A stretch of 64,000 bases of DNA, from the NCBI GenBank assembly GCA_025358455.1, contig JANYJP010000093.1:1-64000 (forward strand), in the 5' to 3' direction. The notes beneath the pieces are model-generated. The model had not been told where the DNA came from. It made no database searches and worked only from the letters and a program-made list of their open reading frames with translations. The position numbers and the translations under genes are program-made. The stretch is from Bacteroidales bacterium (lineage in GTDB: Bacteria; Bacteroidota; Bacteroidia; Bacteroidales; VadinHA17). Positions 1 to 64,000 of this stretch are shown piece by piece; the stretch's first letter is position 1; each line of letters starts with the position of its first letter.

Positions 1-141
1 TGTTCGTCAGACCGGGATTTTGCCTCCGGCTTCCTTCAGATTCCACCTCACGATGGACACCCTTGCCTTTGGCTAACGCTTCCTACTGTCAAGGCGCGTT
101 CGGGACTCTCACCCTATAGTCATCGCCCATGCCGGGCGCAC
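1..141 (-). mobile_element. 5' end (domain I) of a group IIC intron, truncated by the left window edge
   Basis: The minus strand reads GTGCGCCCGGCATGGGCGATGACTATAGGGTGAGAGTCCCGAAC...GGCAAGGGTGTCCATCGTGAGGTGGAATCTGAAGGAAGC...GGTCTGACGAACA. From memory this resembles the 5' region of group IIC introns such as the Oceanobacillus iheyensis intron. It sits directly 3' of an intrinsic terminator, the usual IIC target. Confidence 0.85.
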
Positions 142-147
142 CACATA

Positions 148-173
148 AAAAGCCACCTTTTCGGGTGGCTTTT
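148..173 (-). terminator. Intrinsic terminator hairpin (group IIC insertion target)
   Basis: aaaagccacc-ttttcg-ggtggctttt: 10-bp stem with flanking A/T tracts, downstream of the minus-strand gene 239-481. Confidence 0.85.
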
Positions 174-238
174 GTATTTTAAACCGGAAGCTTTAACTGC
201 TTACCGTTAATAGTAAATTATTTATGGAATAATTGAAT

Positions 239-481
239 TTACGCGGGTTTGCTACATTCTGGACAGGTAAGAGAACCTTTCGATGTAAGCCCGGCTTCAA
301 ATTCCTTCCCGCACTTATCACATTTAATTGGATTTTTATCTTCAGCCAGCTGTCTGGTTACAATTGCCTGGTTAAACTCCAACGCCTGCATGTCGCGGGT
401 AAGTGCATATGTGTCTCTGCGTTTATTAGCAGCTATAAAATCTTCCTCCTTCAGAACTGGTACAATTATTTCATCTTTCAT
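239..481 (-). CDS. Small zinc-ribbon protein
   Basis: 80 aa with CDKCGKEF...CPECSK (CxxC...CxxC). Confidence 0.7.
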   Translation of the reverse strand: MKDEIIVPVLKEEDFIAANKRRDTYALTRDMQALEFNQAIVTRQLAEDKNPIKCDKCGKEFEAGLTSKGSLTCPECSKPA

Positions 482-683
482 GATGCAAAGATACGAATAA
501 AACCGGCCATTTAAGATTACTTTATTTTTGTTGTTATAACACTCATTATATGTTACTTAAAGTTATAATCATATACCTTCTACTCAATTATCTTAAAACG
601 AAATCAACTAATTAAGGTGATAATCAGCCAGAAAACATATTAAACAATACAGGCAAAGAAAGAAGAATTCTCCACAAAAACAA

Positions 684-713
684 AAGCTTCTGAGAACGAT
701 ATCTCAGAAGCTT
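684..713 (-). terminator. Intrinsic terminator of the 741-1067 gene
   Basis: 12-bp perfect inverted repeat aagcttctgaga / tctcagaagctt, 6-nt loop. Confidence 0.75.
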
Positions 714-740
714 CTGTCCATTTAAATCAGGAATTAATCC

Positions 741-1067
741 TTATTTTTTTACAGGTGTTTTTGCCGGTTCTTTTTTTACAGCTGGTTTAGTTGTTGTACC
801 TTCCTGTTTAACAAGTTTCTTGATGAATTTTCCATCCTTGTCATAAAGAAGTGTATCAGTTGCTGTACCTTTAACAACAACAACTTCATATGTAACAACC
901 ATATTGGTTTCAACTTTTGTTGCTTCCTTTATTGTAAAACCTGCATAATCCTTAGCAACATTATCAATTATAGCTTTATTAAGATCCGCCGTTTTCACTG
1001 GTGTACGCTGTGCATTGACAGCAAGAACTGTCATAACAAGAACTAATACTGCAAATAACTTTTTCAT
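741..1067 (-). CDS. Small secreted hypothetical protein
   Basis: Start trimmed to MKKLFAVLVLVMTVLAVNAQ (signal peptide); Lys/Thr/Pro-rich C-terminus. Confidence 0.7.
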   Translation of the reverse strand: MKKLFAVLVLVMTVLAVNAQRTPVKTADLNKAIIDNVAKDYAGFTIKEATKVETNMVVTYEVVVVKGTATDTLLYDKDGKFIKKLVKQEGTTTKPAVKKEPAKTPVKK

Positions 1068-1186
1068 AATTAATGATTTATTGGTTAATAATACAAAGCT
1101 ATTTCCCAATTTTGAAGTATTTCTGAAGATAAAAAACTTTAACAATTTTTTAAGAATCGTCATAAAATTCAGAGTTGTAATATATT

Positions 1187-2455
1187 TCAGGATTTATAAA
1201 ATACCTTGATCTCATGTACAGAGTCAGTGCAGGTATAACTGATCTTCATATTGTAGTGATCGATAATTTTCTTAACGATTGATAACCCCAAGCCCACTGA
1301 ATGAGGATTAGAGGTACCTTTACTAAACCTGTTAAAAACCAGTTCAGGATCAATTTCAAGAGGCATTCCACTATTGGTTATCGTCAAACACTGATTATCC
1401 AGTCTGCATCTGATATAACCATTATCAATATTATACCTGACAGCATTGCTCAGGAGGTTTGAAATCATGACATCTGCAAGAGTCTCATTCATATTAACAA
1501 GGGCTGCGTTCGAAATCTCAGTTTCAACCTTAATTCTTTTAAGCTGCATAATCTCTTCATAATTATCCAGCCATTTTTGAATAAGCTCTTCAAATGAAAT
1601 TTCTTTAGTATCCGGAAACTGGAGATTTTCGATCCTGGAAATCATCAGGAGCCCCTGATTAAGCTTAAATAGCTTTGTGGTTGCCTCATTTATTGATTTG
1701 ATAAGGTCGATACTTTTTCTGCCAAGGTTTCTTTTCTGCATCAGTATATCCAGTTTTGAACGGATGACTGCCAAGGGCGTCTGAATTTCGTGAGACGAAT
1801 TTTCATTATACTCTTTCAGATTAATATAATCAGCCCTCATTTTCCTTGTCATTTGTTCTATGACCAGGTTAAGTTGTTTGAATTCATTAATATTTGTCTC
1901 CTGAAGCTCAGGAAATTTATCCGAAAGCACGTTGAAATTAGCTGCTCCATTAACTGCCTCAAAGAACGGACGCCATAACTTTTTTGACATCAGGTAGTTT
2001 ACAAAAAGAGAAACCAGAAGCAGCGATAAAAAGAGTAAAACCATACCAAATGCGACCATATTGAGAAGCTTTTTATTCTCATCGAGTACCTGGTAAATAT
2101 TAATTATATATCCTGATTTCCCATGTGTATTATTAGTAAATCTAAGGTGTCGGAATGGTAAATATACACTTGACGGTACGTCAAATAAAGTAGTATCATT
2201 TATTGTCTGTGAATAAAGAACAGGAGTACCAAGTAACCTCACTCTTATGAGATGACCATAACTTGCTGCAAAATCAGGTATTGAATCCGATTCATCTATT
2301 TGTTCCTGAATTATTGTTTTTTCGATTATTAAACTATCATCAATCTGTTTGTAAACTATTGTACGGAAGGTATAGTAAAATATTGCCCCTGCAGCAATCA
2401 TTGTCTGAATCGAGAAAATAAAAAAATAATATGTGCTTCTGGTCAGTAGTTTCAA
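1187..2455 (-). CDS. Two-component sensor histidine kinase
   Basis: Two TM segments, H-box NSSHEIQTPLAVIRSKLD, GLGLSIVKKI G-box; overlaps the response regulator start. Confidence 0.92.
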   Translation of the reverse strand: MKLLTRSTYYFFIFSIQTMIAAGAIFYYTFRTIVYKQIDDSLIIEKTIIQEQIDESDSIPDFAASYGHLIRVRLLGTPVLYSQTINDTTLFDVPSSVYLPFRHLRFTNNTHGKSGYIINIYQVLDENKKLLNMVAFGMVLLFLSLLLVSLFVNYLMSKKLWRPFFEAVNGAANFNVLSDKFPELQETNINEFKQLNLVIEQMTRKMRADYINLKEYNENSSHEIQTPLAVIRSKLDILMQKRNLGRKSIDLIKSINEATTKLFKLNQGLLMISRIENLQFPDTKEISFEELIQKWLDNYEEIMQLKRIKVETEISNAALVNMNETLADVMISNLLSNAVRYNIDNGYIRCRLDNQCLTITNSGMPLEIDPELVFNRFSKGTSNPHSVGLGLSIVKKIIDHYNMKISYTCTDSVHEIKVFYKS

Positions 2456-3129
2456 GATTCACAAAATTTATAGCCGAATCCGTAAATAACTTTAATATAA
2501 TTGCCGCAATTATTTGCAAGAAGTTTTTTGCGGAGGTTTTTCACATGAGTATAAACAAAATCGAACGAGTCAGTCAGTATAACATTATCTCCCCACAAAT
2601 GTTCCACAATCGATTCTTTTGTAACAATCCTGTCACGGTTTGCCATAAAGAATAATAACAAATCATATTCCTTTCTGGTCAGGTTTAATAACTGGTCATT
2701 TGCAAAAGCCTGGTGTTCATCGGTTCTTACCATGATCTCGTTAAAGGTTACTTCATTAAACCCCACAAAATTATCCCTTCTGCATATTGAGTTAACCCTG
2801 GCACTGAGTTCTGACATATGGAAAGGTTTTGTCAGATAATCGTCTGCTCCTATTTTTAATCCTGTTAGTTTATCCTCCAGCGAAGTTTTGGCAGATAGAA
2901 TAAGAATCCTGTCATTCGATTTGCTTTTTTTTAGTTCCCTGATTATATCAAGCCCATTTCCATCAGGTAAACCTATATCAAGGATAATACAGTTATAAGT
3001 ATTATCTGCGGTTTTAATAAATGCCTCGTGGTAATTTTGAGCAAATTCACATATATGACCCTCCATTTTGAGATATTCACCTATGGATCTGCTCAACGCT
3101 TTTTCATCTTCTACAATCAAGAGTTTCAT
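2452..3129 (-). CDS. OmpR-family response regulator
   Basis: MKLLIVEDEKALSRSIGEYL receiver, LDIGLPDGNG phosphoacceptor region, C-terminal winged helix. Confidence 0.93.
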   Translation of the reverse strand: MKLLIVEDEKALSRSIGEYLKMEGHICEFAQNYHEAFIKTADNTYNCIILDIGLPDGNGLDIIRELKKSKSNDRILILSAKTSLEDKLTGLKIGADDYLTKPFHMSELSARVNSICRRDNFVGFNEVTFNEIMVRTDEHQAFANDQLLNLTRKEYDLLLFFMANRDRIVTKESIVEHLWGDNVILTDSFDFVYTHVKNLRKKLLANNCGNYIKVIYGFGYKFCES

Positions 3130-3259
3130 CTGAAATAAAATATATGCTAAATTACAACGAAAAACAATTGAACTGATAAAATCAGATCTCTTAAAAACAC
3201 AATTTTTACGGATACTAAAATATATTTATAACTTTATATCTGTAACAAAATTAAACGAA

Positions 3260-4423
3260 ATGAACACAAATAAAATAAACCGCCGCTTGTTTGTCAAAAA
3301 TACTGTCCTGTCCACAGCTGCCATTACATTAACCGGGGCGAGAGCATTTTCGACCACATCAACAGTTAAGAAAAATGTGTTGCCACGTTGGAAAGGATTT
3401 AACCTTCTCGACTACTTTTCTCCTTCTGTTCCCAAGGCTGCACAGTCTAACATGACTACCGAGGATGATTTCAAATGGATGGCAGACTGGGGTTTCGATT
3501 TTGTGAGATTGCCTATGGCATACCCGAGGTATCTTTCATTTGACCGCACAAAAGATATAACGAAAGATGATTTATATAAAACTGACCCTAAAGTTCTTGA
3601 TGATATTGACATGCTCATATTTACGGCTCATAAACATGGCTTGCATGTTAGTCTGAACCTTCACCGGGCTCCAGGCTATTGTATAAATGCAGGCTTTCAC
3701 GAACCATTTAATCTTTGGAAAGACAAAGATGCCCGTGATGCCTTTAATTATCATTGGGGTATGTGGGCAGACAGATATAAAAATATCTCTTCTGAAAAAA
3801 TAAGTTTTGACCTGCTCAACGAACCTGCATATATTGAAGATATGAACGATCAATTCGCTAAAAAGGGTCCGGTTCCGGGTGAGACTTATCGTCTGGTTGC
3901 GGAAGGTGCGTCAAAGGCTATCAGAAATGCTGATCCAACCCGCCTTATTATTGCCGATGGAAATAGCGGTGGAAATTCTGTTATTCCTGAAATTACAGAC
4001 CTTAATATTGCCCAAAGCTGCAGGGGATACTGGCCTGGAGTGATCTCTCATTACCAGGCTCCCTGGGTGTGGAAAGATCCCTCACAAGCTCCTGCTCCCG
4101 TTTGGCCAGGTACAATTGACGGGAAGTATTACGGGAGGGAACAGCTTGAAGAGTTTTATAAACCATGGATCGGTCTTTTAGAAAAAGGAGTAGGGGTACA
4201 TTGCGGTGAATGTGGCTGCTGGAAAAAAACACCACATGAAATATTTCTCGCGTGGTTTGGTGATGTGATTGACATCCTGACAAAAAAGGATATTGGTTAT
4301 GCCTTATGGAATTTCAGAGGCGATTTTGGTATCCTTGATTCAGGGCGTGAAGATGTAAAATATACCGACTGGTACGGACATAAATTAGACAGCAAGTTGC
4401 TTGCTTTGCTGAAGAAATATTGA
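3260..4423 (+). CDS. Glycoside hydrolase family 5-like (cellulase)
   Basis: N-terminal signal; FDLLNEP acid/base motif, GVHCGECGCW nucleophile region, ALWNFRGDFGILDSGR. Confidence 0.85.
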   Translation: MNTNKINRRLFVKNTVLSTAAITLTGARAFSTTSTVKKNVLPRWKGFNLLDYFSPSVPKAAQSNMTTEDDFKWMADWGFDFVRLPMAYPRYLSFDRTKDITKDDLYKTDPKVLDDIDMLIFTAHKHGLHVSLNLHRAPGYCINAGFHEPFNLWKDKDARDAFNYHWGMWADRYKNISSEKISFDLLNEPAYIEDMNDQFAKKGPVPGETYRLVAEGASKAIRNADPTRLIIADGNSGGNSVIPEITDLNIAQSCRGYWPGVISHYQAPWVWKDPSQAPAPVWPGTIDGKYYGREQLEEFYKPWIGLLEKGVGVHCGECGCWKKTPHEIFLAWFGDVIDILTKKDIGYALWNFRGDFGILDSGREDVKYTDWYGHKLDSKLLALLKKY

Positions 4424-5263
4424 TTACTTACATGCCATCACACCTTTGAAATATCCTATTGATTCTGCTATTCCGGCGATGGGATCTTCCATATCCTTTT
4501 CAAATTCCAGGCTGCAATTGCCTGTGTATTTTATTTTCCTGAGAGTTTCAACAATTTTTGGAATATCGATGATCCCACGTCCCATTTCAACTGTTTTTCC
4601 ATCTTTTGATGCTTTGTCAACATCCTTGATATGCATATCGAATATTCTTGATTTGTAGCGCATTACGTCAACAGATGGATCCTGTCCATCGCGAGTTGTA
4701 TGCCCGATATCTATGCATATTCCCATTCTGGCGTCGAGGTTTTTAATGCGATTCCAGATATCAGTTGAATTTGGGTAAAGAGGATTATCGGGGCCATGGT
4801 TGTGAATTGCAACTTTTAAGTTGTACTTTTTAACAAGCTGCTCAACATATGGTAACAGTTCATAATCGGGAGCACCAACAATCATCCTGACTCCGGCCAT
4901 TTTTGCATATTCAAAAGCCTGGTCTGCCGACTCCCTGGTTTTCATATAAACAACTCCCACAGTATATACATTAAGTCCGGCAATTCTAAACTTATCAAGT
5001 ACAGCATTAATCTGGTTCTGGGTGCTGTTCATCGGCATGTGAATATCTTTTAATGAAAGATTTGTGATACCGGTTCTTTTCATTATTTCAATAGTTTTTT
5101 CAACTGTTAACCGGTAAAACGTATATCCGGCCATTCCAACTGTAAAAGTGTTTTCCCTTTTATCAACTGAAACCGGCATAACGGGATTAGCATATAATGA
5201 TGAGGCCCCTGCAGCGAGCACTCCTGTTCCGGCTAACTTTAAAAACTGGCGGCGTGAATTCAT
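4424..5263 (-). CDS. Sugar phosphate isomerase/epimerase (xylose isomerase-like TIM barrel)
   Basis: Signal peptide; VAIHNHGPDNPLYPN, GICIDIGHTTRDGQDP, CSLEFEKDMEDP. Confidence 0.85.
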   Translation of the reverse strand: MNSRRQFLKLAGTGVLAAGASSLYANPVMPVSVDKRENTFTVGMAGYTFYRLTVEKTIEIMKRTGITNLSLKDIHMPMNSTQNQINAVLDKFRIAGLNVYTVGVVYMKTRESADQAFEYAKMAGVRMIVGAPDYELLPYVEQLVKKYNLKVAIHNHGPDNPLYPNSTDIWNRIKNLDARMGICIDIGHTTRDGQDPSVDVMRYKSRIFDMHIKDVDKASKDGKTVEMGRGIIDIPKIVETLRKIKYTGNCSLEFEKDMEDPIAGIAESIGYFKGVMACK

Positions 5264-5285
5264 AATAGTTAATATTTTAAATTGT

Positions 5286-7220
5286 TTATTTCTTTCTGAT
5301 TATCATATTATTATCAATAAGCCTGCTGTTATATGTCTGTATAATAGCTTTTAATTTTTCTTCCATCTGTAACTGAAGATCAGGGTCTTTTCCAATCAGG
5401 TTGTTTTCCAGGAAAATGTCTTTTTTGTAATTATACAACCCGATAGGCTTATTATCAGTCATTTCAAGGATATGATCTTTCATATAAAGGTGATAAGTAC
5501 TTCCGGAGGTATTAAATGCAAATGATTCGCCTGAATCGTCCAGGAGATTGCTGCCGAATGCAATATATTCTTCATCATAATTGAGATAACTTAGAACGGT
5601 TGGCATAATATCAATCTGCTCAGCTATCCTGTTTTTCATGCCTCGCAGATCGCTGCCTGGTTTATAAAATATTATTGGAACGCTGTATGATCCGAAATTA
5701 TTCTGGAATTCTTTATGGATTAACTCATTTGTATGATCAGCAGTAATAACAAAAAGAGTGTTATTAAACCACGGACTGGACTCAATCTCATTGAAAAATT
5801 CATGTAATGCAAAATCGGAATAGCCTACAACTTCAACAATAGGAGCCGGACCTTTTTTAAATCTGCCTGTATATTTTTCAGGAACCTTAAACGGATGATG
5901 TGACGAAACTGAAAAAATTGTCGTTAAAAAAGGCTGTTTAAAACTGTTAAGCTTAGATGCAAAAAACTTAAAGAAAGGCTCATCCCATACTCCCCAGATA
6001 CCGTCAAAATCGGTTTTGTCAGGATACTGGTTAAGACCGAAGTAATCATCGAATCCGGCCATTTTTGCAAATGAATCGAATCCCATTGATCCATTCGGTG
6101 CACCATGAAAGAATGCACTATAATAACCTTTCCTTTTAAGCAGTTCAGGAAGCCCGTTAATCTTATTATTGGCATAATGCGATATCGTATACGGGGTTTC
6201 CAGGGAAGGTACTGAAGCCAGAATAGATGGCATCGCGTCTATAGATTTTTTTCCATTTGCAATTGAAACATCAAAGGTGAGTCCAACACTTATCAGTGAA
6301 TCAATAAATGGTGTATAACCCTTATATTTTCCACCATCCAGACCAGTATTTAAAGACCCAACATATTCCCTGGCGAAACTTTCAAGTATTATAATTACTA
6401 CATTATCAGGGGTAAAGGGCTTGGTATTTGAAGGAGCATAATGCGGATTATAAAGTCGGGTCAGCTTGTCATTATCGAAGAATTCATATTTTACCAATGC
6501 TTTCTTATCAAATGTTCTGAAGAAACTGAATGGAGTATTTAGAACAATGGCAACATCACGAGGGTTTTCGACATAACGTGCAGCATTGCTGATAGTTATC
6601 GGGCGGGTTGAATGTTTATATCCCCCACGGGCAGCTCCAATGACAAGAGCAATTACCACAGGAATCATCAGAATATTCACTGTATGGTATGCTACTTTGT
6701 TTTTGGATTCAGGCCGTTCTGTTTTTACTTTATTATACAGGTAAACCATAAGGAACCATAATAAGAGTGTGAACAGAGTGGCTGGCCAATAGTCATACAG
6801 GAATCTGAAAAACAATTTTACAAGGTTTGTTTCGTGTTCAAATGTTTTAAAAACATCTGCAGTGGCTCTTTTGTCAATGAACCGGTAATAAACAAAATCC
6901 ATCCCGTTCATTGCAATGGCTATACCATTTGTAATGAAGAAGATGTATTTCAATACTGACTGATATATGTCTTTGTAGCGGAAATCAAAAGGCAGTATAC
7001 TCAGAAAGATAAAAAGGATATTAATATATACTACGGCTGAAATGTCAAATGTCAGGCCTCCTTTCATCAGGGTAATCAGCTGGTTGAATGAGACTCCCGG
7101 AAACATCTTGAAATTGAAAAGAAAAAAGCCTATCCTGCAAAATGAAAACAGGACCATTATCAGGATGATTCTATAAGCCAGAACAACGAATATATTTCTG
7201 GATGCTACCCGGTTTTTCAT
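5286..7220 (-). CDS. LTA synthase-like membrane sulfatase / phosphoglycerol transferase family
   Basis: N-terminal TM helices, NVVIIILESFAREYVGSL, VITADHTNELIH sulfatase fold. Confidence 0.85.
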   Translation of the reverse strand: MKNRVASRNIFVVLAYRIILIMVLFSFCRIGFFLFNFKMFPGVSFNQLITLMKGGLTFDISAVVYINILFIFLSILPFDFRYKDIYQSVLKYIFFITNGIAIAMNGMDFVYYRFIDKRATADVFKTFEHETNLVKLFFRFLYDYWPATLFTLLLWFLMVYLYNKVKTERPESKNKVAYHTVNILMIPVVIALVIGAARGGYKHSTRPITISNAARYVENPRDVAIVLNTPFSFFRTFDKKALVKYEFFDNDKLTRLYNPHYAPSNTKPFTPDNVVIIILESFAREYVGSLNTGLDGGKYKGYTPFIDSLISVGLTFDVSIANGKKSIDAMPSILASVPSLETPYTISHYANNKINGLPELLKRKGYYSAFFHGAPNGSMGFDSFAKMAGFDDYFGLNQYPDKTDFDGIWGVWDEPFFKFFASKLNSFKQPFLTTIFSVSSHHPFKVPEKYTGRFKKGPAPIVEVVGYSDFALHEFFNEIESSPWFNNTLFVITADHTNELIHKEFQNNFGSYSVPIIFYKPGSDLRGMKNRIAEQIDIMPTVLSYLNYDEEYIAFGSNLLDDSGESFAFNTSGSTYHLYMKDHILEMTDNKPIGLYNYKKDIFLENNLIGKDPDLQLQMEEKLKAIIQTYNSRLIDNNMIIRKK

Positions 7221-7302
7221 ATAATTGCTTGTTGATTATAACATGACTCTATCCAAACCTCAGGTAATCAGACATGACATGTTAAAGATAAAACTATTTA
7301 AT

Positions 7303-7965
7303 CTACTTACCTGTTGCAAGTCTTACATTATTTATCCAAAACAATACCGAAGGGTCCGACGCTTTGGTTTCAACCGGCTGTCGTCCCCGGATGCCATTCA
7401 TTTCAGCAAAAGCGCCAAATTCAACGCCAAGGTTGAACGGCATCGCTCCTATTCCGTTTCTTGAGTTTCGGACCGGAAGCTTTGAGATTGGAATAATCAT
7501 TTTATATATCAGGATCCCTTCATTATTAAATTTTACATATCCTCTGAAAGTATCATTATTATCTGAAGGAAAACGCCTTGCATTCTCCCCTGTAAAACCG
7601 ATTATTTCAATTGTATTTGCTTCCTGGATAGTAGCACTGCCTCCTGAATGTTTGGAGCCTGTTGGAAACCTTACTCCCAATTTTCTGGAGAGCTTGCCGT
7701 CCATATCAAACCAGATTATCATCCCCTCTGATAGTATCCTTTTACTGACTTCCTGATCTTCCACTTTAATATCCACACAGAGAATATCATTATCATTTGA
7801 AAGAAAATAATAAAGTTTGCCTTTATTAATTAAAGAGTAATTGGTTGATGGTATTTTCATATCATCAGGTCGTTCCTCATACCAGGCATTCTGATGGATT
7901 TTCCCTTTCTGAGCATTTAAGTTCAAACATAATAATATCGAAATAAGGAAAGTAAATGGTTTCAT
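7303..7965 (-). CDS. Secreted hypothetical protein
   Basis: 220 aa with signal peptide MKPFTFLISILLCLNLNAQ. Confidence 0.7.
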   Translation of the reverse strand: MKPFTFLISILLCLNLNAQKGKIHQNAWYEERPDDMKIPSTNYSLINKGKLYYFLSNDNDILCVDIKVEDQEVSKRILSEGMIIWFDMDGKLSRKLGVRFPTGSKHSGGSATIQEANTIEIIGFTGENARRFPSDNNDTFRGYVKFNNEGILIYKMIIPISKLPVRNSRNGIGAMPFNLGVEFGAFAEMNGIRGRQPVETKASDPSVLFWINNVRLATGK

Positions 7966-7977
7966 ATCTTAAAAATT

Positions 7978-8023
7978 AAACGCCAGGTCCTATTCTGGTA
8001 ACAAACTTTAAGACCTGGCGTTT
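7978..8023 (-). terminator. Intrinsic terminator after the Yip1-like gene
   Basis: aaacgccaggtc ... gacctggcgttt, 12-bp perfect inverted repeat, 22-nt loop. Confidence 0.65.
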
Positions 8024-8041
8024 TATGATTTATATTTATGA

Positions 8042-8695
8042 CTAATTCTTTGGGTTATCTTTCATCATCTCCTTATAATCAGAACGGTTATAGTCTCTCA
8101 TGAACTGATTAGCTCTTCTTTTTGTACCGAGTCCAAGTAACATAATGAGAACAAATATTGCAATCAGAACATACATAACAATTTTTGCGGTCTGAGGGCT
8201 TGCTTTGAGTGCATCAACAAGTCCGTTGTACAAAAGCCAGCATGCAAAAATATTAACAGCCACACCAATTATCAGACCCAGATAAAGATTGAATCCACCT
8301 GCAAAACCAAGAAACGCACTGATAGGCATAATTACCATAACGGCTGCAACTACCCTTACGTTGGCTTCATAGTCAGAGCTGCCTTTACAAATCGAAGATA
8401 TCACAAGTACTATCACGCCTCCGATAAATAAACCGATAATTGCTCCAATGATTGCCCATATAAAGACCATTATTCCGAAAGCACTTCCAAATACTCCGCC
8501 GGTTAATGCACCAATATGAAGAATGCTCCAGAGAAAAGAGAAAACACCTGCAATTGCGCCATAAATTACTGCCTTGATCAAAGGTTCAGTCATTCCCCCC
8601 GAAGTTTTCATCGTTGAGAAGTAAGATTTAGGATTTACAAGGGTATCTTTTGATTCCCTGATAAATTCATTAAGATCAAATGTTCCGTTGCTCAT
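8042..8695 (-). CDS. Yip1-domain-like membrane protein
   Basis: 217 aa, NPKSYFSTMKTSGGMTEPLIKAVIYGAIAG followed by multiple TM helices. Confidence 0.7.
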   Translation of the reverse strand: MSNGTFDLNEFIRESKDTLVNPKSYFSTMKTSGGMTEPLIKAVIYGAIAGVFSFLWSILHIGALTGGVFGSAFGIMVFIWAIIGAIIGLFIGGVIVLVISSICKGSSDYEANVRVVAAVMVIMPISAFLGFAGGFNLYLGLIIGVAVNIFACWLLYNGLVDALKASPQTAKIVMYVLIAIFVLIMLLGLGTKRRANQFMRDYNRSDYKEMMKDNPKN

Positions 8696-8812
8696 AGTTT
8701 AATTAATTAATAGGGTTAATATTAAATGACCGGATATTTGAGTATTTAAAAATCCAATTTAAAAAATAATTCCCAAAATAAGAAATAAACTGTCGTAAAT
8801 CAGTACTTACTT

Positions 8813-10705
8813 CTATTCCAGATAGGTATACCCATACAAGCCTGAACGATAGTTTGACAGGAATTCTTTTCCTTCCTCCAGAGTGATGATACCGGCTTTA
8901 ACTGAGGTGGTTACCCATGATTCAACTGTGCGTACCATCTTCTTTGAGTTATATTGCACATATTCCAATACTTCCGCAACTGTCTCTCCATCAATAATCT
9001 GATCAATTTTATAACCATCACCATCTACAGATACATGTACAGCGTTAGTATCGCCAAACAGGTTATGAAGATCACCGAGGATCTCCTGGTATGCACCAAC
9101 CAGGAACACCCCGAGATAGTAGGGTTCTTTTCCTTTTAAGGAGTGTACCGGAAGATGATGAGATGAATTTCTGGTTGAAATGAAATTATCAATTTTGCCA
9201 TCCGAATCGCATGTCATATCCTGAATTGTTGCTGTCCGTAAAGGCTCTTCATTAAGTCTGTGAATAGGCATTATTGGAAAAATCTGGTCTATGGCCCATG
9301 CATCAGGAAGAGACTGGAAAAGAGAAAAATTACAAAAGTATTTGTCTGACAGCATTCGTGATATCTGGCGTAGTTCCTCCGGAACATGTTTGGTTACATT
9401 AGCCATCTGGTAAACTTTACGTGCAATTGACCAAAAGAGACGTTCAATCTGGGCCCTTGTTTTCAGATCGATAAGTCCAAAACCGAACCTGTCGAGGGCC
9501 TCCTCTCTTATCTGTTGTGCGTCATGCCAGGTTTCCAGCATCCGCGACTGATTAAAATTATCCCATAATACGTAAAGCTCCTTTGCAAGTTCATGGTCGT
9601 AATCGTTTAATATATCCTCAGTATCCCACGATGGCAGGGTAGTTGTTTCAAGTACCTCAAAAATAAGAACAGAGTGATGTGCAGTGAGCGACCGGCCTGA
9701 TTCTGTAATTACATTGGGATGCGGGATATTATTTTTGTTGCTTGCATCGACAAAAGTACTTATTGAGTCATTCACATATTCCTGAATAGTGTAGTTCATG
9801 CTGCTTTCGCTGTTTGATGAGCCGGTTCCATCATAGTCAACACCCAGTCCACCGCCGATATCTACGAATTCAACATTAAACCCGAGCTTATAAAGCTGAA
9901 CATAAAACTGAGAAGCCTCGCGCAAAGCAATTTTGATGCGCCGTATCTTTGTGACCTGGCTGCCTATATGAAAATGAATAAGCCTGACACAATCCCTCAT
10001 TTTATTTTTTTCAATAAAATCGATTGCTTCAAGCAACTCACTTGAGGTCAGTCCAAATTTGCTGATATCGCCACCGGAATCTTCCCATTTTCCGCTTCCC
10101 ACACTCGCCAGTTTTATCCTGATACCAAGATTTGGTTTAACCTTCAGGCGTTTTGCTATGACTGTAATAAGCTTTAACTCGTTGAGTTTTTCCACAACCA
10201 GGAAAATACGTTTTCCCATCTTCTGAGCCAGAAGTGCAAGCTCAATATAATCTTCATCTTTATATCCATTGCAAATTATCAGCGATTCAGGGTCTGTATT
10301 AATTGCTATAACTGCATGAAGTTCAGGCTTGGAGCCGGCTTCCAGTCCGATATTGAATTTTTTTCCGTGACTTACAATCTCCTCAACAACCGGTCGCATC
10401 TGATTCACTTTAATAGGATAGATAATAAAGTTCTGTGCTTTATATCCATATTCCTCTGAAGCTGATTTGAAACACTTTGAGATACTGATGATCCTGTCAT
10501 CAAGTATATCGGGGAACCGTACAAGAACAGGCGTGGAAACATCTGAAAGCATAAGTTCATCCAGGAGATCTTTGAGATCAACTGTAGCGCCATCCTTACG
10601 TGGAGTCACCGTTATATTTCCTTTATCGTTAATAGAAAAATAATCTACACCCCACCCATTGATGTTATATAATTCAGCAGAATCTTCAACTCGCCATTTT
10701 CTCAT
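8813..10705 (-). CDS. speA: Biosynthetic arginine decarboxylase
   Basis: 630 aa; IIYPIKVNQ PLP-lysine motif, HFHIGSQ, DIGGGLGVDYDGTG. Confidence 0.95.
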   Translation of the reverse strand: MRKWRVEDSAELYNINGWGVDYFSINDKGNITVTPRKDGATVDLKDLLDELMLSDVSTPVLVRFPDILDDRIISISKCFKSASEEYGYKAQNFIIYPIKVNQMRPVVEEIVSHGKKFNIGLEAGSKPELHAVIAINTDPESLIICNGYKDEDYIELALLAQKMGKRIFLVVEKLNELKLITVIAKRLKVKPNLGIRIKLASVGSGKWEDSGGDISKFGLTSSELLEAIDFIEKNKMRDCVRLIHFHIGSQVTKIRRIKIALREASQFYVQLYKLGFNVEFVDIGGGLGVDYDGTGSSNSESSMNYTIQEYVNDSISTFVDASNKNNIPHPNVITESGRSLTAHHSVLIFEVLETTTLPSWDTEDILNDYDHELAKELYVLWDNFNQSRMLETWHDAQQIREEALDRFGFGLIDLKTRAQIERLFWSIARKVYQMANVTKHVPEELRQISRMLSDKYFCNFSLFQSLPDAWAIDQIFPIMPIHRLNEEPLRTATIQDMTCDSDGKIDNFISTRNSSHHLPVHSLKGKEPYYLGVFLVGAYQEILGDLHNLFGDTNAVHVSVDGDGYKIDQIIDGETVAEVLEYVQYNSKKMVRTVESWVTTSVKAGIITLEEGKEFLSNYRSGLYGYTYLE

Positions 10706-10900
10706 AATCAGTAATTTTGCCTTGTTTAATCAGGCCGCAAAGGTCTGAAAAAAATGTGTTTTTTACAATGTTATAAAATTAACGTGAAAATGACATCTAT
10801 TTCAAATGCAAATACTAGCACAGAATTGAATAATGTCAAATATATGTTGTTGAAGGGAAGAGATATAATACTTCCATTCAAACTTTTGTAACAGTAAGTT

Positions 10901-12532
10901 TTAATTAAAAGGAATAGTTTTTAAATCGATCTTATTTAATATCTTATAAACAGGGTACGGGTTATACCCCATTCCCCATTGTGGTACAAGATACTTGTCA
11001 AAAAAGTTCCAGGTTACCAATCCGTCATTCGATTGAGGTTCTAACAGGTATGCTGCAACATTTGCGAGCGGCTGGGCTGTTCTCACTATTATTGTGCCTG
11101 CTGGCAAATCAATAGTTTTAACCAGATATGTTCCTGATAGTGTATTGGTATAATGTCCCTGGTTCAGTCTCGGAATGCTTTTCAGGTCGCTGACCTCAAA
11201 ACATTCTGCGTCAACCTGGGTATTGTCTTTAAGCTTTTCCAGTTTGATTCCATGTACTTTAAGAAGATTAAGAATATCGGGATCTTTGACACTGAGGATA
11301 TAAGCAAATGGGAACCTGACACTTTTTGTTGGGTAATAATCAATATAATAAGGAATAGTGACATCTTTCTGTCTGTCGGTCCTCTTGTAATTTTTTCTGC
11401 CATTGGCATCAGAAACAAGTTCTGCCTCGTACGTTTTTATTGTAACTTTTTCAGCAACAGGGCTGACTTTATATTCGATCGCGAATGAATCTGTAACAGC
11501 AGGGTTTGATCCTCTGGCAATAGTTCTTTTATCAACTTCATTCAACATGGTTTTTATTTCGGTATTATGAGATGCAGCATAGTCAAGCAATGAATGGATA
11601 AGATAATAACAACCAATAACACGTGATTTATAATCTGCATATACATAGTTTTCATTGAGTATGCCAAGTCTGTTACGGATACCATAATAATTACTCATAT
11701 AGCGTGGCTCAGACGCGTCGAGAACCCAGCCTTTATCCGGGTCCATCATATCGAAAAATTCACCATAAAAACAATTTTCAGTTTTATACCTGCCCAATAA
11801 AGTTTTTGATATTTCGGGCATCATCTTATCGCGCATATAAGCTATTAATGAGTTATCACCATTAGGATTAACCATCCAGGTAAAGGTCACCGGTTCAACA
11901 TGGTAAGACCCGTCAGTAGTATGACAATCCATAAAAACTGAAGGATCCCATTTGTTAAAAACATTTTTCAATACCCCTTTGACTTCAGGAGACTCAGCCT
12001 TCATCCCATCACGGTTTAAATCAAGAAATTGCCCATTATACCTTACTCCTACCCCATTTAACGGGCCATTCTGGTTGGTCCTGTTCAATGTGCTGATCTT
12101 TTGATTACCGTCGGGATTAAAAAGCGGGCAAATAAGAAGAACTACGTTTTTGAAGATTTTCGGATCCTTGTCTTTCAGAAGATCCCTGACATACATTAAA
12201 ACGGCCTCTTTGCCCTCAACTTCACCGGCATGAATATTTGCCTGAATATATACTACAATTCTTTTATCGTTAGCAAGGTCGCCGGGTGACTTTGGCAAAG
12301 GGTTCCCGATAATCAGAAGCGGAACCTCCCTCCCTTCAACAGAAGTTGCAATCTTTTCAACCCTGATATAGTGAGAAGATACTTTCAGCTGATCAATAAA
12401 GGTATTTACATCATAATAATCTGACGTGGAGGTATAATTTGATTTTTCTGCTACAGTCTGCAATTTCTCCTGACAGAAAGTACTTATTCCTGAAAAAAAT
12501 ATGATGAAAAAAAGAATAACTGACCTTTTCAT
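10901..12532 (-). CDS. M14-family zinc carboxypeptidase
   Basis: Signal peptide; IHAGEVEGKEA and DCHTTDGSYH zinc-binding motifs. Confidence 0.88.
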   Translation of the reverse strand: MKRSVILFFIIFFSGISTFCQEKLQTVAEKSNYTSTSDYYDVNTFIDQLKVSSHYIRVEKIATSVEGREVPLLIIGNPLPKSPGDLANDKRIVVYIQANIHAGEVEGKEAVLMYVRDLLKDKDPKIFKNVVLLICPLFNPDGNQKISTLNRTNQNGPLNGVGVRYNGQFLDLNRDGMKAESPEVKGVLKNVFNKWDPSVFMDCHTTDGSYHVEPVTFTWMVNPNGDNSLIAYMRDKMMPEISKTLLGRYKTENCFYGEFFDMMDPDKGWVLDASEPRYMSNYYGIRNRLGILNENYVYADYKSRVIGCYYLIHSLLDYAASHNTEIKTMLNEVDKRTIARGSNPAVTDSFAIEYKVSPVAEKVTIKTYEAELVSDANGRKNYKRTDRQKDVTIPYYIDYYPTKSVRFPFAYILSVKDPDILNLLKVHGIKLEKLKDNTQVDAECFEVSDLKSIPRLNQGHYTNTLSGTYLVKTIDLPAGTIIVRTAQPLANVAAYLLEPQSNDGLVTWNFFDKYLVPQWGMGYNPYPVYKILNKIDLKTIPFN

Positions 12533-12870
12533 GATTATTTAGATTTTTAATTTAAGCGGATAAAAATAGATATATTTTTGATGTTGTCAGTCAGGTAATA
12601 TGCATTATAATCAAATATGCTAAATATCAGTTTATTTTAGATTCAAATAGAATGGGAGAAAAAATATGAGATATTAAAATAATTGAAAATCAATTTATTT
12701 ACCCCGGAATCAGCGATAGAAAACTGATATTTAAGGCTATGGAAAAGACTACAGAAAACGAAGAAAATCAATTAAGTTTTAAAATTATTCAAAAATACTT
12801 CTTTAAAATTGTTAATAATATCTCAAAATAATTACGTACATTGCGAAACTAATTTTAAAAAAAGAATAAA

Positions 12871-13062
12871 ATGAACAAAGGAACAGTGAAATTTTTTAAT
12901 GTATCAAAAGGATTCGGATTCATTAAAGATGCAGATTCGGATAATGAATATTTTGTACATGTATCTGGTCTGAAAGATCAGATTAAAGAGAATGATGAAG
13001 TTACGTTTGAACTTCAGGAAGGTAAAAAAGGAATTAATGCCGTAGACGTAAGACTAGCTTAG
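12871..13062 (+). CDS. Cold-shock domain protein
   Basis: MNKGTVKFFNVSKGFGFIKD...YFVHVSGL (RNP1/RNP2). Confidence 0.95.
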   Translation: MNKGTVKFFNVSKGFGFIKDADSDNEYFVHVSGLKDQIKENDEVTFELQEGKKGINAVDVRLA

Positions 13063-13089
13063 TTAATCTATACAAAGATTTATTATTCA

Positions 13090-13117
13090 GCCGGTGATGA
13101 GATCACCGGCTTTTTTT
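13090..13117 (+). terminator. Intrinsic terminator of the cold-shock gene
   Basis: gccggtgat-gag-atcaccggc followed by ttttttt. Confidence 0.9.
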
Positions 13118-13136
13118 ATTCAATATGACAGTTTAA

Positions 13137-13250
13137 TTACTGTCTTTTCTTTTCTTCTTTTTTGGCTTTCTTAGCAAGTCTCTTTTCTTTCAGACTTTTT
13201 GTGGGCTCTTTCTTGCTGTTTGTCTGCTCTTTTGCTTTTTCGTGTGACAT
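13137..13250 (-). CDS. 37-aa highly basic small protein (below the ORF-track length cutoff)
   Basis: Minus-strand translation MSHEKAKEQTNSKKEPTKSLKEKRLAKKAKKEEKKRQ*; convergent with the cold-shock gene. Confidence 0.55.
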   Translation of the reverse strand: MSHEKAKEQTNSKKEPTKSLKEKRLAKKAKKEEKKRQ

Positions 13251-13411
13251 GGCTGTATGATTAAAGTTAATAAAAGGCACTCCAAATATAAACAAAATCA
13301 TTTAATACTTAGTTCATACTCTGAACCTGATCTTCACTGATAAATACCTGTTCATCTATTATTCTGATAATTCTCCGGTTACAACTACTTTCCGAAGAGC
13401 CTGTTATTTTG

Positions 13412-14140
13412 TTACAATCGATTGGCAGCTTCCTCATCAATGAACCATTTCAGAATTCCAAAGACAGGAACAACATATGATGCAGGAAAGTTTAAAGCCA
13501 TTGGGCTTTTTTTCATAATCCCTGCAATAATTTCCGATTTCCTTATTCCGGTAACGAGAAAAGCGACAACCCCCGAATTATTAATTACCCTTCCTGTGAG
13601 TGTGATTCTTTTTTGTTTTGTAACAGGATGAGTTGCAACCTCGCAGATCTTGTGCGATGAAAAAAGATCTAAATGTCCGGGAAAAATAGAAGCTGTATGA
13701 CCATCCTCTCCAAGTCCGAGAATAATCAGGTCAAATGATGGTAACCCACCTCTTTGTTGAGTAAAACCAGAAATCTCACTTGAATATCTATCTGCCTCAC
13801 TCTGAGGATCGTTCTCGCCCTTTATTCTATGGATATTTGAAGCGGGGATATCAATTTTATCTATGAATTTTTGTTTTGCCATGCCAAAATTACTCTCGCT
13901 TTTATCCGGAGGAACACATCTTTCATCACCCCAGAAGAGATGAAGAAATTCCCAGGGTACCGAGTTTGAATATTTATCGCCCAGAAGAGAGAATAACAGT
14001 TCAGGAGTTGACCCACCAGATAATGCAACTGTAAAAGGCTTCTTTCTTTTATCTGATTCCTTTATCATTTTTGAAAGCTCCTCAGCAAATTTCTCAGCAA
14101 GAATGTATGGTGTAGGGAATATTTTTACAGAGCTATCCAA
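13412..14140 (-). CDS. pgl: 6-phosphogluconolactonase
   Basis: VALSGGSTPELLFSLL, FWGDERCVPPDKSESNFGM, LGLGEDGHTASIFPG. Confidence 0.93.
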   Translation of the reverse strand: MDSSVKIFPTPYILAEKFAEELSKMIKESDKRKKPFTVALSGGSTPELLFSLLGDKYSNSVPWEFLHLFWGDERCVPPDKSESNFGMAKQKFIDKIDIPASNIHRIKGENDPQSEADRYSSEISGFTQQRGGLPSFDLIILGLGEDGHTASIFPGHLDLFSSHKICEVATHPVTKQKRITLTGRVINNSGVVAFLVTGIRKSEIIAGIMKKSPMALNFPASYVVPVFGILKWFIDEEAANRL

Positions 14141-14219
14141 TTTATTAATAATTTTTTATCTGAGTATTTGTAATTTATACTTTCTACTATACCCTTTTCC
14201 CCTTCAGGGATGCAGGCAA

Positions 14220-15761
14220 TTACAGTTCACAATAGAGTTCATCATCGGCAAGATTTTTACAGGGATATCTCCATGTAAGTCCATCTCCTTCAATAAGATC
14301 ATTCGCGTGTTCAGGGCCCCACGTCCCTGCCGGATAACCGAAAACCTTAATTGATGGATTATTTGCCCAGGCCTGCTGAATAGGTTCCAGAAATTTCCAT
14401 GCGGTCTCAACTTCATCATCACGTGAAAAAAGCGTTGAATCGCCTACCATAACATCATGAAGCAACCTCTCGTAAGCGGAAGGTACTCTAATGTTTGCCA
14501 GGTCTTTATAATGGAAATCCATGTTAACATTCTTTACATTGAATCCTGCACCTGGTTCTTTCATATCAAATTTCAGCAACATGCCTTCATCCGGTTGAAT
14601 CCTGATTATTAACTGATTAGACGATAATATACCCGATTCTCTCAGAAAGAGATGATGTGGCGTTTGTTTAAAATGAATTACAATTTCCGTAACTTTTGTA
14701 GGAAGCCTCTTACCCGTACGGATATAAAACGGCACTCCGCCCCATCGCCAGTTATTAATAAAAAACTTAATGGCAACATATGTCTCTGTGCGCGAATCAA
14801 CAGCAACTCCTTTCTCATACCTGTAACCAGTTACACATTCACCTCTGATCAGGGAACCAGTATATTGTCCTCTTATAACCTGGTCCGCGACATCTTCTTC
14901 CTTAATGGGCTGCAAAGACTGGAACACCTTCAGAATCTCGTTTCTTATGGCATCCGCGTCAAGAGATGAAGGTGGCTCCATTGCCGTAAGTCCAACCATC
15001 TGAAGAAGATGATTCTGCACCATATCGCGCAAAGCACCTGCTGAGTCGTAATATCCTCCCCTCTGTTCTACTCCTATGTTTTCAGCAGAAGTAATTTCAA
15101 TACGGTGAATATAATTTCTGTTCCATAATGGTTCAAACATACCATTGGCAAATCTTGTAACGAGAAGATTCTGAACTGTTTCCTTTCCCAGATAGTGATC
15201 TATTCTGAAAATCTGCTCCTCACTTATGATTTCATGCAAAGTCCTGTTAAGCTTACGACCCGATTGCAGATCATACCCAAAAGGTTTTTCAATTATCACC
15301 CTTCTGAATCCGCTTTCCTGATTACTTAGCCCGGCTTTGGCCAGATTTACTGCAATGATCTCATACATACTTGGAGGTGTAGCCATATAAAATATATAGT
15401 TTCCGCCGACACCATATTTCGCATCAAGTTCCTGCAACAGGGTTTTCAACTCAGAATATCCATTCTCTGAGGTATTATCCATCGAATGATAATAAATATC
15501 CTGTGTAAAGGTTTCAACAAGAGTCTGATCAGAAATTTTTTCTTCAGAATAAACCCTGATGGACTCGCTCATTTTAATCCTGAAACCCTCAGCCGAAATT
15601 TTTGTCCTTCCTATTCCCAGAATTGCATATTTCTCCGGCATTAATTTTTGTGTCCTCAATGAAAATATTGCCGGCATCAACTTCCTGTGAGTAAGATCTC
15701 CCGAGGCACCAAAAATCACAATAATAAGGTTCTTTGCTTTTTTCATTGAAAAACTGATCAA
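14220..15761 (-). CDS. zwf: Glucose-6-phosphate 1-dehydrogenase
   Basis: IFGASGDLTHRKLMPA, FRIDHYLGKETVQNLLVTRFAN, WGGVPFYIRTGKRLP. Confidence 0.96.
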   Translation of the reverse strand: MISFSMKKAKNLIIVIFGASGDLTHRKLMPAIFSLRTQKLMPEKYAILGIGRTKISAEGFRIKMSESIRVYSEEKISDQTLVETFTQDIYYHSMDNTSENGYSELKTLLQELDAKYGVGGNYIFYMATPPSMYEIIAVNLAKAGLSNQESGFRRVIIEKPFGYDLQSGRKLNRTLHEIISEEQIFRIDHYLGKETVQNLLVTRFANGMFEPLWNRNYIHRIEITSAENIGVEQRGGYYDSAGALRDMVQNHLLQMVGLTAMEPPSSLDADAIRNEILKVFQSLQPIKEEDVADQVIRGQYTGSLIRGECVTGYRYEKGVAVDSRTETYVAIKFFINNWRWGGVPFYIRTGKRLPTKVTEIVIHFKQTPHHLFLRESGILSSNQLIIRIQPDEGMLLKFDMKEPGAGFNVKNVNMDFHYKDLANIRVPSAYERLLHDVMVGDSTLFSRDDEVETAWKFLEPIQQAWANNPSIKVFGYPAGTWGPEHANDLIEGDGLTWRYPCKNLADDELYCEL

Positions 15762-16020
15762 TAAGTTATTAATAATGTGACTAGCTGTGTATAGACTAAT
15801 AAGCTACAAAGTAACAAAAAATTGTATAAAGCAGTTCATCGAGGTTGTTAATTAATGGGCATATTCGTTACTAAAACCCACCCTGCCTGCAGGCATCCGG
15901 GGTAAAAAAGATATTAACCTGTGTGGAACTGTCAATTAATAATTTGATAATATTTTTAGAATTTATAGAATTTCATTAATTTTTTTAATGATAATAGCGA
16001 TAATCTGAAAGAATAAGTTG

Positions 16021-16028
16021 TATATTTG
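16021..16028 (+). promoter_or_regulatory. Candidate -7 box for gltB
   Basis: TATATTTG matches Bacteroidota TAnnTTTG, about 180 nt upstream of the gltB ATG; no convincing -33 element seen. Confidence 0.45.
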
Positions 16029-16047
16029 CCGGCATATGTTAACATAA

Positions 16048-16110
16048 ATGAATAATTTTAGATCCATATTATCATCGCGCATCATTAAAAGGTTAATTGG
16101 AACTGACTGA
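16048..16110 (+). CDS. Candidate 20-codon leader peptide (uORF) of gltBD
   Basis: atgaataattttagatccatattatcatcgcgcatcattaaaaggttaattggaactgactga = MNNFRSILSSRIIKRLIGTD*; its stop codon overlaps the antiterminator arm. Confidence 0.45.
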   Translation: MNNFRSILSSRIIKRLIGTD

Positions 16111-16172
16111 GAATGGTGTTTGATATCGGATTAGGGATGACCGTTCTCTCAAACACAGAGAACGGTTTTTTT
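16109..16172 (+). promoter_or_regulatory. Candidate transcription attenuator: antiterminator (16109-16117 with 16140-16148) versus terminator (16140-16149 with 16157-16166 plus T tract)
   Basis: gagaatggt can pair with accgttctc (9 bp, one U-G). The same accgttctc(t) pairs with agagaacggt followed by ttttttt. Confidence 0.65.
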
Positions 16173-16204
16173 GTATCTTACAGAGAATATATAAGGGATA
16201 AATT

Positions 16205-19200
16205 ATGAGAAAAGAACGGCCACAACAACAGGGATTGTACCGGCAAGAGTTTGAACATGAGAATTGCGGTATAGGATTTGTAGCCCACCTGAAAGGGAAA
16301 AAGTCACATTCAATTATCAGACAAGGACTTGACATTCTTACCAACATGACTCATCGGGGTGCAGAAGGAGCAGATAGTAAAACCGGAGACGGAGCAGGAG
16401 TATTGATACAGGTTCCCCGGGATTTTTACCTGATACAGGGATATTCTCTTCCACCGGAAGGACAGTTTGGAACAGGGCTGGTATTTTTTCCTCAGGACAG
16501 TTCTGATGCTGCAAAGTGCAAGGAAATATTTATTAATATAATTAAGGAAGAAGGCGTTGATCTGATTGGTTTTCGTGATGTGCCACGTAATAACACTTTT
16601 ATAGGAGATATTGCACGCGCTGCCGAACCTGAAATAGTGCAGATCCTCCTTGGTTCAGATATACCTCAGGATGACCTTGAACGCAAATTATACATTATAA
16701 GGAAAAGGACAGAAAATGCCATACGTAACTCAGATCTGAAACAAAAAAGCTTCTTTTATATTCCAAGTCTCTCTACCAAGGTACTTATATATAAAGGTAT
16801 GCTGACTTCCAATCAGCTTGGCGAGTATTTCCTCGACCTGAACGATGAGCGTCTAAAGAGCGCAATTGCATTAGTTCACTCACGATTCAGCACCAACACT
16901 TTTCCAAGTTGGGATCTGGCCCAGCCGTTCAGGATGCTTGGACATAACGGAGAGATAAATACCATAAAAGGTAACCGGTTCTGGATGGAAGCAAGGGAAT
17001 CGATCCTTAAATCTGAGAAACTTGGTGACCTGTCGAGGTTATATCCCATAATTGAGCCTGACAAAAGTGATTCGGCTTCACTTGATAATGTTCTTGAATT
17101 TCTGATAATGAGTGGTAAATCACTTCCTTATGCAATGTCAATTCTTATTCCAGAATCTATAAATGATAAAAACCCAATCTCTCCCGAGCTAAAGGCTTTC
17201 TATAAGTATCACTCAACATTTATGGAACCCTGGGACGGTCCGGCATCGCTTATTTTTTCAGATGGAAGGTACATTGGGGGAATGCTTGACAGGAATGGTC
17301 TCCGGCCCTCGAGGTATGTAATAACTACCAGCGATCTTATCGTGCTTGGGTCAGAAGCCGGAGTGCAGTCATTTGAACCGGAGGAGATCAGGGAGAAAGG
17401 ACGATTGAAAGCCGGAAAAATGATTCTGGTCGATACCAAAGCAGGTAAAATTTATTACGATAAAGAACTAAAGGCAACACTTGCAGCTGAATATCCTTAC
17501 GGGGAATGGATCCAGCAGAATATGGTCAAACTGGAAAAGATCGAAACCGCCCACATAGAGTCAACTGATATGGGTGATAACTACGATAAGTATATCACCT
17601 CATTTAATTACTCGATGGAGGATACCGACAGGATAATAAAAGAAATGGCTGCAACAGGAAAGGAACCTATTGGCTCAATGGGAAATGATGTTCCGGTAGC
17701 GGTCCTTTCAAGGAAACCCTACAGGTTATTCAACTATTTCAAGCAACAGTTTGCCCAGGTTACCAACCCTCCTATCGATCCTATCAGGGAGGAACTTGTA
17801 ATGACCCTGTCAGGGTACCTGGGATCATTGCAGGATAACCTTCTGGAAACTTCCCCGTTACATGTAAAAATGGTAAGGTTCAGAAATCCTGTTATATCAA
17901 ATACTTACTTTCAGGTGGTTAAAAATTTAAGATACAAGGGATTTTCTTCAGCAAACCTGCTGCTTCATTTTGATGCCCAAAAAGGAGCCGAAGGGTTACA
18001 AAATGCTATTGAACAATTATGTAATGATTCGGAGAAGGCCGTGGATGAAGGAAAAAATTATATAATCCTTTCCGACAGGGGTATAAACGAAAACGCGGCT
18101 CCTATACCTTCATTGCTGGCAGTATCAGCAGTACACCATCACCTGATTAAAAAGCGCAAGAGAATGCAGATCGATATTGTTGTGGAATCGGCAGAACCAC
18201 GTGAAGTGATGCATTTTGCACTTCTTTTCGGATACGGGGCAAGCATTATCAATCCATATATGAGTCTTGCTGTTATAGATAAACTAGTTAAAGAAAAAGC
18301 AATTCAGCTCGACTACGAGAAAGCTGAGGCGAACTATATCACTTCCATTCAAAAAGGCTTGCTTAAGATCATGTCCAAGATGGGCATCAGTACCCTCAGA
18401 AGCTACCGGTCATCTCAGATATTTGAAGCTGTCGGTATTCATCCCGACGTGATTAACAGGTACTTTACCGGTACTGTATCAAGACTTGGAGGGATAGGGA
18501 TGCATGAGATTGCCGAAGAAGTTCTGATTCCTCACCGGAAGGCATTTATTGAAGAGCAGCAACCTGAAATACTTACTGAAGGCGTTTATTCGTACAGGAA
18601 GAACGGGGAACACCATGCCTGGAATCCGGAAACCATTTCATTGCTACAATGGAGCACCGGCACGGCCGACTACAGTAAATTCAAAGAATATAGCAGCAGG
18701 GTAAATGCGGATACAGCAAAACCGGGATTCATACGAGGTTTGTTGAAAATAAAAACCAATCCTATTCCCATAGATGAAGTTGAATCCGTGGAACTCATAA
18801 TGAAAAGGTTTGTTACAGGAGCTATGTCATTTGGTTCAATAAGCCGTGAGGCACATGAGACTCTGGCTATTGCTATGAACAGGATCGGTGGACGCAGTAA
18901 CACCGGAGAGGGAGGAGAAGATCCATTAAGGTTCAAACCGCTGCCAAATGGTGACAGTGTCAGAAGTGCTATCAAACAGGTTGCAAGCGGCCGTTTTGGT
19001 GTAACAACAGAATATCTTGTCAATGCTGATGAACTGCAGATCAAAATTGCCCAGGGAGCAAAACCGGGTGAAGGTGGACAGTTACCAGGTCAAAAAGTTG
19101 ATAAAATAATAGCAAAGACCAGATATGCAATACCGGGAATAACTCTTATATCCCCGCCCCCTCATCATGATATTTATTCAATTGAAGATCTTGCACAACT

Positions 19201-20731
19201 TATCTTTGATCTGAAGAATGTAAATACCAGGGCCAAAATCAGTGTGAAACTTGTCTCCGAGAGTGGCGTAGGAACTATAGCCGCAGGTGTTACCAAAGCG
19301 GGTGCTGACCTGATAACCATCAGCGGTTATGAAGGAGGGACAGGTGCAAGTCCCTCATCATCAATTAAACATGCCGGGTTACCTCTTGAGCTTGGTCTTG
19401 CTGAAACACAACAGACGCTCGTTATGAACAACCTTCGAGGCAGAGTCACCCTTCAGGCTGACGGGCAGTTAAAAAGTGGAAAAGACATAGTAATTGCTGC
19501 TCTGCTTGGGGCAGAAGAATTCGGATTTTCAACTTCTGCACTGATAGTACTTGGTTGTGTTATGATGCGTAAGTGCCACCTGAATACCTGTCCTGTAGGG
19601 ATAACAACACAGAACCCGGAACTCAGAAAACGGTTCATGGGAAAAGCTGATAATCTTGTGACATTCTTCCGGTTTCTTGCTGAAGAGGTCCGTGAACTTC
19701 TTGCTGAGTTGGGATACAAAAAAATGGATGACATTATCGGAAGATCTGATCTTCTGGAAAGAAACCCGGAAGTTGATCACTGGAAAATCAAAAACCTTGA
19801 TCTTAACGGGCTTCTTACATTACCTTCTGAATCAGACATAAATGCAATGCATTGCTGCGATGTACAGGACCATAAGACAGATCACGTACTCGACATACAA
19901 CTGATTGATGAAGCTGCCAGTGCCATCTCAGATAAACGTCCTGTTATAATTGAAAGATCAATACACAACACTGACCGGACAATCGGAGCAATGTTGTCAG
20001 GTAAAATTGCAACATTATATGGTTCCGAAGGGCTTCCTGAAGGGACAATCAGATGTCGTTTCAAGGGATCCGCCGGTCAGAGTTTTGGCGCATTCCTTTC
20101 ACCCGGGGTTGAACTCTATCTCGAGGGTGATTCTAACGACTATTTAGGAAAGGGACTTTCCGGAGGAAGGATCATTGTGATTCCTCCAGTTGGTTCGGTT
20201 TTTGAACCTGACAAAAACATAATCATTGGTAATACAGTGCTTTATGGCGCAACCAGAGGTGAAATATTTATTTCCGGTGTTGCAGGTGAACGATTCGGGG
20301 TGAGAAACAGTGGCGCGAATGCTGTTGTTGAAGGAGTCGGCAATCACTGTTGCGAATATATGACAGGAGGCAGAGTCGTAGTGCTCGGAACAACCGGAAG
20401 CAACTTCGCGGCAGGTATGAGTGGAGGGATTGCCTATGTATTTAATGAAAACGGGGATTTTGACTATTACTGCAATATGGGAATGGTTGAGTTATCACTT
20501 GTTGAAGACTATGGTGATATACATGAACTTACCTCTCTGATTGAACGTCATTATCAGTTTACTCAGAGCAGGAAGGCGAAAATGATACTCGATGATCCTG
20601 CTAAATTTCTTCCGATGTTCATTAAGGTAACACCTTATGATTTTAAAAAAGTACTTCAGGAACAAAAACTGGAAGAGATCAGAAAAAAAATTGCAGATGT
20701 AGAAATCGACCTTGAGATAGGTGCCAGATAG
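16205..20731 (+). CDS. gltB: Glutamate synthase large subunit
   Basis: 1508 aa; ENCGIGFVAHLKG glutaminase N-terminus, GRSNTGEGGEDP, FMN/Fe-S region CHLNTCPVGITTQ. Confidence 0.97.
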   Translation: MRKERPQQQGLYRQEFEHENCGIGFVAHLKGKKSHSIIRQGLDILTNMTHRGAEGADSKTGDGAGVLIQVPRDFYLIQGYSLPPEGQFGTGLVFFPQDSSDAAKCKEIFINIIKEEGVDLIGFRDVPRNNTFIGDIARAAEPEIVQILLGSDIPQDDLERKLYIIRKRTENAIRNSDLKQKSFFYIPSLSTKVLIYKGMLTSNQLGEYFLDLNDERLKSAIALVHSRFSTNTFPSWDLAQPFRMLGHNGEINTIKGNRFWMEARESILKSEKLGDLSRLYPIIEPDKSDSASLDNVLEFLIMSGKSLPYAMSILIPESINDKNPISPELKAFYKYHSTFMEPWDGPASLIFSDGRYIGGMLDRNGLRPSRYVITTSDLIVLGSEAGVQSFEPEEIREKGRLKAGKMILVDTKAGKIYYDKELKATLAAEYPYGEWIQQNMVKLEKIETAHIESTDMGDNYDKYITSFNYSMEDTDRIIKEMAATGKEPIGSMGNDVPVAVLSRKPYRLFNYFKQQFAQVTNPPIDPIREELVMTLSGYLGSLQDNLLETSPLHVKMVRFRNPVISNTYFQVVKNLRYKGFSSANLLLHFDAQKGAEGLQNAIEQLCNDSEKAVDEGKNYIILSDRGINENAAPIPSLLAVSAVHHHLIKKRKRMQIDIVVESAEPREVMHFALLFGYGASIINPYMSLAVIDKLVKEKAIQLDYEKAEANYITSIQKGLLKIMSKMGISTLRSYRSSQIFEAVGIHPDVINRYFTGTVSRLGGIGMHEIAEEVLIPHRKAFIEEQQPEILTEGVYSYRKNGEHHAWNPETISLLQWSTGTADYSKFKEYSSRVNADTAKPGFIRGLLKIKTNPIPIDEVESVELIMKRFVTGAMSFGSISREAHETLAIAMNRIGGRSNTGEGGEDPLRFKPLPNGDSVRSAIKQVASGRFGVTTEYLVNADELQIKIAQGAKPGEGGQLPGQKVDKIIAKTRYAIPGITLISPPPHHDIYSIEDLAQLIFDLKNVNTRAKISVKLVSESGVGTIAAGVTKAGADLITISGYEGGTGASPSSSIKHAGLPLELGLAETQQTLVMNNLRGRVTLQADGQLKSGKDIVIAALLGAEEFGFSTSALIVLGCVMMRKCHLNTCPVGITTQNPELRKRFMGKADNLVTFFRFLAEEVRELLAELGYKKMDDIIGRSDLLERNPEVDHWKIKNLDLNGLLTLPSESDINAMHCCDVQDHKTDHVLDIQLIDEAASAISDKRPVIIERSIHNTDRTIGAMLSGKIATLYGSEGLPEGTIRCRFKGSAGQSFGAFLSPGVELYLEGDSNDYLGKGLSGGRIIVIPPVGSVFEPDKNIIIGNTVLYGATRGEIFISGVAGERFGVRNSGANAVVEGVGNHCCEYMTGGRVVVLGTTGSNFAAGMSGGIAYVFNENGDFDYYCNMGMVELSLVEDYGDIHELTSLIERHYQFTQSRKAKMILDDPAKFLPMFIKVTPYDFKKVLQEQKLEEIRKKIADVEIDLEIGAR

Positions 20732-20811
20732 TAAATTATGGGGCTCAGGGCGCAATAGTTAAACAACAACATAATAACAAAAAACTATTTTCGACTTACA
20801 AAAAAGATATT

Positions 20812-22233
20812 ATGGCTGATATAAACGGATTCTTAAAAATTAAAAGGAAAGAAGCTGGAAACAGACCTTTGAATGAAAGGATTTGCGATCATAGTGAGGT
20901 TGAGCAGGTTTTAAACAGCGAAGACAGGATGCTCCAGGCATCCAGATGCATGGATTGCGGCATCCCGTTCTGCCATTGGAGCTGCCCGGTTGATAATCTG
21001 ATCCCGGAGTGGAATGATTTGCTTTACAAGGGTGAATGGAAAGCTGCATATCTGAGGCTGGCTGCCACAAATAATTTTCCGGAGTTTACCGGAAGGATCT
21101 GCCCGGCCAGCTGCGAACATGCATGTGTGCTGAATATAAATCAGGAGCCTGTTACCATCAGGGAAAACGAAGTAGCAATCGTTGAAAAAGCATTTTCTGA
21201 AGGGTATATTAAACCCGAACCTCCCAAAATCAGAACCGGTAAAAAAGTTGCTGTCATTGGTAGCGGTCCGGCCGGTATGGCTGCTGCCGACCTATTAAAT
21301 AAAACCGGACACCTGGTAACCCTCTTTGAGAAGAATGAAAAAGCCGGAGGATTGTTGCGTTACGGGATTCCCGATTTCAAACTCAGTAAGGCTACTATTG
21401 ACAGGAGACTTGACCTTATGATCAAAGAAGGACTCATTATAAAAACATGCATAAATGCCGGTAAAGATATCACTGTGAATGAGCTTCTGGAACAGTTCGA
21501 TGCAATATGCATATCCGTAGGCGCAACTCATCCACGTGACCTTATTGCTGAAGGACGGGAACTTAACGGGATACATTATGCCATGGATTTTCTTTCGAAT
21601 CAGAACCGGGTAAATGCCGGACAACTTCCTGCCTCATCCAATCATATCAACGCGGAAGGTAAAAAGGTTCTTGTAATAGGAGGCGGTGATACAGGTTCAG
21701 ATTGTGTAGGAACTTCAATCCGTCAAAAGGCAGTGAGTGTTACTCAAATTGAAATAATGCCGAAACCACCTTTGACACGTGCCAATAATAACCCATGGCC
21801 CTATTATGGGAAAATACTTAAGACAACCACATCGCATGAAGAAGGTTGTGAAAGATATTGGAGTCTCTCAGCACTTAAATTCATTGGGAATAACAATCAT
21901 GTTACAGGTGTTGAAGTAGAAGATGTGGAATGGAAGATTAAAGACGGCCGCTATTCAATGGAGGTTGTTGCCGGAACCATAAGAAAAATTGATGCTGATC
22001 TTATACTTCTTGCAATGGGATTTGTCCATCCGGTTCTCGATGGATTACTTTCAGAGCTTGAACTGGAACTTGACCACAGAAGAAATATAAAAGTTGATCA
22101 GAATCAGCTTACAAGCAGACAAAAAGTATTTGCAGCTGGCGATTCAATAAGCGGAGCAACTCTGGTTGTAAATGCCATTGCTTCCGGCAGAAAGACGGCA
22201 AAAGAAATTGACAGATATTTGCGTAATACTTAG
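20812..22233 (+). CDS. gltD: Glutamate synthase small subunit
   Basis: RCMDCGIPFCHWSCPVDNLIPEWNDL Fe-S motif, VAVIGSGPAGMAAADLL, VIGGGDTGSDCVGTS. Confidence 0.97.
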   Translation: MADINGFLKIKRKEAGNRPLNERICDHSEVEQVLNSEDRMLQASRCMDCGIPFCHWSCPVDNLIPEWNDLLYKGEWKAAYLRLAATNNFPEFTGRICPASCEHACVLNINQEPVTIRENEVAIVEKAFSEGYIKPEPPKIRTGKKVAVIGSGPAGMAAADLLNKTGHLVTLFEKNEKAGGLLRYGIPDFKLSKATIDRRLDLMIKEGLIIKTCINAGKDITVNELLEQFDAICISVGATHPRDLIAEGRELNGIHYAMDFLSNQNRVNAGQLPASSNHINAEGKKVLVIGGGDTGSDCVGTSIRQKAVSVTQIEIMPKPPLTRANNNPWPYYGKILKTTTSHEEGCERYWSLSALKFIGNNNHVTGVEVEDVEWKIKDGRYSMEVVAGTIRKIDADLILLAMGFVHPVLDGLLSELELELDHRRNIKVDQNQLTSRQKVFAAGDSISGATLVVNAIASGRKTAKEIDRYLRNT

Positions 22234-22328
22234 AACCTGATTCTATCCGGTTCATTTCAAGCGGGATTCCCAATATTCTGACATCTTAAAAATTTTGAAT
22301 ATTTTGATCGCAGTGTAGAATCAGGTTC
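22233..22328. repeat. 13-bp inverted repeat spanning the convergent gltD / kinase 3' ends
   Basis: gaacctgattcta (22233-22245) and tagaatcaggttc (22316-22328), perfectly complementary. Confidence 0.8.
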
Positions 22329-25300
22329 TCAGGTTCAGTGGAAGGGAAATTTTAAAATGGCTCCCTTTGCCAGGTTCGCTTTCGACCCATATCTTTCCAC
22401 TGTGTTTTTCAACAAATTCTTTACACAGGAATAGCCCAAGCCCGGTTCCTCTTTCATTTTCGGTTCCGAGTGTTAACAGGTTTGCATCTATCCTGAATAA
22501 TTCAGACATTATTTCCTTACTCATACCAATACCGGAGTCAGATACTGATATTTCTATATGATCATTGCCAATCAGGCCATTTACTTCCACTTTCCCGTTT
22601 CTGGGAGTAAACTTTATTGCATTTGATATCAGGTTTCGCAGGATTGTTTTGATCATATTCCTGTCCCCATTAATTATCATAATATCAGGCAAATAGCTTT
22701 TAATCTCAATGTTTTTAGCAATAGCCATTTTATCCAGAGCGCTAAACTCTTCAATGAAAAGTTCTGTCAGATTTAACGAGACCGGGGTAAACATTATTTT
22801 CCCGCGTTGTGAATTTGCCCAATCCAGAAGATTTTCAAGTAATTTCAAAGTCTGAACTGCTGAAGAATTTATCATTCCTGCATACTCTTTAACTTTAACA
22901 CTGTTCCCATGGTCTAAATCTCCCTTCAGAATGTCACTGAAACCGACAATAGTATTGAACGGGTTTTTCAGATCATGAGCTATAATCGAGAAGAATTTAT
23001 CTTTTGAGGCATTAAGATCGTGTAATTCTGCAGTTTTTATTGCTACTTTTTCTTCGAGTAATATCCCTTGCTTTTTTAATTGTCTGACACGTAAAAGGTA
23101 AATGGAAAAAAATACCATGAATATTGCAGAGATCAAAATCAACCTGAACCACCATGTACTCCACCATGGAGGCAGAACAGTGATCCGGATTGAGGTTCCT
23201 GTATCGTTCCATAATCCGTCATTATTTGAACCCTTTACCCTGAACACGTATTCTCCATGTTCAAGATTTGTATAAGTAGCTTCCCCTTTATTCCCCGGAT
23301 AAATCCAGTCTTTGTCAAAATTTTCCAATTTATATGCATATTGATTTTTCTCAGGCGCTGAAAAATCCATCACTGCAAATGAAAAAGTAAGGACTGACTG
23401 GTCATAAGATAAGATCATAGATTTTGTTTCAGTAATATTCTGAACTAACGGAGAGTTTTCGGTGCCAGGTTTTATACTTTTATTAAATACTTTAAAATCA
23501 GTAAATAATATGTCAGGAATACTTTTATTTTCAATAATTTTTTCAGGACACACAATATTAAATCCCTTTGAGCCACCCATAAAAATTTTTCCTTCACTTG
23601 TTTTCAGGATGCTCCTTTCATTGAATTCATTGCTCTGAAAGCCATCGGCTCTGGTGAAATTTTTAAACATTCTGTGTTTATAATCAAACCTGCAGACACC
23701 ATTGCCCGTTGTCACCCAAAGCATTCCCTGTTTATCTGTTATGAGTCCTTTAATAAAGTTGTCGGGCAATCCGTCTTTTTTATAAAATCGGATTATAGAT
23801 CCCGTAATTGGATTAAGCCGGTTAAGTCCGTCAGGAGTTCCGATCCAAATACATGAATCATTTTCAGCAAGGAAATCGGTAACCCTTGGGGAACTCAGAC
23901 TATTTACATTTTGCGGATCCGAAGAATATGAAACAAAATGATTTTCATCAGGAGAAAAGATCTGAAAATTTACAGTGTTTGCAACCAGAAAACGACCTCC
24001 GGAAAATTTTGCTATTTTCAGGATCATTTCATTTTCTAAACCGCTGTTTTGAGGTGTATACTCAGTAAATTTTTTCTCTTTTATCTGGTAATGAATTAAA
24101 CCATGTTCTAAACTTCCGAGCCAGAGGTCGTTATGATAGCCTTCTTCAACGGCAAATATATTGTCATCCTGAATTCCACTGTTTGTTTTTGTCATGGATT
24201 TAAATGAGCCGGATTTAACATCAAATTTAATGAGCCCTCCTTCCCATGTTCCAAGCCATAGGTCACCTTTTGGATCTTCATGAATACAAAGTATTGCATT
24301 ACTTAACAAAGACGAATTATTAATGTTATAGCGTCTGAAACGTTCTTTCTTCCTGTCAAAAAGATTCAGGCCCCCGCCATCTGTTCCAATCCATAACTGA
24401 GCTTGCCGGCCTTCTGTAAAACAAGTCACAGTATTATGGCTAAGACTTAGTGGAGCGCCTGGAAGGTTTCCGTACTTTATAATGGCGTTACGATTACTGG
24501 TAGCTATATTGATTCCTCCAGTATAGGTGCCAAACCATAAATTTCCGGTTTTGTCCTGGTAGATTGATTCAATCGCTTCGTTGTTCAGGCTCTGTATATC
24601 GTAATCATCCTTTCTGTAATGCCAGAAAGTCTGATTTTCCTTATTAAATAAATTTAGTCCGCCATTATCGGTTCCTATCCAAACATTCCCTGAATCATCA
24701 ACGAAAATGGATCTCACCAGATCAATAGAGAGACTGTTGTTATCATTTTCTTCATGACGATAATGAACTAGATTTTCATTTCCGGGTTCTAAATTGTTAT
24801 TTAGACAATAAAGCCCATGGTTACTTCCAAACCATACATTTCCGTCCCTGTCTTCAGCTATATTAAGAAAAATAGTACCGGACAAGTTATTACCTGAATC
24901 ATCCTTCGTAATATGTTTAAATGTTCCTGATTCTTTAACAAGCAGATTCAATCCACTTCTTGTTGCGACCCATATTCTGTCTCTTTTATCTTTAAGTACA
25001 TACTCAACATTGTCATTACTAATACTCTCCGGATTATTAATGTCGTGTGAATATCGTGTAATTTTGTTTTTATGACGGTCAAAATATATAAGTCCAACAG
25101 TGGTAGCAAGCCACAGGTTTCCATCCTCCTCCTCTATAATTTTTGATACAGTGCAACTTATATCATTTAATGGTGATGATTTGTCTGTGAAATAATTCAA
25201 AAACCGATCAGTATCACGATCATACATGCAAAGACCATTCTCGGTGCCAATAAATAATTTCATATTATGATCCTCGAATAGTGTTTTTATTACATTGTCA

Positions 25301-25560
25301 GCCAGACTTGTATAATCTCCGGGTATGTTTTTGTAGACAACAAAATTAAAGCCATCATATCTGTTCAGCCCATTTGGTGTCCCTATCCACATCAATCCTT
25401 TATGATCCTGAATAATAACTGATATTATAGAAGATGAAAGACCATTATCAGAGGTTAATTGTGTAAACTGAAGACGTTTTGACTGAGCATTAACACCGGG
25501 TATGGATGTTAATATTAAGAAAAGGAGATAAAATATTTTTAGTGAGAAAGATCTGATCAT
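22321..25560 (-). CDS. Two-component regulator propeller sensor histidine kinase (no receiver or HTH domain)
   Basis: Repeated GLMWIGTPNGLNRYD-type blades, Y_Y_Y region, TM, FFSIIAHDLKNPFNTIVGFSDIL, HATPase; ends after the kinase. Confidence 0.92.
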   Translation of the reverse strand: MIRSFSLKIFYLLFLILTSIPGVNAQSKRLQFTQLTSDNGLSSSIISVIIQDHKGLMWIGTPNGLNRYDGFNFVVYKNIPGDYTSLADNVIKTLFEDHNMKLFIGTENGLCMYDRDTDRFLNYFTDKSSPLNDISCTVSKIIEEEDGNLWLATTVGLIYFDRHKNKITRYSHDINNPESISNDNVEYVLKDKRDRIWVATRSGLNLLVKESGTFKHITKDDSGNNLSGTIFLNIAEDRDGNVWFGSNHGLYCLNNNLEPGNENLVHYRHEENDNNSLSIDLVRSIFVDDSGNVWIGTDNGGLNLFNKENQTFWHYRKDDYDIQSLNNEAIESIYQDKTGNLWFGTYTGGINIATSNRNAIIKYGNLPGAPLSLSHNTVTCFTEGRQAQLWIGTDGGGLNLFDRKKERFRRYNINNSSLLSNAILCIHEDPKGDLWLGTWEGGLIKFDVKSGSFKSMTKTNSGIQDDNIFAVEEGYHNDLWLGSLEHGLIHYQIKEKKFTEYTPQNSGLENEMILKIAKFSGGRFLVANTVNFQIFSPDENHFVSYSSDPQNVNSLSSPRVTDFLAENDSCIWIGTPDGLNRLNPITGSIIRFYKKDGLPDNFIKGLITDKQGMLWVTTGNGVCRFDYKHRMFKNFTRADGFQSNEFNERSILKTSEGKIFMGGSKGFNIVCPEKIIENKSIPDILFTDFKVFNKSIKPGTENSPLVQNITETKSMILSYDQSVLTFSFAVMDFSAPEKNQYAYKLENFDKDWIYPGNKGEATYTNLEHGEYVFRVKGSNNDGLWNDTGTSIRITVLPPWWSTWWFRLILISAIFMVFFSIYLLRVRQLKKQGILLEEKVAIKTAELHDLNASKDKFFSIIAHDLKNPFNTIVGFSDILKGDLDHGNSVKVKEYAGMINSSAVQTLKLLENLLDWANSQRGKIMFTPVSLNLTELFIEEFSALDKMAIAKNIEIKSYLPDIMIINGDRNMIKTILRNLISNAIKFTPRNGKVEVNGLIGNDHIEISVSDSGIGMSKEIMSELFRIDANLLTLGTENERGTGLGLFLCKEFVEKHSGKIWVESEPGKGSHFKISLPLNLRT

Positions 25561-25933
25561 CCAGTGAAATTTATCATTTCAAATGTATATAAATAATTAT
25601 GATCAAAGAGAAAGCATAGCTAAAACTTTTTAAGATGTCGGGAACTGTGCGCCCTGTGTTGCATAAACAACGGGTTTATTGAATATCTGAATATCCGTAA
25701 TATAAACCGGAGGGATGAATTTGTTATCTTTCAGACTGTCAGGGTAATTTATTTGTCAGTAATTCATTAATTTACGTAATAGTTTACTTCTTCAGAAAAA
25801 CTATCAGACAGTGGAATCTTTAAATATTCTATTCTTTTATATAAAAACTTTAAAAAGGTTGATTCCCGAATAGTAAAAATTACAACTAAAAGTACTTATT
25901 TTTAAACCGGCAATTAATCTGACGATAAGAATC

Positions 25934-27934
25934 ATGAAAAAAAATCTGATAACAGCTGTCATTCTGATTTTTGCACTTTTAATCAGTACCAGGGCTTATA
26001 ACCAGAAAATTGACAGTACCTCATTTTTAATGAATTCAAGACTTAGTTTTTATACTTATGAAAAAGAAGGTGAATTATTACTTCATGTACCACCTTCTTT
26101 TTCTCAGATCAATTTATCAGTAAGTGTAAACATTAAAGGGAATACTGTTGCCTTATGGAACGGAAGGTCAGTCAAAAATATTGTCAGATTACACTTGGCT
26201 TTGAATCTGTCTCCTGCCACTTATAAAGTATCTGCACTCATAAGTGCAACAGTCTCTCCTGGAATAACTTACCTGGCAACGACCAACCTTAGTGTACTTT
26301 CATATAAGCCAAATGAGGTAAAAACTGACAGGATGACCGGAGGGCTGATCGTTAACCGGAGACAATTCTTTCCGTTCGGATTCTATTGCTATTCACCGGT
26401 TTCTCCAACCCTGCCTGAAGAAGAGGCTGTAAAAGGGTTTAACATGATATCACCATACCAGAAAATCGCACCAGAAACATTAACTGAAAGAAAAGCATAT
26501 ATGGACCGATGCGCAAAACTCGGTATGAAAGTGCATTACAACCTTTTATCGGTATCAGGGGGTGGTGGAGTCGGATCAAAAATTGAAGGACTGAGTGATG
26601 AAGAGAAGAGGAAACGACTGATTGCGGAAATCAGTACTTTCAGAGACCATCCCGCGTTGCTGGGCTGGTATATTTCAGATGAACCCACAGGCAATAATAT
26701 TTCCCCTCAAACTCTTGAAGAAATATATAAAGTCGTAAAAGAGAATGATCCATGGCATCCGGTTTCTATTGTATTTATGGCGCCATTTATCACTTCAAAA
26801 AATTATATAAATGCAACCGACATTGTGATGGCCGACCCATATCCGCTGCCTGATCTTCCGATATCGATGGTCGGAGATGTTGCCGGACAACTTAAGGAAG
26901 AATTCAAAGGAAAACGACCTGTCTGGATAGTTCCTCAGGCTTTCGGGGGTGGTGAACTCTGGGCTCGTGAACCTACCATCCAGGAAATAAGATCAATGAC
27001 CTGGCAATCAATTATAAAAGGCGCAACCGGTATTCAATACTTTGTACGTCAGGGTCTTAACTTTTTCCCTAAATCTGCAGCAACATGGGGCGAATGCGGA
27101 AGAATTGCTATGGAGGTTGCTGAACTCACTCCATGGCTTTTGTCTGATGAAGAAACAATGCAGGTACAATCATACTCAAATAATGTTATCGTCACCTCAA
27201 AACTCCACGATGGACAACTGGTAGTAATGGCTGTAAACAAAATAAATGAGCCTGTAAGTGCAACTATAAGGATTAAGGGAGTTAACAACACAAAAGCCAG
27301 ATCACTATTCGAAAACCGCTTTGTTTCCGTTAACGGCGGTGTACTTACAGATCAGCTCGCATCATACGGGTCGCAGGTTTACCTTATAAATATCAAACCG
27401 GAAAAGAATGAATTAAATGTATCCAATGTCAATCTTATCAGAGATCCCGGATTTGAAGATCTTTCCAGTCCCGGTATACCTTCGGCCTGCTATGCCCGCC
27501 CCGGCGGCGATATGGGAGCAACATATTTTACTGATTCAAGGGAACATTACGAGGGTAATCATTCGTTAAGAATTGTAACTCCTGAAAATGATAAGAGTGT
27601 GACAATAAGGCTATTCCCATTCAAGGTAAAAGCCGGTGCCACGTATACAATATCTATGTGGGCAAAATCTGATCCGGAACAGCGCTTTTTTATGTTACCC
27701 GAGGTTGACAATGCGCGTATAAACAGTAAAAAACAGATGCCACAGTATGTTGAAATTTTGTTCGGCGGATTTGGGAATGCCAGGTTTATTCCTGATAAAG
27801 AATGGAGGCAATATATGACATTTGTAACAATTCCCATCGATACATCAGCATTGTTTAAAACCAATCTTATTATGAAAATGCCGGGACAGGGAGTAGCATG
27901 GTTTGATCAGGTCAGGGTGTTCGAAGAGAAATAA
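25934..27934 (+). CDS. Secreted glycoside-hydrolase-like TIM-barrel protein with C-terminal carbohydrate-binding-like domain
   Basis: Signal peptide; HPALLGWYISDEPTG catalytic-like motif; C-terminal DPGFEDLSSPG...GNHSLRIVTPEN jelly-roll-like segment. Confidence 0.65.
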   Translation: MKKNLITAVILIFALLISTRAYNQKIDSTSFLMNSRLSFYTYEKEGELLLHVPPSFSQINLSVSVNIKGNTVALWNGRSVKNIVRLHLALNLSPATYKVSALISATVSPGITYLATTNLSVLSYKPNEVKTDRMTGGLIVNRRQFFPFGFYCYSPVSPTLPEEEAVKGFNMISPYQKIAPETLTERKAYMDRCAKLGMKVHYNLLSVSGGGGVGSKIEGLSDEEKRKRLIAEISTFRDHPALLGWYISDEPTGNNISPQTLEEIYKVVKENDPWHPVSIVFMAPFITSKNYINATDIVMADPYPLPDLPISMVGDVAGQLKEEFKGKRPVWIVPQAFGGGELWAREPTIQEIRSMTWQSIIKGATGIQYFVRQGLNFFPKSAATWGECGRIAMEVAELTPWLLSDEETMQVQSYSNNVIVTSKLHDGQLVVMAVNKINEPVSATIRIKGVNNTKARSLFENRFVSVNGGVLTDQLASYGSQVYLINIKPEKNELNVSNVNLIRDPGFEDLSSPGIPSACYARPGGDMGATYFTDSREHYEGNHSLRIVTPENDKSVTIRLFPFKVKAGATYTISMWAKSDPEQRFFMLPEVDNARINSKKQMPQYVEILFGGFGNARFIPDKEWRQYMTFVTIPIDTSALFKTNLIMKMPGQGVAWFDQVRVFEEK

Positions 27935-28048
27935 CGAGACCTGCGCTGTAAATTGTTAATGCCCTGTTAATGTTATAATAAATGAACAAACTATTCATAT
28001 TTTAATATAATTTTATTGCATTATCAAAGCTAACCGAATTATCCATCC

Positions 28049-28198
28049 ATGTTTAAAAACCTTCTTAAAACAGCAATCAGACACATTCTGAAACATTTGG
28101 GATACAATATTCTGAACATAATCGGACTTACCCTGGGTATAACCAGCGCTTTATTTCTCATAATTTATGTAGCCGATGAATCCGTCAAACTCACTTAA
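28049..28198 (+). pseudogene. N-terminal remnant of a MacB/FtsX-type ABC transporter permease
   Basis: MFKNLLKTAIRHILKHLGYNILNIIGLTLGITSALFLIIYVADESVKLT*: typical MacB-PCD N-terminus that stops after the YVADE motif. Confidence 0.75.
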
Positions 28199-28219
28199 AA
28201 CCGAATAATTATTATTAAT

Positions 28220-30280
28220 ATGAAAAAATACCTATTCCACATTCTCCTCTCAATAGCACTTCTGTTCTCCGGTTGCTCCTCCAATGAGGTGAATACCAAC
28301 TATAAAAGCAACCGGGCTCCATTGCTTAAAAATGCTTACATAAAGCTTCCTCTGGGTGCCGTGAAGCCTCTGGGATGGTTAAAGTCACAGCTTGAAGCTC
28401 AGGCGGCAGGTCTTACCGGAAATATCGATGACTACTGGCCCGATCTTGTCAATTCTTCATGGAGAGGTGGTAACGGTGAAGCCTGGGAGAGAGGTCCATA
28501 TTACCTTGATGGCCTTGTTCCACTGGCATATATTCTGGACGATCCACGTCTTATTGCCAAGGTAAAAACATGGATTGAACCAATCCTTGCAAGCAGCATT
28601 GACTCTGGCTGGTACGGACCAACAAAAAATCATGATCGCTGGCCATTGTCGGTTGCAAATAAGGTGCTTATGCAATACTACGAGGGTAGTGGCGATAAGA
28701 GGGCGCTTGATGTCCTGACAAAATATTTCAGGTATCTTCACGATACCCCACCTGACTGGCCCGATAAAGAATGGCGCGGAGTACGGGCAATGGAAAATGC
28801 TGTGACGGGTTACTGGCTGTACCGACAGACAGGTGAACCATGGATACTGGAAACAATTAAATCAATCCAGAATAACAGCTCTGACTGGACAACCTATTAT
28901 GAAAAGTTCCCATGGGATTCAGCAGCTTCATCTGACAAGAAAATTCCACTCAACTGGGGCCCTGATGGCCTGACAGCCCATGTTGTCAATAATGCAATGG
29001 CTATAAAATATCCGGGACTATGGTATCAGCAATCAAGTGATGAAAGATTTAAAAAGGCAGTTTTCTCAGGAATAAAAAAATACGATCTAAATCATGGTCA
29101 GACAGGAGGCCGGTTTTCAGGCGATGAACATCTTTCAGGAAAGAGTCCGGATCGTGGCGCTGAACTTTGCTCAGTGGTTGAATATATGTTCTCTCTTGAA
29201 GAGCTTTATGCCATCTTCGGAAATAATGCTCTGGCTGACAGGCTGGAGCTTCTTGCTTTTAATTCATTACCCGGAACAACAACTCCTGATATATGGGCAC
29301 ATCAATATGACCAACAGTCAAACCAGGTCCTTGTTTCATCGGCCAAAAGAAACTGGAGCACCAACTTCGAAAATTCTAATATTTACGGGTTCAGTCCAAA
29401 CTTTGGCTGCTGCCTTGCTAACATGCATCAGGGCTGGCCTAAATTTGTTGAAAGTATGTGGATGGCAACTAACGATAATGGTCTTGCAGTTGTTACTTAC
29501 GGGCCATCAGTAGTTAAAGCAAAAGTGGGTAAAGGTAAAGAGGTGACTGTAACAGAGGAGACAGATTATCCTTTTAACGGATCAGTGAAACTTACAATAA
29601 GCAGTAACGCTTCTGTAAGGTTTCCGGTTGACCTGAGAATACCAGGTTGGGCCGATTCTGTTACAATAAAATTCAAGAATAAGACTGTTATTGTCAAAAG
29701 TGTTTCAGAATACAGAATTAATGAAAAATGGAAAAACGGAGATCAGATCGTTATAGGATTACCTATGCAGATACGCGTTGAAAAGAGATACAACAATTCG
29801 CTATCCGTTTTACGCGGACCACTTTACTTTTCTTTAAGGATTGATAAGGAGTACAAAAGTATAAAGATAAAGGATGACAATTTTGGATACAAAGGAAGTG
29901 TAGATTGGGAAATAACCCCGAAAAGCGCGTGGAACTACGGACTTCTGATTGATAGTAAAAATATAATGAGGGGATTGAATATAAAAGTAAATCCAATCGG
30001 GAAATACCCATTTTCTGATAAAGGGGATATGGTATGGATTGCCGATTCGGGGAAATATGTTCATACAACCCTGGAAGCTCCGGTTGTAATAACGGCAAGA
30101 GGTATCAAAATTCCGGAGTGGGTTATGAAAGACAACTCAGCCGACATTCCTCCGCTCAGCCCTGTGAAACCAGAGGGAGATCCGGAAATAATATCTCTGA
30201 TCCCTTACGGATGTGCAAGACTGAGAATCACTGAATTTCCAGTAATGAATATCGTACTTATGGAAGATGTGATGAAGTAA
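28220..30280 (+). CDS. GH127 / DUF1680-like (beta-L-arabinofuranosidase family) lipoprotein or secreted enzyme
   Basis: ALLFSGCSS lipobox, WERGPYYLDGLVPLAYILDD, FGCCLANMHQGWPKF. Confidence 0.85.
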   Translation: MKKYLFHILLSIALLFSGCSSNEVNTNYKSNRAPLLKNAYIKLPLGAVKPLGWLKSQLEAQAAGLTGNIDDYWPDLVNSSWRGGNGEAWERGPYYLDGLVPLAYILDDPRLIAKVKTWIEPILASSIDSGWYGPTKNHDRWPLSVANKVLMQYYEGSGDKRALDVLTKYFRYLHDTPPDWPDKEWRGVRAMENAVTGYWLYRQTGEPWILETIKSIQNNSSDWTTYYEKFPWDSAASSDKKIPLNWGPDGLTAHVVNNAMAIKYPGLWYQQSSDERFKKAVFSGIKKYDLNHGQTGGRFSGDEHLSGKSPDRGAELCSVVEYMFSLEELYAIFGNNALADRLELLAFNSLPGTTTPDIWAHQYDQQSNQVLVSSAKRNWSTNFENSNIYGFSPNFGCCLANMHQGWPKFVESMWMATNDNGLAVVTYGPSVVKAKVGKGKEVTVTEETDYPFNGSVKLTISSNASVRFPVDLRIPGWADSVTIKFKNKTVIVKSVSEYRINEKWKNGDQIVIGLPMQIRVEKRYNNSLSVLRGPLYFSLRIDKEYKSIKIKDDNFGYKGSVDWEITPKSAWNYGLLIDSKNIMRGLNIKVNPIGKYPFSDKGDMVWIADSGKYVHTTLEAPVVITARGIKIPEWVMKDNSADIPPLSPVKPEGDPEIISLIPYGCARLRITEFPVMNIVLMEDVMK

Positions 30281-30355
30281 GAACATTCGAAATCAGAATG
30301 CAGAAGTTTTTACAACTCTTCATTCGCCATTCAGTTGTTCTTCATTATTAGTTCA

Positions 30356-32146
30356 TTAGAGCATGTCTGTTTTGACCTTTAGCCATTTCTTTTCTTCAGA
30401 TGTAAGATAAGGACTGAGTTTATCGTAAACCCCGGAATGATATGAATTGAGCCAGTCTGTTTCCTTCTGATCAAGTAAAGAGGTATCAATAAGTGATTTA
30501 TCGATATAACAAAGCGATACAGTATCAAATTTCAGAAATCTTCCGAAATCAGTTTCTTCGTCTTTGTAACAGATGATAAGGTTTTCAATTCTGATACCGT
30601 ATTCACCTTCCCTGTATATTGCCGGTTCATCAGAAATGAGCATCCCTGGTTCGATGAAAGTTTTTGAGTCGTTGCCTGTACCAGGACTAATACTCTGCGG
30701 GCCTTCATGAACATTAAGACAGAACCCTACGCCATGGCCTGTTCCATGACCATAATTCAGACCCTGCTCCCACAAGGCTTTTCGCGCACTAATGTCCAGC
30801 TGTGAACCTCTGGTTCCTGACGGAAATTTAGCGGATGCAAGACCGATCATACCCTTCAGCACAAGGGTAAAGTCCTTCTTCTGCCCGGCAGTTGGTTTTC
30901 CCAAAGAAATTGTCCGGGTAATATCAGTTGTTCCATCGAGATACTGGCCACCGGAATCAACGAGAAGTATCCCATCCTGACCAATGACAGAATCAGTTTC
31001 AGAAGTTGCTGAGTAATGAGGCATTGCACCATGTTCATTATATGCCGCGATTGTTGAAAAACTTGGTACGAGAAAGTTTTCCTGTTCAGATCTTAGGTGG
31101 TTCAGCATTTCAGTAAGTGATAGTTCTGACATAGGCACTTCATCCAAATTCTGTTCTATCCAGAAAAAAAACTTAGTGAGCGCCACACCATCTTTAACCA
31201 TCACTTTTCCGATGTTTTCAATCTCAACCTTATTCTTGACTGCCTTTAGACGGGCAGGAATACTTACATCTTCAATAATTTTCATTCCGGCGGGGATTGA
31301 ACTAAATAAAGCGGCAGAGGTTGTTCCCGGGGTAATAAGAATTGCTGATTCAGCTGACAATGTTGATAACATTCCGGCAGTTTCTTCATAAGGGAGTATC
31401 ACAATATCCAGTTTATCAAATTCGCGGGCTATTTTCACTGGGATTTTATTTTCGTCAGCAAATAACAGGATCTGTTCTTCACCAACTATTGCGAATGAAA
31501 TCAGCAGCGGACTATATTTAAAATCATTCCCCCTGATATTCAGCAACCACATTATATCATCTGCAGAGGTCAGAAGGTTAAAATTCACCTTCATCCGCTT
31601 CATCTCAACACGCACCTCACTAATCTTTGTTGCACGTTCTTTTCCGCAAAAAGCAAAAAGATGATCAAAAGCAGGAGAGCCTTCAACTGAAGGACGGTCT
31701 GTCCACAATTCGGAAATCAGATCATTTTCAATGTTTATGGAAATATCTTTCCCTTCTGATAACATTTTGAGTTTTCTTAAACTTCCTATTGAGAATGTGC
31801 GTCCGTCAAGGGCAATTTTGCTTCCTGACTTAAGGTTATCAATAATCCATTCCATATAGTCCTTATTATCAGGCAGAACTGGTTTCACAAGGCCAATACC
31901 TGAACCAACAAGCTGGTTCTGAGCCTGAACATAATACCTGGAATCGGTCCATAAGCCTGCAAATGAATCAGTTATAATAACCGTAGCGGCAGATCCTGTA
32001 AATCCGGTCAGCCAGGCAATTATACGCCAGTGATTTGGAACATATTCACCAAGATGGGGATCGGAATTTGGGATAATAAATGCATCTATGCTTTCTGCTT
32101 TCATCGAAGTGCGTATAGATGCAAGCATATTTTCTGTATGGTGCAT
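30356..32146 (-). CDS. Xaa-Pro aminopeptidase (M24 family)
   Basis: LVDSGGQYLDGTTDITRTI, GHGTGHGVGFCLNVHEGPQSI, ISDEPAIYREGEYGIRIENL. Confidence 0.93.
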   Translation of the reverse strand: MHHTENMLASIRTSMKAESIDAFIIPNSDPHLGEYVPNHWRIIAWLTGFTGSAATVIITDSFAGLWTDSRYYVQAQNQLVGSGIGLVKPVLPDNKDYMEWIIDNLKSGSKIALDGRTFSIGSLRKLKMLSEGKDISINIENDLISELWTDRPSVEGSPAFDHLFAFCGKERATKISEVRVEMKRMKVNFNLLTSADDIMWLLNIRGNDFKYSPLLISFAIVGEEQILLFADENKIPVKIAREFDKLDIVILPYEETAGMLSTLSAESAILITPGTTSAALFSSIPAGMKIIEDVSIPARLKAVKNKVEIENIGKVMVKDGVALTKFFFWIEQNLDEVPMSELSLTEMLNHLRSEQENFLVPSFSTIAAYNEHGAMPHYSATSETDSVIGQDGILLVDSGGQYLDGTTDITRTISLGKPTAGQKKDFTLVLKGMIGLASAKFPSGTRGSQLDISARKALWEQGLNYGHGTGHGVGFCLNVHEGPQSISPGTGNDSKTFIEPGMLISDEPAIYREGEYGIRIENLIICYKDEETDFGRFLKFDTVSLCYIDKSLIDTSLLDQKETDWLNSYHSGVYDKLSPYLTSEEKKWLKVKTDML

Positions 32147-32163
32147 ATAAGGGATAATAATAT

Positions 32164-33813
32164 TTAGACCGGCAAGGTAAAAATAAATTTGCTACCACAA
32201 CCTACTTCGCTTTCTACCCAGATTTTGCCGCCATGCTTTAAAATGAAATCCTTACACAGGATAAGTCCGAGTCCTGTACCCTGCTCATCCTGTGTTCCGG
32301 GTGTCGAGATACCACCTTCAATCAAAAATATTTTATTTATGATCTCTTTTTTTATGCCAACACCATTGTCTGTCACTTTTACAAACAATTCATTTTCCCT
32401 TTTTTCAGAAGATAATATAATCTTACCACCCTGTTTTGTAAATTTAATAGCATTCGAAAGAAGATTTCTTAATACTGTACTAATCATAGGTTTATCTGCA
32501 ATAATCATAAAACTTTCAGGGACTTCTAAAGAGATGATTATAGATTTTTGAAGTGCTGAGTCTTTCAGTAAATCCTTTGCTTCAATAATAAGTGGAATGA
32601 TATCAATTTGTTTCCGGTTAAATTCCATTCTTCCGGTCTGTAACTGTGACCATTCAATCAGGTTCTTAAGCAAATCCATTGCCCTCCATGAGGAATCCTT
32701 TATTATGCATGCATATTCCTCTATCTCATTATAATCTTTTCTGTGTACTTTTTCTGACAGAAGATCACTCAAGCCGATAATACTATTGAAGGGGCTTTTA
32801 AGGTCATGGGCAATGATTGAGAAAAATTTATCCTTAGTGTTATTAAGCTCGAGCAACCTTTTTTCACTCTCGACCAGAGCCTCTTCAGCTCTTTTACGGT
32901 CTGTCATGTTGCGTAAATTGCACTGAATGACTTTTGCCTTGTCAACATAATAAACACTACTGACATACTCAACATCAATTGGTCTTCCGTTTTTTGATAC
33001 CAGTGGCATATCATCAAAACGTATATAACCTTTATTCTGCAATTCAACAAAAGCGGCTTTTGAATCGTCAATGTTTTTGAAAATTCCGATTTCCCAGAGT
33101 TCTTTCCCTAAAAACTCTTCATATGTATAGCCCAGCATTTCGATCAGAAAAGGATTAACATCAATAATTTTCCCGTCATTGGCATCAAGTATCAGGATGC
33201 CATCTTTGGCAGATTCAAAAAGCCGGCGATAACGGGTCTCAGAATTTTGCAGCTTTTCATCTGCCTGCTTACGGTCGGTGATATCAATTGTTGTTAACAG
33301 ACATTTGCCGGTGTCCTCGGAAATGATCCCATCAACATGAATAAAGATAGCTTTTTCTCCATATTGTATCAGTCCGACTTCGCAAGTCTGTTTTGAACGG
33401 GTTAGAAATACATCCCTGAAGAAATCATTGAAGACATGAAGTGTTTCATTTGTTACAAAAAGCCGGAAGGTTTTGTTAACCAGTACCGATCGTCCCTTTC
33501 CAAGTGTATTGGCTGCACTCAGGTTTAGCTCGCAGATTGTACAATTACTGTCAAGAATGAAGTAACCTACTGGTGCAAATTCATACAGTTCTGTGAATTT
33601 TTTTGTAGCCATTTCGGCTTTTGCTTCCGCCAGCACCAACTCCTCATACTGCACCTCAAGTTCAATCTGATGCACCTCAAGTTCATGAACAAGTTTAATA
33701 TTGGCGGTTTCTCTTCCTAATGTCTTTTTTACAGTTTCCTTCTTTATCATTTGTTTTTCAGCTTTACGCCGGATGGAAAAGTTTTCGCGCAAATTCTTAA
33801 TCTCTTTTGTCAT
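32164..33813 (-). CDS. PAS-domain sensor histidine kinase
   Basis: Two PAS domains, FFSIIAHDLKSPFNSIIGLSDLL, GTGLGLILCKDFI; 4-bp ATGA-type overlap with the upstream CheB-CheR gene. Confidence 0.92.
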   Translation of the reverse strand: MTKEIKNLRENFSIRRKAEKQMIKKETVKKTLGRETANIKLVHELEVHQIELEVQYEELVLAEAKAEMATKKFTELYEFAPVGYFILDSNCTICELNLSAANTLGKGRSVLVNKTFRLFVTNETLHVFNDFFRDVFLTRSKQTCEVGLIQYGEKAIFIHVDGIISEDTGKCLLTTIDITDRKQADEKLQNSETRYRRLFESAKDGILILDANDGKIIDVNPFLIEMLGYTYEEFLGKELWEIGIFKNIDDSKAAFVELQNKGYIRFDDMPLVSKNGRPIDVEYVSSVYYVDKAKVIQCNLRNMTDRKRAEEALVESEKRLLELNNTKDKFFSIIAHDLKSPFNSIIGLSDLLSEKVHRKDYNEIEEYACIIKDSSWRAMDLLKNLIEWSQLQTGRMEFNRKQIDIIPLIIEAKDLLKDSALQKSIIISLEVPESFMIIADKPMISTVLRNLLSNAIKFTKQGGKIILSSEKRENELFVKVTDNGVGIKKEIINKIFLIEGGISTPGTQDEQGTGLGLILCKDFILKHGGKIWVESEVGCGSKFIFTLPV

Positions 33814-36752
33814 GGCTTTGTAATATTGATTCCAATATTTATTGTTCCCATAAGCACTCCTTTGTCATCTAAAAGTTTATGTGCTGACCATTCAATCTGG
33901 AGGGTATCTCCATTTACTGCTCTAACAATGTTTTTATACCTGTTTGGCAATTTTCCATTGAGCAATTTTGTCATATCAGCCAATACTTGTTTACGTGATG
34001 GTTCCGGGATGAACAGGTCAACATAATTTTTACCTATTACATCGTTTAGTTTATGCCCAAAAAGTTTTTCGGCTTCCGGGTTATACTCGATTATTATTCC
34101 CTCGGATGATAAGCCTATTATTACGCCAGGCACTACAGAAATGAATGATTTAAGCGTCAATTGCGACTCTCGCAGGATCATTTCCTGCTGTTTTGATCTG
34201 GTAATATCTATAAAGGTGATAACCAGCCCATCAATCTTATCATCATTTGTCCGGTAAGGCATAATACGTATACTAAACCATCTTCCATCATGGGTTTCAA
34301 CGGCTTTCTCAAGAATTATAAGAGTATGTAATACTTCACTGGCGTCCCTGTACAAATCGGGATAGTCCAGATCAGTAACCTGATCAGTAAACAACCTGCC
34401 GACATCACTTTGTCTTAATTTGAAAATTTTAGTTGCCTGATGAGTGAACTGACGGATCTTTAGATTTTTATCGAGAAACAGGGTCGCTATTTCGATACTA
34501 CCAAGCAGGTTACTCATATCATTGCTCAATCTAACAGAATCCTCAATTCTATTTTGCAATTCAATATTCACTGTATGTAATTCTTCATTAAGACTCTGCA
34601 TCTCTTCCTTGGACGTTGTGAGCTCTTCGTTGGTTGATTGCAGTTCTTCATTGGTTGATTGTAGCTCCTCATTGGTAGACTTCAATTCTTCCTGGGAAGT
34701 CTGCATCTCTTCACGGAGACTCTGAAGGTCTTCCTTCTTATGCTGCAGGTCAAGCTCCAATTCGGAATGAAATGTTCTTTTTAAACCTTTCCCGGTTTTT
34801 AACTCCGTAGATACATGGTTCACAATTGGTACATCAGCAAAAACTATCAGTATCCTCCCTTTCAGTTGAGGTGGCTTTTCAATTTGCTGAATTGTAACAT
34901 CTGCATATCTGACTTCATTATTTGATCCCATTTTCAGATTGTGTAATACCACCTTATCATAACTCTTAGTTGCTTTATGGAAGACTAAAGGCAACTCATC
35001 GCTCAATCCTTCCCTTGCCATGGCAAAAATGTTCATATTTGCTTTGCCTGCAGCCGGCTCAAGATATTTTCCGGTACTTCCTGTTATATAGAGTATATCT
35101 CCCAGATTTGTTACCAGAACACTGGAAGGTGAAAATTGCTGCAAAAGCAACTGGTCAGTAAAAAATTGGATATTATTAGGAATATTCGCAGGTGTTTGAT
35201 CTTCAACTTTTCCCAATTTATAGCGGGAGAACGAACTTGGAAAGTCATATAATTCCTCTGTTTTGGATGATCCCAAACTACGATAGATTCTTAATTTTGA
35301 GTTAATAACGGAAACCAATTCATTTTGAGTTCCATTGGTTTCAGCACTGCCCAGTAACAATATTCCCCCCGGATTAAGGCTGTAATGGAAAAGGGTCAGA
35401 AGTTTTTTCTGCAGTCCGGCATCCAAATATATCAACAGGTTACGGCAGGAGATAATATCAAGTTTGGTGAAAGGAGGATCTTTAATCACATTTTGAGGGG
35501 CAAATACAACCATGTCGCGTATCTCTTTATTCACACGATACTGATCGTTAACTTTAGTAAAAAATCTACTCAGACGATCCGGAGATACATCAGCAACAAT
35601 ACTTCGGGGATAAATGGCTTTTCTGGCTTTTTCAATTGCAGTGTTGTCAATATCTGTGGCGAATGCCTGCAACAATATATTCTTGCCATGGTTCGCCTTT
35701 TCCATAGCTTCCTTAAAAACCATTGCCAGTGAGAATGCCTCTTCTCCTGTAGAACAACCTGGTATCCAAACCCTGAGAATATATTTCTGCGGCAATTTCT
35801 CAATCAGTGACGGCATTATTTTTTCCTTTATTTCCTCCCACAGCAATGTATCGCGGAAGAAACTTGTGACACCGATCAATAGCTCTTTGAAAAGTATATC
35901 TATCTCATTAGAATTATCCTGTAAATAACGGACATATGATCCTATCTTATTGATTTGGTGAATACCCATGCGCCGTTCAATACGCCGATACACGGTGTTT
36001 TTTTTATATTGCGAGAAGTCGTTACCGGTTTTTGTTCGTAATAGGATTACTATTTTTTCGAGTGAACTTACATCTTTCTCCAATACCAGTTTATTACTTA
36101 AGGGCAGATTCTGCTTACTAATAGCCATCAGTTTTGCCGGAAGTTCATCTGCAGGTGCAACAATATCAATAAGTACATTATCGATGGCAGACCTGGGCAT
36201 ACTATCGAACTTTGCAGAAGTTGGATCCTGTACCATTACTGTTCCTTCTTTTTCTTTTATAGCCGTCAATCCTAAAGTTCCATCAGAACCCATTCCGGAA
36301 AGGATAATCCCGATACTCTTTGCACCAAGGTCGTCAGCCAGTGAACGGAAAAAGAAATCTATTGGTAACCGCAAACCACGTGTTTCAACTGGCACAAACA
36401 AATGAAGAGAGCCATTAAGAACTGACATACTTTTGTTTGCAGGTATTACATACACACAGTTTGGTTTGATTTTCAATCTGTCGGTTACCGTTTGCACTTT
36501 CATTCCTGTAACACGTTGAAGCAGTTCAGTCATAATGCCCTTATGATTTGGATCGAGGTGTTGAATAACAACAAATGCCATTCCGCTGTTCACCGGCATT
36601 TTTGCAAAGAACTGTTCCAATGCCTCCAATCCACCTGCTGATGCACCAATACCGACTATGGGAATTTTACCTGCTGCATTAACAGTGGTTCTCTTCAATT
36701 TTAAATTTTCAGGATCAGCATTTGTAATTTCTGACCTGGGTTGCTTTTTCAT
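33810..36752 (-). CDS. CheB-CheR fusion protein with coiled coil and PAS domains
   Basis: GIGASAGGLEALEQFFAKMP, VWIPGCSTGEEAFSLAMVF, STNEELQSTNEELQSTNEEL coiled coil. Confidence 0.95.
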   Translation of the reverse strand: MKKQPRSEITNADPENLKLKRTTVNAAGKIPIVGIGASAGGLEALEQFFAKMPVNSGMAFVVIQHLDPNHKGIMTELLQRVTGMKVQTVTDRLKIKPNCVYVIPANKSMSVLNGSLHLFVPVETRGLRLPIDFFFRSLADDLGAKSIGIILSGMGSDGTLGLTAIKEKEGTVMVQDPTSAKFDSMPRSAIDNVLIDIVAPADELPAKLMAISKQNLPLSNKLVLEKDVSSLEKIVILLRTKTGNDFSQYKKNTVYRRIERRMGIHQINKIGSYVRYLQDNSNEIDILFKELLIGVTSFFRDTLLWEEIKEKIMPSLIEKLPQKYILRVWIPGCSTGEEAFSLAMVFKEAMEKANHGKNILLQAFATDIDNTAIEKARKAIYPRSIVADVSPDRLSRFFTKVNDQYRVNKEIRDMVVFAPQNVIKDPPFTKLDIISCRNLLIYLDAGLQKKLLTLFHYSLNPGGILLLGSAETNGTQNELVSVINSKLRIYRSLGSSKTEELYDFPSSFSRYKLGKVEDQTPANIPNNIQFFTDQLLLQQFSPSSVLVTNLGDILYITGSTGKYLEPAAGKANMNIFAMAREGLSDELPLVFHKATKSYDKVVLHNLKMGSNNEVRYADVTIQQIEKPPQLKGRILIVFADVPIVNHVSTELKTGKGLKRTFHSELELDLQHKKEDLQSLREEMQTSQEELKSTNEELQSTNEELQSTNEELTTSKEEMQSLNEELHTVNIELQNRIEDSVRLSNDMSNLLGSIEIATLFLDKNLKIRQFTHQATKIFKLRQSDVGRLFTDQVTDLDYPDLYRDASEVLHTLIILEKAVETHDGRWFSIRIMPYRTNDDKIDGLVITFIDITRSKQQEMILRESQLTLKSFISVVPGVIIGLSSEGIIIEYNPEAEKLFGHKLNDVIGKNYVDLFIPEPSRKQVLADMTKLLNGKLPNRYKNIVRAVNGDTLQIEWSAHKLLDDKGVLMGTINIGINITKP

Positions 36753-36828
36753 TATTTTATTAAATTAATGCTGTTCTTTTTACTTTGAACTCAGGTTAAT
36801 GACCTTTTGCTGTTTAAAAAAGCAATGT

Positions 36829-38742
36829 CTACAGGTTTTCTTTAACTATAGATACAAACTTGTTTTTAACAAATGGTTTGGAAATAAATCCCGAACATCC
36901 GGATCTTAGAGCCTCTGCGCCATCATCTGCATACGCTGTCTGCGCAATGATCTTCATATGAGGCCTTTTCTTCAGTATTTGTCTGGTTGCTTCATATCCA
37001 TCCATAAAAGGCATTTTAACGTCCATAAGAACAAGATCAATTATTTGTCCTGATTCAAATGCATCTACAGCTTCAATGCCGTTTGAAGCCCTGATTATCT
37101 TAATATTAAGATCTGATAATAATTCCTTCATCAGATAAAAATTATTATCATCATCTTCAGCAATCAGAACTGATTTCTTGGTGGTAATTATTCCCGTTTC
37201 ATTCCTAATAATTTTCATTTCCAGATTGATTTGGCGATTTGACGGGTTATAAGGAATTGTAAAATAGAAAGTGGTACCTTTTTGTGTTTGAGATGTCAGC
37301 CAGATCTTACCACCCAAAAATTCCACATATGCCCTGGATATGGTAAGCCCAAGACCAGTACCTTCATACTGTCTCGATGTTGAGTTCTCTACCTGGTAAA
37401 AGCGGTCAAAAATCTTTGAATACTGATGTTCAGATATTCCAATGCCCGTATCTGACACAAAAAATTCAATGTTTTCGTTTATCAGTTTGTACCCGAATTC
37501 AATATGTCCATGCTCAGTAAATTTAAATGCATTGCTCAAAAGATTTGATAGAATTTGAGTCAATTTTGAACTATCTGTGTGTATGTCAGCAGCATTAAAA
37601 GAAAGTGAAGTTTCAAGCCTGAATTCAATCTCTTGTTCCGCAGCTTTCAGATTGAATTGTTTAAAGAGGATATTAAGCTGTGCATTCAGGTTAATCTCAT
37701 CCAGATTTGATTTCAATGTACCAACTTCAATATTGGATATTTCAACAATATCATTAACTATGGCAAGTAACTGATCACTGCTCTGTGTAATAATATCAAT
37801 ATAGGAACGCTGGGTTTCCTGAGACAGATCCGGTTCATTTAAAATGGCTGAAAAACCAACTATAGCATTCATCGGAGTACGAATCTCGTGAGAAATATTA
37901 TGCAGAAATGCTGTTTTGAGCCGATCGTTTTCCTCAGCTTTTTCTTTGGCTTTAATTAATTCAATTTCAACAAGTTTTCTTTCCGTGATATCTCTGATAA
38001 TAGTCTGAACAGCAGGTTTTCCCATATATTTAACAGGGAATCCGATAACCTCAACATCAAAAATATCGTTATTAAGATTAATAAACTTCTCCTCAACATA
38101 ATCAAGCGGCTTCCCGGTTTTAATAATTTTTTTTATTCTGTTACGGGCAGTTTCCTTATAATCGGCATGAACGAAAGAAATTATGTCAAGATTCTTAATC
38201 CTCTCCAGGGAATCAACCCCGAGAAATCTTAATGCTGTGGGATTTGCATACAGAATTCCCTCCCGGGAGTACACAATAATTGCATCAGGTGAAAGATCAA
38301 TCATCAACCTGTAGTTCTCTTCACTCTCCCTCATCATTTTTTCTGCAATATCCTTTTGCAGAATTAATCCTCGCTTCTTTATTGCAGATTTAATTGCTTC
38401 ACCCAATCTGGATAGATTCTTTTTTATAATATAGTCATCAGCACCTGCTTTCATGCAATCAACAGCAACTCTTTCATTTATTGAAGCAGTAACCAGAATA
38501 AAAGGTACTGAAGGAGCAATATCATTCCTGATATTCAGAGCATCCATTCCATTATATTCAGGAAGCGAATAACCTGAAATAATAATATCGGGGTTAAAGG
38601 TGCCTAATGCTTCAATATAATCAACTTTCATCTTTACAAGCTTCCTTATAAATTGAATTTTATCACTTTCTATCTGATGCCAGGTAATTTCAGCATCAGA
38701 AATACTTTCTTCAATGAATAGAATCTTTAATTTCTCTTCCAT
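36829..38742 (-). CDS. Hybrid receiver-PAS-histidine kinase-receiver protein
   Basis: N-terminal receiver, FLHNISHEIRTPMNAIVGFS, GTGLGLTISRAYVEFLGG, C-terminal receiver VLMDVKMPFMDGYEATRQI. Confidence 0.93.
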   Translation of the reverse strand: MEEKLKILFIEESISDAEITWHQIESDKIQFIRKLVKMKVDYIEALGTFNPDIIISGYSLPEYNGMDALNIRNDIAPSVPFILVTASINERVAVDCMKAGADDYIIKKNLSRLGEAIKSAIKKRGLILQKDIAEKMMRESEENYRLMIDLSPDAIIVYSREGILYANPTALRFLGVDSLERIKNLDIISFVHADYKETARNRIKKIIKTGKPLDYVEEKFINLNNDIFDVEVIGFPVKYMGKPAVQTIIRDITERKLVEIELIKAKEKAEENDRLKTAFLHNISHEIRTPMNAIVGFSAILNEPDLSQETQRSYIDIITQSSDQLLAIVNDIVEISNIEVGTLKSNLDEINLNAQLNILFKQFNLKAAEQEIEFRLETSLSFNAADIHTDSSKLTQILSNLLSNAFKFTEHGHIEFGYKLINENIEFFVSDTGIGISEHQYSKIFDRFYQVENSTSRQYEGTGLGLTISRAYVEFLGGKIWLTSQTQKGTTFYFTIPYNPSNRQINLEMKIIRNETGIITTKKSVLIAEDDDNNFYLMKELLSDLNIKIIRASNGIEAVDAFESGQIIDLVLMDVKMPFMDGYEATRQILKKRPHMKIIAQTAYADDGAEALRSGCSGFISKPFVKNKFVSIVKENL

Positions 38743-38782
38743 TAATACGTATTAATCAGCTCTATTAATAAATTCCAAAGTG

Positions 38783-38850
38783 TAAAGATACTGACAAGGT
38801 CACGCAGCATTATTACATAATAATGTAACAGAGTTGTATGATTCACACAT
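38783..38850 (-). promoter_or_regulatory. Regulon promoter P1 (hybrid kinase / CheB-CheR operon)
   Basis: Gene orientation: ATGTGTGAATCATACAAC-N12-TTATGTAAT-N21-TATCTTTA; 42 nt between the 18-mer and the -7 box. Confidence 0.75.
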
Positions 38851-38886
38851 TCTGATCCGGGAAGGGAGGTGGTCAATATTAAGGTT

Positions 38887-41880
38887 TTACAGCCCGGAGC
38901 TCAATTTTAAACTGTTAAAGGAATTGAGGTTAAGAACAAATCGTATCCTGTCCTTTACAGTACCCCTGATTGATCCGATGTTTGAGGAAACTATTAAAGG
39001 GACATAGATTTCGAATACATTCCAAAAACCGGCCTTAAAACCAGCTTCATAAAAAATGGGGGAATTATGACCATTACCCGTACCATGATCATTTAACAGG
39101 ATATTTACAAACGGCTTGATCGGGATCCTTCCGGCGTTTCCCGGAAAATTACTTGTGAATGAAAATGAAACCATGTAGTGGCTGTACCCAAGGCTATCAT
39201 TAACCGGGGATACCAGCCCTCCTTCCGATAAAGTCATCTGCCTCGACCAGAATGTTTTCGGAAATACGCTGAAACGGTCAAAATAATTGCCATCGAAGAG
39301 GTATTGTTCCCGGCCACTTCTTCCTGAGGGAGAAAAATCATAAAACGGTACTTCATTACTTTCCTTCAGCATTGTTCCTGTAAAGATCCTCATATCCAAA
39401 CCACTTTTTTCCCCGTAATAACTAATTTTATAATTGAACTCAACTGCAGCCTTCTGATACGAATTACCAGATTCAATAGAAGCCCGCAGACTAAATGGAT
39501 TGATCGGTCCGGTCTTTTCCAGTTGATATCCAAACTGACTATAATACTTACTTTTTAATTCTGAATGGAGTTCAATCTGAAAAAGGTCCGATGCTACAAT
39601 ATAATAACCAAATACTTTCTGGCTTAAAGAATTATTGATTTTGATATTTCGGAAATACAGGTCTAACCCAAGCTTTGCCCTGATATAATTTTGAATTCCC
39701 GGTGTGCCATATTGAGTTCCTTCGATAGAGATTGCTGCCATCCTGATAAAATTATCATAGGGCGTAATGTTGTACGAAACCTTTCCCTCTCCGGCAATGT
39801 CTGTATCCTTAACTTTATAGAATGGGGTAAGGTTATATTCAATAGACTTGGGCAATTGCAGCTTGTTATAAAGATTTATACCTAACATAAACCCATCCTC
39901 TTTTGTCCAGTTAACAGCAGGAAACCATATCAGAGATCTTTTGTCAGGATCTTCCACGGTATTAAGGAGATATAACTTCAACGGATCCGATTTTCGGAAA
40001 ATACCTGAGGTATGGATGTTATTATTGAGCCGGAACAGTTCCGGCATTACATGCTCCCGGTCGATTATTATCTCAGAATATTCTCCAAAAGGAATATCTA
40101 TCCATCTGGAACCCATAAAACCCGTCTCCCATTTTTCAAATTTTATCGAATCGCCTCTTATCCCTGATATTACCAGGGGTGAAGCCAGTTCACCCCTGTT
40201 TTTTACCAGCAGCCGGTGGTTTTCAAGCCGCACTACTTTGTAATCAATTCGTTTTACCGTATTCAGAAAATCATTAAAGAACCATGATAATTTTTTATCG
40301 GTATGGGATTCAAATATATTTTTAAGATCCTCAGGCTGAGGATGTTTTGATTTCCATCTGGAATAATAATCGTGCATTATTGAATCAAAAACAGAATCCG
40401 AGAGGTAGGCTCTCATGTAATTGAAACCAAGTGCAGCTTTATTATAAATGATATCTGTATAATTCAAAACACTATAGTCGGGTGCAGGCAGATTAATTGG
40501 CTGCTCCAGGTTACTTCTTGCCTGAATAAGCCATTCAAGTTCCGGCATTCGTTCTACAGGTATGTTATCGATATGGAACAGCTTTGCCAGTTTCTGGTTT
40601 TTAAAATAAACTTCCCAGAGCTTCTTTCCCGGATATCTCTCTTTCATATATCTCATCTCATAAGAGCTGGTAATGGATTCATCCATATATGGATAACGGC
40701 GTTCATCGGATCCAAGTGAACTATAAAACCAACTATGGCAAATTTCATGAGCAATAACCTCATCAAGATTGTAGGCATCATCAACATGGCCAACAATTGT
40801 TATGCCGGGGTACTCCATCCCGTCTCCTGCCGTCAAGGCACTTTGAACTGCAGTAAATGTATTATATGGATAGTCCCCTATCCATCCGGAAAAAAGCTCA
40901 ATGGCACCTTTCACATATTGCAAGGCATCGTTCCATAGTCCGGCCTGTTCGTTTGTAAACATTGTCCATATTGTGATTTCCCTTCCGGAATCAGGAAGTT
41001 TTAATTTTCCTTTCATAACGTGGAATCGTTTATCCGCAAACCAGGCAAAGTCATGAATATTGTTACCCGAATAATTTAATGTTTTCATCTTATGTGAAGA
41101 AACCGGGAAATAATTATTTGAATAACCGAGAGTAATTTTCCATGAAGTATCAGCAGCGAGTTTATCCAGCATTTCAATTTCGCCTATATTCTCCAGGTCT
41201 CCTGTGGCTCCAACAATATAATTTGCCGGAAGTGTAATGCCAACATTATAACTTCCAAATTCTGAATAAAACTCCCCCTGATCAAGATATGGCATCTGGT
41301 GCCATCCTGACCTGTCGTATACTGCCGGTTTTGGATACCATTGCGAAATCTGATATGATTCCCCGATATGACCAAGACGGGAAGTAACTCCTTTTGGTAT
41401 TTTTACATGAAAAGGAGTTGATATTTTTATTGAGTCGCCAGGGTTTAGGTTTTCAGTAAGTATGATCTTACAAATGTCAGGCTGGCCGGGCAGCAGGTTC
41501 CATAGAACCCTCCTGTCAGCTACCTTAAAGTCCAGAGAATCAATATACCCTCTGAGTTGAAAATCATTGAATAATTTTGCTTTACCTTTCCATGTGAATA
41601 GCTGTTTAGCTAAATCCGTATTATTACCCGAATAGGCATTAGGCCAGAGATGAAAGTATAGAAATTTCAGGGTATCGGGTGAATTATTGATATACCCGAT
41701 TGTTTCATATGCATTTAATTCATGTAGCTTATCATTAAGAGTAACATGAATCTCATAATTTACCTTCTGCTGAAAATACTCTTGTGATGAAGCCTGTAAT
41801 GCAGGCCAGATGGTCATCAGGCAAGTGAGCGGAAATAGCCTTCTATGCAATAAAGGCTTTTTAAATTTTAAATATTTCAA
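38887..41880 (-). CDS. M1-family metallopeptidase
   Basis: AGDGMEYPGITIV, VIAHEICHSWFYSSLGSDERRYPYMDES (HExxH). Confidence 0.92.
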   Translation of the reverse strand: MKYLKFKKPLLHRRLFPLTCLMTIWPALQASSQEYFQQKVNYEIHVTLNDKLHELNAYETIGYINNSPDTLKFLYFHLWPNAYSGNNTDLAKQLFTWKGKAKLFNDFQLRGYIDSLDFKVADRRVLWNLLPGQPDICKIILTENLNPGDSIKISTPFHVKIPKGVTSRLGHIGESYQISQWYPKPAVYDRSGWHQMPYLDQGEFYSEFGSYNVGITLPANYIVGATGDLENIGEIEMLDKLAADTSWKITLGYSNNYFPVSSHKMKTLNYSGNNIHDFAWFADKRFHVMKGKLKLPDSGREITIWTMFTNEQAGLWNDALQYVKGAIELFSGWIGDYPYNTFTAVQSALTAGDGMEYPGITIVGHVDDAYNLDEVIAHEICHSWFYSSLGSDERRYPYMDESITSSYEMRYMKERYPGKKLWEVYFKNQKLAKLFHIDNIPVERMPELEWLIQARSNLEQPINLPAPDYSVLNYTDIIYNKAALGFNYMRAYLSDSVFDSIMHDYYSRWKSKHPQPEDLKNIFESHTDKKLSWFFNDFLNTVKRIDYKVVRLENHRLLVKNRGELASPLVISGIRGDSIKFEKWETGFMGSRWIDIPFGEYSEIIIDREHVMPELFRLNNNIHTSGIFRKSDPLKLYLLNTVEDPDKRSLIWFPAVNWTKEDGFMLGINLYNKLQLPKSIEYNLTPFYKVKDTDIAGEGKVSYNITPYDNFIRMAAISIEGTQYGTPGIQNYIRAKLGLDLYFRNIKINNSLSQKVFGYYIVASDLFQIELHSELKSKYYSQFGYQLEKTGPINPFSLRASIESGNSYQKAAVEFNYKISYYGEKSGLDMRIFTGTMLKESNEVPFYDFSPSGRSGREQYLFDGNYFDRFSVFPKTFWSRQMTLSEGGLVSPVNDSLGYSHYMVSFSFTSNFPGNAGRIPIKPFVNILLNDHGTGNGHNSPIFYEAGFKAGFWNVFEIYVPLIVSSNIGSIRGTVKDRIRFVLNLNSFNSLKLSSGL

Positions 41881-41982
41881 AAATCAATTGGTTTTCGCAA
41901 CTCCGGTTCATGAATAACCAAAGTTAAAAGAAGTTATTGAGGTTCAGCTTATCGGACCTCAGTTTTTTCAACTCAATGTAAA

Positions 41983-42153
41983 TTACGACTCAATTATGAT
42001 ATTGAGTATTTCTTCTTCGGTTTTTCCAAGCTTTTCTTTCAGTCTTTCAAGCATCTTATATTCTTTTCCTACCCTATAATCCAAATCTCTATTGGTAATC
42101 CCAATAAATTTTTGTCTTATTTTATCCTTCTTTTTATCCCAATTTATTTTCAT
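41983..42153 (-). CDS. CsbD-like small stress protein
   Basis: Trimmed start MKINWDKKKDKIRQKFIGITNRDLDYRVGKEYKMLERLKEKLGKTEEEILNIIIES. Confidence 0.75.
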   Translation of the reverse strand: MKINWDKKKDKIRQKFIGITNRDLDYRVGKEYKMLERLKEKLGKTEEEILNIIIES

Positions 42154-42203
42154 AGCTAATGATTTAAGTTCATACCTCACACGAAAGAGGAAATCGACCT
42201 GGA

Positions 42204-42271
42204 TAAAATTACAGTAAATGATAAAAACAGATGTTATATAATTTTACCTAAGAATTACATAATTCCCACAT
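42204..42271 (-). promoter_or_regulatory. Regulon promoter P2 (CsbD-like gene 41983)
   Basis: ATGTGGGAATTATGTAAT-N12-TTATATAAC-N21-TAATTTTA. Confidence 0.75.
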
Positions 42272-42374
42272 TTAATTCTTCATAAGCATCATATCTTCTT
42301 GTTGTTACAGGCTTACCTTTTAATCCATTACGCTTTAAGAGGTTCAAACGCGTTAATTTATGCTAATGGTGGTT

Positions 42375-42404
42375 TGAAAAAAGAGCCGGTCAAAATGGCC
42401 GGCC
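42375..42404 (-). terminator. Intrinsic terminator of the YXWGXW/Q-rich gene operon
   Basis: Minus strand GCCGGCCA-TTT-TGACCGGC (one mismatch) followed by TCTTTTTTC. Confidence 0.7.
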
Positions 42405-42434
42405 TGATTAACTAAATTCCTGTTAATGTTTATC

Positions 42435-43658
42435 TTAGTTCTGCTTATTACCCTCGTCTTTCTTTTTAATCTTCTCAGGATTGTTAGCTTTATTCTGTTG
42501 TCTTTCCAGCCTTCTGGTACGGGCCGGTGTTGATTTAACCTGCTGATTCTGTTGATCTTTTTGCTGAACTGATTGTCCCTGTTGCTGAACCTGTCTCCGG
42601 GTATCAGTTTGTTGTTTCTGGTTCTGCTGCTGTTGTTCAACGTTTTTCTGCTGCTGTTGCTGTTGTTCTGCATTCTTCTGTTGCTGCTGTCTTTGTTCAA
42701 CATTTTGCTGTTGCTGCTGTTGCTGTTGAACCTCTATATTCTTCTTCTGCTGCGGATCCTGTTCCCGGCGTTGCATTTGTTGCTGTTGCTGACTTTGAAC
42801 AGGTTGAGATTGTTTAACATTATTTCGCCGGCTATTAGAAGCATTTCTTTCAGCTGGCGGACGAACATCCTTAGCGTCCATTATCCTTGCCGGAGCCGGT
42901 CCTTGTCGTGAATCATTACTGCGTTCCACTTTAGGACGGTAAAGCTGTAACTGATTATTGCTAAGCCTCTGTCCGGGTCTGTCGTTATCACGGATAGCAA
43001 CGCTACTTATCCTTCTACCTGTAGCGATCTGAATATCATTGCTTCGTGGTCCTGAAATGTAAGTGACATTCCGGCTATTATCTACGTATGTGTTATTTAT
43101 TACTGTGGAACTTCTGATTATAAAATCATTATCTCTTCTGTTAACATAATACCTGCCCAGGTTGCGTCTGTCAAAATCCCTGTCCCGAACAAAGTTCCAC
43201 CGGTCTGCATCGTTGTAACCACCTCCGAAACTCATGCTTACGCTGATTCCCGGTCTCATCGGAGCCCAACCGTAATAACCATTACCCCGTCTCCATGTTA
43301 CCCATGACGGACCCCATTCATTATCAGGTACCCAGAACCAGCCATAATAATTATCATAATCCCAGCGCCCATAATGAAAAGGAGCCCAGCCCCAGTCATA
43401 ATCTGATACCCAGGTCCAGCCATAATCCGTCATTACCCAATGTCCTTCTGTAGAATACGGAGCGAAATCAGAACCGACATCCGGAATCCAGATGTAACCA
43501 TAATCCTGGTTATTGACCCATTGGCCATAGGGACTTAGCTGATCATAAAAAACCTGAAAACTTACATATCCCTGTTGTGCCGATACCACCTTTTGATTGA
43601 TAAGGGAAATAGTTAGCGACAAAAAGACGATTGTAAAAATTTTAACTACAGTCTTCAT
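42435..43658 (-). CDS. YXWGXW-repeat (DUF6600-like) secreted protein with Gln-rich C-terminus
   Basis: Signal peptide; YGQWVNNQDYGYIWIPDV, YGWTWVSDYDWGWAPFHYGRW; about 100-aa poly-Q-rich tail. Confidence 0.85.
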   Translation of the reverse strand: MKTVVKIFTIVFLSLTISLINQKVVSAQQGYVSFQVFYDQLSPYGQWVNNQDYGYIWIPDVGSDFAPYSTEGHWVMTDYGWTWVSDYDWGWAPFHYGRWDYDNYYGWFWVPDNEWGPSWVTWRRGNGYYGWAPMRPGISVSMSFGGGYNDADRWNFVRDRDFDRRNLGRYYVNRRDNDFIIRSSTVINNTYVDNSRNVTYISGPRSNDIQIATGRRISSVAIRDNDRPGQRLSNNQLQLYRPKVERSNDSRQGPAPARIMDAKDVRPPAERNASNSRRNNVKQSQPVQSQQQQQMQRREQDPQQKKNIEVQQQQQQQQNVEQRQQQQKNAEQQQQQQKNVEQQQQNQKQQTDTRRQVQQQGQSVQQKDQQNQQVKSTPARTRRLERQQNKANNPEKIKKKDEGNKQN

Positions 43659-43695
43659 CGTGGGAAGATTAACTTAATTATTAATACTATGTACA

Positions 43696-44121
43696 TTAAT
43701 ACTGTGTACCGGCCGATTCCTGTTGCATTCTGTTTTCGATGTTTTCGGAAACAAGAGTTAAAAGAAAAGCTGTTTCTTCAACCGAATCAAAACTGTACTG
43801 TATTTTTTCATCCAGAGTCAAAAGTTCACCCTTGCCAAGAGTTATTGATTCTTCTTTGATATGCAACATTAATTTCCCTTCCAATACCTGAAAGGTAACT
43901 GAGTCATTTGCCTGAAAAGACAAAACTTCTGTTCCCTCATGTAAAACAGTAAGCATAACTTTCTTTACCGGACTTTTTAAGAGGATTACTGAATTTAGTT
44001 CTCCTTTTTTCCAGGTATGCTCATGCTTCATGTTTTCTATCATTGTGGGTATATCCAATGCAGAAAATGGGATATTAAATGATCCGGAATTATTATTTAA
44101 TAATGCTGTTGTTTTCAACAT
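43696..44121 (-). CDS. Small cupin-like protein
   Basis: 141 aa; LTVLHEGTEVLSFQANDSVTFQVLEGKLMLHIKEESITLGKGELLTLDEKIQYSF. Confidence 0.65.
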   Translation of the reverse strand: MLKTTALLNNNSGSFNIPFSALDIPTMIENMKHEHTWKKGELNSVILLKSPVKKVMLTVLHEGTEVLSFQANDSVTFQVLEGKLMLHIKEESITLGKGELLTLDEKIQYSFDSVEETAFLLTLVSENIENRMQQESAGTQY

Positions 44122-44160
44122 CTTCTTTTCAGTTTAAGTATAATAACAGGAACTCACCCG

Positions 44161-44493
44161 TCAAATCAGAAGAAGAATAAGAATTATTAGCAGCAGGGTA
44201 CCGCCACCAATATAAATTACTCCTCCGTTTCTCTTAACATTCTCTTTAATCGATTTAAGTTCTTTCCTCATCACCCGTTTTTCTTTGACTGTCATATTGG
44301 TTTTATCCATGTCGCGTATTTCTTCAACACGTTTAGTTAAACGACTGATCTCTTCATCAGTTAATTTATTTTCTTTTTTATCCGGGATTGCCAGATTATC
44401 TGAAATACGTTTAACATCTGATTTTGCTGCAAATGCAGTTGATGCACTTAATGATATGATCATAAAGCATACGATAAAAATCATTCTTTTCAT
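44161..44493 (-). CDS. Small membrane protein with signal peptide and C-terminal TM helix
   Basis: 110 aa, MKRMIFIVCFMIISLSASTAFA ... VIYIGGGTLLLIILILLLI. Confidence 0.7.
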   Translation of the reverse strand: MKRMIFIVCFMIISLSASTAFAAKSDVKRISDNLAIPDKKENKLTDEEISRLTKRVEEIRDMDKTNMTVKEKRVMRKELKSIKENVKRNGGVIYIGGGTLLLIILILLLI

Positions 44494-44529
44494 TTTCTGA
44501 ATTTTTTAAAGTGATTAATAATTAAAAAA

Positions 44530-44597
44530 TAAAGGTACTCTTCGAACCTCTGCTACACCTTATACAATTTCTTAAATTAATTACATAATTCACACAT
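44530..44597 (-). promoter_or_regulatory. Regulon promoter P3 (44161 / cupin / YXWGXW operon)
   Basis: ATGTGTGAATTATGTAAT-N12-TTGTATAAG-N21-TACCTTTA. Confidence 0.75.
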
Positions 44598-44770
44598 ACA
44601 AATCATTTCTGATTTATAATTATTCCTGTCGGCTTGTTTAAAAGACTATATATAAGACGCTGTATCTAATCAAAAGAGAATTCATTTTCTAAAGGCCTGA
44701 TAAGAAAAATAAAAATCAGGGTCATTTTACAGAAAACGATCCATTCAAAATGGAATCAATATTGAAGCTG

Positions 44771-44968
44771 TCAAAGTTTGGTAATTAACTCATAAAGCTC
44801 GTGCTTGGTCTTGCCAACTTTTGATTGAAGCCTGGATAACATTTCACCCATTTTACCCTGTTCAAAATACAAATCCTTATCAGTCAGAGTTGAAAATTTC
44901 ATCTTTAGTTTCTCTGTCTGTTCTTTCCAGTTAATCGTTGCTCTGGTCTTTACATTTACCTTTGACAT
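44771..44968 (-). CDS. CsbD-like small stress protein
   Basis: INWKEQTEKLKMKFSTLTDKDLYFEQGKMGEMLSRLQSKVGKTKHELYELI. Confidence 0.75.
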   Translation of the reverse strand: MSKVNVKTRATINWKEQTEKLKMKFSTLTDKDLYFEQGKMGEMLSRLQSKVGKTKHELYELITKL

Positions 44969-45011
44969 ATCTTTAATTATTAAATTCAGGAATCTATAAA
45001 TTTATACGAAC

Positions 45012-45079
45012 CAAAGTTCATAATGATTAAATTAACTATTGTTACAAAACTTAAATAAAAAGTTACATATTTCACACAT
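45012..45079 (-). promoter_or_regulatory. Regulon promoter P4 (CsbD-like gene 44771)
   Basis: ATGTGTGAAATATGTAAC-N12-TTTTGTAAC-N21-GAACTTTG. Confidence 0.75.
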
Positions 45080-45140
45080 TTCCAGGTTTTAATAGAGTCA
45101 ACTTACCTTAATGACAATTAGTTGTTTATTTAAATACCGG

Positions 45141-45818
45141 TTACATTGGCTCAATCACTATTGAATTTTTCTCGACACCAAGATGTTCCAGATACCCGAT
45201 TACGCTTTCCATCATTGGGGGAGGACCACACATGTAAAATTGTTTATCAAAACCGGAAATATTAGTTTTCAAAAAATCCTCACTTATATTGCCGAAATTA
45301 TATTCAGTTGTTTTTTCATCCGATAAAATATTAATAAAACTTTCGCCTAATAACTCTTTCAATTCTTTTTCAAGAATGATGTCATTTTTGGTCTTATTGG
45401 CAAATATCAGCGAGTTACCAATCAATTTGCCTCTCGAACCCTGGTCTCTGAAAATTGAAATGAAAGGGGTAATACCTGCCCCACCGGCTATGAATACTCC
45501 GGAGCTTTTGAAGTTAATTTCTCCAAAAACCTCGTGCAATATCAGTTCATCATTCCTTTTCAACTGATGTATGGCATCTGTTACCCCTTTGTGCTGCGGA
45601 TACCTCTTTATTATAAATTCCAGGTAAGGTGAAGAAGTCAGACTTGTAAATGTAAATGGTCTTTTCTCTTCTCTGAGGGCCGGCGTATTGACAGACACGT
45701 CTGTTGCCTGTCCCGGAATAAATGTATATCCCTCAGGTCTTTCCACCCTGAAATACTTTACATCGTGAGTGATAAAGTCTGTATCGAGAATTCTTACAAT
45801 AAATCCTTGTAGCATCAT
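45141..45818 (-). CDS. FAD/NAD(P)-binding flavodoxin/ferredoxin reductase-like oxidoreductase
   Basis: EEKRPFTFTSL, FIAGGAGITPFISIFRDQ, FYMCGPPPMMESVIGYL. Confidence 0.88.
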   Translation of the reverse strand: MMLQGFIVRILDTDFITHDVKYFRVERPEGYTFIPGQATDVSVNTPALREEKRPFTFTSLTSSPYLEFIIKRYPQHKGVTDAIHQLKRNDELILHEVFGEINFKSSGVFIAGGAGITPFISIFRDQGSRGKLIGNSLIFANKTKNDIILEKELKELLGESFINILSDEKTTEYNFGNISEDFLKTNISGFDKQFYMCGPPPMMESVIGYLEHLGVEKNSIVIEPM

Positions 45819-45880
45819 AAATTCACCTTAGTATTTAGTTAAACCATCAAGTGCGTTCGGGTATGAACTGCAGTTAAGGA

Positions 45881-46024
45881 TCAAAGCTTCTTCATCCTGT
45901 TCCTGAATTTCTCTTTATCCTTTAAAGAGTTATTCTCCTGTTTAGGCTTTGGATAATAAAATGCTCCCTTTTTATGGCTTTTATATATTGTAATAAAATC
46001 TAAAGCAATCTGAACTTTTTTCAT
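45881..46024 (-). CDS. 47-aa basic small protein, probably first gene of an operon with the oxidoreductase
   Basis: MKKVQIALDFITIYKSHKKGAFYYPKPKQENNSLKDKEKFRNRMKKL*; lies 3' of promoter P5; absent from the ORF track because of length. Confidence 0.5.
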   Translation of the reverse strand: MKKVQIALDFITIYKSHKKGAFYYPKPKQENNSLKDKEKFRNRMKKL

Positions 46025-46097
46025 ACTGACTATTAATAAGTTTTACAGCTTGTTTGCTATCTGAAAATTTATGATTCAAACTGTATTATTGAAACCT

Positions 46098-46165
46098 CAA
46101 ATATGATAACCTTTCTTAGGTTAATGGTTACATAACTTTTAATATTCGTTACATAATTCACACAT
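46098..46165 (-). promoter_or_regulatory. Regulon promoter P5 (small ORF / oxidoreductase)
   Basis: ATGTGTGAATTATGTAAC-N12-TTATGTAAC-N21-CATATTTG. Confidence 0.78.
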
Positions 46166-46296
46166 GAAAACTTGTTGCAAAAAGGTTAGTTTATTATTTT
46201 GTATTTCTTTAATATTTCTAACGAATCCGTCAGGATATACTGGTATTAAAACTGCTTAATCTGCTGCCTTCAAAACATCTTAAGACGCGAAGAAAA

Positions 46297-46364
46297 ATGT
46301 GTGAATTTTATAACTTTTTTCTAAAGTTGTATAACATATTAAGACTTAAGATTTTTCACTTTTA
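46297..46364 (+). promoter_or_regulatory. Regulon promoter P6 (isochorismatase gene)
   Basis: ATGTGTGAATTTTATAAC-N12-TTGTATAAC-N21-CACTTTTA. Confidence 0.72.
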
Positions 46365-46508
46365 CAGTCGGATAAGACGAAGATGTTATACGTTTAAATA
46401 AGAACTATTAGTGACGTTCCTTGTGTCTCTGCGCTTATATTGATTAATAACATTGTAATTGGTTAAGAAGAGACAATGATTAGTTTAATAAATTAAAAGT
46501 AATAAGAC

Positions 46509-47141
46509 ATGGAAAATTCAAAAACAGATTTCGTAACAGTTCTTAACAGCATCCTTCTTTTGATAGATTACCAGACAAACATTATTAATGGTATAGCATC
46601 GGGTGACAGAACAGAAATAAAAAAAGCTGTTGTTGCTTCTGCAAGAGCTGCGGGCATTCTTAATGTCCCAATAGTAATGACCTCTATCAATACAAAAGAA
46701 AATGGCGAGGTAATAAAAGAACTCCGAGATCTGTTTCCGGGAAAGGAAGTAATAACCCGGTTGCTTCCGCTTCCTGATGCTTTTGAAGATGAAAGGGTAC
46801 TTCAGGCTGTAAGGAAGAGCGGACGGCAAAAGCTGGTTATAGCTGGTTTATGGACTAGTACATGTTTTGCCAATACAGCTATTCATGCCATACAAGATGG
46901 GCTTGATGTTTATGGTTTGATTGATGCTGCAGGCGACACAACCCTTGAAGCTCATAATTCGGGTGTACAGAGAATGCTTGAAGCAGGCGTGACTCCTATA
47001 ACATGGATGTCGCTCACGGCCGAATGGATGAATAGCGGGTCAAATTCTGATGAAAGGGAAGTAACCAATGAATCATATGGAAAATATAGTGCGATGCTAT
47101 CCTATTTAGCAAATCAACAACCATTAGTCCACTATAAATAA
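46509..47141 (+). CDS. Isochorismatase-family hydrolase
   Basis: LLLIDYQTNIING, IAGLWTSTCFANTAIHAIQDGLDVYGLIDAAGDT. Confidence 0.9.
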   Translation: MENSKTDFVTVLNSILLLIDYQTNIINGIASGDRTEIKKAVVASARAAGILNVPIVMTSINTKENGEVIKELRDLFPGKEVITRLLPLPDAFEDERVLQAVRKSGRQKLVIAGLWTSTCFANTAIHAIQDGLDVYGLIDAAGDTTLEAHNSGVQRMLEAGVTPITWMSLTAEWMNSGSNSDEREVTNESYGKYSAMLSYLANQQPLVHYK

Positions 47142-47165
47142 AACCAAACATTGAATTGATCTAAA

Positions 47166-47233
47166 ATGTGTGGAATATATAATACTTCAACAAATTTATA
47201 TAATATATATGTGGGATAGTGATCATACATTTG
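47166..47233 (+). promoter_or_regulatory. Regulon promoter P7 (CsbD-like gene 47264)
   Basis: ATGTGTGGAATATATAAT-N12-TTATATAAT-N21-TACATTTG (perfect TAnnTTTG). Confidence 0.75.
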
Positions 47234-47263
47234 CGACATATATTTCATTAAAATAAATCAAAA

Positions 47264-47476
47264 ATGACCGGTAATATATCCACAAAATCACCTGATGAAG
47301 GTAAATGGATTGAGCAAAAAGACAGGCTCAGGCAAAAATTTTCCGATCTTACTGATGAAGACCTTGAATTCGAACCTGGCAGCATGAGTATGATGTTCGA
47401 AAAACTAAAGGTTAAACTTGGAAAGTCCAAGGAAGATATGCACAAGTTTATCGAATATTTAAGCCAGATTTTTTGA
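47264..47476 (+). CDS. CsbD-like small stress protein
   Basis: GKWIEQKDRLRQKFSDLTDEDLEFEPGSMSMMFEKLKVKLGKSKEDMHKFIEYL. Confidence 0.75.
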   Translation: MTGNISTKSPDEGKWIEQKDRLRQKFSDLTDEDLEFEPGSMSMMFEKLKVKLGKSKEDMHKFIEYLSQIF

Positions 47477-47484
47477 TAGTTTAA

Positions 47485-47778
47485 AATGATATCATCGAAA
47501 AACTGAGTAAAAAACCTGGTCACGATTACTCTTATCTTGCTAACCTTTTCCTGGAAGTTCAGAGCACTACAATTGAAAAATATATTATAATACAAAAGAT
47601 TGAACGGGCAAAAGAATTGCTTATTTATTATAGGTTGAATCTAACTGAAATTGTTTATCAGTTAAACTTTAATAATATTCCTCAGTTCTCCGGCCACTTT
47701 AAGGAAGTCACCGGCCTTACTCCTTCCCAATATCAGAAAATCAGCCACATACAACATGCTGTACAGGCGAATGTGTGA
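47485..47778 (+). pseudogene. AraC-family C-terminal DNA-binding domain remnant (no in-frame ATG)
   Basis: Frame from 47485: NDIIEKLSKKPGHDYSYLANLFLEVQSTTIEKYIIIQKIERAKELLIYYRLNLTEIVYQLNFNNIPQFSGHFKEVTGLTPSQYQKISHIQHAVQANV*; an in-frame TAA at 47482 blocks extension. Confidence 0.8.
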
Positions 47779-47838
47779 ATAATGTAACTTATTCCAAAAG
47801 TTATGTAACAGTTATTTATGTAAAGGGAATCACCTTTG
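47771..47838 (+). promoter_or_regulatory. Regulon promoter P8 (upstream of 48135 or an unannotated transcript)
   Basis: ATGTGTGAATAATGTAAC-N12-TTATGTAAC-N21-CACCTTTG. Confidence 0.72.
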
Positions 47839-48134
47839 TAATACGATTGCTTTATACTAATTATTCTGAAAAATTATTTAAAGTACTCAGTATTAGAAAA
47901 AAAATTGATTAAAAAAAAGGGGGAATTCTTCAATATAAAATACTAAATAAAATATACAGCTGAAAAAAAAAATTGAACATTTTTTAAAATCACTGGTTAT
48001 TATATTAAGAGCAACAAGAATCTCACTTTTTATCAAATAATAAATTTTGAGTCAGACTAAAAAAGAAAGAAATTGGATTATTAACAACCTGACGAGTGAA
48101 CTAAAACAATAAGTCGGAAAATCGAATAAATCAT

Positions 48135-48773
48135 ATGGAAAACGGAATAACTACAGTAGGCACAGAAATAAACACAAGGCAGAGTGTAAATGGGAGTTTT
48201 TTCCTGAGTGATTACCCGGTTGATGTTACAGGAAGAAATCCTATCCTCGAAAAACTGGCCGTTGAAGGCCATCAAAGTCTTATGGATTATGTTACCTGGG
48301 TGGGTCTTGCAAAGGATCCTAATGTGATTGTACTCTCTTCTTCACACCATTATTATTATGATGCAGAAGATTTGAAAGAGATTACAACTGTTTTGAATCT
48401 GAAACAACTTAACCATATTAAAGAAATTAAGGATTTTCTCCATACTGTTTATCATATGATTTCTTATAAAAGTTATTTTGTCGGAAGTTTTGTTGACAGA
48501 AAAAATCAGTTTGGATTGTTTTCAGATACCAACACCTTTCAGCATGGGTTATCCGGAACCGCTGATCAATTAGAGAATGGCATTACATCAAGAATTCCAT
48601 TCGTTAATATGATGTATAACATAATGGACTCCAAAACTAACAGGAACCTAACAAAAAAGACTGTCTCATTACTTTTAGAGGATGCAGGTCTTAAGGTTCT
48701 GGATATGAGTGAAATTAACGGACTTACTTGTTTTTGCGCACAGAAAATAAAGACCTCCGCGGGGTATGAATGA
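48135..48773 (+). CDS. Hypothetical protein upstream of the exopolysaccharide genes
   Basis: 212-aa ORF, no antisense competitor of comparable length. Confidence 0.65.
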   Translation: MENGITTVGTEINTRQSVNGSFFLSDYPVDVTGRNPILEKLAVEGHQSLMDYVTWVGLAKDPNVIVLSSSHHYYYDAEDLKEITTVLNLKQLNHIKEIKDFLHTVYHMISYKSYFVGSFVDRKNQFGLFSDTNTFQHGLSGTADQLENGITSRIPFVNMMYNIMDSKTNRNLTKKTVSLLLEDAGLKVLDMSEINGLTCFCAQKIKTSAGYE

Positions 48774-48840
48774 CCTCATTCCCAAAACAGAAAATTTTTG
48801 TATTACAATACGGAATTTATTATATGGAATTTAGTTTCTT

Positions 48841-50292
48841 ATGGATATCTTTGTAACCCTATATCGCCTCCACATCATTCCCTTCCTTAAAAAGTGGAAT
48901 CTTCTGAATTATATTCTGGGTTCAATTGATATTTTTGCGATTACATTAGCATTCCAGTGCACATATTTTATTTATTTCTCGGGTCAGGGCGGTTTATTTT
49001 TTACTGACCGGTTCTATTTAATTCATTTTTTGTGGATTCTCCCTCTCTGGCTCCTGATACTTTACTTTATAAAAGTTGCAGAAATTCCGCGTACAAAACG
49101 CTACAGGGTTCTGTTTATTGAATATCTGCAATCTGCAATAGTACTTTTCATTCTTTTAACATTTGTATATTTTGTATTTAAACTTTACATAATACCCCGG
49201 TTATTCCTGACAGAATTTACATTCCTTGGATTTCTGTTTCTGTTTATTTCAAGATTAGTTGAGTACAAAGCCTTTAAAAGCTATAGAGCGAAGGGCTATA
49301 ACAGGATAAATATAGTTCTGATAGCTGACGAAACTTCAGAACCATTCATTGAAAGCCTTTTGTCAAACAAGGAATGGGGTTACAGGATCTTTACTATTTT
49401 CACCGAATCGACTTCAATAAAAGATAAGTATGAAAAGAAAATTATAATACTCCCCGGAAAATTTGTGAAAGTATTAAGTGACCTGATGGAAGTTGATTTG
49501 ATTGATGAGGTACTTTATTTAAAAGGTAAAGTTAATCCGGCCGAAGTCAGAGAAATAATAAGATCATGTGAAGAATTGGGAGTTACATTTAAACTTAAAC
49601 TTAAAGAGAGTAAAATCAAACTTACCAATGCTTTCAAGACGAAAATTGCTGATGAAAAATTTTTGACATTCATTAATGTTCCTCACAACCCATATTCACT
49701 GGCGCTGAAAAAAATAATGGATATTTTCATTTCACTTTTAGTAATAATTGTTTTGTCACCTATCTTCATAATTGTTGGATCAATAATTAAATTAACATCA
49801 CCTGGCCCCATTATTTTCAGACAGGCACGCGTAGGATTAAGAGGACGCCAGTTTTTCCTGTACAAATTCAGGACTATGGTTGCCAATGCTGAAGATATCC
49901 GTAAGCACCTGGGAGATAAGAACGAAGTAGATGGTCCCGTTTTCAAGATGAAAGATGATCCAAGAGTAACAAAAATTGGCAAATTCCTGAGAAAATCAGG
50001 ATTGGATGAACTGCCACAACTTTTTAATATTTTAAAAGGTGAGATGTCATTGATAGGTCCGAGACCGCCACTCCAAAGCGAAACAGTACAGTATAAGCGC
50101 TGGCAGTTAAGACGATTGTCAGTTAAACCAGGGCTCTCATGTTTCTGGCAGATAAAACCTGAGAGGAACAATATCAGATTTGATAAATGGATGGAACTCG
50201 ATTTAGCTTATATTGATAACTGGTCGCTACGGTTGGATTTATTAATTCTTGTAAAAACAGTCGGAACCGTATTCAAGAGAAGCGGATTATAG
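48841..50292 (+). CDS. Exopolysaccharide biosynthesis polyprenyl glycosylphosphotransferase
   Basis: N-terminal TM region; FRQARVGLRGRQFFLYKFRTM, SGLDELPQLFNILKGEMSLIGPRPPL. Confidence 0.93.
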   Translation: MDIFVTLYRLHIIPFLKKWNLLNYILGSIDIFAITLAFQCTYFIYFSGQGGLFFTDRFYLIHFLWILPLWLLILYFIKVAEIPRTKRYRVLFIEYLQSAIVLFILLTFVYFVFKLYIIPRLFLTEFTFLGFLFLFISRLVEYKAFKSYRAKGYNRINIVLIADETSEPFIESLLSNKEWGYRIFTIFTESTSIKDKYEKKIIILPGKFVKVLSDLMEVDLIDEVLYLKGKVNPAEVREIIRSCEELGVTFKLKLKESKIKLTNAFKTKIADEKFLTFINVPHNPYSLALKKIMDIFISLLVIIVLSPIFIIVGSIIKLTSPGPIIFRQARVGLRGRQFFLYKFRTMVANAEDIRKHLGDKNEVDGPVFKMKDDPRVTKIGKFLRKSGLDELPQLFNILKGEMSLIGPRPPLQSETVQYKRWQLRRLSVKPGLSCFWQIKPERNNIRFDKWMELDLAYIDNWSLRLDLLILVKTVGTVFKRSGL

Positions 50293-50346
50293 AAATCGGA
50301 AATCAGAAATTGAGAAAATTATTAAGATTTATACAAGGGCACTACC

Positions 50347-51495
50347 TTAATCCAAGTAAGCTGCCAAAGCTGATTTCAAACCGTCTTCAAGATTTAATTT
50401 GTGGGTATACCCAAGTTTCCGCAAACGGGTAATATCAGTAACTTTTCGCATTGTACCATCCGGTTTTGACTCATCAAAAAATATTTCACCATTGAATCCT
50501 GTTAATCTTTTAATCTTCATGGCCAGCTCTTTAATGGAAATCTCCTCTCCTGTACCTATGTTTATGAAATGAGGAGGATGAAAATCAGGTTGATCCAACA
50601 ATTGATTCATCTTAATAATATCATTTATCTCTGCATTCTCCATGACATAAACACATGCTTCAGCCATATCGAGAGAGTACATAAACTCGCGTAAAGGAGT
50701 TCCTGTTCCCCATACATTTACAATTATCTGCTTTCCATCCTTACTGCTTCCAGTATCTGATAAATGTTCAGAAGCGGAATTTCTTCCTCTAATGGTTACC
50801 CCATACTTTTCAAGAATATTTAATATCGGTTCCTTTTCTGAATTTCCTGATATTTTCTCTATAGGATTTCTATCAAGATCTCTCCGAATTGCCTGCCAGT
50901 TATCATCCTCAAGACATTTACCAAGAAATATTTTTCTCATTAATGCCGGAAGTACATGTGATTTTTCAAGATTAAAATTATCTCCCGGTCCATAAAGGTT
51001 TGTAGGCATTACAGAAATAAAATTTGTTTTGTACTGCAGATTAAATGACTCACACATTTTCAACCCGGCAATTTTAGCAATAGCATATGGTTCATTTGTA
51101 AATTCAAGCGGTGAAGTCAAAAGATATTCTTCTTTCAAAGGCAGTGGGGCATTTTTCGGGTAGATGCAGGTTGATCCGAGAAACAGAAGTTTTTTTACAT
51201 TATATTTCCATGAAAAATATATAACATTACTCTGAATCGATATATTCTGATATATGAAATCTGCCCTGGTGGTATTATTAGCCATAATACCACCAACTAA
51301 AGCAGCAGCAAGGAATACATATTCAGGACGTTCTTTTGCAAAGAACTCGTCAACAGATTTTTGATCTAAAAGATTTAATTCTTCTAATGTTCTTAATATA
51401 AGATTATTATATCCTTTTTGTTCAAGGGTCTTTTTTATTGCCGAGCCTACAAGTCCCTTATGCCCGGCCACATAAATTTTCGATGATTTATTCAC
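50347..51495 (-). CDS. fcl: GDP-L-fucose synthase (long variant)
   Basis: VAGHKGLVGSAI, FLGSTCIYPKNAPLPLKEEYLL, NEPYAIAKIAGLKMCE. Confidence 0.9.
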   Translation of the reverse strand: MNKSSKIYVAGHKGLVGSAIKKTLEQKGYNNLILRTLEELNLLDQKSVDEFFAKERPEYVFLAAALVGGIMANNTTRADFIYQNISIQSNVIYFSWKYNVKKLLFLGSTCIYPKNAPLPLKEEYLLTSPLEFTNEPYAIAKIAGLKMCESFNLQYKTNFISVMPTNLYGPGDNFNLEKSHVLPALMRKIFLGKCLEDDNWQAIRRDLDRNPIEKISGNSEKEPILNILEKYGVTIRGRNSASEHLSDTGSSKDGKQIIVNVWGTGTPLREFMYSLDMAEACVYVMENAEINDIIKMNQLLDQPDFHPPHFINIGTGEEISIKELAMKIKRLTGFNGEIFFDESKPDGTMRKVTDITRLRKLGYTHKLNLEDGLKSALAAYLD

Positions 51496-51506
51496 AATAG
51501 TGCAAA

Positions 51507-52664
51507 TTATTCAAAATAGTTAAATGTACTGAAACCGCCTTTTCTGAGATAACTTTCCCTCTTCATCAGAACAATGTCTGAAGAAACCATATCTATAATT
51601 AATCCATCGAGGTCATATTCAGGTATCCATCCAAGTTTCTCATTAGCTTTTGTTGGGTCGCCAAGAAGAAGATCTACTTCTGTTGGCCGGTAATAAGCAG
51701 GGTCTATTTTCACAACAATGGGATTTTTCCCTGACCGTATTTTAAATTTTTCAAGATGGTCTTTCCCGACAGATTTAACAAACAGAGAATCATCTATATA
51801 TGTTATACTTCCTGTTTCATTCTCTTTTTCGCCTGAAAAGGTTAATTCAACTCCTATAGAAGCAAAAGACCTTCTTATAAACTCCCTGACTTCAGTTGTA
51901 ACTCCGGTGGCAATAACATAATCATCAGGTTTATCCATCTGTAGAATAAGGTACATTGCTTTAACATAGTCTTTGGCATGTCCCCAGTCCCTTTTTGATG
52001 AAAGATTTCCCATAAACAGGGTATCCTGCATTCCAAGCACAATCCGGGAGAGAGCCCTGGTAATCTTTCTGGATACAAATGTCTCTCCTCTTATTGGAGA
52101 TTCATGGTTAAAAAGGATGCCGTTACTTGCGTGTAATCCATAGGCTTCACGATAGTTTACAGTAATCCAGTAGGCATATAATTTGGCAACTGCATAAGGA
52201 CTGCGTGGATAGAAAGGAGTTTTTTCAGTCTGAGGAACTTCCTGTACCAGACCATAGAGTTCAGATGTGCTTGCCTGATAAATCCTGGTTTTATCTTTCA
52301 TCCCCAGAAGACGAACTGCTTCTAAAACGCGCAGAGTACCTATGCCATCAGTATTGGCTGTGTATTCCGGAACATCAAAACTTACTTTAACATGACTCAT
52401 TGCTCCAAGGTTATATATTTCATCCGGATGAGTTTCCTGAATTATCCGCGTAATATTCATAGAATCACTCAGATCGCCATAATGAAGGATGAAATTTCTC
52501 TTTTTTACATGTGGATCCTGATAAAGGTGATCAATCCTGTCAGTGTTAAATAGTGAGCTTCGCCGTTTTATACCATGTACAATGTATCCTTTCTTTAAGA
52601 GAAACTCTGCAAGATAGGCGCCGTCCTGACCTGTAATGCCTGTGATTAATGCTGTCTTTTCCAA
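51507..52664 (-). CDS. gmd: GDP-mannose 4,6-dehydratase
   Basis: [69 protein letters not shown]. Confidence 0.95.
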
Positions 52665-53207
52665 TTTTATAAGTTTTAGATATTTGATCAGTTCTAATAA
52701 TATTCAATTGTATAGTAAACAGTTTTATATCTGTCTTGTTTAATTAATGATGAAACTTATTTCAGATTTATCCATACTAATTTTATGAATCAAACGCCAT
52801 AACCTCCTGAAAGATTTGGAAATGCGGCTTTCCTGAAATATCGATGAATTTTGAATTAAATAATCTTTTTAATAAATTGCACCATAAGTAAAGGTAGGGA
52901 AAAATATTTGTCGGACCCATATGAAATTTGACATAAATATCTGATTATACGCTATAAGAATGAGTATCAACGCCATATTCTTAACCTTATCTTAATATAT
53001 TCTTAATCCAGTTTTAATTGGCAAGGCGGATATTAAATCTAAGTTAGCCTGATAATATAATCCAGGAAAAAACTAACTTTTTTAAAAACTTATTTCGAAA
53101 AAATCCCAACTGTGTACACTTATTTTCTTTATGATAAACAATTATAAATTGAAATCCATTTTTTGTGGAATTTCAAATATATTTTACATATTTTAAACTC
53201 AATACCA

Positions 53208-53981
53208 ATGCAAAAAAACAAAATACTTAGTCTGTTATTGTATACACCTGCACTATTTTTGATTATAACAATTTCATGTGTTCCGGTCAGGAAGATACAG
53301 TATTTCAACGATACAAATGAGCTGGAAGAACCAGGAGCGAATCCCCGCACTCAGAAGCTGATCATGTCATTCGATAAGCTATTCATTAAGGTACTAAGTA
53401 CCGATCTGCCGACCAGCCAGATATTCAATTCTTCCGATGAATTGAGATATAGCGGAGGAAATAACGGGGCTATCGGATACCTGGTTGATGAGACCGGAAA
53501 TATTGTATTCCCATTTGTAGGAAAAATAAAAGTAGGTGGGCTAACGACAGCCCTCGCTTCAGAAAAAATTCAGAAAGCATTAAATGAATATGTATCAAAT
53601 ACTTCAGTAATAGTAAACTACATTGACAACCATGTCACTGTAATGGGTGAAGTTCAACGTGAAGGGATCTATCAATTTACACAGGACAAACTCAATATAT
53701 ATGAGGCAATTGCACTGGGTGGTGGTCTTACCCGATATGGAAATCGTAAAAATGTCATATTGATAAGACAGGAGGGAGATAAAATATATCACCATATACT
53801 TAATCTTACAGATTCCAGGATTGCCGGTAAAGCTTATTATTATATTCTGCCAAATGATGTTATTGTGGTTGAACCGTTGAAGTCAGTTTCATCAAGTTAT
53901 CAGAATATTACATTCACTACAGTTCTAACCTCAGTCACTACTCTGATTGCGGTATTGTTATTTACAGGTGTTAAATTTTAA
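53208..53981 (+). CDS. Polysaccharide export (Wza-like) lipoprotein
   Basis: Start trimmed to MQKNKILSLLLYTPALFLIITISCVPVRK (lipobox); GNIVFPFVGKIKVGGLT, VTVMGEVQREGIYQF SLBB-like. Confidence 0.88.
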   Translation: MQKNKILSLLLYTPALFLIITISCVPVRKIQYFNDTNELEEPGANPRTQKLIMSFDKLFIKVLSTDLPTSQIFNSSDELRYSGGNNGAIGYLVDETGNIVFPFVGKIKVGGLTTALASEKIQKALNEYVSNTSVIVNYIDNHVTVMGEVQREGIYQFTQDKLNIYEAIALGGGLTRYGNRKNVILIRQEGDKIYHHILNLTDSRIAGKAYYYILPNDVIVVEPLKSVSSSYQNITFTTVLTSVTTLIAVLLFTGVKF

Positions 53982-53996
53982 ATAAATTCAATTCAT

Positions 53997-56369
53997 ATGC
54001 TAAAAACTAATGACTCTGATGCTTCAATTGCGTTATTAAAACGATTTCTTTCAAGAGCACTTTCCATAAAGTATTTCTACATTATTTGTCTGCTGCTTTT
54101 TGTATCAACAGCATTTTTATATAATAAGTATTCTCAAAAAGTATACAAAGTAAATGCTTCAATAATTCCTTCTAAAAACGATGCTTCAACGCTTCTCAGT
54201 TCAAATGAACTTTTCAGAAGTATTGGTACATTACAGACAGATAAAAATATCGAGACTGAAATTAACAATCTCAAATCGTTTGCTCTGGTAAACGCAACAA
54301 TAAATAAAATGAATTTTGAGATCAGTTATTTGAAAAGTAAAAACGGATTTTTCAAACAGACCACCGAGCTATACAATGATTGCCCTTATTTTGTCACTAT
54401 TGATAAGTCGCATCAACAACCAATTGAAACAAAATTTAATGTGGTAATTCTAAATGATGCCACCTACAGACTGTCTGCATCACAAAATAAAGTATCACTT
54501 TATAATTATCTTGATAACAGGATTGTCAGCGAGAATGTTACTTTGTATATAGATACTATCTGCAAGTTCAATGAAACAATTGAAAACAGATTTTTCAAGT
54601 TCTCGCTTACCTACAACAAGGAAAATCAGCCTTCAAAACCTGAACCCGGGGTATTATATTATTTCACACTTGACCATCTTGATTATTTGGCTATGGCTTA
54701 TCTTGGAAAACTTGATATTAAAAGAGTTTCGCCAATGGCTTCAATAATCACAATTCAGTTTAAAGGTCAGAATCCACAGAAGACAATAAGTTTTTTAAAT
54801 AGTTTCATCAATACCTATCTCGAAGACAACCTGGCAAAAAAAAATAAGATTGCTTTAAGCACTCTGAATTTCATTGACTCTCAGATATCAGAAATGTCCG
54901 ATACCCTTGCCTTATCAGAGACTAAACTCAGAAATTACAGATCAACCAATCAGGTAATGGACCTTAGTTTCCAGGGGCAACGGCTTTTTGAACAAATGAC
55001 GCAAACTGAGACTGACCGCACTAATCTCAGAGTACAGGAACGCTATTACAATTATATTCTTGAAAATTTTAAGACCAATAAGGATATCTCGGGTGTTGTC
55101 CCGCCATCAGCAATGAATGTTGCAGATCCCATTATGAACCAGCTCATTACAGAACTTCAATCGTTAAATTCCCAAAGAGCTGGTATCGTAGCTAATAATA
55201 ATAGTTCCAAGAATCTATTTCTTGGCCAGATTGATAACAAAATCAAGTTTCAAAAACAGGCTATTATTGAAAATGTTACAAATAACCTGAATACTTTAAG
55301 CCTTTCAATCAATGAACTGAATTACAGGGCAGATAAAATTTCAAAGGAAATATCTCAGGTTCCTAAAACGGAACTGAACATGGTAAGTATCCAGCGAAAA
55401 TTCAATGTGAATAGTACGGTGTATACCTATTTACTCCAGAAAAGATCTGAAGCAGCAATCTCTCTGGCTTCAAATTATCCTGATTATGAAATGCTGGAAC
55501 CCGCAAGAGATGTTCAGTCAGTTCTGGTTGCTCCAAAGAGAAAACTGGATCTGGCTATTGCGATTTTTATGGCACTTCTCATCCCTTCATTGTATATAAT
55601 CGGTAAAGACCTGTTTAACGATAGAATTATGAGTTACTATGATGTTGAACATATTTTGAATCGCTCTATTATAGGTGTAATTTATAGTAACGATAGAAAA
55701 ACCGAATCAGTTGTTACAGATTTTCCAGGCACACCTATATCAGAATCTTTCCGAAACTTACGAGGCAGCTTATTCCTTAAACTAAAAGCTCAACAATCAA
55801 AAGTTATTCTGGTTACTTCTTCACTGCCGGGTGACGGGAAAAGCTTTATTTCTTTTAATCTGGCAGCTTCTATTGCCTCTGTTGGTTACAAAACAGTTAT
55901 TCTTGACTGTGATCTTCGCCGTCCTAGTCTTCATAAGAAATTTGGGAAAGAGAACTCGGTAGGCCTGACGAACTACATGGACAATAATGCCTCACTCGAA
56001 GAGATTTGTAATAAAACGGTAGTTGAGAATCTTTACTTTATACCTGCAGGTCCAATAATACCAAATCCTTCAGAACAGGTTGAATCAGGAGTACTCGACG
56101 ACCTGATAAATAAATTAAAGAAAGAATATGAATATATAATTATCGATACAACACCGATTGGAATTGTTGCCGACGCTTCTTTATTAATAAAATATGCATC
56201 ACAAATTCTGCTTGTATCCCGAAATAATTTTACAAATAAAGATATTCTTGCCGGCGTCATAGATAATCTCAACTCAAAACAGATCGCAAACTATGACGTT
56301 GTTTTCAATGATCTGAGTTTTAAGAAGAGCCCTTATAAGAATTACAGCAATTATTACCTTAAAAAATAG
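53997..56369 (+). CDS. Wzc-like polysaccharide co-polymerase / tyrosine autokinase
   Basis: Wzz region; VTSSLPGDGKSFISFNLAASIA Walker A, DCDLRRPSLHKKFG; Tyr-rich C-terminus YKNYSNYYLKK. Confidence 0.93.
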   Translation: MLKTNDSDASIALLKRFLSRALSIKYFYIICLLLFVSTAFLYNKYSQKVYKVNASIIPSKNDASTLLSSNELFRSIGTLQTDKNIETEINNLKSFALVNATINKMNFEISYLKSKNGFFKQTTELYNDCPYFVTIDKSHQQPIETKFNVVILNDATYRLSASQNKVSLYNYLDNRIVSENVTLYIDTICKFNETIENRFFKFSLTYNKENQPSKPEPGVLYYFTLDHLDYLAMAYLGKLDIKRVSPMASIITIQFKGQNPQKTISFLNSFINTYLEDNLAKKNKIALSTLNFIDSQISEMSDTLALSETKLRNYRSTNQVMDLSFQGQRLFEQMTQTETDRTNLRVQERYYNYILENFKTNKDISGVVPPSAMNVADPIMNQLITELQSLNSQRAGIVANNNSSKNLFLGQIDNKIKFQKQAIIENVTNNLNTLSLSINELNYRADKISKEISQVPKTELNMVSIQRKFNVNSTVYTYLLQKRSEAAISLASNYPDYEMLEPARDVQSVLVAPKRKLDLAIAIFMALLIPSLYIIGKDLFNDRIMSYYDVEHILNRSIIGVIYSNDRKTESVVTDFPGTPISESFRNLRGSLFLKLKAQQSKVILVTSSLPGDGKSFISFNLAASIASVGYKTVILDCDLRRPSLHKKFGKENSVGLTNYMDNNASLEEICNKTVVENLYFIPAGPIIPNPSEQVESGVLDDLINKLKKEYEYIIIDTTPIGIVADASLLIKYASQILLVSRNNFTNKDILAGVIDNLNSKQIANYDVVFNDLSFKKSPYKNYSNYYLKK

Positions 56370-56381
56370 TAAGTAAATTAA

Positions 56382-56417
56382 AAAGGTTAGTCTGGTTTTA
56401 CAACCTGACTAACCTTT
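56382..56417 (+). terminator. Intrinsic terminator after the Wza/Wzc operon
   Basis: aaaggttagtc ... gactaaccttt, 11-bp perfect stem plus inner ggtt/aacc pairing. Confidence 0.75.
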
Positions 56418-56579
56418 AATTAAATCCCAAATCTGTCTATTCCTCCCCTCATCACTCGCCTCTCATTTTTCGCTTCTTACTTCTTCCTGCCTACTAATTA
56501 TTTTTCATCCCTCACACCTTTCAGCCTCAGAAGCATCCGCGAAGGAGGCTCACTCCACAAGCCTCACTCCTTATTTATT

Positions 56580-59500
56580 CTATCTGATGATGTTTACGAC
56601 TCCTTTAGTGAATCCTTTTTCAGAAGACTTAATTAAATAGTAGTAAGTACCAACAGGAAGAGCATATCCATTCCAAGTTCCATCCCAGTCATTTTTGTAA
56701 CCGTCTGACTGGTAAACGGCTTGCCCATATCTGTTGTAAACAGTCACCTGAAGTTTGCCATACTGTTCAAGATCAGGAATATACCAGTAATCATTAACTC
56801 CATCATTGTTCGGGGTAAAAAGAGATTTTGCGTTATCAAATGTCGGAAGAGTAACTACCGATTGGGTTACATCGGTTGCCGCATTCCAATTGCGATCCCC
56901 TGCCTGCCTGGCAGTGATTGTAAAATTACCATCTTTATTTATTACCAGCGCATTCCCGTTTACTTTAGCAATTTCAGGATCGGTTATATCAAAGCTTACG
57001 GAAAGTCCGCTGGCTGCTACAGCTTTAAGTTGGTATTCCTGTGTAATTCGTAAACCTGCTGGCAGCGCATCAAAGATGATAGTCTGATCTGCCTTTTCAA
57101 TTCTCAGAACACCCTTATTATAAATAAAATTATAGTTTGATGAAACAGCTCCTGATACATTGATTTCGTAATCTCCGGCATCTGAAGTCTTATTTGCATT
57201 AGTTTCTGTTACAGGAACAACGTTAAGAACTGAGGCATCTTCACTATTTCCAAAACCTGAATATGAAATTGACAAAACAGGATTCTCAGATCCGTAAGCT
57301 TTGGTTTTGGTATCAGCAGTAACTGTAATGGTTGATTTATTTACTGTCAGGGTACCTGTTACATACGTGAAGTGATAATTATTGTTTACTCCACCAGTTA
57401 CTGATATAACATATGATCCGGCAACGGCCGAAGAAGCTGATCCAGGACTTGAAATTGTAAGTCCGGATAAAACATCACCGGATACAAGGGCACTGACAGA
57501 GTATTCAGTTCCGGTAAATGTTAATAATTTTCCGTAAGATTTAGAGAGATCATTAGCAGTTAAAGTCAATTCTTTGGCCGAAATATCAGCAATTAATGTG
57601 GGTTGGGTTAAAGTATAGTTGACCACACCAGTTCCACTTATAGTAAACCCGGATGTTGAAACTGACTTGCCGGTACCTGCATTCTTGTCTGCAAATGTTC
57701 CTTCGGTTGCTGAAGAGGCAATGAAAACAACATCTCCTGTTAAAACACCTGACAGGCTGGCGCTTACCGTATTTATAACAGCAGCCGTGGTTCCGTCATA
57801 TACTTTATTACTTGCTGTTACGCCTGATATAGTAAGAACTACCGGGGTAATACTGGCTGTAGAGATCGGTTGAGTCAGAGTATAATTTCCGGCATCAGTT
57901 CCTCCCAAAGTAACCCCCGATATTGAAACAGGCTTGTCATTACCGGTATTTTTATCTGTAACCGATCCTGTAGCTCCTGATGAAATAAGAGTGACATTAT
58001 CACCACCGAATACCCCAACAAGAATTGCACTAGCGGTGTTTAAACCTACAGAGGTTGTTTCATCATAAACTTTATTATTTGCTACAATTCCGGTAATTGT
58101 CAATTGTGCACTAGTAATGTTGGCAGTTGATACAGGTTGTGTAAGAGAATATTTTCCTGCATCAGGTCCGCTCAGATTAATGCCTGATATCGTGACAATC
58201 TTGCCCAATCCTCTATTCTTATCAGCAAAGTTTCCTGTTGCTGAGGTTTTTACTAAGGTAACAACATCTGACCCGAGCACACCAATAAGGATTGCACCCG
58301 AGGTGTTCAACACCGCAGTGGTTGTACCATCATAAACCTTATTATTTGCTGTTATTCCTGTAACGGTTAATCCTGAGAAACTTATATTAGCCGTAGTTAA
58401 AGGAGCTCCGGTTAACGACAAAGTATAATTAGATGCATCACTGCCTGAAATTGATGAGCCGGTAAGACTGACCGGTTTGCTTGTACCGATACTCATATCA
58501 TTGAAAACTGCCACCGCGTTAATATTGACATTATCACCAGTCACTTTATCTGGTATAGTCAGGCTGTTTAATAAAATAACAGCGGAAGCTGTACCATCGT
58601 AGTTTTTATTACTGACTGTAAAAGTTCCGCCAATAGTAAGTACTTTACTTGTGATGTTTGCAATTGCTGTCGGAGCACCAGCGAGCGATAAGGTATAATT
58701 TGCTCCATCACTCCCTGTAAGTGATGAACCGGATAGACTAACTGTTAAACCAGTTCCGATTACTTTACCCGCAAAGACTGCAACAGGATTCAGGCTAACA
58801 ACATCAGTACCTATTTTAGTGATAAGGGTTAAACTATTAGCTGAGATGTTTGCCAAAGATGTACCATCATAAACTTTCCCTGCTATGTTGAATGAACCTA
58901 CAATAGTCAGCACTTTAGCCGTGATATCAGCTGTTGCTGAAGGTTGGGTTAAAGAATATTTATTCGCATCAGTTCCACTCAGTGTGAAGCCTGATATAGT
59001 AACTGCTTTGCCGGGTCCGACATTTTTATTTGCAAAAGTTCCTGTGGCCCCGGTTGAAACGAGAGTGACATTATCTCCACTTGCAATGCCAACAAGTGTG
59101 GCACTTAGCTTATTTAAGACTGCATTAGTGTTTCCGTCATATTCTTTGCTGCTAACTGTTACACCGGATATTGTAAGGGACTTTGAGCCATATACCCTGA
59201 AATCAGTAATATGAGTCCCTGAATTAGTAGAGTTAAATATCATATTCACCCTGATGTACCTACCGGTAGAACTTACATTATACGTATCTCCATCATCTGT
59301 GGCAGGATTGTCATTTGTTTTCTCAGCAATTTTAGTGTATGTTACATCATCAGAGCTTATCTCTATATTATAGTGATAAGCCCGGACCCCATCAAAATAA
59401 TTGCGAATAACTATTGAAGTTAAATTGCAGATGTTTTGAAGATCAACTTTCCACCAACTCGGATATGTAGGAGCGCTCCAGAATAAGTTATTTGATCCAT

Positions 59501-60764
59501 CTGAATCGTTTGCGTAGGATGGCCCATAACTACCATCAGTCGTCTGAGCTGAAGCCGGTTTATTTAAGGCCAGATGAGACGTAACTACGTATGTGGCTGT
59601 AATCGTGCCATTTGTAGTAATATTTGTAAATGTATAGGTTGACAATGGACCTACTGAAGCACCATTCACTTTCACATCACTAATCTGAAATCCACTTTTT
59701 GCGGCAATATTAAATACCTGATCAGCATTCAGATTAACTATTACCGATCCAAGAGTTCCTTCAGGAGTTATTGTACCACCTGTCGTTTGGGTTACAGTTA
59801 AAACACGGGTTGTGGAAACAAATGTTGCTGCAATAGTGTGATTTGAAGTTATTGGAGTGAAGCTATAAGTAGAAACTTTACCAACTGAAGTGCCATCCAC
59901 AACAACATCATCGATTGCAAAACCACTGTTGGGTGAAATGGTGAATGTCTTGGTTGTACCTGTAAGTACCATTTCATTTCCCGTGGGAGATATTACACCT
60001 CCTGTACCAGCAGTTGCATTGATAATGAATGTATTAGCACTGGGAGTTCCATATACTCTGAAATCACAGATCTGAGTACCAAGATTGGTGGAGTTAAAAG
60101 TCATGTTAACTCTTAAGTATCTTGCCCGGTTAGTAACGGGATACATATCTCCCTCAAACGTAGAAAGATTGGTATTAGTTTTACTGGCTATTAGGGTATA
60201 TGTAATGTCATCATCACTTGCTTCAATATTATAATTATAGTATCGGCTTCCATCTACATAATTACGAATAATAATTGAAGTCAGATCGAAAAAACCCTGA
60301 AGGTCTACCTTCCACCACTTAGGATATGCAGTGCCAGACCAGAAATTTAAGATCGATCCATCTGCATTATTGGCATTAGCCGGTGAACTTCCTGCTTCAG
60401 AATTCTCGGCAAATGCCGGTTTATTTAAAGCCCGGGATACCACGCTGTATGTAACTGATATGATGTGTGCAGCACTGACAGCGGGGAAAGTATAGGAAGA
60501 TACTGCACCAACCGGTTTGCCATCAACAGTAACCATAGAGATCTGGAAACCGGTATTGGCTGTAATGGTGAATATCTGATCTGTATTCTGGTTAACAACT
60601 ACTGCTCCTGAAGGAGTTATTGTGCCGTCGGTTCCAGAGCTGGCATTGATTGTAAATGTCTGGGAAAAGGCTGATAGTTGTAACAAAGCAAAAAATAAAA
60701 TTGTTAATGAGTATTTTTTCATGATTTCTGATTTTAGGATTAAAATAAAAGGATCGATTAGCAC
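56580..60764 (-). CDS. Large secreted YDG/MBG-repeat protein with two F5/8-type C (discoidin) domains and gliding-motility-type C-terminal T9SS sorting domain
   Basis: 1394 aa; NKVYDGTT... repeats; paired WWKVDLQ...YYNYNIEASDDDITY domains; TPNNDGVNDYWYIPDLEQYGKLQVTVYNRYGQAVYQSDGYKNDWDGTWNGYALPVGTYYYLI. Confidence 0.88.
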   Translation of the reverse strand: MLIDPFILILKSEIMKKYSLTILFFALLQLSAFSQTFTINASSGTDGTITPSGAVVVNQNTDQIFTITANTGFQISMVTVDGKPVGAVSSYTFPAVSAAHIISVTYSVVSRALNKPAFAENSEAGSSPANANNADGSILNFWSGTAYPKWWKVDLQGFFDLTSIIIRNYVDGSRYYNYNIEASDDDITYTLIASKTNTNLSTFEGDMYPVTNRARYLRVNMTFNSTNLGTQICDFRVYGTPSANTFIINATAGTGGVISPTGNEMVLTGTTKTFTISPNSGFAIDDVVVDGTSVGKVSTYSFTPITSNHTIAATFVSTTRVLTVTQTTGGTITPEGTLGSVIVNLNADQVFNIAAKSGFQISDVKVNGASVGPLSTYTFTNITTNGTITATYVVTSHLALNKPASAQTTDGSYGPSYANDSDGSNNLFWSAPTYPSWWKVDLQNICNLTSIVIRNYFDGVRAYHYNIEISSDDVTYTKIAEKTNDNPATDDGDTYNVSSTGRYIRVNMIFNSTNSGTHITDFRVYGSKSLTISGVTVSSKEYDGNTNAVLNKLSATLVGIASGDNVTLVSTGATGTFANKNVGPGKAVTISGFTLSGTDANKYSLTQPSATADITAKVLTIVGSFNIAGKVYDGTSLANISANSLTLITKIGTDVVSLNPVAVFAGKVIGTGLTVSLSGSSLTGSDGANYTLSLAGAPTAIANITSKVLTIGGTFTVSNKNYDGTASAVILLNSLTIPDKVTGDNVNINAVAVFNDMSIGTSKPVSLTGSSISGSDASNYTLSLTGAPLTTANISFSGLTVTGITANNKVYDGTTTAVLNTSGAILIGVLGSDVVTLVKTSATGNFADKNRGLGKIVTISGINLSGPDAGKYSLTQPVSTANITSAQLTITGIVANNKVYDETTSVGLNTASAILVGVFGGDNVTLISSGATGSVTDKNTGNDKPVSISGVTLGGTDAGNYTLTQPISTASITPVVLTISGVTASNKVYDGTTAAVINTVSASLSGVLTGDVVFIASSATEGTFADKNAGTGKSVSTSGFTISGTGVVNYTLTQPTLIADISAKELTLTANDLSKSYGKLLTFTGTEYSVSALVSGDVLSGLTISSPGSASSAVAGSYVISVTGGVNNNYHFTYVTGTLTVNKSTITVTADTKTKAYGSENPVLSISYSGFGNSEDASVLNVVPVTETNANKTSDAGDYEINVSGAVSSNYNFIYNKGVLRIEKADQTIIFDALPAGLRITQEYQLKAVAASGLSVSFDITDPEIAKVNGNALVINKDGNFTITARQAGDRNWNAATDVTQSVVTLPTFDNAKSLFTPNNDGVNDYWYIPDLEQYGKLQVTVYNRYGQAVYQSDGYKNDWDGTWNGYALPVGTYYYLIKSSEKGFTKGVVNIIR

Positions 60765-60772
60765 AAAAAATA

Positions 60773-61687
60773 CTAATTGGAACTATTTTTATTCTTCTGA
60801 ACCTTATTGATCCTTACTCCTAGTGTTACCTGATGACTTCCAAAGGTGTTTATGGCTACATTGGAACTCATGTTATAAGAATAATTAAGAAGAATACCAT
60901 CTATAACTTCCCCTCCCAAACCAAATCCGAATATTCCCCGGGTCCTGTAAAGTGCGGTTGCCCAAAAGCGGTCATTCCAGGTTATCGTTGGGGCAACTTC
61001 AAACTGCATAGGTATATCCTGACCACCCCGTAAAATCAAGGTAGGTTTGACAGACCATTTACCGTCTATTTCAAACAGATAAGCTGCATGTAAAAGATAA
61101 TTCTTCAACGGTTTGTATTTAGTCTCTGTATTACGGTACCTCACAGTTCCGAACAATAGATTCGAAAAAAGAATTCCGCCCTCTGCCTGTTTATACCTGT
61201 AAAGAGCGCTTACGTCCGTAGCAAATTTGATTTTGGATATCACTTGCCCGTTATAAAGAGCCATATCCTGAACATAATCAGGATTGTTGTAATACTTTGA
61301 AAGGTCGATTGAATTTCTGAAGAACCCCATAGAAAGACCGAAGTTTATAATATGGTCCTGAGCTATATTTACCTGATAAGTATAAGTTCCAAGAAGCATG
61401 GTCTGTTTGAAGATATCAGTCACATCATAAATAAATCTCACTCCAAGTCCTACCTTGTCATTTAACTTATCATTATAGCTAAGCTGGTATGTTTTGGGAC
61501 CTCCATTAATTCCGGACCAGTCGGAACGGTAATCAGCAAAGACAGTTTTACTGTTATGTATACCCGCATAAGATGGAGATAAAGTGAATGGATTTACACT
61601 ATATCCTTCCATGAACGGAAATTGCTGTCCGTAAACAGCCACAGGTACAATAACAATCAAAAAGAGTATAATTTTTTTCATATTCAT
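60773..61687 (-). CDS. PorP/SprF-family type IX secretion-associated outer-membrane protein
   Basis: FPFMEGYSVNPFTLSPSYAGIHNSKTVFADYRSDWSGINGGPKTYQLSYN; signal peptide. Confidence 0.9.
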   Translation of the reverse strand: MNMKKIILFLIVIVPVAVYGQQFPFMEGYSVNPFTLSPSYAGIHNSKTVFADYRSDWSGINGGPKTYQLSYNDKLNDKVGLGVRFIYDVTDIFKQTMLLGTYTYQVNIAQDHIINFGLSMGFFRNSIDLSKYYNNPDYVQDMALYNGQVISKIKFATDVSALYRYKQAEGGILFSNLLFGTVRYRNTETKYKPLKNYLLHAAYLFEIDGKWSVKPTLILRGGQDIPMQFEVAPTITWNDRFWATALYRTRGIFGFGLGGEVIDGILLNYSYNMSSNVAINTFGSHQVTLGVRINKVQKNKNSSN

Positions 61688-61710
61688 AGGTTTAAGTTTT
61701 CAAAGTTTAT

Positions 61711-64000
61711 TTATCTGATAATGTTTACAACACCTTTTATAAAGCCTTTCTCCGAAGATTTAATTAAATAATAATAAGTAGCTGCAGGAAGTGGATATCC
61801 ATCGCGTGTTCCATCCCAGTCGTTTTTGTAGCTATCTGACTGGTAAACTATTTGCCCAAATCTGTTATAAACGGTTACCTGGAGTGTGCCAAATTGGCCA
61901 ATATCAGGAACATACCAGTAATCATTTACACCGTCATTGTTTGGAGTGAAAAGTGACATTATATTATCAAAAGCAGGAAGGGTTACAATAGATTGGCTAA
62001 CATTGTTTGCCGGATTCCAGTTATGATCGCCTTCCTGTATTGCTGTGATTTTCACATTACCGTTGCTGTTAATACTCAGTTCATCATTATTTACACTGGC
62101 GATAGAAGGATCTGATGACTCAAAACTAACAGTGAGCCCTATGGCGGCTGTCGCAATCAGAGGCTTAACCTCTGTCATTCGTAAGCGTGCAGATATCTTA
62201 GCAAATGAGATGACCTGATCAGCCTTATTTATTGTGAGAACGCCTTTATTATAGGCAAAACTATAGTTTTTTGACGCAGCGCCTGATACATCTATTTCAT
62301 AGTCGCCGGATTCTGAATTCTTATTTGCATTAGTTTCTGCAACAGGAAGCACATCCAGAGAAGATTCATTTTCATTATTTATGAAACCAGAGTAAGAAAT
62401 CGATAAAACAGGGTTATCAGATCCATAAACTTTCGTTTTGTTATCAGCAGTTGCTACTATAGTCGATTTGCTGACAGTTAGTGCACCGTTTGAATAGCTG
62501 ATCTGATAATTACTGTTCACTCCCCCCTCAATTGAGATAACATAAGTTCCAACATCTGCTGATGCAAGAGCTCCCGGACAGGTAATAATAATTCCGGACA
62601 AAGCATCGCCATTTACCAGACCTTGCTCAGCGTATTCAGTACCTGTAAAAGCTAAAGTGGTTCTGAAAGGCTTTGTCAGATTATCTGCAGTGATAGTTAA
62701 TGCCTTAGGCGATATATTACCTAATACTGATGGTTGAGTTAAAGTATAGTTGGCACCATCTGTTCCTCCCAATAAAAATCCTGATCCGGAAACCGGTATC
62801 GTTGTACCAACGTTTTTATTTGCAAAGTTTCCTGTGGCCGCGGAGGATATAAGAATAACATCATCAGTTCCATAAACACCAACTAATGAACAGCCTCCTG
62901 CATTTAAGCCAGTGGTGGTTGTTCCGTCATAAACTTTATTAATTGCAGTTACACCGGATAATGTCAGGGTGGCCGGAGTAATCGTTGCTGAAAGACTTGG
63001 CTGTGTCAAAGTATAATTGCCGGCATTAGCTCCTCCCAATATGAAGCCTGAGGTTGCAACAGGCTTTCCCAGGCCGGTATCCTTATCAGAAAAAGTTCCT
63101 GAGGCTCCGGAAGAGATGATATTAACAGCATCACCTCCAAATATACCAGCGAGAATCCCACTGCCAGCATTTAAAGTTGCTGATGTTGTTCCATTGTAAA
63201 CTCTGGTATTTACCGTTACTCCTGAAATTATCGTTCCTGCCGGAGTGATATTAGCTGTAGTTGTTGGTTGTATCAGAGAGTATCTCCCGGCATCAGGCCC
63301 ACTCAGGGTAAGACCTGATATTGTAACTATCTTTCCTGATCCGACATTCCTGTTCGCGAAACTTCCTGTTGCTCCGGTTGAATTAAATGTTACATTATCA
63401 GTTCCGATTGTTCCAACCAGAGTTGCGCTTTCAGTATTAATTGTTGTTAAAGTAGTTGCATCATAAACTTTATTATGTGCCAAAATACCTGTTACAGTTA
63501 GAATAACTCCTGTGATATTTGCGATGGACGATGGTTGGATCAAAGAATAATCAGAAGCCGTTTTTCCTCCCAATGTAAGACCCGATATAGAAACAGGCTT
63601 GGCAGTACCAACATTACTGTCAGCAAAAGTTCCGGTAGCCCCTGATGTAATTAAGATTACATTGTCCCCTCCAAAAACACCTGAAAGTGATGCGCTACCA
63701 AAGTTCAGAGTTGCTGTTGTTGTTCCATCATAAACCTTATTGTTTGCTGTTAATCCTGATACAGTCAGACTGGCTGCTGTAATATTTGCAGTCAATGATG
63801 GTTGTGTAAAAGAATAATTACCGCCGTCACTTCCACCTAAGGTAAATCCGGATGTTGAAACCTGTATTCCTGTACCAGCATTCTTGTTTGCAAAAGTCCC
63901 TGTTACCCCTGTCGAAACCAGATTTACAACATCAGCTCCAAGTATACCAACCAGCGATGCACTTCCAGAATTTAGAGTAGCTGCAGTTGTACCGTTATAT
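61711..64000 (-). CDS. YDG/MBG-repeat protein with T9SS C-terminal domain, 5' end truncated by the right window edge
   Basis: The listed start at 63795 is an internal TTG. The frame stays open to 64000 and encodes another repeat: YNGTTAATLNSGSASLVGILGADVVNLVSTGVTGTFANKNAGTG. Confidence 0.88.
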   Translation of the reverse strand, partial: YNGTTAATLNSGSASLVGILGADVVNLVSTGVTGTFANKNAGTGIQVSTSGFTLGGSDGGNYSFTQPSLTANITAASLTVSGLTANNKVYDGTTTATLNFGSASLSGVFGGDNVILITSGATGTFADSNVGTAKPVSISGLTLGGKTASDYSLIQPSSIANITGVILTVTGILAHNKVYDATTLTTINTESATLVGTIGTDNVTFNSTGATGSFANRNVGSGKIVTISGLTLSGPDAGRYSLIQPTTTANITPAGTIISGVTVNTRVYNGTTSATLNAGSGILAGIFGGDAVNIISSGASGTFSDKDTGLGKPVATSGFILGGANAGNYTLTQPSLSATITPATLTLSGVTAINKVYDGTTTTGLNAGGCSLVGVYGTDDVILISSAATGNFANKNVGTTIPVSGSGFLLGGTDGANYTLTQPSVLGNISPKALTITADNLTKPFRTTLAFTGTEYAEQGLVNGDALSGIIITCPGALASADVGTYVISIEGGVNSNYQISYSNGALTVSKSTIVATADNKTKVYGSDNPVLSISYSGFINNENESSLDVLPVAETNANKNSESGDYEIDVSGAASKNYSFAYNKGVLTINKADQVISFAKISARLRMTEVKPLIATAAIGLTVSFESSDPSIASVNNDELSINSNGNVKITAIQEGDHNWNPANNVSQSIVTLPAFDNIMSLFTPNNDGVNDYWYVPDIGQFGTLQVTVYNRFGQIVYQSDSYKNDWDGTRDGYPLPAATYYYLIKSSEKGFIKGVVNIIR

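Follow-up and report, generated by a model that had tools for sequence, protein, structure and literature searches.

What ties together the eight short intergenic sites found between positions 38,783 and 47,838 of the window (the whole stretch of 64,000 nucleotides analysed here), and which protein might act on them? A preliminary description, made from the sequence alone, had interpreted them as eight promoters of an undescribed Bacteroidota regulon, possibly a stress or envelope response, and had named no regulator. Our computations on motif, spacing, genome-wide set and target types show that the eight sites belong to a genome-wide regulon with a patchy distribution across Bacteroidia. We consider it likely (probability around 0.78) that they are operators of a dispersed stress-type regulon under an activator of the HMA-AraC type, a candidate added by the present analysis; its binding, the activation and the signal are inferred.

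A probable operator with two repeats in front of a -7 box

All eight 68-mers were found at the following coordinates and strands, as had been claimed. The scores are leave-one-out scores from a matrix that spans 42 columns (1-42 of the layout) and excludes the -7 box.

38783..38850, minus strand: site 1, operator and -7 box, upstream of the hybrid kinase/CheB-CheR operon; score 26.1
42204..42271, minus strand: site 2, upstream of a small CsbD-like gene; score 33.6
44530..44597, minus strand: site 3, upstream of 44161-44493, cupin 43696-44121 and DUF6600 protein 42435-43658; score 30.0
45012..45079, minus strand: site 4, upstream of CsbD-like 44771-44968; score 38.6
46098..46165, minus strand: site 5, upstream of a 47-aa ORF and a NAD/FAD reductase; score 38.3
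46297..46364, plus strand: site 6, upstream of an isochorismatase; score 41.3
47166..47233, plus strand: site 7, upstream of CsbD-like 47264-47476; score 25.8
47771..47838, plus strand: site 8, begins within the end of a regulator remnant and points to 48135-48773; score 39.4

Seven of the eight match ATGTGTGAATTATGTAAC with at most three mismatches; the chance expectation is 0.15, and seven matches were never obtained in 100 shuffles. Held-out sites scored from 25.8 to 41.3, the most divergent being that at 47166, and the reversed or complemented window gave a top score of 14.0. The best non-site in the window reached only 11.7 in the leave-one-out test, which upholds the earlier claim that no comparable copy lies elsewhere in it. 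A chance origin is thus ruled out by the shuffles, the reversed controls and the leave-one-out scores. The layout had been called identical, which is loose wording, since the exact 18-mer is present only at site 46098.

TGTAAC occurs twice in the element as a direct repeat, at columns 13-18 and again at 34-39, with a spacing of exactly 21 bp, and a Bacteroidota -7 box follows at a fixed distance. A lag of 21 gave by far the highest self-similarity among all lags tested. The second repeat (columns 31-39, 21 bp past the first) had been overlooked, and the element is therefore longer than described. The column consensus reads A-T-G-T-G-T-G-A-A-T-N-A-T-G-T-A-A-C, a free spacer, A-(A/G)-T-T-N-T-G-T-A-A-C, a second free spacer and A-N-N-T-T-T-(G/A); conservation does not extend beyond the half-sites and the -7 box. 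The upstream half-site itself contains two boxes, with GTGTG (columns 3-7) preceding TGTAA (13-17) by one helical turn.

The -7 box of the preliminary description is better written A-N-N-TTT(G/A), with A at position 62 and a weak preceding T. This A is found in 20/25 sites of the same genome and in 159/191 sites from relatives, a test independent of the matrix, which covers columns 1-42 only. When numbered as in Flavobacterium johnsoniae, where position -11 is occupied by the A of the -7 element TANNTTTG (PMC6847099), the first TGTAAC spans about -60 to -55 and the second about -39 to -34. The promoter shows a -7 box without a clear -33 element, and its -33 region is adjoined by the downstream half-site.

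The genes that concern these sites are the following.

32164..33813, minus strand: PAS histidine kinase; 4-bp overlap with the CheB-CheR gene, likely in the same operon
33810..36752, minus strand: CheB-CheR-PAS protein; likely in one operon with 36829-38742 (76 bp gap)
36829..38742, minus strand: REC-PAS-HisKA-HATPase-REC hybrid kinase, site 1 target
41983..42180, minus strand: small CsbD-like protein, site 2 target; 65-aa ORF, likely ATG start nearer 42153
42435..43658, minus strand: DUF6600 (YXWGXW/Q-rich) protein, likely in the site 3 operon
43696..44121, minus strand: cupin-like protein (weak match, E 0.0043), likely in the site 3 operon
44161..44493, minus strand: 110-aa small membrane or secreted protein, site 3 target
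44771..44968, minus strand: CsbD-like protein (E 0.011), site 4 target
45141..45818, minus strand: FAD/NAD-binding oxidoreductase, downstream of site 5
45881..46024, minus strand: 47-aa ORF, site 5 target
46509..47141, plus strand: isochorismatase-family hydrolase, site 6 target
47264..47476, plus strand: CsbD-like protein (remote), site 7 target
47485..47778, plus strand: truncated HMA-AraC remnant, 97 codons, C-terminal DNA-binding part only; 48% identity to the intact copy
48135..48773, plus strand: protein of unknown family, likely site 8 target

Several assignments are supported by relatives. The product of 41983-42180 resembles site-controlled CsbD-like genes, homologues of the 110-aa protein are also site-controlled, and a look-alike of the DUF6600 protein in genome G278 carries its own site. 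The description of three targets as CsbD-like held in part, the copies of the window showing remote similarity only. Site 8 had been assigned to gene 48135 or to an ncRNA; the gene is the most likely target because its homologue in genome G274 (39% identity) has a site of its own 58 nt upstream. The only Rfam match was part of a group II intron, at the edge of the window.

A dispersed set of stress-type targets

Beyond the window, some 22 additional sites were found in the same genome, most of them on contigs C83, C12, C87, C107 and others, and the same layout was recovered at 191 sites gathered from relatives. Nearly all genome-wide sites face a gene start, with a median of 65 nt between motif end and gene start for the sites of this genome and of relatives. 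The preliminary description had called for a genome scan and held that a motif common and unrelated to gene starts would refute its reading; this was not the case, the motif being rare, located upstream of genes and keeping its spacing to the -7 box.

Targets in the same genome include CsbD-like proteins, a DUF5670 protein with YtxH, ferritin, OmpA lipoproteins, an alpha/beta hydrolase, a DUF748 protein, a YXWGXW-type protein followed by DnaJ/CbpA, and Usp followed by PPK2. Near or under the sites of relatives, we identified loci for cupins (39), CsbD proteins (21) and the regulator itself (14), the cupin and regulator counts being inflated because those loci were fetched via the regulator, as well as Dps/ferritin, YceI, OsmC, BON, DJ-1/PfpI, catalase and KaiC-like ATPases. 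The same or similar target families recur across families of bacteria, and homologues of several targets also bear sites in family members, e.g., hydrolases with 75% identity and the 48135 family. Response regulators and kinases are recurrent as well; hybrid kinases and CheB-CheR proteins lie under the motif at site 1 and in genomes G098 and G209, and may be part of a stress signalling output.

The stress- and envelope-type downstream genes support the stress or envelope reading, with the 'stress' label inferred from target families only. The proposal of an undescribed Bacteroidota regulon is likewise supported; start-site use at these promoters remains a prediction, without TSS data.

An HMA-AraC protein as candidate regulator

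Linkage to one gene, shown by computation, points to the candidate. The protein of about 186 aa associates a CopZ/HMA-like N-terminal domain with an AraC DNA-binding domain (HTH_18, E 1.8e-16). The intact copy of this genome lies on contig C83 (G000:C83:60545-61102), and a site at C83:61098 begins in its last bases. The same arrangement is seen in the window, where the stop TGA of the remnant 47485-47778 is inside site 8; that the site overlaps the end of this truncated gene had previously been missed. An AlphaFold (AF2) model of the Draconibacterium orientale homologue (pLDDT 86) was compared with Foldseek: the C-terminal part matches AraC-family domains, including E. coli AraC (2k9s), and the N-terminal domain has a ferredoxin-like beta-alpha-beta-beta-alpha-beta fold with matches to CopZ, Atx1 and TTHA1718. 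The NCBIfam CopZ match is weak (E 0.027), and a Pfam search of the regulator did not find the HMA domain. The CxxC motif is MxCxxC in this copy and in many homologues and MxSxxC in many close homologues, with the second Cys invariant in 44 aligned homologues. Cultured strains with the system include Draconibacterium orientale, Prolixibacter bellariivorans, Chitinophaga ginsengisoli and Niastella caeni.

Eighty regulator-homologue loci from GTDB genomes (734 kb) contain 165 motif matches, against 0 in the reversed control. At about half of them the motif occupies one shared place, overlapping the regulator stop codon; at others it lies 53-56 nt upstream of the regulator gene, a position suggesting that the regulator is often autoregulated. 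Among homologues with at least 65% identity, the motif is present within 700 bp in 82/98 and a P-type ATPase is adjacent in 1/98; below 57% identity, these figures are 2/23 and 6/23. In the two low-identity cases, L208 and L210, a CopA-like ATPase is preceded by a variant operator that keeps this layout. In the tree, a branch with 100/99 support separates the P-type-ATPase-linked paralogues from all 28 motif-linked regulators of the sample that have no P-type ATPase beside them.

Motif and protein also co-occur across genomes. Within the family (40 genomes), the motif and a homologue at E<=3e-73 (next best 6e-59) single out the same six genomes; the chance of a six-for-six match is 1 in C(40,6), or 2.6e-7 (hand calculation, relatedness ignored). 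This co-occurrence splits species of one genus, three other species of which lack both. Among 247 class genomes, the motif is present in 27/36 of those with a homologue at E<=1e-65 versus 28/211 of the others (p 1e-13, relatedness ignored).

Five motif-bearing genomes lack a close homologue, and it is mainly for this reason that we hold our confidence in the HMA-AraC reading at about 0.78. Genome G209 has at least 22 sites and no homologue in a profile search; no regulator gene begins after its site at the end of contig C36, and the two contigs rich in the motif encode kinases and response regulators with no AraC protein recognizable by eye. Sites without a homologue at significant score occur in G123 and G163. 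Finally, G091 and G153 encode only paralogues of about 45% identity from the metal-type side, near which the motif was not found. Regulator genes sometimes fall at contig ends (as in G212), so that assembly gaps may explain some of the five exceptions, though probably not all.

In the mechanism we propose, which rests on no binding, expression or TSS data, an HMA-AraC dimer would bind both half-sites and recruit RNA polymerase with the primary sigma factor as a class II activator, touching it at the -33 region. Class II activation fits because AraC dimers bind repeats spaced by 21 bp, and the layout expected of such a site (direct half-sites 21 bp apart, the downstream one by -35/-33) is seen in the set of 191 sites. 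The CopZ-like domain may sense a metal or a thiol/redox signal, as judged from domain anatomy; the metal-sensing idea is weakened because many close homologues have Ser in place of the first Cys of MxCxxC.

Alternative readings and known systems

The most serious alternative is that the regulon is real and that an unidentified factor binds the motif, the HMA-AraC gene being merely a frequent member or neighbour. The five genomes with sites and no close homologue speak for it, as does the recurrence of response regulators and kinases among the targets, and it remains possible that the regulator is itself only a target of another protein. We nevertheless regard this alternative as unlikely: the repeats are arranged as in AraC-family sites, motif presence tracks the protein down to species of one genus, the distant paralogues L208 and L210 have their variant operator beside their own gene, and the one response regulator target tested has no DNA-binding domain in Pfam.

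An extended recognition element of an alternative sigma factor would account for the fixed distance to the start region and for targets like those of general-stress sigma factors. However, the conserved block extends from about -72 to -34 with a 21-bp direct repeat over two helical turns, sigma factors make no contacts so far upstream, and the -7 box has the form used by the primary sigma factor of Bacteroidota (PMC6847099), which makes this reading very improbable. The copies could also be remnants of a mobile or duplicated repeat without regulatory role, as the clustering of the sites and the patchy distribution of regulator and sites between species might suggest. This is highly improbable, since conservation is confined to the half-sites and the -7 box, and the genes that follow the sites on either strand are unrelated yet lie at similar distances from them. 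Both readings were rejected on spacing and conservation pattern.

By a narrow margin, we favour a bolder form of the HMA-AraC reading as a whole: a widespread, patchy general stress response of Bacteroidia in which a one-component HMA-AraC activator replaces an alternative sigma factor. Such a system would have arisen from regulators of copper/metal efflux, and stress-gene islands would carry it. In the open-access literature searched (subscription papers were outside the scope), we found neither an earlier description of this regulon nor a general-stress regulator for Bacteroidota. Operator, promoter layout, candidate regulator and target list are now concrete in several families, including cultured strains, and the coordination of stress protection in Bacteroidota thus becomes directly testable.

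The target families overlap with those of sigma-S (RpoS), sigma-B and PhyR-EcfG, whose targets include CsbD, YtxH, Dps/ferritin, OsmC, BON, Usp, catalase and CbpA-type DnaJ. The breadth of stress-protective families is that of a general stress system. Those systems use alternative sigma factors, whereas the present regulon combines a primary-type -7 box with an upstream activator site and has no sigma-like layout. SoxS, MarA and Rob also control stress regulons through an AraC DNA-binding domain near the promoter; SoxS and MarA, however, bind single sites as monomers, unlike the HMA-AraC system with its repeated site and additional HMA-like domain. The closest parallel in geometry is E. coli AraC at araBAD, which shares the AraC-type DNA-binding domain and binds two direct half-sites 21 bp apart (I1-I2), the downstream one adjoining the -35 region. 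It differs in having a sugar-binding cupin instead of a CopZ/HMA-like N-terminal domain, and lacks the dispersed stress-type regulon and the Bacteroidota -7 promoter. The HMA-AraC paralogues beside CopA-like P-type ATPases in Bacteroidota have the same two domains and, in L208 and L210, a variant operator of the same layout, but they lie across the 100/99 branch and have a local metal-transport target without a dispersed regulon. AraC activators are a known kind, whereas a stress-type global regulon under a Bacteroidota HMA-AraC protein is, to our knowledge, new, and would be an example of global control taken over by a regulator that resembles a metal sensor.

Regulator remnant and second island

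The window and another contig of the same genome (G000), C83, carry the following features:
Window 47485-47778: C-terminal remnant of a gene for the predicted HMA-AraC regulator, adjoining a CsbD-like gene
Window 48841-52664: genes for a sugar transferase and for nucleotide-sugar functions of the GDP-mannose/fucose type, adjoining the island of eight sites
G000:C83:60545-90811: a second island of stress genes, where the regulator is intact and there are at least six sites

The remnant resembles what decay would leave of the unit of regulator, site and stress gene that is intact at G000:C83:60545. Ferritin, CbpA and YtxH are among the genes of the second island.

Adjoining genes and window edge

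Going by the ORF sequences alone, the sugar transferase and nucleotide-sugar genes probably constitute an exopolysaccharide locus. A group II intron fragment (Rfam RF02001) occupies window positions 1-57, truncated by the window edge. Long, in-frame tandem repeats of about 63 bp (ELIIANKELVFQNEEKEKRAA) were observed in genes adjoining the regulon at two loci (L078 1-1016 and L072 16454-17654).

Operators at regulator genes

The operator located 3′ of the regulator gene contains the stop codon TGA of the regulator itself (AATGTGTGAAT...; L024 2054-2095 and many of the loci L090-L169), and operator bases therefore encode the last residues of the protein. At distant HMA-AraC paralogues, a variant operator with unchanged layout precedes a CopA-like P-type ATPase (L208 2567-2608 and L210 1964-2005).
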